DNA of 31,497 bases from positions 1 through 31,497 of the forward strand of contig JAENRP010000437.1 in the NCBI GenBank assembly GCA_024741835.1, given 5' to 3'. This document shows positions 1 through 31,497 of the stretch, one piece after another. The stretch's first letter is position 1. Every line of letters begins with the position of its first letter. Both the position numbers and the translations under genes were made by a program. Below the pieces are notes generated by a model. The model saw only the letters and a program-made list of their open reading frames with translations. It ran no database searches and had not been told where the DNA came from. The stretch is from Diplocarpon mali (taxonomy: Eukaryota; Ascomycota; Leotiomycetes; Helotiales; Drepanopezizaceae).

Positions 1-7
1 TTTTTTT

Positions 8-30
8 ACTCCTAGGCCAGGCCCGCGAGT
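8..30. repeat. 23-bp quasi-palindromic motif, copy 1
   Basis: The left arm is ACTCCTAGGCC, the centre A and the right arm GGCCCGCGAGT. This copy lies outside any reading frame I can follow, near the window edge. It is the closest of the scattered copies to a perfect GGCC-rich palindrome core. Confidence 0.8.
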
Positions 31-669
31 TGATTTTGACTTACTAAGGGGTGGATTTCCTACTTTAGAGTAGAGCGCGCTAGCGAACTCTACTCTATTT
101 CCAATATCTGCAGATTGATTTTTCATATGAAACTGTAAATTATAACAAAAGTTATAACATTATATATATTGCTAGCAAGTACCTTTAAAGGTCTCCCTAA
201 AGGGGTATATTACAGGTATGCCTGTTATATGTTTATCATATGATCTATTATATAATACATTATATATATAATATATTATATGACTTGCTATATGACTTAG
301 CGGCTTCGCTAAGAAGCCCGCTTACCTTAAGTAGCTTGTAGTTAGAGAGCTCTTATGAATTAAGACACCTAATATCGTCGTTTGCACCTTATACTTCTTC
401 GTGCCCTCTCTTCTAGTTTACTATCAAGTTCACTATCAGAGAACCTCCTTGCTACAGTAAGGTATGACGTATATAAGGACCTATAATTAGTAAATGATAA
501 TTATTAAAGGTGAGGATAATATTTTAAAGGTAAGTATTAGAAAGTTATATATAAAGGAAATAATCAAAGGATAGATTATATAAAGAATAAAGTAGAATAA
601 AGAATATATATAGAATAGAATAATAAACAGAGAATAAAGAGGTGCTAGTATATAGAAAGTAGATAATCC
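31..669. other. Non-coding AT-rich region with hairpins beyond the Gypsy-1 third frame
   Basis: No frame is open for any distance. There are short perfect hairpins, ACAGG-TATG-CCTGT at 212-225 and TAGCG-GCTT-CGCTA at 298-311, and a long TA-rich run around 240-290. A purine-rich tract on the minus strand at 394-414 could be the polypurine tract of the minus-strand element, which would place a 3' LTR at lower coordinates. I could not match this stretch to the candidate 5' LTR near 11400-11800, so no LTR is claimed. From 480 to 660 the plus strand is purine-rich and featureless. Confidence 0.4.
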
Positions 670-931
670 TTAAAAAAGATTCAACTCGAATTCGTAAGTT
701 CTCTAAATGGTTTTCTCTAATAGTAATAGGCTAGATTCTCTAGATTGCTTGACTTAATTATCGGTTCTATTATCACTTCGGAGTCTTCTTCTCTTGCGTT
801 AGTTCTTACCTCTCGGCGATTTCTCTAATTCAGGTGTCTTTATTAAAGGAACCTCTATTTATATCCCTAGGTTTGGTAGCCGAAGTTTATCCGAACTATC
901 TTATAGGCTAAAGCTAGCTGAGTCCAACCTT

Positions 932-954
932 ACTCGCAGGCCGGGCTCGCGAGT
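932..954. repeat. 23-bp quasi-palindromic motif, copy 2
   Basis: The arms are ACTCGCAGGCC and GGCTCGCGAGT around G. On the minus strand it is in frame with the third reading frame and encodes TREPGLRV. The plus strand reads TRRPGSRV. Confidence 0.85.
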
Positions 955-1816
955 CAGTCTTAGCGTTTTTAAGCTTAAGGGTAAAAACAGGGGATTGGTT
1001 CCTAAATCAGGGTCTAATACTATACTAGCATCTTAGTTCATTTCTTTTCCGAATTTTCTTACAATAAGGCCTTTATCAATTAGTGCATTAGGCTTTCGGA
1101 TAGCATTTACTTTATCGCATTATCCTTAAGACTTAAGTTTATAAAGAAGCGACTTAGTATTTATAACATTCGTTAAGGCCTTAATAAGGGCGTTAAAGAG
1201 TTTTTAATTATATTCTATAAGGTGGATTTTCAATTTGTCCTTATTAAGAAGGAACAACTCCTATACTTCAGTTATAATAGAAGGATCCGTCTAAGAGCGC
1301 CGACTAATAATAGCTTTAGAGAGGCTACTATAGTTCTTAAGATGAAAAGCTGCCTTAAAAGGTATAGTAGTTCTACTTATATTAATTTATTAAGGCATTA
1401 GAGGTTGCTCTAAAGTAGAGATTGAAAAGATAAGATCGGAGATTTGAGTCTTATTTTCTAAGGTATTCTTATCGCAAATGGCTATATAGTTATTGTAAAA
1501 GGCTATAAAGCTACTAATTCTATAAAGTTTATCTAAGCGCATTTTAAGAAGGTGCCCTTGTTTTATTATTACTATAATAGGGTTACTATTATTAGTAATA
1601 GGCCGTAAGATCTCTTTTTGCTTTATTTTTATAATTATATAAGCTAGCTGAGATTTTGAACCGAGTGCTTAAGAAGTCTATCGACTTATCTTCTTTGCAA
1701 ATAGAGTAAGTTTCATATTCGATTAAGAGCCGACCTACCTATTAAGGCTTCTAATAGCTGGCCCTTATCCGATCGGTAGGATCTAATAATCTAAGACTTG
1801 CTTTTTAATAAAATTA

Positions 1817-1839
1817 ACTCGCAGGCCAGGACTGCAAGT
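1817..1839. repeat. 23-bp quasi-palindromic motif, copy 3
   Basis: The arms are ACTCGCAGGCC and GGACTGCAAGT around A. It is in frame on the minus strand, encoding TCSPGLRV within the third reading frame. Confidence 0.85.
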
Positions 1840-3202
1840 GAAAATCGGAATTTCTTTATTAGTAGCACTTATATCTCTTTTTATTAAAACGACTTGATTA
1901 TAAAGACTAAGGCTAATCAAGTAGAGAGGTTCAAGGTAGGCTATAAGCTAATAGGCTCCTCTACTTTTCGCTATTATAGTTAAGAGGTAGAGTCTATAAT
2001 GCATCTAAAGGACTTATTGAGTAAGATTGAATATTATATTATAGAGAAAATAAGAAAGTATAAAGGTCGCGTTATCTATAAGGCGGAAGTGATAAAGGTA
2101 CATCTCTACTTCTTATCTTATAATAGAGAGGAATATACTTATAAAAGCACTATTATTAGTAGTAAAATTGTCGGTTAGGAAGCGGTATCCGAAGGGTTTA
2201 GGCATTACAATTGACCCTTCTTCTTCTATTTCCTCTTATTATTCATTATTTAATAATATTAAAAAGAAAGAATTATTCTATTTAATTAGCTCTAACGCCT
2301 TTAAGGCTTTAGGATCAGCCTTGAATTTTATAGCACTTAGAGATACTTTTATTATTAATAAGTTGGATTTGCATATCCTTAAAGAGATAAAGAATTGATT
2401 ATTAAGGTAGATTAGAAAAAGATTAATATCTTCTACTATATAGAGAAGTTTAAGGTATTTAATAGTTTTATTAATATCAAATCCTTTATAATTAAGACTA
2501 TAGTAAACCGAAAGAGAGCAAATATAAAGGTTGCAAAGTCTTCTCCTTTCGATTCTTACACTAGGAAGATACTATCGAAAGTGAGTTTTTATTATAAAAG
2601 ACACTTGAATATTATATTATTCTTTAAGCTTAAGGTTAAGAATAACCGATTAAGGCATATTGCTACAATTACAAATGTTTTAATCAATAGATTCCTCTTT
2701 GCATTCTCTTTCTTATAAGATAAAATAGTCTCGCTCGGCATCCGAGAGACTAGGTTCTTAACTTTTATAATTATTAAAGAATTGAATAATATCTATAAGG
2801 GCGAACTCGTTTAAGATAAGCTATTGAATCTATTTAATAGCTCTCTTAGTTATCTTTAGAGCAATAGGAATAGGGTCTTCTCTTATATTATCGTTTTTAA
2901 AACGGTTATATATAGATATAAAGAAGTTAAAAACTAGCTCCTTTAAGTTATTAAGGAAAGAGTCTAATCGGGCGCGCAATCCTTTAGTTTTAAATTGCAA
3001 ATTAGCTAAGGTAGCAATCGAACGATCTATCCTTCTTAAAGGTCGAGCTAAAATAGGTCGTTTAGCTAAAGGAGAGTCCCTTAAAGATTCCGAAAACTCT
3101 AAAGAGGCTGCGCTAAGCGTTTAAGCAGTTTATTTAACAGCGGTTTCTAGAATCATTTTAGCAAAAGGCAAGTTAGGTCCAGTTTTAAAATTCTCGTTTC
3201 TA

Positions 3203-3225
3203 ACTCCTAATCTAGGACCGCGAGT
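3203..3225. repeat. 23-bp quasi-palindromic motif, copy 4
   Basis: The arms are ACTCCTAATCT and GGACCGCGAGT around A. It is in frame on the minus strand and encodes TRGPRLGV. Confidence 0.85.
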
Positions 3226-4050
3226 CAAATTATATAATTTAGCACTTATTATATCTTTAGGCTAAGAAGCGAATTTTAAAGCAGGCTTAATTATAAATAA
3301 CCAATTCCCTTCTTTATTATTAAAGAAATCTTATTTAAACCCTATTATAGGAGTCTAGTTCTCTTTTAAAATAAGCAAACTATAAGTAAAAGCGTAAAGC
3401 CTTAGTATATTAATAATAGTACTATTAAGTAGGGTAATATCTGCAGCCTAATTTAATCTTTTTATAGCCCTATTAGCTGCTATAAGTACTATATTAAATA
3501 GGCCTATAAATCTGCGATTGCGAATTCGATTGCTTTAGAATTTTGCTACTCCTTTCTAAATAATAAAGAAATTGAGAATCTAAATAGCTCTAGTAGTAGG
3601 AGTATTTTCCTTAAGAATTTTTAATAATACTCGTCTTCTATTATTAGAATTAATATTTATTAAGAAGCGCGAATAAAATAGGAGTCCTCTCTTATTAATA
3701 GCTAAATTATCTAGTTGTTAAATAGATTCTTCTCTTTTATCTTAATCTATTTTAAAAGTATCGGCCAAAGTTATATATTGATCTGCGTTAGCTAAGAATT
3801 CCTCTTTAAAGATTCCCTTTAATCTTAATTCTTTAGTTAAGAAGTTATTAAATTGGAGAATTCCGAAGGCCACTTAAGTTAAAAGGTTATTAATAGCATT
3901 CGCGTAAGCTAAAAGGAGTTTTTATTACTTTATATCTCCTAAGGCTATATAGGTTGATTTGAAGCTCTCTAATAATGCAATAGCTCTACTATCCTAAGAG
4001 AAGTTTATAACTAGTGCTTATTTATCCCCTATCGCAGTAGATAAAACCAT

Positions 4051-4479
4051 TTATAAGTTCTTTAAAGGTATATTGCTTATAAAAGATAAGGAGTATAAAT
4101 AAGAGATTTTAATAGGGTATAAGAATTAAAAGGGCATATAAGCTGTAATAGGTTTGCTATATATATATTAAGGAAATTGGACTTTTTATTTATTATTTAA
4201 AGAAAGTAATAGGAATGATATAATTAAAGGCTAATATTAAGAATATAAAATAAGTTAGAGTAAGTAAGAATTTAAAGTGATCCTAAAAGATCTATATCCT
4301 AAATAATAAAGGAGGCGACCTTGCCGAAAATGTAAAAATAAGGATTAAAGGAAGGTAGGACAATTGATAAGTTAGGAAATCGTTTAATATTCCTACTTGC
4401 ATTCTTTAGATATTTTAAGAATAATAACTTAAGGTTGCAATTAATTAGGTATTTTAATATTCTTCACTTATAAGACCGG
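4051..4479 (-). other. Spacer between Gypsy-1 pol and the third frame
   Basis: The pol frame continues here but stops rise to roughly one codon in ten, so I read it as non-coding. One short cleaner run (containing GRLLYYLGYRSFRI, near 4270-4320) may be the true C-terminal tail of pol. No LTR is recognisable. Confidence 0.4.
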
Positions 4480-5900
4480 CTTATAAGTTAAGTTAGAAAA
4501 ATCTTAGTCTTCGTCTAAGGGTTTAAAATTGCTTATATTGCTATCGGTTTTTATAAAAGATTCGAAGGTTATATCAATTTCTGATTCGTCTTCTAAAGGG
4601 AATAAGGTCTAGTTATATTAATAAAAGCGCTTTAGTCGGTTAGCTGCGAAGGTTCCTTTAATATCAATTCTATTAAGTTCCTAAAGAGAATAGTATCCCT
4701 TTTCTTTCTACTCGGATTTAACCTTAAATGGACTAAGCTATCGATAGTTAAGTTTAGTATCTACTAATATATTAATACTTCTTATAATATTATAAACTAG
4801 GACAAGATCATCTTTTCAAATAGGGTGCGTTTTAAGTACTTTAGAAGCAGCCTATACTTCTTTAGCTTTTTCCTAATATTGTTTCTTTTATAGAATGATT
4901 TCCTTTATATCTATATCTTAAAGCTTAAGTTGTCGGCATCTTATTGCAAGCAAATCGGAACGGTTCTAAATTTGACTATAATCGAATAATCTTTAAATAG
5001 GCTATCAGGATTTAAGAGGGAGCTATACCTCTCTATTATAAATAAGGAAAAATGGTATAACTCTAGTTAGTTTATAAATTATCATTTAATAAGCGAAGAG
5101 TATTTTATAAAAGTGTTTTATTTAATTCTTAAATCTTTTATAAGTAACTTTAGATAGCCTATTAAGAATATTGCGATATCCTTGCTCTACTACTTTATTA
5201 GCTTTCGAGTTATACGCTAAGATTTGAACCCGCTTAATGCTATATTTTCATAAAAAAGCTTTAACTACTCCTTTATTTTTAAAGCCTCTATTAATAGTTA
5301 ATCTATTAAAAAGTCTATAGCAATAGACTACGTCTTTTTAAAGGAACTTTGCAATAGATTTAAAGTTAGCAGATCTTAAAGGTTGTCCTTTAGGCCATCC
5401 TAATAGGTCTTCTTTTGCTAGAATAAAATATATAATCCTATTTTCAATTATTAATACTTATATAATATTAAGACTGACTTTATAAAAAAGGCCTAATGGC
5501 TAGGTTAGGAATAAGGGATTCTCTTTATAATTAGGTTTTCGTTTCTAATAGGGGATGCAACTTTTTATAAAGGCTTTGCAGTCTTTAAAAGAACCCTTTT
5601 AAAAGAATTTCCTTAAGAGTCGGTGGTAGGTAGACTTAGCTCCTTAGTAGCCAGTTTCCTTATAAATATCCTAAATAGCCTTAGCCTTTAGTTTTTTATT
5701 ATTTAAGTAAAGTTATATAAGGAATGAGTTATCGCTTCTTTTAAATAATCGTCTTCTTTGTATTAGATAAATTAAAGCTTTAGCTTTAAATTTCTAAAAA
5801 TCCTTAAGAGCAATCGTCTTTAGTCGTTTAAGTGTAATTAAAAACTTCGCAATTTCTTTAGAGTTACTTAAGTAGTTAAGTGATAAAATTCTCTTATTTG

Positions 5901-5923
5901 ACTTATAGGCTAGGACCGTAAGT
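5901..5923. repeat. 23-bp quasi-palindromic motif, copy 5
   Basis: The arms are ACTTATAGGCT and GGACCGTAAGT around A. It lies between RNase H and integrase of Gypsy-1. The host frame reads it as LTVLAYK, one base off the octapeptide phase used by most copies. Confidence 0.85.
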
Positions 5924-7867
5924 TAAGTCCCTTTAAGGCGATATATCGATAGATAATTAACTTTGTTCTCTACCTACTTATTAATATCTATTTCGTCTTC
6001 TTTAATCAAATCAAAAGGGTAAGGGCGAGTTCTTCTTAAAAGGCCGTTTGCAGCGGTATTTTTCATTCCTAGAATATATTTAACTTCAAAGTCCATTAGT
6101 CTTATCTAAGTAATCCATTTCATTAGTAAGGCTCTAGGTAGGTCGCTTGCAGCTCTATTCAATTGTTCTATTAGCACTTTAGCATTAGTTTCGAAGATGA
6201 AGTAAGTGCTATAAAGGTCGCTTCTTATCTTTTTTATCGCTTTTAATACGCCTTTATATTCCTATTTAATAGTATTATACTTTATCTCTGCTAGATTCTA
6301 AAGACTACTTTCAAAGCGAGCTAGATGTCTTTTCTATTAGCTATTAACTTATTAAAGGATAGCACCCTATTCGATTAGGCTTATATCAACTATTAGTATA
6401 ATTGGCCTAGCATCAGATCTATAGTCTATTTTAATCAGATATAGCGCTTTAAGCAACACTTGCTTCAATTGTTTTATAGCCTTTATTTAAGGTTCTTCCT
6501 ATTGAAACTTAGCCCCTTTCTAAAATAAGGAATAAATAGGTACTGCCTTTTTAGCAAAATCCTTAATCTATATGCGATAATATACTATAATACCAATAAA
6601 CGCGCGAGCTTCTACCATATTATTATACCTCTTCTATTTATCGATTTTAAGTACTTTAGCCCTTTAAGGACTTCGGCTATTAGAATTAGTAATAAAACTA
6701 ATAATTTCCATTGATAGAAGATAGTATTATAACTTTAGACTAACTATTGCTCTTGCCCTTTTGAATCGTATAAGCACTTGGTTTAAGTTCTAAATATATT
6801 CTATTATAAATTATTATATACTAAGGAGAACTTCTTTATAGTTATAGAATAATCTTAATCCTTTTACTCTTATATTATTTATATAAAGGAGCGTAATATT
6901 AGGTATGCAATCTACTAATATCTTATAGATTATTTAAATAAATTGAGCGATCGAATTTATAGCTCCTTAAGGTAATCTTATCATCTGAAGTAGCTTAAGA
7001 GGGGTTTGAATTGCTATTATATCTCTCGATTTAATATTAAAAATGAATTGGTTGTATTTAAAGAAGAAGTTAATAAGAGAGCTATAAGTTAATCCTACGA
7101 ATTCATTTAAGAACTTATCTATATTCGAAGGAATATTAGCGTCTTTAATAGTTACTTAGTTCATCTCTACTACTACTATTATTAGTCTGTAAGTTCCCTT
7201 TTCTTTCTTAGCAACTAAGAACTATTTATTCTTATAAGGGCTATTATAGAACTCGAGAATACCTTGCTTTAATCTATCCTTTAATATTTCAATTACCTTT
7301 TCTTAAAGAGCTTTAGGAACCTTAAATGTTTTCTTTTGCTAAGCTTTATAAGGTATTATCTTAATCTTAATATAAGGCGTAACTTTTTCTCGAATCTGGC
7401 CTAGTTCCGTTTAGTCAAAAGCTAAGGCGTCCTTTTAATTTATTAAGGTTTTATAAAGTAGTTCGCATTCTTACTCTATTAAATCTTCTCCTATTTTTAG
7501 TATATTGAAATATTCTTTTATTAGCCGATACCTGATAGGTTTATTAAAAAATCTGCCTATAATGAACTTATCGAATTTGCTACCCGGCTTTAGAGGTCGA
7601 AGCTTCTTATCTTATTTAAACCAATTATCCAATCCTCTAAGCTTCGAGCTATTAAAGATTCCCTAATCTACCAGTTGTACTTTATTAGCCTTGCTTTTAT
7701 ATATAGTTCGAATATTAGCTAATACTATGCTTCTCTACTTCTTTCCTTTTTTATTAAATCCTATAAAACGGTCCGAATTTTCCTTTTTAAAAATAAATAA
7801 AAGATTTTCTAAGTCGTCAATTTGAAGTATATAAATAGAAATGTTATTAGTAATTTTATTATTTTTC

Positions 7868-7890
7868 ACTTGCAGGTCTAGCTTATAAGT
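7868..7890. repeat. 23-bp quasi-palindromic motif, copy 6
   Basis: The arms are ACTTGCAGGTC and AGCTTATAAGT around T. The central T shows it is inverted relative to the other scattered copies. On the minus strand it encodes TYKLDLQV in frame. Confidence 0.85.
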
Positions 7891-8029
7891 GGTTTTTAAG
7901 TTTTTTAAAATAATTATTAAATTATTGAAATTTATAAAACGAACTCTCTTTTCTATCTTATTTTTCTTTTTTCTTAATTATTAAGCTAATAAAACGCCGA
8001 TTGTACCATTCTTTAAAATTCCAGATTTG

Positions 8030-8052
8030 ACTCCTAGTCTAAGACCGTAAGT
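8030..8052. repeat. 23-bp quasi-palindromic motif, copy 7
   Basis: The arms are ACTCCTAGTCT and AGACCGTAAGT around A. The flanks extend the inverted repeat by five bases (ATTTG before, CAAAT after). It encodes TYGLRLGV in frame on the minus strand and is only 139 bases from copy 6. Confidence 0.85.
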
Positions 8053-9945
8053 CAAATTGCCATTATTTAAAATCGGCAAACTCACCTTTCTTTTGCTATA
8101 ACTCCTTATTAAGTGCCTTCCTTTATTAGCATTAAGCCTAGCCCTTATACTAGCTAATCGTTTCCTAAAACCTTGTTTTAGAATTCGGCTATATCTCTTA
8201 TAATAACCATTTATCCTTTTAAAGATCGATCTATATTTTAAAGACTAACTTTTATAAGACTATCTTTAAGATAGTTAAATATTAGTTAAGATTCTAAAAT
8301 AAAGGGCATTTTTAAAAGAATGTTATTTAAAGAATTCTCTATTATTAGAAAGTCAGTATAATTAACAATTCCTCTAACTCTAATCTTTACGTTTTTTACC
8401 TATTTATTAAAATTGTATTTTAATCTAAAGATAGTCGAATAAATAAGGAGTCGATCGCTAACAATTATCAATTAAGCCATTTTCACCACTTTTCTAGTTA
8501 TTATATTAACTTTTGAACTATAATCGATCAAAGCCTTTGCTTTAATTGATTCTTCTATAAAATAAATAATAATAGGGCTCTTTATCGCAATTGCTAAACA
8601 ATTTCGATTAATATTCTAAGATATTAGAGCTATTGCTATAATATTATAATACCTTTAGGTTCCTTCGTCTTTTGCAATCTAAAGACATTTGATTAAGGCT
8701 AAGTGCTTCTTAGAGTTCTTTTATATTACAATTTCTATTTCCTTATTATTATTCAAATTTTTAAAGGCAACTAGGATATGCTTTCCTAGCACTTTATTAA
8801 AGCGTCTAATTAAACCAAATAGGTCTTTAAATATAAGGTTAATTTGCTAAGTTATAATATTCTTTATAGCTTTCTCTATTGCAATTGAACTAGCGTATTT
8901 GTCGACGAATTTCTCCTATTTTAATATCTATCTCTTTTGCTTAAGGTTAAGGGTCTGCGCAATAACTTCGACTTTTTAATCTTCAAGCTTAAAGCTATCT
9001 TTATCTATTATATCTCTAATCAATTCGTCTACTATATCAGCTTTATCCTTATCTACTGCGGTTCTAGATTATTAAGTGTCTTTTAGCGTTTGGACTCTAT
9101 ATTAAGATTCCTAAGTTATACGCATTGATTTCTGGACTTTAGCTAGTTTTATTAGTATTAAAGGAGTGGTAGATCTAGAAGGACGCTAAGTATTCTAAGG
9201 GTTTTTAGATATAGAAGTAGTATTAATATTAGCAGATATATTATTATTAATCTACCTTAAAATAGAAATACCTCTGACTTTAGTAGCAGTCTGGTTCGAA
9301 GTTTAGTTAGTAAGCACTCCTTTAGGTAGATTGCTAGCTAGACCTATATATATATAAGTTAGGACCTTAAAGTTGATTTCGACGATGCGCTTCTATTCGG
9401 CCAAATCCTTGTCCTACTTTATACTATATATTATTATTCGAATAGTCTATAGCTATAAACGATTCTAGTGTTTTTTAATAGGGATAGCGTTTAACTTAGG
9501 ATCTCTAATGCAAAGTATCCTATACTTATTAATATATATGACCTTAGTATTAATAAAACGAAGGAAAAGAGGGCAATCGTTGCAATACTTATATAAAGCG
9601 CAGTTAGGTTCTTTATTATTATAAAAGTTGCAAGTTAGTTGTCTTCTATTGCTATTTCCTTAGTACCCTATAGCATTAATATTAGCAGAATGCTAGTTAG
9701 GATCAATTCCTCCTTCTTTAGCCAGCTATTGCGTTTTTATATTAGCTGGTTATTCTAAATGATAAGAAGCAAGAGTCTAGTAATAGGAACTACTAGGTTA
9801 GCTTATAAGGGCTGAGTTTTATCTATTATTAAACTAAGGAATATGCTGTTTTTCTTATAAGAGATTATTAATTCTAGTTTTTAAGCTTTAGATTCGGAGT
9901 TCTATAAATTGGGTCTTAAGTTCCTTAATTCTAGAGTTAGATCTT

Positions 9946-9968
9946 ACTCTTAGGTTAGGCCTGCGAGT
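9946..9968. repeat. 23-bp quasi-palindromic motif, copy 8
   Basis: The arms are ACTCTTAGGTT and GGCCTGCGAGT around A. It is in frame in Gypsy-1 gag, encoding TRRPNLRV. Confidence 0.85.
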
Positions 9969-10954
9969 GAAAGGTATAACTACTAGGTTCTTCTTTACCT
10001 CTTCTATAACTTCTAAAGCTTTCGAGTGTTCTTAGACTAGGCTCTTAAGGTCTTTAGTATAAAAGGGAGTAAAGGCTTTTTCCTACTCTATAGCATTAAT
10101 AGTTCTCTTATTAAGATCTGATTTTAAAGCAAAGGCCGAGAATTCCTTAAATAAGGCAAAGGTTATAGGATCTTGCTTATCAATCTTAAAATGCTTAATG
10201 ATCTTATTTTAAAGGCTAGTGGGTAATCCGAGTAAGAAAAGGCGGCCTCTTTTAACTTCGCTAAGTATTTTCTAGCTAATTAAGGTATTTAATATATAAG
10301 TAAAAGTCCGATAGTAGTTCTTGAGTTCCTTAAAAGTATAAGTGATTAGAACAAATTCCTTTAAGAAAGCTAAGGTATTGCGAATCTGCTTTCTATCAAA
10401 TTTGCAGAATTCAGATTTAAGGGCCTTAATAAGGAGTTCTTATAAACTATAAGTTTTCCATTTAAGGAGGGACTTAATAATATCTTTACTTATATAATTA
10501 TAGTAGTAAGGAAGTTGAGAAATCATATCCTCTTATATAATATTAAAATTGTAATAAGTTTCCTTATATTACTTAAGGAAATTAGTGATATTGGCGCTTA
10601 TAAAGTAAGGAGCGCTAGGAGAACTAAGAAGGGGAAAGTAATTAGTAATAGCCTTAAATGCGGCCATTATCGTTTTATACTAACTATCTAAGTTAATAGA
10701 ATCTATAAGGGGCAAAGGGGAAGCTTCGATATTATAAGATTGATTATTAAAAGGAGTACTTCGAAATTCAAAAGGGCTTAAAGAACATTTAGAATCTAAG
10801 TTAATCTTAAAGTAACTAAGACGAGTTTAAAAAGATTCGGATAAAGGGTTAGTAAAAAGTTTAAAATTGTTATTATTTTTAATATTTTCAAGCGTTAATA
10901 TTAAAAAAGTAAGTAGCAATCTTAAGTTATTTAAGGATATCTTTTTATCCTCTT

Positions 10955-10977
10955 ACTTATAGGCTAGGCCTAGGAGT
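10955..10977. repeat. 23-bp quasi-palindromic motif, copy 9
   Basis: The arms are ACTTATAGGCT and GGCCTAGGAGT around A. The gag frame reads it as LLLGLAYK, the same alternative phase as copy 5. Confidence 0.85.
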
Positions 10978-11363
10978 AGAATTCCGGATTCTACTAAAAG
11001 TTTAATCCGAGTTTGCTAAGAGATTCCAATTAAGTGCTAAATAGCTAATAGGAGCGTTGCGATTAATTATAATAAAATAAGGTTTACCTAATCTAAGGCT
11101 AATTTCTAAGATAAGGTTTATATTTAAGATTCTTCTTAGCCTCTAGGCCAATTCCTATTAGTCTTTAGAATAAAGGGGTCTTTAAAGACGATTCTAAGGC
11201 AATCTTTAAAGTTCTATCGAGCTAAGGCGGCTGAATTATCAGATTCGGATTTCTAAGGACTTTAAGGAGATACTTCTAATTGAAGTTTGCGCTTAGTATT
11301 ACTTAAGTACTTAAAACTACTACTGTTTGAGATTGCTATTATAAGGTTCGCTAAACTTTTCAT

Positions 11364-11839
11364 ACTAAGAAGCTGAAAATTCTGAAAATCTTAGAGTTAA
11401 GGAAGAAAATAGGGGTTTTTAGCGCAGAGCCGAAAAGGGAAAATCTAAGGTTATTAATAGTTGCTAAACAAAATCGACAGTTCTAAGTAACTAGGCGATT
11501 AAGGATAAGGTTTTTAAAGTTGATTAGAATGCTATAAGTGTTTTAAAGATGTATTTTTCGAAAGGCCGGTCTCTTATCTGCGAACTAAGAGATTGATAAG
11601 GTTATATAAGGACGGAAATCTTAAGAAATCGGTCCTTGCGTAAGTTACTAATATAAAACAGAAGGGAGATAATATAAGAATAGGCCTAAAGGAAGACCTA
11701 AAAACAAAAGGAGGAAGCACTATAAGCGGGCTCTTTTAGATAAGATATTAGGAATAAGTCCTAAGTATAGGGTATATTTAGTACTTATAGCGACGCGCGC
11801 TATCTCTATATATAGAAGATGGCCCTTTTATCCTCCTAC
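11364..11839 (-). other. Gypsy-1 leader and probable 5' LTR zone, up to the junction with G3
   Basis: No reading frame is supported. By position this must hold the Gypsy-1 leader and, if present, its 5' LTR. I could not find LTR ends, a primer binding site, or a matching copy at the left end of the window. A GC-rich near-palindrome (TATAGCG-ACG-CGCGCTAT) lies around 11786-11804, close to where the G3 coding similarity ends. Confidence 0.35.
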
Positions 11840-13684
11840 TGTCCTGCGCCGATCATATGATATATATCATAAGACCTATCCATCTTAGGTCTCTATACTA
11901 TCCTTAGGGTCACTATTTGCCTAGTCCTCCTCTTCTAAAGACGTTTCCTATTCCTCTTTATTAGTCCTATTGCCCTTTGAATATGCTCCGTTTTCTTCTT
12001 ATAAAAGGTATACCTTATATATTTTGTCTATTGGCTTATACCCTTCGGCTTATCGGCTTACTATATAGCAAGACTTTTAGGCGGCTCTTTCTTCTTCCAA
12101 GTGCTTATTACTATAGCAGTCCTTTTTCTAGTATATAATGCATCCTATATAGCCTGGTTTTAGTTAGAAGGTTGTTCCTCTCTTATTACCTTAGGCAAAC
12201 TTCATCTTTCTATTTGAAAAGTGCGCTATAGATTGCCCTTGCTCCTCTGCTAAATAATATCGGGGTCTATTAGTAGCTGAACTAGGGTGCTAAGGTCTAG
12301 ATAGTCCGTCTTAGGCAACTACTCCTGCGCAAGCCTGTAAGCTATCTAATAGGGCTAGGAACGTCGCTAGTAGCTTAAAAAGTGCCATTTGGAAGAGCCG
12401 ATTCCCAGAAATACCTTATATAAGTCTGTCTCTAATCAATCGATCGTTCCTTATACTAGTATATAGGCCTAATTGCAAGTTTTGCAGCTCCTTAGTATAG
12501 TTCTCAAGTTGGGTTAAGATCGGTTTCCCTCTTTAATAGTCTTCTTATTAGAATAGGTCAAATGTCAGCCGAAACCATCTCCTTAGGAATCTACTACTTC
12601 TCTCTTCGGTCTCGTAATTGGCCCGAATGGTCTCTATTAGCTTAGCGAAATTGAAGTTCTTATTTTATAAGTACTAATAGTAGTATATCGAGGCCGAGTC
12701 TCGTAGCATAAAAGGAAACGCTCTATACTATATACTCTAGTCTATAGAGGCTCTTTAATATAAATCGGCGAATATATAAAGCTTCTTATCAAGGTGATCT
12801 TTCCTGCTTAAGTACTAAGTTTCCTTAGTATATATCTTACTTAGATTTACAAGAGTTTTAGCCTGATCTGAAGTCAAAGGTTCTATAATATACTAAGATA
12901 GTTAAGCGTCGCTCCGGTTTAGGTCTAGAAGCGCTTTTAAACCCCTCCTTATAGCAAAGGGTAGTAATGATCTATCTTTCGATTAGATCAGCAGCATTAG
13001 TATCGGATTCGGGATCTCTAGGTATTGCGTAATTAAGGTTCGTCCTAATCAGGGTTAATAAGGTATTCTTTTAAGGTTATATTATTCGATTGTTTATCTT
13101 AAAGTGTCTGCTTTATATAAGTTATCTTATAAAGTGTTATTATTATATCTAGGGTATCCTTGCCAAAGCGAGTCTTAGCGTAGTATCTCCTATTCAACTA
13201 TAGTAACCCTTTGAGCGGGTGGCTCGCTTATTCGCATAGATTCGGCAAATTCTAAAGTAGACCTTATTCCATATCTCGGAGATTGGGCTATAACCGAGTT
13301 CGGTACTTCTTAAGTTTATGATTTGAGCTGATCTTCTAGCCACTTGTTCCCTTCTTAGTATACTATATTAAAAAGTGCCTAGCCGATCGAAACGCCCTTC
13401 TTATGCTAAATGTATACTTTATAGTACTAAAGGTCGTCCCTTAGGCGTCGTCGAACGTCCTTATCTAGCGATTTAAAATCGCTAATTATCCAATCTTAGA
13501 ACTCCTTTTAAAAGTCCTTAGCGAGGTATAATCCTCTCCTTTTACTATCTTATAGTGTCTTTCGGAAGTTCTTTGCATATTAGTCTTTTAGTCTAAGGGC
13601 CTCTTTACTAGGTTAATCCTCTTAGGGTCTTGTATCCCTTTTAAGGTCCCTTGGTGTCTAGGGTTGCCTTAGATTAAGCGGCAT
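11840..13684 (-). pseudogene. G3 gag-like polyprotein relic (pol absent)
   Basis: One minus-strand frame runs from an ATG (13682-13684) for about 615 codons; checkpoints at 12700 and 11995 agree. It resembles gag polyproteins of fungal LTR elements: a charged N-terminal half (KDVRRRLRDDL, KGVSIG), a central capsid-like part (DHLDKKLYIFADLY, then AFPFMLRDSASIYYY, then NYETEERSSRFLRRW), and a C-terminal knuckle remnant (YTFYKKKTEH) where related proteins, as I recall them, have a CxxC-x-H pattern followed by basic residues. Stops replace Gln codons, so it is dead. GC content looks higher than in Gypsy-1, which suggests lighter RIP. The expected pol to the left is missing; Gypsy-1 sequence takes its place. 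Whether it belonged to a gypsy or copia element cannot be settled from gag alone. Confidence 0.7.
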
Positions 13685-14363
13685 TAATAGTCTCCCCTTA
13701 GTTATTTCCTAATATTATCTAGATATTGCTTTACGCCTTAATAGGGTCCGAAAGAAGTCTAATATAATCGTATTTTATATATTATTATATTATTATCTAG
13801 TTGTAGTTAGGATACCGATTGCACTTCGGTTTTGCCCTAATTGTAATGTGTAATAGAACGTAAGTAGAAGAGGATAGTATCTACCTTTAAAGTAACAACT
13901 CTAGCTCGATTCGCGTACCTTTCGCCTTTTTCCCTTTAATAGTAACTGATATTACTTTATACATTTAGGTTAGTATTTAAGGTAAGCTGGAAATACAATC
14001 AAGTACTCCTTAAATCAAGAAAGAATTCTTCAATTTAATAACCTTGCTATCTATAGTAAAGGTGCTACCACTAATTAGTATAGGTTCTATACTAGTAATC
14101 GATATTTACGTAAATATAATTAAGTACTTATTATTAAAAAGAATCTATTATAATATCTGTCTATTTCTATATAACTGAGATAGTACCTTTATACCTATAA
14201 ATATCCTCCCTCCTATAGTCCCTCTTAGCCGTATATAGATATCCTTCTAAGGTCCTCCGGCTAAACAGTCGTCCGAAATACATACGAAACCCCTTATATC
14301 GCATATGGTACAGCTATATGGGATGACCCCAGGAACGAGGGCAGCTTGCCTCTTGCATAGGAA
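13685..14363 (-). other. G3 leader
   Basis: This is stop-rich non-coding sequence between the putative primer binding site and gag. A long imperfect hairpin at about 13803-13848 (arms AGTTAGG/CCCTAATT and ACCGA/TCGGT) could form in the element RNA. I see nothing else. Confidence 0.4.
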
Positions 14364-14374
14364 TCTGCGTACCA
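14364..14374 (-). promoter_or_regulatory. Putative G3 primer binding site
   Basis: On the minus strand this reads TGGTACGCAGA, beginning with the TGG expected opposite a tRNA CCA end. It directly follows the putative LTR. The tRNA is not identified. Confidence 0.4.
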
Positions 14375-14399
14375 ACAGTAAGATCTAGGCGCTACGTAC

Positions 14400-14465
14400 G
14401 AGTTGCTCAAGGCAGTTTGTAGTAGAAGTGTCGAGATCGAGAGATTGAGTTGCTTAAGGCAGTTT
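14400..14465. repeat. Direct repeat of 19 bp (period 47)
   Basis: GAGTTGCTCAAGGCAGTTT at 14400-14418 recurs with a single C-to-T change at 14447-14465, inside the putative G3 LTR. Confidence 0.8.
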
Positions 14466-14689
14466 GAAGTGACGATTCTAAAGGGGGTAGATATCAAGCT
14501 TCTTAGCGGAGGTTGAGTTGATCTTTTCTTATATTACGACTTGCTCTAAAGTATATAAAGGGGCGATAATCGAGTAACGCTGACTATATTACCTCAAGTG
14601 GTACGCTATATAATGGAGAAGAAAAGATGAAGAAGAGAGAGTCTCTAGTAGAGCTCCTCCAGAATAAGTACAGGTGCTTTACTAGCGTG

Positions 14690-14758
14690 CACGTGATCCA
14701 GCCACCTCGCTACCTTAGCGTGCACCTGACTTCGACACGTGATATAACCGTGCACGTG
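14690..14758. promoter_or_regulatory. Cluster of three CACGTG palindromes
   Basis: CACGTG occurs at 14690-14695, 14736-14741 and 14753-14758, in the part of the putative LTR that would be U3. This is the E-box core bound by bHLH regulators in fungi. A promoter role is inference. Confidence 0.45.
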
Positions 14759-17275
14759 ATGCGGCCGTAATACGGATCCTTTAGGTTCTGACTAAGTTGC
14801 CTAGTAACAAAGGCGATATCTGGTCTTATATATACTATAGCATATATAATCGCTCTAATATCCTATTAGTACTTCTTTAGATCTCCTCTTTGCTTATTTT
14901 CATTAGTAGGCTTTAACTTATTATACTTTCCTTCGATTGGAGTACGCTTTAGCTTAAAGTTGGGAGTATAAGTAGAAAGTCCTATTTAGTCTAGGATCTT
15001 CTTAATATACTGCTCTTAGTTTAACTAGAGTTTTTAAGTAAAGCGGTTCCTTATAATATAGATGCCGAGGATCTTATGAATTCCCCTTAGATCCTTAGTA
15101 TTAAAACGTTTCTAAATAGTTATAAAGAACTAATCTAATTAAGTGGTTATTTTCGCAGCTGTAGTAATATTATTAATATATAATAGCAACTTGATTCTAC
15201 GCTTAGCATAAGTAAATAGATAAGGGTTAGCTAGGCTTTAAACGAATCCCATTTCTATTAGAGTAAAGCTATATAAGAGGTTCTTATTATAAGCTAATTG
15301 TTTAAGCCTATAGATACTGCGGAGTATATAGAAAGAGTGGCTAGCGTATATAGGAATACCATTAGGTTAAGAGAGAAAAATCCGTTCCTTTATAGTCGCT
15401 TTAGTAAATGCATTTTTAATATTATACTATCTGCATTTAAGGTCCTTAGCGGCTACTATTGCTATAAATATGCAAAGGGTATCTATGCGAACTATTAGTG
15501 CGAATGTATCAAAGTAGTCTTCTCTATACTATTAAGAGAAGCCCTTAGCTATAAGCCTTGCCTTATAACATTCTAAGGTCCTATTTGCATATATCTTAAT
15601 TATAAAGACCTACTTTATTAATACTAGGTTCACGTCCTTTAGCGTTAGTTCCTCTATCTATATGCCATTTGCAATAAGAGAGCTTATCTCCTTTTGAATT
15701 GCCTTATTCTATACTGCTCTATTCTCTAGATTATTAATAGCTTTATTATATATCTTTAGAAGAGAGATTTTCATTATCCCTTTAGCAGCTAGGAACGCAT
15801 TATCTTTATCGAAGCTCTATTGAAGTTCGAGCTTATAGATCCTATATGCTATTATAGCCTAGATACGCTTAAACTTGCGTTTATTTAAGGTATCTTCCAA
15901 TTCTAGGTCTCTATTCCTCTTTAAAGGCATAGGTTTAGCTATAGGTTCTATAGGCTTATTATCTAAGGAACCGCTTTTTAATAGTAGAGGCTTATTATTA
16001 CTTATACCTATTTTAAGAATATCCTTTATTATAAGTACTTTAACTAAAGGGATAATAATATCGAAGTTGTTTTATACTTTAAATAGTTTGCAGACGATAG
16101 GAATAGTCTATTCAGCCTTTAGGCGATCAGCAGGTCGTCGATCAGTAGGTGCGCTTAATATGCTTAAGCTAAGAGAAAGGGGTTATTAATTCGGCTTAAT
16201 AGTATTACTATCGAGTAGTATACCTTGCGAATCTTTAAGCATATAGAGCTTTAAGGATAGCTCCCTTCTATTTCGAGATTTATCGAACTCAACTACTAAA
16301 GATGTGATTACTCGCTTTAGATCTAGCGCATATACTATCTATTGCTTTATTATCTATTTAATATACTTAATAAATATATACTTTCTACCTTAGTCTATTA
16401 GCTTCTTACTCTTTATACCTATAGGCTAGGACTTCGGGCTAATATAGGAGTAGTAGACGCTTTTAAAAACGCAAATATAGTCTAGGCTTAATTTCTATTT
16501 AAAATATGCCTTATATAGCGATATTCGGATGCTATTAACTATTAGTCTACTACCTATTCTATTTTATAAGTATACGTCTGCCTTAATCGCAAGGTCTTAG
16601 AATTCTAATAGCAAGTCAGCATTTTATAATAAAGCGCAATAGTTAGTCTCTGCTTACTAAATGCTTCGCTTAGCAATGCTATTCTAATAGGAACCTTTGT
16701 ATATTACAATTAGTTTATAATAAACTCCTTATTTTACCTATTTATTAAGCTTTACCTTAATCTCTAATGCGTTATTAGACTTAATAGCTATTAGCTTTAA
16801 CTAGGTCTAGCGTTCCTCTATCACTTTTTAAGTTTCCAGCTTTTTTATAAGCTTAGATTTAGTCCTAGCGCAAATGGTCTATATCTGCTAAGTAGAGTTA
16901 TCTACTATTTAAGAAAACCAATTATTTCCTTTAATTAAAGTTATAAATAGTCTAGTAGTATTAATAGATATTAGCGCTAGTATTGAATCTTTTTATTAAT
17001 TAAGCTTAATTTGCATCCGATTTCGAAGTTTTATTAGTTTGCAAATTCGGTATACTAGGCGATCCTTTGGTACTTAGATCTTCTGTTTTAAAGTTAAGAC
17101 CTTATGCAAGCCCTTCAATTTCTCTAGCCTTAGATATGCGAATCTTCTATATATTAGCTAATACCTTAATAGGCTTTCGGCTTCTAATAGCTTTAGTAGC
17201 CTATTGTCAGTCGATACTTTATTATTAGCAGCTAGAAAGGACTAGTAATAGCAGTTTGAGGTTTTACTATTTTCT

Positions 17276-17745
17276 AATTATAAGCCTAGCTTAAGAGTCG
17301 TTTTTAATAAAATCGCAAGATCTACTCGCGGTCCTAGCTTAAGAGTCGATTTCTTAGAAATAGCGAGATCTACTTACGGTCTTAGCTTAGGAGTCGTTTT
17401 TAACAAATCTGCAAAGTTCACTTACAGTCTTAGCTTAGGAGTTATTTCTACGAATTTCACTTGTAATCTTAGCTTAAGAGTCATTATTAGTAAATCTGCA
17501 GAATCTACTTATAATCTTAGCTTAGGAGTTATTTCTACTAAATTTACTTATAATCCTAGCTTAGGAGTCATTTTTAAAGATACCTTATAATCTACTTATA
17601 ATCTTAGCTTAAGAGTTATTTTTGCGAATTTCACTTGCGATCCTAGCTTAAGAGTCTATCTATTCTCCTTATCCTCGCTTAATTATATTAAGGCAAAGAG
17701 TGCACTTTCCTTAAAGGAATCCACTTATAAGTCTGGCTTAAGAGT
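17276..17745 (-). repeat. Ten-copy array of the 23-bp motif inside the Copia-L polyprotein
   Basis: Copies start at 17276 (degenerate), 17324, 17372, 17420, 17459, 17507, 17546, 17594, 17633 and 17723. The steps are 48, 48, 48, 39, 48, 39, 48, 39 and 90, all multiples of three. Each copy is 23 bp, typically ACTTxxxxTCT/CCTAGCTTAAGAGT on the plus strand. In the element's coding direction the unit reads T-L-K/R-x-x-L-x-V. The array lies between protease and the integrase zinc region. Confidence 0.9.
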
Positions 17746-18469
17746 CAATTTCTATAATATTACCTTTAAGATAATATAAAGTCTATCTTTGATTTTAGCC
17801 TTAAAGATCACTTTATAATTATTATTTATAAACTATATAAATTGATTATTGAAAACTCTTATATAATTCAACTCTATATAAAACTTGCAGTTAAATAAAA
17901 GATTAATACTTAAGCTAGGTATAAGGAGAACATTTTATAAAAGGAAAGAAACGCTAGCAATATTTATCTCTATTATACCTATCGAGTTTGTATATAACCT
18001 TCTATTACTAACTATAATAGAGTGCCTTTTTATTTTAATAAGCAGGCCTTTAAATAGGTAGGGTTTGTCAATTATATATGCTATATAACTAGTATTACTA
18101 TACCAGTCGGATTCAAGGATCTTACGAAGATCGGCTTTTAAGATATAAGCATCTTTATTATAATTATTATTTAAATTATTAAAAGTGGATTTAGGTTTAA
18201 ATAACCTATTATTATTATTAAAAGTATCTGCTAAAGTTTTGGCTAAATAGCCTTTTCCTTTGCCTTTCCTTAGTAATTGCAGCCTTTAGTAAGATAAGGG
18301 CAGTTTGCTTCTTAACTTCTACTTTAATTGCTTTTTAATATTAAAGCTAGCGACTATATCAATCAATTGCCTTTTAACTTTATAATTAGTAATATTATAA
18401 GTACTATTATAAAAGTAGCATCCCTAATGAGCTCAAGGGCTTATCCTACGCTCCTTCCTCTTCTTAGGC

Positions 18470-18474
18470 TTATC
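18470..18474. other. Gypsy-2 target-site duplication, left copy (TTATC)
   Basis: TTATC directly precedes the LTR start TGTGAC. The same five bases follow the other LTR. Confidence 0.9.
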
Positions 18475-18718
18475 TGTGACCGATCTGTATATATAGAAAG
18501 CAGGGTCACGTCCACAAGGGAAGATCATATGACCGAGTCAAAACCTTTAGAGCAATCAGCTTAGAATCAACAACTGGAGAAGCTAGTTAATGATAAGGGA
18601 GCACTGCTATATATATAAGAAGGCGGCGGGTAGCGCCGGTAAAGGAAGGTATAAGAATGTATAGGTCCCCAGGATCCTAGAACACATGACGAAGGCAAAG
18701 ATATGCAGGTTTATTATA
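18475..18718 (-). repeat. Gypsy-2 3' LTR
   Basis: This is 244 bp and on the plus strand runs from TGTGACCGATCT to AGGTTTATTATA. The last bases differ from the other LTR (AGGTTCGTCACA) only by C-to-T or G-to-A changes. On the element's strand it is the downstream LTR, next to the polypurine tract. Confidence 0.92.
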
Positions 18719-18735
18719 TCACTCCCCCCTTCGAA
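18719..18735 (-). promoter_or_regulatory. Gypsy-2 polypurine tract
   Basis: On the minus strand this reads AAGGGGGGAGTGA immediately before the 3' LTR, the position and composition expected of the plus-strand DNA primer. Confidence 0.75.
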
Positions 18736-18769
18736 AAAAGCTCGCCCTCGAGCGCTTATCTATTTCCTG

Positions 18770-21700
18770 ACTATTGTTTAAATAATTGTAGTCGTCGATA
18801 CTATCTAAGTATGCTTTTAGCTATAGATTAATATTCTTAAGAGGACTAGGGAGCTCTAGGTTCTTCAAATGAAAATCGCATAGCTTAACTAAGGCGTACT
18901 TAAAGTCTGACGCATTATACTACATCAGATCGATATCGCGATTCAGCTATAAAGCTCTATATTCTAGCTTTCCTTGCTTTTTATATATAGCAAGGAGGTC
19001 TTCAACCTTGTACTTATCGTCACCTATGATATTAATTAATAGCGGCGGGTCGGCTATTTGCCCTAGTAAAAGGTCGTTTAGTACCTTACGCAGGCGCTAA
19101 GGGTAGAATATATCGTATACCTTTATAGAGTTAGGTAACTTAAGCTTATATAAGCTAAAGACTTTATCTATAATATCAAAGGGGCTATTAGTAAGGAAAT
19201 CTAGCTTCTTTAACGGTTATTATATTAGGAAAGGGCGTATATCTAATTAAACTTAGTCTCTAGGACTAAAATCAATAGGGTAGCAGGAGCGGTTAGCTTG
19301 CTTAGCATTGCGCTCTTAAGCGTATTACAGGTAGGAGGTAGCAAGCTTCCAAGCTTTATAATAGCGCGCGGCGTATTATAGCGCGTCTTTGCGATTGATT
19401 TTAGCAGAAGGAGGCTTATTATTAAGAATATTAAGCTTCTAGTCCCAGTTAGTGCAAGGGGCATAGCCGTAAACGACCTTAAAGGGAGTAAGGCCGCCGA
19501 GGGAGTCGTATAGCAACATCAATTAGGCGTAGTCCATTATAGGGAGGAATTCGGACCAGTCATCTTAGTAGTAACTGATGAATAGGCGAAGGCGCTTTTG
19601 CAAGTACTGATTATAGATTTCGGTTTGACTATTTGTTTTGGGGTAATCGGCTATAGACAGTTGAAGTTTTATACTAAGAATCGTATTAAGCTAATTCTAA
19701 AAAGAAGAGATATATTAAGGACCCTGATCAGAGGTAATTGTACAAGGGGCGCCAAAGTACTTGAAAATGTAGTAAATATACAGTTTGGCGGTTTCTCTTA
19801 TATCGATCTTTTTATTACAAGGGATGGAAATAGCTTGCTTGCTAAAGCGATCTATAACGACAAAGACGTTGTTATAACTATGCTTATCGGTATTAGTAGA
19901 TATATAGTCTATATTAATATGCTCCTATAGGCAAATAAGGATCGGCAGAGGATGTAGTAATCCTAGCTTTTTATCACATAGGACCGATGAACGACGATAT
20001 ATATGGCAGTTGCGATAATACTGCTTAATATAGGAGGAGATGCTATACTAATAGTATTAATTAGAAAGCAGCTAGTACGTTTTCGACGCGGAAGGGTGCG
20101 TAGTCAAAACGTTATCGTATACTTCTCTAATAAGAAGGGTTCGTAGATAGTCTATATTAAGTACTATAAGACGATCTTTATATAGAAGGAGATCTCCTTC
20201 TATAGAGTATTTGCTTGCTTATGGCAGATTTGACTTAAGATTAGAATCCAGGGGTAAAAGAGTGTTTTACGCATTAGTGCTGCGCAAGGCTTATAAGCAG
20301 AGAGCGTATAGACTAGGTGAGGTTCTATTAGCTTCGAGGACCTGGTCTATAATGCGAAAGGTAGGAAAGAGGTCTGCGACTTCTAAAGTATATTCGTCGT
20401 ACTAGCCTAAAGGGCGCAGTTCTTTAAAGAGGAGTCGGGGGTCGATTTATTCTAGTTATAGCAAAGTGCATAAACTACGCTAGGAGCGTTTCTTACTATT
20501 TTAGTCATTTAGCTTATCGACGCGCCTAGTTAGGGCGTTGGCCAAAGGGTTTTAAGACCCTAGTCGGTATAAGATAATAAAGTCATAGTCGGCAAGGAGC
20601 TTGGCCTAGCGAGCTTAGCGTGAGTTGAGATCTTTGCTAAATATAAAGTACTCTAGTGCTTTATAATTAGTATAGACCTTGATTTTATAAGGTAATCCCG
20701 CGAGCTTAAGGCGGAAGTGTCTAAAGGAGCGTATAATCGCTAGCATTTCTTTATCGTAAATAGCGTAATTAAGCTTAGCAGGGGCTATAGTCTTACTATA
20801 ATAAGCGACTAAGAGCCAGTTATCTCTATATAATTGCGAAAGAACAGATGCGATAACCCTATTAGAAGCGTCGGTTTCCAAAAGACAAGGCAGCTCCTAG
20901 TGGTAGTATTATAGTACTAAGGCTATAATAAGAGCTTATCGTAAAAGAAGGAAAGAGTGCTCGCACTTAAAGGAAAAGATAAAAGGAATATTGTTTTTAG
21001 TAAGTTCTACTAAGGGCTTGGCTATTATACTATAATCCTTAATAAAACAACAGTAGAAATTATAAAAACTAAGGAATGACTAAACACCTTTGATAATCAA
21101 AGGGTACTTCCAGTCGGCAACGATAGATAATTTCTCTAGGTCTACCTCTAACCCTTCTATTAAGATAATGAATCTAAGATATTTTATACATATGATATTG
21201 AACTCGCATTTTTTTAAATCTACTTAAAGGCTAGTATCAATTAGTCGTTAGAGCACTTTTTTAATATAGATCTTGTATTCGAGCAGGTTGGACAAGTAGA
21301 TTAATATATTATCAAGGTACGCGGTATAAAAATCATTAAGGTAGTCGAAGAGGACATCGTTCATATAGCGTTAGTATATAGCTAGGCCATTAGTAAGGCC
21401 AAATGGTAGTACTTTGCACTTATACGCTCTATAGCGCGTTCTAAATATGGTTAACTCCTTAGAATCTAGATCCATGCGTATATAGTGAAAAGCTTATCGT
21501 ATATTAAGCTTTATAAAGATCTTAGCGCTAGAGAGACGGGCTAGGGTCTTATCGATCAGCAAAAAGGGGTACCGATCTTTATAAGTTAATGCGTTTAAAG
21601 CTCGATAATCTATACAAAGGCGTAAGGAGCTATCGGGTTTCTTAACGAATAGGATCGGAGTAGCGTAGGGTACAGACGATGCTTCGATAAACCCTTTATC

Positions 21701-23085
21701 AAGGTTATCGATAAGGTAAGCTTTAATAGCTTCTAGCTCTAGGATTGACATTTTATATAAAGGGGAATACTTTAAGGCCTTCTTAGCGTTCTCTCTTAAA
21801 TCGATCTTATAGTTGTAAAGGCGATAAGGAGGAAGCTGGTTACTAGCAGATTTGCTAAAGGCTGAAGTATATTCACTATAGACTTAGGGAATAAGGGGTT
21901 CTTGCGCTAGCTTAGAGAGGCTAGTAGAGAAAGAGGCAATAGATATAAGGCCTTCTTTGTACCTCTTTAAGAGGTTATGCTAGTTGCTAGTTTTATAAAA
22001 GACAAAAGAAGACTTGTAGATCAATAAGTCAATTTCATATAAGGAAGTTGTAAAAATCTCTGCTTATTTCCGATTTTTTACAATTATATAAAAGGCGTAG
22101 GCCGATATATAGTGTAAATTCACTTAAGGTAAGGAAGGTTTAGCCTTCTTCCTTTGAAATCGGGATGGCTTATAAGAATTAGCAGCAATAGGCGTTTTGA
22201 TAGCAAATGGGAAGGAATCGGTTAAAGGCCTTAGTATAAAGCGTAGGAGGCGTACGAGCTTTTGATTATAAGAGGCATTATATACTCTAAACGTTACTTG
22301 CTTTATAGGAAGGGGAGCTGCTATATCGTTAGGCACTCTAAGGCCTTAAACTCTTTGGTCTAGAGTCTCTTATCTTTGCTATACTAAAGAGGTAAGAGGA
22401 GGTATTATAAAAGGGTCTTTATCTAGGCTGGAAATACGTGAATCTGTCGAAGCTGGTTAAGTGGCTAGTAAGATAGGGAGTAAGGCGTTAATTTATTAGT
22501 CTATAGTAGCGTCTTAGCGCTTAGCGTCTTGTTGGTGGCGTAAGTTAACTAGATCTTATCGAAGGTCGATCAGTTTAGTATTTCTAGCGTAAGTAATCGT
22601 TAGTAGGTAAGAAGGAGGCCAAATTAGCCTATAGCCTATAACGTCGATTTGCATATGATATTCTTCGAACTAGCGTCGCCTAATGATTATACTATAGTTT
22701 CTAAGGTTTATAATAAGAAAAGGAGTATAAGATTGCAAACAATTGTCAATTATAAGATTTAAAAATATATAATAAGTGACTATGGTTCCTTATATACTAT
22801 TATATCCTTTAATAGGGAATAGGATAGGTAGTTAGTGAAAAATAGGTTATAGAAATTTAGAAAGAGATTTAATTAAGGAAAAATCGATTAATGCGTAACT
22901 ATTAGCTCCTATATCGAGAAGTGCAGACACCTTATAAAATAGGCCATTCTTAATAAGCTTAACTGTTGTAGTTAGAGCTTTGCTACTTAAGAGCTTTATC
23001 AAATCAAGGTGTCGCATATCTTTAAGGAGGCCTAGGAAGGAGGCTTTGCCTAGGCCCTTCCTTTTCCCTTCGAACCAGCTTTTGG
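18770..23085 (-). pseudogene. Gypsy-2 protease, RT, RNase H, integrase and chromodomain
   Basis: One frame (checked at 22915, 21751, 20881, 19621 and 19021) holds a full Ty3/gypsy pol. The aspartic protease has DIGANSYALID at about 22915-22880. RT begins near 21751 (IEASSVPYATPILFVKK, RLCIDYRALN), and YLDD reads YLDN at 21306-21325. RNase H is at 20881-20615 (ETDASNRVIASVLSQ, DKEMLAI). The integrase zinc region, with H, H and C visible (THPSASKTY, YRNCHIY), is at about 20130-20000. The integrase core spans about 19930-19480 (VFVVIDRFSKQAISI, TITSDQGPQY, NSQTEI). The C-terminus has a chromodomain at about 19023-18905 (GDDKYKVEDLLAIY, then YRAL and YNASDF), which in this class binds modified histones and steers integration. 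Scattered stops and the YLDN change make it inactive. Confidence 0.9.
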
Positions 23086-24480
23086 CTATTTATTAAAGTC
23101 AATTAATAGCTTATCTTTATTTGGGACGTCTATTAAATCAACCTTAAGCTCGTTGATTCGGAGGGAAGGCAATAAGAAGCGTTAAACGTAGGAAGAAGAG
23201 GCAGGAGGGGTCGACCTGCCCAGAGTACCTTAGCTACTATAGGGGTATTGCGTAAGGCCAGGCGAAGGAAGGCGTTGATCACGGTAATAGTTATTATAGC
23301 TTGCCTTAGGGGCTTAGTAGGACCTATTGTTATTAGGAAGGTAAGCTTTCTAACTGGTCTTCGAAGTGGTAGGAACGGAATGGCGCGAAGGGGTTGCTAT
23401 CGAAGAGGGGGTAGCCGAGTATAAGGTTTCCTCGGCGTAGATGCTAGTATCTTCTAATTGGATGGCTTCTACCTACTTTTTAAGAGTTTTCGTACGTCCC
23501 TATTGCTAGTAGAGTCGCGTATAAATACGTGCTGTTATTTTCTTGCGAAAGGCGCTTCAAAGGCGGTATTTATTAGTGATCTCGGCGATAGAAGCAAGTC
23601 GACTGAACTCAAGGTAGAATTCTTAAAACGGCTATTTATAAGTCATACGTAGCTTTTAAAAGTCGAGCTCGGCATTATCTCGTTCTATAAGGTTGGCAAG
23701 GAAATCCACAAGCTCTTCGATTAGCTATTCAAAGGGGGTAGTATCTCGACGGTCTTAAACCTTAGGCGTAAGGAAGTCGCGCATAATACCTTCTATCTGA
23801 TCGAGGATATAGTTCTTAATTGATCGTTCTAAGGGAAAGTAAGTGCAGTAGTCGTCTAGGTTATTAAGGATTTAAGATTCCTATAGCTTAGCCCGATATT
23901 CCTTCTTATCCGATAGTTTTTCGGTAAGGTAAGGAACCTTATCGATACGTAGTCGGCTACCATTTATAGAGGGAGCTATAGAAGCTCAGAGGTCGGGAGT
24001 ACTAGCTAGAGTAGAAAATCGTACTTGCTAGCGAGGGAAATGGTCTTCTTCGACTGAGGGGATTGGAGTTTAGGTTTATTGTAGCGTCGAAGAAGAGGGG
24101 GAAGCAGCAGCAGAGGCGGCAGCGCTCGGCGCGCAAGGAGTTTGAGAGTCTCGCTTTGCTAAAGCTCGTTCAAGTTCCTATATTCGTTCGAGGAGCTTAG
24201 CTATCGTCAGATTGTCGTCAGCTTAGGGTGCTAGAGCTGAAGCTAGAGTAGCGGCTATTTGCTTCTTTATCTGTAGTTGAGAAGGGGGTTCTTCGGCTTC
24301 TTCCTCGGAGCTTTCAAAAGCAGCTAGGTTTTAAGGAGGAGCGTCAGATCTTCTTATTTTACTAGATCGACTAAAGGCTGCGGCTTCGTCGGCCGGAGGA
24401 GAGGAGGTGGAGGAGGTGCCCTTAGGCGGTTGTCGTTATTAGGGAGCTATGCTTTAGGATAACTGGAATAGGCCTTCTTT
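23040..24480 (-). pseudogene. Gypsy-2 gag
   Basis: This frame (checked at 24345 and 23157) encodes a gag-like protein. The N-terminal part is acidic and Ser/Ala/Pro-rich (AAFESSEEEAEEPPSQLQ), followed by a likely coiled coil (DDNLTIAKLLERI-x-ELERALAKRD) and a low-complexity Ala/Ser stretch (APSAAASAAASPSSS). The C-terminal part is less clear and I see no CCHC knuckle. It is -1 relative to pol and overlaps it at about 23085-23040, the usual gag-pol arrangement for translation by frameshifting. A few stops are present. The exact start was not determined. Confidence 0.7.
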
Positions 24481-24576
24481 CTATTCGCAATAGTAGTATA
24501 CTTAGCGCAGAAAGGAATCTATTAATTTCGAAAGTTTACTATCGTTTCATTAATATAGTAAGAGAGTTATTAATAA
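24481..24576 (-). other. Gypsy-2 leader and primer-binding zone
   Basis: This is short untranslated sequence between the 5' LTR and gag. The bases next to the LTR read TTATTAATAACTCTC on the minus strand. That is where a primer binding site should lie, but mutation prevents naming the tRNA. Confidence 0.4.
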
Positions 24577-24820
24577 TATAACCGATCTATATATATAGAA
24601 AGCAGGGTCACGTCTATAAGGGAAGATCATATGACCGAGTTAAAACCTTTAGAGCAATTAGCTTAGAATCAATAACTGAAGAAGCCAGTTGATAATAAAG
24701 GAGCACTGCTATATATATAAGAAAGCGGCAGGTAGCGCTGGTAAAGGAAGGTATAAGAATGTATAGGTCCCTGGGATCCTAGAACACGTGACGAAGGCAA
24801 AGATATGCAGGTTCGTCACA
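24577..24820 (-). repeat. Gypsy-2 5' LTR
   Basis: This is 244 bp and on the plus strand runs from TATAACCGATCT to AGGTTCGTCACA. Its start keeps the RIP form TATAAC where the other LTR has TGTGAC, and its end keeps the unmutated form. The pair together give the original termini TGTGAC and GTCACA. Confidence 0.92.
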
Positions 24821-24825
24821 TTATC
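24821..24825. other. Gypsy-2 target-site duplication, right copy (TTATC)
   Basis: TTATC follows GTCACA, and Copia-L sequence (GTTGCCCTATAACGC) resumes directly after it. Confidence 0.9.
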
Positions 24826-25623
24826 GTTGCCCTATAACGCGGCATTTGCCGATTTAGAGCGTCCTTCGAGGTCTTGCTCGACAGTTCGAAGGAGGTCGAT
24901 CTTCTTATAGATCTTAAGGTTAGGTTAGACGAAAAGAGATTGTTTTATAATAGCGAACTTAGGAGAGAGGCCATTAAGTAGGAAACTAAAAAGCTGAGTT
25001 TCTTTAAAAGTTATAGCTATCTTAGGATCTATAGCTCTTACTCTCCTCTTTACTTTATATAATATAGATTAGGCAAAGTCTATATTTATATTTATATCCT
25101 TACTATCTTTGTCTTTTCTATATTAAAATAAAATGATCTACTATAGTAAATGCTAGGTATTAAGGGCAATTGTTTAAGAGTATTTTACTTTTAAAGTATC
25201 CTATCTTATCTTTGCATTATTATAAACTTAAATAAAATCTTAGTCTTTATCGCTTAAACCTCTATTAATCTTAAGCTTGCATTTAGCTAAGGCCAGCTTA
25301 TACTCCTTCTCCTTTTCTATATTTAAAATCTGCCTTTAGGATTCTTAATTATTATTTACTAAAGCTCTTAGGCTAAGCTTATTTAATATATCTAGTAAAT
25401 CCTTAGCAGTTATATTAGCTATTAAAGTAGAAGTAGACAAATCGGTAGAGGGAGTATAAGAGGCTATTCTTGCGTATTTAATAAGTGTCTTTTGAATTGC
25501 TATTTCGATGCCTTTGCTCTTAAAGTAAAGCTCTAAATTGTCGAACTATTATTACTAGTTCTTTCGAGAGAGTTAGAGGTCTTTAGGTCTAGTATTTCGA
25601 TCGGAATTAGAAGCTATTGCTAT
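24826..25623 (-). pseudogene. Copia-L gag, N-terminal part
   Basis: This is the 5' piece of the copia polyprotein separated from the rest by Gypsy-2. It is homologous to 27216-28013 of Copia-R in opposite orientation. Recognisable segments are DDLELYFKSKGIE (clear in Copia-R), the Lys/Glu-rich helix with EKEYRLALAKCKLKI, and the late gag part before the zinc knuckle. The start codon position reads ATA at 25621-25623, consistent with ATG changed by RIP. Stops are frequent. Confidence 0.75.
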
Positions 25624-26022
25624 TTCAAATAGAATTACATTTAAAATCAAATAAATTAAATGGTTAAGGGCACTCCTCCTATCGAAAAGTCGAAATAATT
25701 AAATAGCAGGTATTATAGAAGTATTAAATAGGGAGGAAGTCCTCTTATCGAAAAGGGTTTTTAAGCTATAACGCAGGGAATCATACCTCTTATAAAATAT
25801 AGTAAAGTAAGGAATTATACCTTTTGCAATACCAAAGGGTTATAAAGCAAGGAATTATACCTCTTGCAATATAGGTTGGCTAAATAGGGAATTATACCTC
25901 TTATTCGCCGATTACTCGCCTCTTACTATAAGTCTCGTTCAACTTCCTACTAATAGTTGCAGCGTAAGTGCTTTCTAAAGGAAGTCAATAATCTATTATT
26001 AGTCTAGCTAGGACTTATAACC
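25624..26022 (-). other. Copia-L leader with four short repeats
   Basis: This untranslated leader lies between the LTR and gag. Four near-copies of GGAATTATACCTCTTGCAAT start at 25777, 25811, 25851 and 25888 (steps 34, 40 and 37). Next to the LTR the sequence reads GGTTATAAGTCC on the element strand, a possible primer binding site. Confidence 0.6.
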
Positions 26023-26217
26023 TATTAAACTTAAGTGAGTCGGCGCAGTAGGTAATAGAAACTTCTAAAGGTCGATAGTCGATATATTAGTAAGAGTTAA
26101 GGAAGGAAGGTTACCCCTTTCTTCCTTATAGCTATATATATGTCAATATCCTACTGATTAAGCAGTAGGGTTATATGATAATACATCGGAGTGATAGCTG
26201 TATCACCTATCTTAACA
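26023..26217 (-). repeat. Copia-L 5' LTR
   Basis: This is 195 bp and on the minus strand runs from TGTTAAGATAGG to AAGTTTAATA. It matches the LTR at 26622-26816 along its whole length, differing mostly by transitions. The leader follows on the same strand. Confidence 0.85.
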
Positions 26218-26413
26218 TAGTCTTATAAAGAAACGCTTTTAAGAAAATTGACTCTTAATCCTACTTTGTATTTAAAGTTTGGTAATTTCAATAGAGGTTG
26301 CTATTAATTAATTATTTTTAATTTAAAGAGATACTTAAGAGTTAGATTAGCGCAAAAGGATAGTTATTAATTTTCCTAACTATAGGTCAATTAGAGTAAG
26401 GTCTAAGTAAGGG
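26218..26413. other. Spacer between the opposed copia LTRs
   Basis: This is AT-rich sequence with no open frame and no recognisable repeat. It may be original host DNA between insertions. Confidence 0.35.
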
Positions 26414-26610
26414 TATTAAGATAGATAATATAGCTATTACTCTAATATATTATTATATAACCCTACTGCTTAATTAGTAGGATATTAATATATATATATA
26501 GCTATAGGAAAGAAAGGGGTAACCTTCCTTCCTTAACTCTTACTAATATATCGACCATCGACCTTTAAAAGCCTCCTTCACCTACTGCGCCGACTTACTT
26601 AAGCTTAATA
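26414..26610 (+). repeat. Lone copia LTR
   Basis: This is 197 bp, from TATTAAGATAG to TAAGCTTAATA, collinear with the LTR at 26622-26816. The start shows TG changed to TA. No internal copia sequence joins it: 11 bases later the next LTR begins. It is either a solo LTR or the 3' LTR of an element lost by recombination. No target duplication is visible. Confidence 0.8.
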
Positions 26611-26621
26611 TTATTATACAA

Positions 26622-26816
26622 TGTTGAGATAGGTGATACAGCTATCACTCCGATATATTATCATATGACCCTACTGCTTAGTTAGTAGGATATTAATACG
26701 TATATAGCTATAAGGAAGAAAGGGGTAACCTTCCTTCCTTAACTCTTACTAATATATCGACTATCGACCTTTAGAAGTTTCTATTACTTACTGCGCCGAC
26801 TCACTTAAGCTTAATA
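26622..26816 (+). repeat. Copia-R 5' LTR
   Basis: This is 195 bp, running from TGTTGAGATAGG to AGCTTAATA. It is the best-preserved of the three and is followed by GGTTATAAGCC and the leader. Confidence 0.87.
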
Positions 26817-27215
26817 GGTTATAAGCCTTAGCTAAACTAATAATAGATTATTAACTTCCTTTAAAAAGCACTTACGCTATAACTATTAGTAGGAAGTTGA
26901 ATGAAACTTATAGTAAGAGGCAAGCAATCGGCGAATAAGAGGTATGATTCCCTATTTAGCCAACTTATATTATAAGAGGTATAATTCCTTGCTCTATAAC
27001 CCTTTAGTACTATAAGAGGTGTAATTCCTTACTTTATTATATTTTATAAAAGGTGTGATTCCTTGCGTTATAGCCTAAAAACCCTTTTCGATAAGAGGAC
27101 TTCCTCCTTATTTAATACTTTTATAATACCTGCTATTTAATCATTTCGACTTTTCAATAGGAGGAGTGCCTTTAACTATTTAATTTATTTGATTTTAAAC
27201 GCAATTCTATTTAAA
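26817..27215 (+). other. Copia-R leader with four short repeats
   Basis: This is the mirror of the Copia-L leader. Units of the form AAGAGGTATAATTCCTTGC begin at about 26937, 26974, 27014 and 27048 (steps 37, 40 and 34, the reverse of the other copy). The repeats therefore belong to the element family. Confidence 0.6.
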
Positions 27216-28013
27216 ACGGCAATAGCTTCTGATTCCGATCGAAATACTAGACCTAGAGACCTCTAACTCTTTTAAAAGAACTAATAATAATAGTTCGACG
27301 ATTTAGAGCTTTACTTTAAGAGCAAAGGCATCGAAATAGCGATTTAAAAGACACTTATTAAATACGCAAGAATAGCCTTTTATACTCCTTCTACTGATTT
27401 ATCTACTTCTACTTTAATAGCTAATACAACTGCTAAGGATTTATTAGATATACTAAATAAGCTTAGCTTAAGAGCTTTAGTAGATAATAATTAAGAATCC
27501 CAAAGGCAGATTTTAAATATAGAAAAGGAGAAGGAGTATAGGCTAGCCTTAGCTAAATGCAAGCTTAAGATTAATAGAGGTTTAAGCGATAAAGACCGAG
27601 ATTTTATTTGAGTTTATAATAATGCAAAGATAAGATAGGATACTTTAAAGGTAAAATACTCTTAGACAACTGCCTTTAATACTTAGTATCTACTATAATA
27701 GATTACTTCATTTTAGTATAAAAAAGACAAAGATAGTAAGGATATAAATATAAATATAGACTCTGCTTAATCTATATTATATAAAGCAAAGAGGAGAGTA
27801 AGAGCCGCAGATCCTAAGATAATTATAACTTTTAAGGAAACTTAGCTTTTTAGTTTCCTACTTAATAGCCTTCCTTTTAAGTTTGCTATTGCAAAATAAT
27901 CTCTTTTTATCTAACCTAACTTTAAGATTTATAAGAAGATCGACTTCCTTTAAACTATTAAGCAAGACCTCGAAGGACGCTCTAAATCGGCAAATGCTGC
28001 GTTATAGGGCAAC

Positions 28014-28018
28014 GATAA
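28014..28018. other. Uninterrupted Gypsy-2 target site in Copia-R
   Basis: GATAA, flanked by GCGTTATAGGGCAAC and GCCTAAGAAGAGG, is the reverse complement of the two Copia-L edges joined through one TTATC. It proves where Gypsy-2 inserted. Confidence 0.92.
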
Positions 28019-28832
28019 GCCTAAGAAGAGGAAGGAGCGCGGGATAAGCCCTTAAGCTTATCGGGGATGCTATTTTTATAATAGTACTTATAATATTACT
28101 AATTGTAAAGTTAGAAGGCAACTGATTAATATAGTTACTAGCTTTAATATTAAAAAGCAATCGAAGCAGAAGTTAAAAAGCAAACTGCCCTTATCCTACT
28201 AAAGGCCGCAACTACTGAGGAAAGGCAAAGGAAAAGGCTATTTAGCTAAATGTTATGCATAATACCGCTCGGCCAAAATGTGAATCCATACCTTAGGGCG
28301 CGTACTAGCATATTTAGCCTATTTTCTATATAATACTAAAACTTTAGCAGATACCTTTAATAACGATAGTAGGTCATCTGAACCTAAATCCACTTCTGAT
28401 AATTCAAACGATAATTATAATAAAGATGCTTATATCTTAAAAGCCGATCTTTATAAGATCTTTGAATCCGATTGGTATAATGATACTAGTTATATAGCAT
28501 ATATAACTAATAAACCCTACCTATTTAAAGGCCCGCTTATTAAAATAAAAAGGCGCTCTATTAAGGTTAGTAGTAAAAGGTTATATACGGACTCAATAGG
28601 TATAGTAGAGATAAATATCGCTAGCATTTCTTTCCTTTTGCAAAATGTTCTTTTTATACTTAACTTAAGTATTAATCTTTTATTTAATTATAAGATCTAT
28701 ATAAAGTTGAATTATATAAGAGTTTTTAATAATTAATTTATATAGTTTATAAATAATAATTATAAAGTGATCTTTAAAGCTAAAATCAAAGATAGACTTT
28801 ATATTATCTTAAAGGTGATATTATAGAAATTA

Positions 28833-29302
28833 ACTCTTAAGCCGAACTTATAAGTAGATTCCTTTAAGGAAAGTGCACTTTCTACCCTAATACAATTAAG
28901 CGAAGATAAGGAGAATAGATAGACTCTTAAATTAGGATTGCAAGTGAAATTTGCAAAAATAACTCTTAAACTAAGACTATAAGTAGATTGTAAAGTGTCT
29001 TTAAAGATGACTCTTAAGCTAGGATTATAAGTGAATTTAATAGAAATGACTCTTAGGCTAAGATTGCAAGTGGATTTTATAGATTCACTAATAATAACTC
29101 TTAGGCTAGGATCGCAAGTGAAATTTATAGAAATGACTCTTAAGCTAGGATCGCAAATGAACTTTGCGAATTTGTTAAAAACGACTCTTAAGCTAGGACT
29201 GCAAGTGGATCTTACTATTTCTAAGAAATCGACTCTTAAGCTAGGACTGCGAGTAGATCTTGCGGTTTTATTAAAAATGACTCTTAAGCTAGGCTTATAA
29301 TT
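28833..29302 (+). repeat. Ten-copy array of the 23-bp motif inside the Copia-R polyprotein
   Basis: Copies start at 28833, 28923, 28962, 29010, 29049, 29097, 29136, 29184, 29232 and 29280. The steps are 90, 39, 48, 39, 48, 39, 48, 48 and 48, the exact mirror of the other array. A typical unit has arms ACTCTTAAGCT and GGACTGCAAGT around A and encodes TLKLGLQV or TLRLGSQV in the polyprotein frame. The spacers encode 5 or 8 residues such as DFIDSLIIT. The opposite strand is also open across the array for 171 codons, reading TCDPSLRV-type repeats. Confidence 0.92.
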
Positions 29303-31497
29303 AGAAAATGGCAAAACCTTAAACTGCTATTACTAGTCCTTTCTAACTGCTAATAATAAAGTATCGACTAATAATAGGCTATTAAAGCTATTAGAAGTTA
29401 AAAGCTTATTAAAGTATTAGCTAATATATAAAAGATTCGCGCATCTAAGGCTAAAGAAGTTAAAGGGCCTATATAAGGTCTTAATCTTAAAATAGAAGAT
29501 CTAAGTATTAAAAGATCGCTTAATATATCGAATTTATAAGCTAATAAAACTTTAAAATCGGATGCGAATTAAACTTAATTTATAAAAAGATTTAATACTA
29601 ATGCTAATATCTATTAATACTATTAGACTATTTATAACCTTAATCAAAGGAAATAATTGATTTTCTTAAATAGTAGATAACTCTACTTAATAGATATAGA
29701 CTATTTGCGCTAGGACCAAATCTGAGCTTATAGAAAAGCTGGAAACTTAGAAAGTAATAAAGGAATGCTAGACCTAGTTAAAGCTAATAGCTATTAAGTC
29801 TAATAATGTATTAAAGATTAAGGCAAAGCTTAATAAATAGGTAAAATAAGGAGTTTATTATAAACTAACTATAATATACAAAGGTTCCTATTAGAATAGT
29901 ATCGCTAAGCGAAGTATCTAATAAGTAAAGACTAACTATCGCACTCTACTATAAGATACTGACTTACTACTAGAATTCTAAGACCTTATAGTTAAGGCAG
30001 ATATATACTTGCAAAATAGAATAGGTAGTAGACTAATAGTCAATAGCACTTAAATATTACTATATAAGGCATATTTTAAATAGAAACTAAGCCTGGACTA
30101 TATCTGCGTCTTTAAAAGCGTTTGCTACTCTTATATTAGCTTAAAGTCCTAACCCGCGGGTATAAAGAGTAAAAAGCTAATAGACTAAGGTAAAGAGTAT
30201 ATATTTATTAGGTATATTAAATAGATAATAAAGCAATAGATAGTATATACGCTAGATCTAAGGCGAGTAATTATATCTTTAGTAGTTAAGTTTAATAAAT
30301 CTTAAAATAAAAGGGAGCTATCCTTAAAGCTTTATATACTTAAAGATTCGCAATGTATACTAGTTGATAGTAATACTATTAAGCTGAACTAATAACCCCT
30401 TTCTCTTAGCTTAGGTATATCTAGCGTACCCGCTGATTGATAACCTACTAATCGCCTAAAGGCCGAATAGACTATTTCTATTATTTGCAAACTGCCTAAA
30501 GTATAAAACAACTTCGATATTATTATCCCTTTAATTAAAGCACCTATAGTAAAGGATATTCCTAAAATAGGTATAAGTAATAATAAGCCTTTACTATTAG
30601 AAAGCGGTTCCTTAGATAATAAGCCTATAGAACCCATAGCTGAACCTATGCCTTTAAAGAGGAATAGAAACCTAGAATTAGAAGACACCTTAGATAAACG
30701 CAAGTCTAAGCGTTCTAGGCTATAATAGCATATAAGATCTACAAGCTCGAACTTCAATAGAGCTTTAATAAAGATAATATATTCCTAGCCGTTAAGAGGA
30801 TAATAAAAATCTCTCTTTTAAAAACGTATAATAAAGCTATTAATAATCTAAAGAATAGAGTAGTATAGAATAAGGCAATCTAAAAGGAGATAAGTTCTTT
30901 TACTATAAATGGCATATAAATAGAGGAACCGACGCTAAAGGACGTAAACCTAGTTTTAATAAAGTGGGTCTTTATAATTAAGATATATGCAAGTAGGACC
31001 CTAGAACGTTATAAGGCAAGGCTTATAGCTAAGGGCTTCTTTTAATAGTATAGAAAAGACTACTTTAATACGTTTACGCTAATAGTTTATATAAATACCC
31101 TTCGCATATTTATAGCAATAGTAGCTATTAAGAACCTTAAATATAGATAGTACGATATTAAAAATGCATTTACTAAAGCGATTATAAAGGAACGGATTTT
31201 TCTCTCCTAACCTAACGGTATTCTTATATACGCTAGCCACTCTCTTTATATACTCTATAGTATCTATAACCTTAAATAATCAGCTTATAATTAGAACCTC
31301 TTATATAATTCTACTTTAGTAGAAATAGGATTCGTTTAAAGCCTAGCTAACCCTTGTCTATTTACCTATGCTAAGCATAGAATTAAGTTGCTATTATATA
31401 TTAATAATATTACTATAGCTGCGAAAACAACTACTTAATTAGATTGGTTCTTTATAACTATTTAAAAACGTTTTAATACTAAGGATCTAAGGGGAAT

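Follow-up and report, generated by a model that had tools for sequence, protein, structure and literature searches.

A fixed-length, two-armed motif in retrotransposon-like elements of Diplocarpon mali, a candidate DNA recognition site

Introduction

Rickettsia palindromic elements are palindromic repeats dispersed inside protein-coding genes, and they represent longer bacterial insertions. In Drosophila, the gypsy retrotransposon carries the Su(Hw) insulator array, where sites bound by a DNA-binding protein are clustered in one region of the element. Fungal Zn2Cys6 (Gal4-type) dimers bind inverted CGG and CCG triplets at a fixed spacing (CGG-Nx-CCG), an architecture that includes CGG-N7-CCG. 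Arabidopsis VANDAL transposons are reported to hold the target motif of VANC proteins many times each, frequently as tandem repeats, and its gain is described as hard to explain by base substitutions (PMC5735166). PARCELs are reported to be tandem coding repeats with dyad symmetry, associated with mobile elements in some taxa (PMC2996958).

We analysed a stretch of 31,497 nucleotides from the ascomycete Diplocarpon mali (contig JAENRP010000437.1, hereafter called the window), in which an earlier note had described a 23-bp quasi-palindrome as a possible tiny mobile unit or hairpin-driven insertion. Together with its counterparts in the rest of the genome, this motif looks more like a protein docking site than a piece of jumping DNA. 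The observation reported in the note was partly confirmed, and its interpretation is partly supported.

Results

Using a degenerate 23-mer matched at 21 of 23 positions, we found 30 motif copies in the window, as opposed to 0-1 in five mononucleotide shuffles. Nine of them had been listed before, all at the correct coordinates, each 23 bp long with ACT...AGT ends, and had been assigned to a single element named Gypsy-1. This assignment holds for the eight copies at 932-954, 1817-1839, 3203-3225, 5901-5923, 7868-7890, 8030-8052, 9946-9968 and 10955-10977. The ninth, at 8-30, belongs to the 3'-end stretch of a Copia element (window 1-456), where it lies between a T-run and the apparent start of the 3' LTR region. 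Missing from the earlier count were a further Gypsy-1 copy at 4466-4488 and two nine-unit tandem arrays, each with an adjoining single copy. A large inverted repeat holds the left array (17276-17655, forward strand) in its left arm; the units of this array start at 17276, 17324, 17372, 17420, 17459, 17507, 17546, 17594 and 17633, with spacings of 48 or 39, and its adjoining copy is at 17723-17745. The right array (28923-29302, reverse strand) is its inverted partner, with units starting at 28923, 28962, 29010, 29049, 29097, 29136, 29184, 29232 and 29280 and an adjoining copy at 28833-28855. It is preceded by a Copia protease-like stop-free piece at 28284-28736 on the forward strand (Pfam Pol_BBD, E 0.011, below cut-off).

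A chance origin in AT-rich DNA was ruled out by the shuffles, by a reversed control and by a length scan. Genome-wide, with up to three mismatches, there are 970 forward and 948 reverse matches, whereas the reversed control gave 0 in either direction; the motif almost equals its own complement, so that the forward and reverse counts overlap. In the window, ACTY-N15-RAGT, with a total length of 23, occurs 32 times, and the same ends at other lengths from 8 to 83 occur 0-14 times, mostly 1-6, the runners-up being length 71 (14 occurrences) and length 28 (12 occurrences). Enrichment over chance is therefore clear, and the motif is indeed present as a whole unit, in both orientations and in unrelated sequences, far above chance. 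The sampled copies sit in AT-rich repeats, among them Gypsy-1, the Copia element, where the pol linker and the 3' end are occupied, and others. In a small sample of 1-kb tiles, partly chosen around motif places, 121 AT-rich tiles contain 89 matches and 64 GC-rich tiles contain one, which is weak and chance-like.

The commonest unmutated form is ACTCNCGGKCCNGGMCCGNGAGT. Among the 50 exact copies listed, out of 99, 37 carry CGG and CCG arms, so the CAG/CTG arms previously proposed as the ideal form look partly RIP-mutated. Against genome_contigs, the CAG/CTG form matched exactly once, to a cyanobacterial MAG, which we took as chance, and neither form has an exact match in viral_contigs. Among the papers that literature searches listed, none describes this motif. 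With the spacer left free (ACTCNCGGN{2,20}CCGNGAGT), 99 places were counted; 50 of them were listed, and of these 48 proved to be 23 bp long, with N7 between CGG and CCG. The length is thus nearly but not, as had been claimed, always the same; among the rare exceptions, one Gypsy-1 copy (L036:5284) has one extra base. Strict half-sites have a partner in 166 of 167 cases, counted on both strands, for a chance rate of 0.11. The inner core alone is present at 84 places versus 17 for its control, and of the 50 places listed, 40 or more have coordinates inside motif copies. We also considered this short core as a host-wide site and rejected it, its frequency outside the motif being near chance.

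Copies entered our sets only if recognisable at 21 of 23 positions, and overlapping loci were removed ahead of clustering. The 210 fetched copies form 56 flank groups, and hand curation brought these down to five tandem groups and 21 single places. We discarded groups 26 and 45 as chance and group 37 as weak. On the basis of alignments and printed flanks, groups 46 and 54 were merged into 4, 49 and 53 into 21, 55 into 0, 31 and 43 into 40, 36 and 44 into 39, and 41 into 38, and the array units were merged into the five tandem groups. Fourteen of the 21 single places fall in one element. Groups 3 and 14, both among the 21, correspond through an internal duplication and are therefore not fully independent; more generally, the motif copies are related to each other, so that counts do not represent independent events. 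The tables with 44 sites, taken from 54 groups on the basis of clean flanks, predate merging and are partly redundant, and the main counts were redone on 26 curated places.

Conservation runs past the 23 bp, with C or T at position -2 in 52 of 52 arms of the 26 curated places; the larger, partly redundant set shows the same for 86 of its 88 arms. This signal outside the motif speaks against the view that the conserved ends are insertion edges. The idea of a hairpin-driven insertion fares no better, as positions 5 and 19 are complementary in 8 of the 26 curated places and all eleven arm pairs in one. Positions 9 and 15 read GC in 15 places, TC in six, GA in three and TA in two, with no association, and are complementary in 17 of 26, as expected without association. 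RIP broke some pairs at other positions, and the mismatches at 5/19 and 9/15 are mostly transversions. Since the arms do not co-vary, they do not form a conserved hairpin. At position 5, the 26 places comprise 10 alpha/alpha, 16 alpha/non-alpha and 0 non-alpha/non-alpha combinations (p = 0.03), and the redundant set of 44 gives 12, 31 and 1, respectively (p = 0.001). Such unequal arms are not what a plain homodimer predicts.

The position of the motif is shared between the copies of one element, indicating that most of the copy number reflects element amplification. The earlier note had named such identical placement, in homologous copies of other genomes, as an outcome that would refute its view; here it was seen within this genome. 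The same places are also occupied in relatives that are 69-82% identical; the copy at 9946 is present in a 75%-identical relative (L038) and that at 10955 in a 69%-identical one (L018). One site is shared outside this genome: an ungapped peptide runs through site 5901 in two hypothetical proteins of Diplocarpon coronariae, which are 81% and 75% identical to the Gypsy-1 piece. The main element shows internal paralogy (~57% identity over ~2 kb) with the motif at the same aligned place, the copy at 1817 being matched at L030:1424; with the motif masked, the homology scores 962, versus at most 233 in 20 shuffles. The 'Gypsy' label of this element found no confirmation: no convincing Pfam match was obtained for its pieces, only a weak PDB match to HIV-2 RT (E 0.03). 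Its RT-like piece gave no alignment with the other RT-like piece of the window. Pfam RVT_2 scored above cut-off in L031 and below cut-off in L014.

A single empty place was identified, in a Copia copy (L035) that lacks the motif and 8 bp and is about 31 bp shorter. The missing 8 bp resemble TGATTTTT to its left. An ACT-to-ACT deletion explains this copy exactly, and deletion and insertion fit equally well. The comparison comprised 27 rows, six of which (L014, the window itself, L040, L041, L051 and L052) were excluded as they had been chosen for carrying the motif; in all 20 other copies fetched by similarity to L035, the place is filled. In the listed alignments, no other place is cleanly empty, and no filled copy is matched by an empty one that reveals a target duplication. 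With the sole empty copy fitting a deletion equally well, these comparisons do not support the notion of a tiny mobile unit.

The motif is poor in transversions relative to its surroundings. For the same places and copies, transversions amount to 31 of 13,524 pairwise positions in the motif versus 1,062 of 66,671 in the flanks, in 15 of the 22 groups with three or more copies, array groups being left out. Columns with transversions number 4 of 345 versus 118 of 1,760 (p = 6e-6), or 2 of 200 versus 26 of 539 when restricted to G/C columns (p = 0.015); diverged groups supply much of the flank excess. In four homologous arrays, the motif has 64 transversions in 3,312 positions versus 16 in 192 and 184 in 1,000 for the two spacers. 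The deficit does not extend to transitions, at 0.131 in the motif versus 0.096 in the flanks. Individual places differ: that of window position 5901 shows the opposite trend, with transversions at 0.024 in the motif versus 0.002 in the flanks, and that of 4466 has none in either. The interior had been said to vary by more than RIP transitions. This is correct mainly between places, at positions 5, 9 and 12, but the copies of one place differ almost only by transitions, with one exception, motif position 9 at the place of 5901. Because most present copies are RIP-mutated, we do not claim a present function.

Translated in frame 1, the motif gives roughly T-x-R-P-G-x-R-V; bases 3, 15 and 18, synonymous in this frame, are restricted. 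Copies are contained in two Copia-like linker pieces (L031 and L035) and, at L026:4991, which is the same place as 5901, in a 144-aa stop-free piece. The motif is also found after the stop codon of the Copia pol, and one stop-free Gypsy-1 piece contains it in another frame. No homologous proteins were found for the Copia linker array. We suggest that the constraint acts on the DNA rather than on the peptide; a peptide constraint could contribute at several sites in stop-free pieces.

Discussion

From the directly observed motif, its fixed spacing, its location in AT-rich repeats of the sample, its independent arms and its lower content of transversions relative to the flanks, we infer binding, a binder, a benefit and a copying route. 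We give an even chance to the reading that the motif is a two-armed DNA recognition site for a putative binder, which is passed as one unit from retrotransposon to retrotransposon and maintained by selection. The candidate site would be two-fold symmetric and at least 27 bp long, YN-ACTCNCGGKCCNGGMCCGNGAGT-NR in its commonest unmutated form, and several retrotransposon-like families of this fungus carry it, both dispersed and in tandem arrays. A protein, probably a dimer, would contact both arms, and its binding may serve the element, for instance by driving transcription or by shielding it from silencing. New sites seem to come about when the unit is copied in full, through the tandem duplication visible in the arrays and, presumably, through transfer between elements. 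By analogy with the CGG-N7-CCG core, a Zn2Cys6-type dimer is a testable guess for the binder. More tentatively, and with some doubt, different retrotransposon families may have in common a portable 'passport' site of 27-35 bp that serves one and the same trans-acting factor, the unit being copied between elements, e.g. by template switching in reverse transcription, and the elements exploiting, or being policed via, one DNA-binding protein.

Whole units at unrelated places and in both orientations, motif copies in two Copia-like linker pieces and one Copia copy without the motif and 8 bp would also be compatible with a tiny palindromic insertion that, much like Rickettsia palindromic elements or PARCELs, spreads by itself into tolerant parts of retrotransposons such as the linkers separating pol domains and the 3' ends. 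We regard this as unlikely. Places common to 69-82% identical relatives, and one to the ~57% paralogue, imply that such insertions would be old; the conserved signal extends outside the supposed ends; the small sample of 64 GC-rich tiles yielded one weak, chance-like match; and the empty copy is fitted exactly by an ACT-to-ACT deletion, the other 20 being filled. Moreover, a free insertion need not be conserved, yet the motif has fewer transversions than its flanks. Less probable again is that all places descend from one older repeat-rich sequence with flanks diverged beyond recognition. The paralogous parts of the main element and the reduction of 56 flank groups to 21 single places, 14 of them in one element, and five tandem groups are in line with such shared ancestry, but the other places have flanks that fail to align with each other, the Copia and Gypsy-1 places have no visible correspondence, and the array spacers are already far more diverged than the motif.

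We assign a still lower probability to a peptide repeat under protein-level selection, with an incidental palindrome. In its favour, four array types have spacings that are multiples of 3 (39, 45, 48 and 54), stop-free array pieces span 112-175 aa, and there are linker repeats such as DFTPRPGLRVNSDSY. Yet the spacings of the fifth tandem group, 61 and 64 (L020) or 61 and 65 (L036), are not multiples of 3, copies lie behind the Copia pol stop and in another Gypsy-1 frame, and synonymous positions are restricted. An RNA hairpin with a role in the life cycle of the retrotransposons, which the quasi-palindromic nature of the motif might suggest, is largely refuted and very improbable: there is no compensatory change, a single curated place of 26 pairs throughout, a low number to which RIP contributed, and the window has no Rfam match at the gathering threshold.

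If the motif is a shared docking site, it would open a direct way to study the activation or recognition of retrotransposons in fungal genomes subject to RIP, and would demonstrate that a cis-acting unit can move from one retrotransposon family to another. Should it be mobile after all, it would in our judgement be a remarkably short unit for a nuclear genome.

As with VANC motifs, many motif copies are present in transposons here, partly as tandem repeats; unlike them, they are found in Copia and other retrotransposon-like elements and form a palindrome of 23-27 bp or more, versus a 9-bp motif (PMC5735166). A further difference from the VANC motifs is that copies are also located in stop-free coding pieces, and that the trans factor is putative. 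Tandem, coding repeats with dyad symmetry are common to our arrays and PARCELs; whereas the latter encode 25-residue amphipathic domains, the unit here is 23 bp or more, also occurs behind a stop codon and is read in different frames (PMC2996958). PARCEL membership was rejected, the coding periods being 13-18 aa rather than 25 residues and copies lying outside coding DNA too. Like Rickettsia palindromic elements, the motif is a palindromic repeat dispersed within coding pieces; unlike those longer insertions, here no empty place proves insertion. With the dimer sites of Zn2Cys6 proteins it shares a fungal host, inverted CGG/CCG triplets at fixed N7 spacing and independent half-sites, but its conservation extends well past the triplets, it is carried in transposon DNA, and its binder is putative. 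Finally, as in the gypsy element with its Su(Hw) array, a retrotransposon carries a cluster of what are here putative protein-binding sites; in contrast with that array, confined to one region of one element, the candidate sites described here occupy many positions in several families.

Distribution of the motif in the window and the genome

The nine copies of the 23-bp quasi-palindrome (11+1+11 layout, ends ACTY and RAGT) listed in an earlier note, starting at 8, 932, 1817, 3203, 5901, 7868, 8030, 9946 and 10955, are all present at those positions. Using a degenerate rule (21 of 23 positions), we found 30 copies in the window versus 0-1 in five shuffles; those beyond the nine are a dispersed site at 4466 and two inverted nine-unit arrays (periods of 48 and 39 bp), with one single copy adjoining each. 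The commonest ACTY-to-RAGT spacing in the window is 23 bp, by a wide margin. Both arrays are borne by inverted arms (15080-18484 and 28004-31497, 88-89% complementary), which enclose direct repeats (18479-18711 and 24581-24813, 93% alike) and an inverted pair (24821-26228 and 26611-28018, 92%).

Across the 49.4-Mb genome (676 contigs), searches allowing up to three mismatches yielded 970 forward and 948 reverse matches versus 0 for the reversed pattern, bearing out the enrichment over chance that the earlier note had named as a check. The form ACTCNCRGKCCNGGMCYGNGAGT has 99 exact matches (control 0), and 37 of the 50 places listed out of these 99 harbour CGG and CCG in the arms. When the outer arms were fixed and the spacer left free (2-20), a 7-base spacer was kept in 48 of the 50 places listed out of 99 counted, in agreement with the fixed length claimed earlier. 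In genome_contigs the CAG/CTG form gave one exact match (L060:6178-6200), close to the terminus of a cyanobacterial MAG contig of 6.2 kb, which we took as chance.

Carriers of the motif

In addition to the window, we sampled ~265 kb of DNA, including 20 stretches of 10 kb, part of them picked around known motif places and part not. AT-rich one-kb tiles of these stretches (GC <0.40) contain 89 matches in 121 tiles, a density biased upward because of that choice, and GC-rich tiles (GC >=0.44) a single, chance-like match in 64; tiles of intermediate GC (0.40-0.44) or with many N were excluded.

Two probes for the principal carrier, the element named Gypsy-1 in the earlier note, drew 251 and 282 first-look candidates, of which 40 per probe were scored; copies of this element harbour the motif at identical places. 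Our reading of its pieces, together with a weak reverse transcriptase match, weakly suggests a retrotransposon; Pfam searches on the pieces did not confirm this. Site 8-30, previously assigned to Gypsy-1, is part of a Copia element's 3' end. Copia-like elements also harbour tandem motif copies adjoining the peptide RKRGRPPG, in fetched sequences L031 (5163-5426) and L035 (5371-5637); this linker array has two units in L031, at least three in L048 and four in L035, and in L031 an RVT_2 match lies downstream on the same strand. A weakly matching Copia protease-like piece (window 28284-28736) is followed by a motif array. A second LTR-type element (window 18479-24813; RNase H match at 20618-20896, minus strand, E 1.5e-21) has zero motif copies, and some retrotransposons here therefore do without the motif.

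Distinct places and constraint

Clustering of 210 motif copies gave 56 flank groups. Curation by hand, in which chance groups were removed and split groups and array units joined, yielded five tandem groups plus 21 single places, of which the Gypsy-1-like element holds 14. The high copy number is thus mostly element amplification. The majority of these ~26 surroundings do not align to one another. One pair is related by internal duplication (~57% identity over 2 kb with the motif masked, score 962 versus at most 233 in 20 shuffles). The duplicated parts are window 1004-2960 and L030:626-2533, and this duplication is old and internal to the main element. Motif places are retained in relatives with 69-82% identity, and at 5901-5923 the peptide is ungapped across the motif place in two Diplocarpon coronariae proteins.

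Compared with its 60-bp flanks at the same places in the same copies, the motif has fewer transversions, a type of change that RIP does not generate. Pairwise transversions affect 31 of 13,524 motif positions versus 1,062 of 66,671 flank positions, and columns with transversions number 4/345 versus 118/1,760 (p = 6e-6), or 2/200 versus 26/539 for G/C columns alone (p = 0.015). The flank excess comes largely from diverged groups; the deficit is reversed at the place of 5901 (0.024 in the motif versus 0.002), and at that of 4466 both motif and flanks have none. In four homologous arrays, the motif shows 64/3,312 transversions versus 16/192 and 184/1,000 in spacers. For transitions the motif shows no such deficit (0.131 versus 0.096 in the flanks), as expected for a GC-rich word under RIP.

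Several copies lie in frame 1 of stop-free pieces, and spacings are multiples of 3 in four tandem groups. We nevertheless place the constraint on the DNA, the peptide possibly contributing a share, because the units of the tandem group seen in L020 and L036 are spaced at 61 and 64 or 65, one copy lies downstream of the Copia pol stop, another is read in a different frame, and variation at synonymous positions is restricted.

Hairpin, insertion and arm structure

The earlier note had proposed a tiny mobile unit or a hairpin-driven insertion. Among the 26 curated places, however, positions 5/19 are complementary in 8, positions 9/15 in 17 and all eleven pairs in one, and the 9/15 combinations (GC 15, TC 6, GA 3, TA 2) match expectation without association. 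RIP accounts for some broken pairs, but the 5/19 and 9/15 differences are mainly transversions, so that no conserved hairpin is evident across these places. Nor does conservation stop at the 23-bp ends that had been taken as a sign of insertion: position -2 is C or T in all 52 arms (86 of 88 in a larger redundant set), with T at -3 in 37 and A at -5 in 32, and the conserved unit is therefore at least 27 bp long.

As the most direct check on insertion, a search with an empty version of the Copia 3' place gave 187 candidates (40 scored); all 20 of the best others fetched harbour the motif, in a ranking that favours empty copies, and counting six further copies, known to carry the motif, the place is filled in 26 of 27 rows. 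The Copia 3' end of L035 lacks the motif and ~8 bases beyond it. Its junction exactly matches the product expected of a deletion from the ACT at the motif start to the ACT eight bases past the motif; it can also be read as a putative empty site with a TGATTTT duplication. No further clean empty places were seen in the other aligned motif loci. Between the pol stop and the motif, Copia 3' ends (L014, L035, L041, L051-L052, L061-L080) contain two or three copies of a tandem unit like GCACTTCTATTAAGGGGTGATTTTTTTTT.

Arms were classed as alpha (ACTCG, A scored as mutated G) or non-alpha (ACTCC/ACTCT). The curated places comprise 10 alpha/alpha, 16 mixed and 0 non-alpha/non-alpha combinations (p = 0.03), and the redundant set 12, 31 and 1 (p = 0.001). 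Counting either strand, we found 167 strict half-sites, 166 of which have a partner.

A putative recognition site and its analogues

The motif is best read as a putative site for recognition by a protein, used either by the elements or on them, as it is a long two-armed word of fixed spacing with independent arms, has fewer transversions than its flanks and occurs in several retrotransposon-like families. Outside the motif the inner core alone is close to chance (84 places versus 17 control places; of the 50 listed, at least 40 lie inside motif copies); any recognition would therefore need the outer arms. Elements would gain sites through copying of the whole unit, the likely source since point mutation is implausible for so many sites this long; in the arrays it takes the form of tandem duplication, as the differing unit numbers of the Copia linker illustrate.

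Gal4-type zinc-cluster dimers have sites of the CGG/CCG type, of which the CGG-N7-CCG core is reminiscent. The closest described analogue that we found is the VANC targets of Arabidopsis transposons (PMC5735166).
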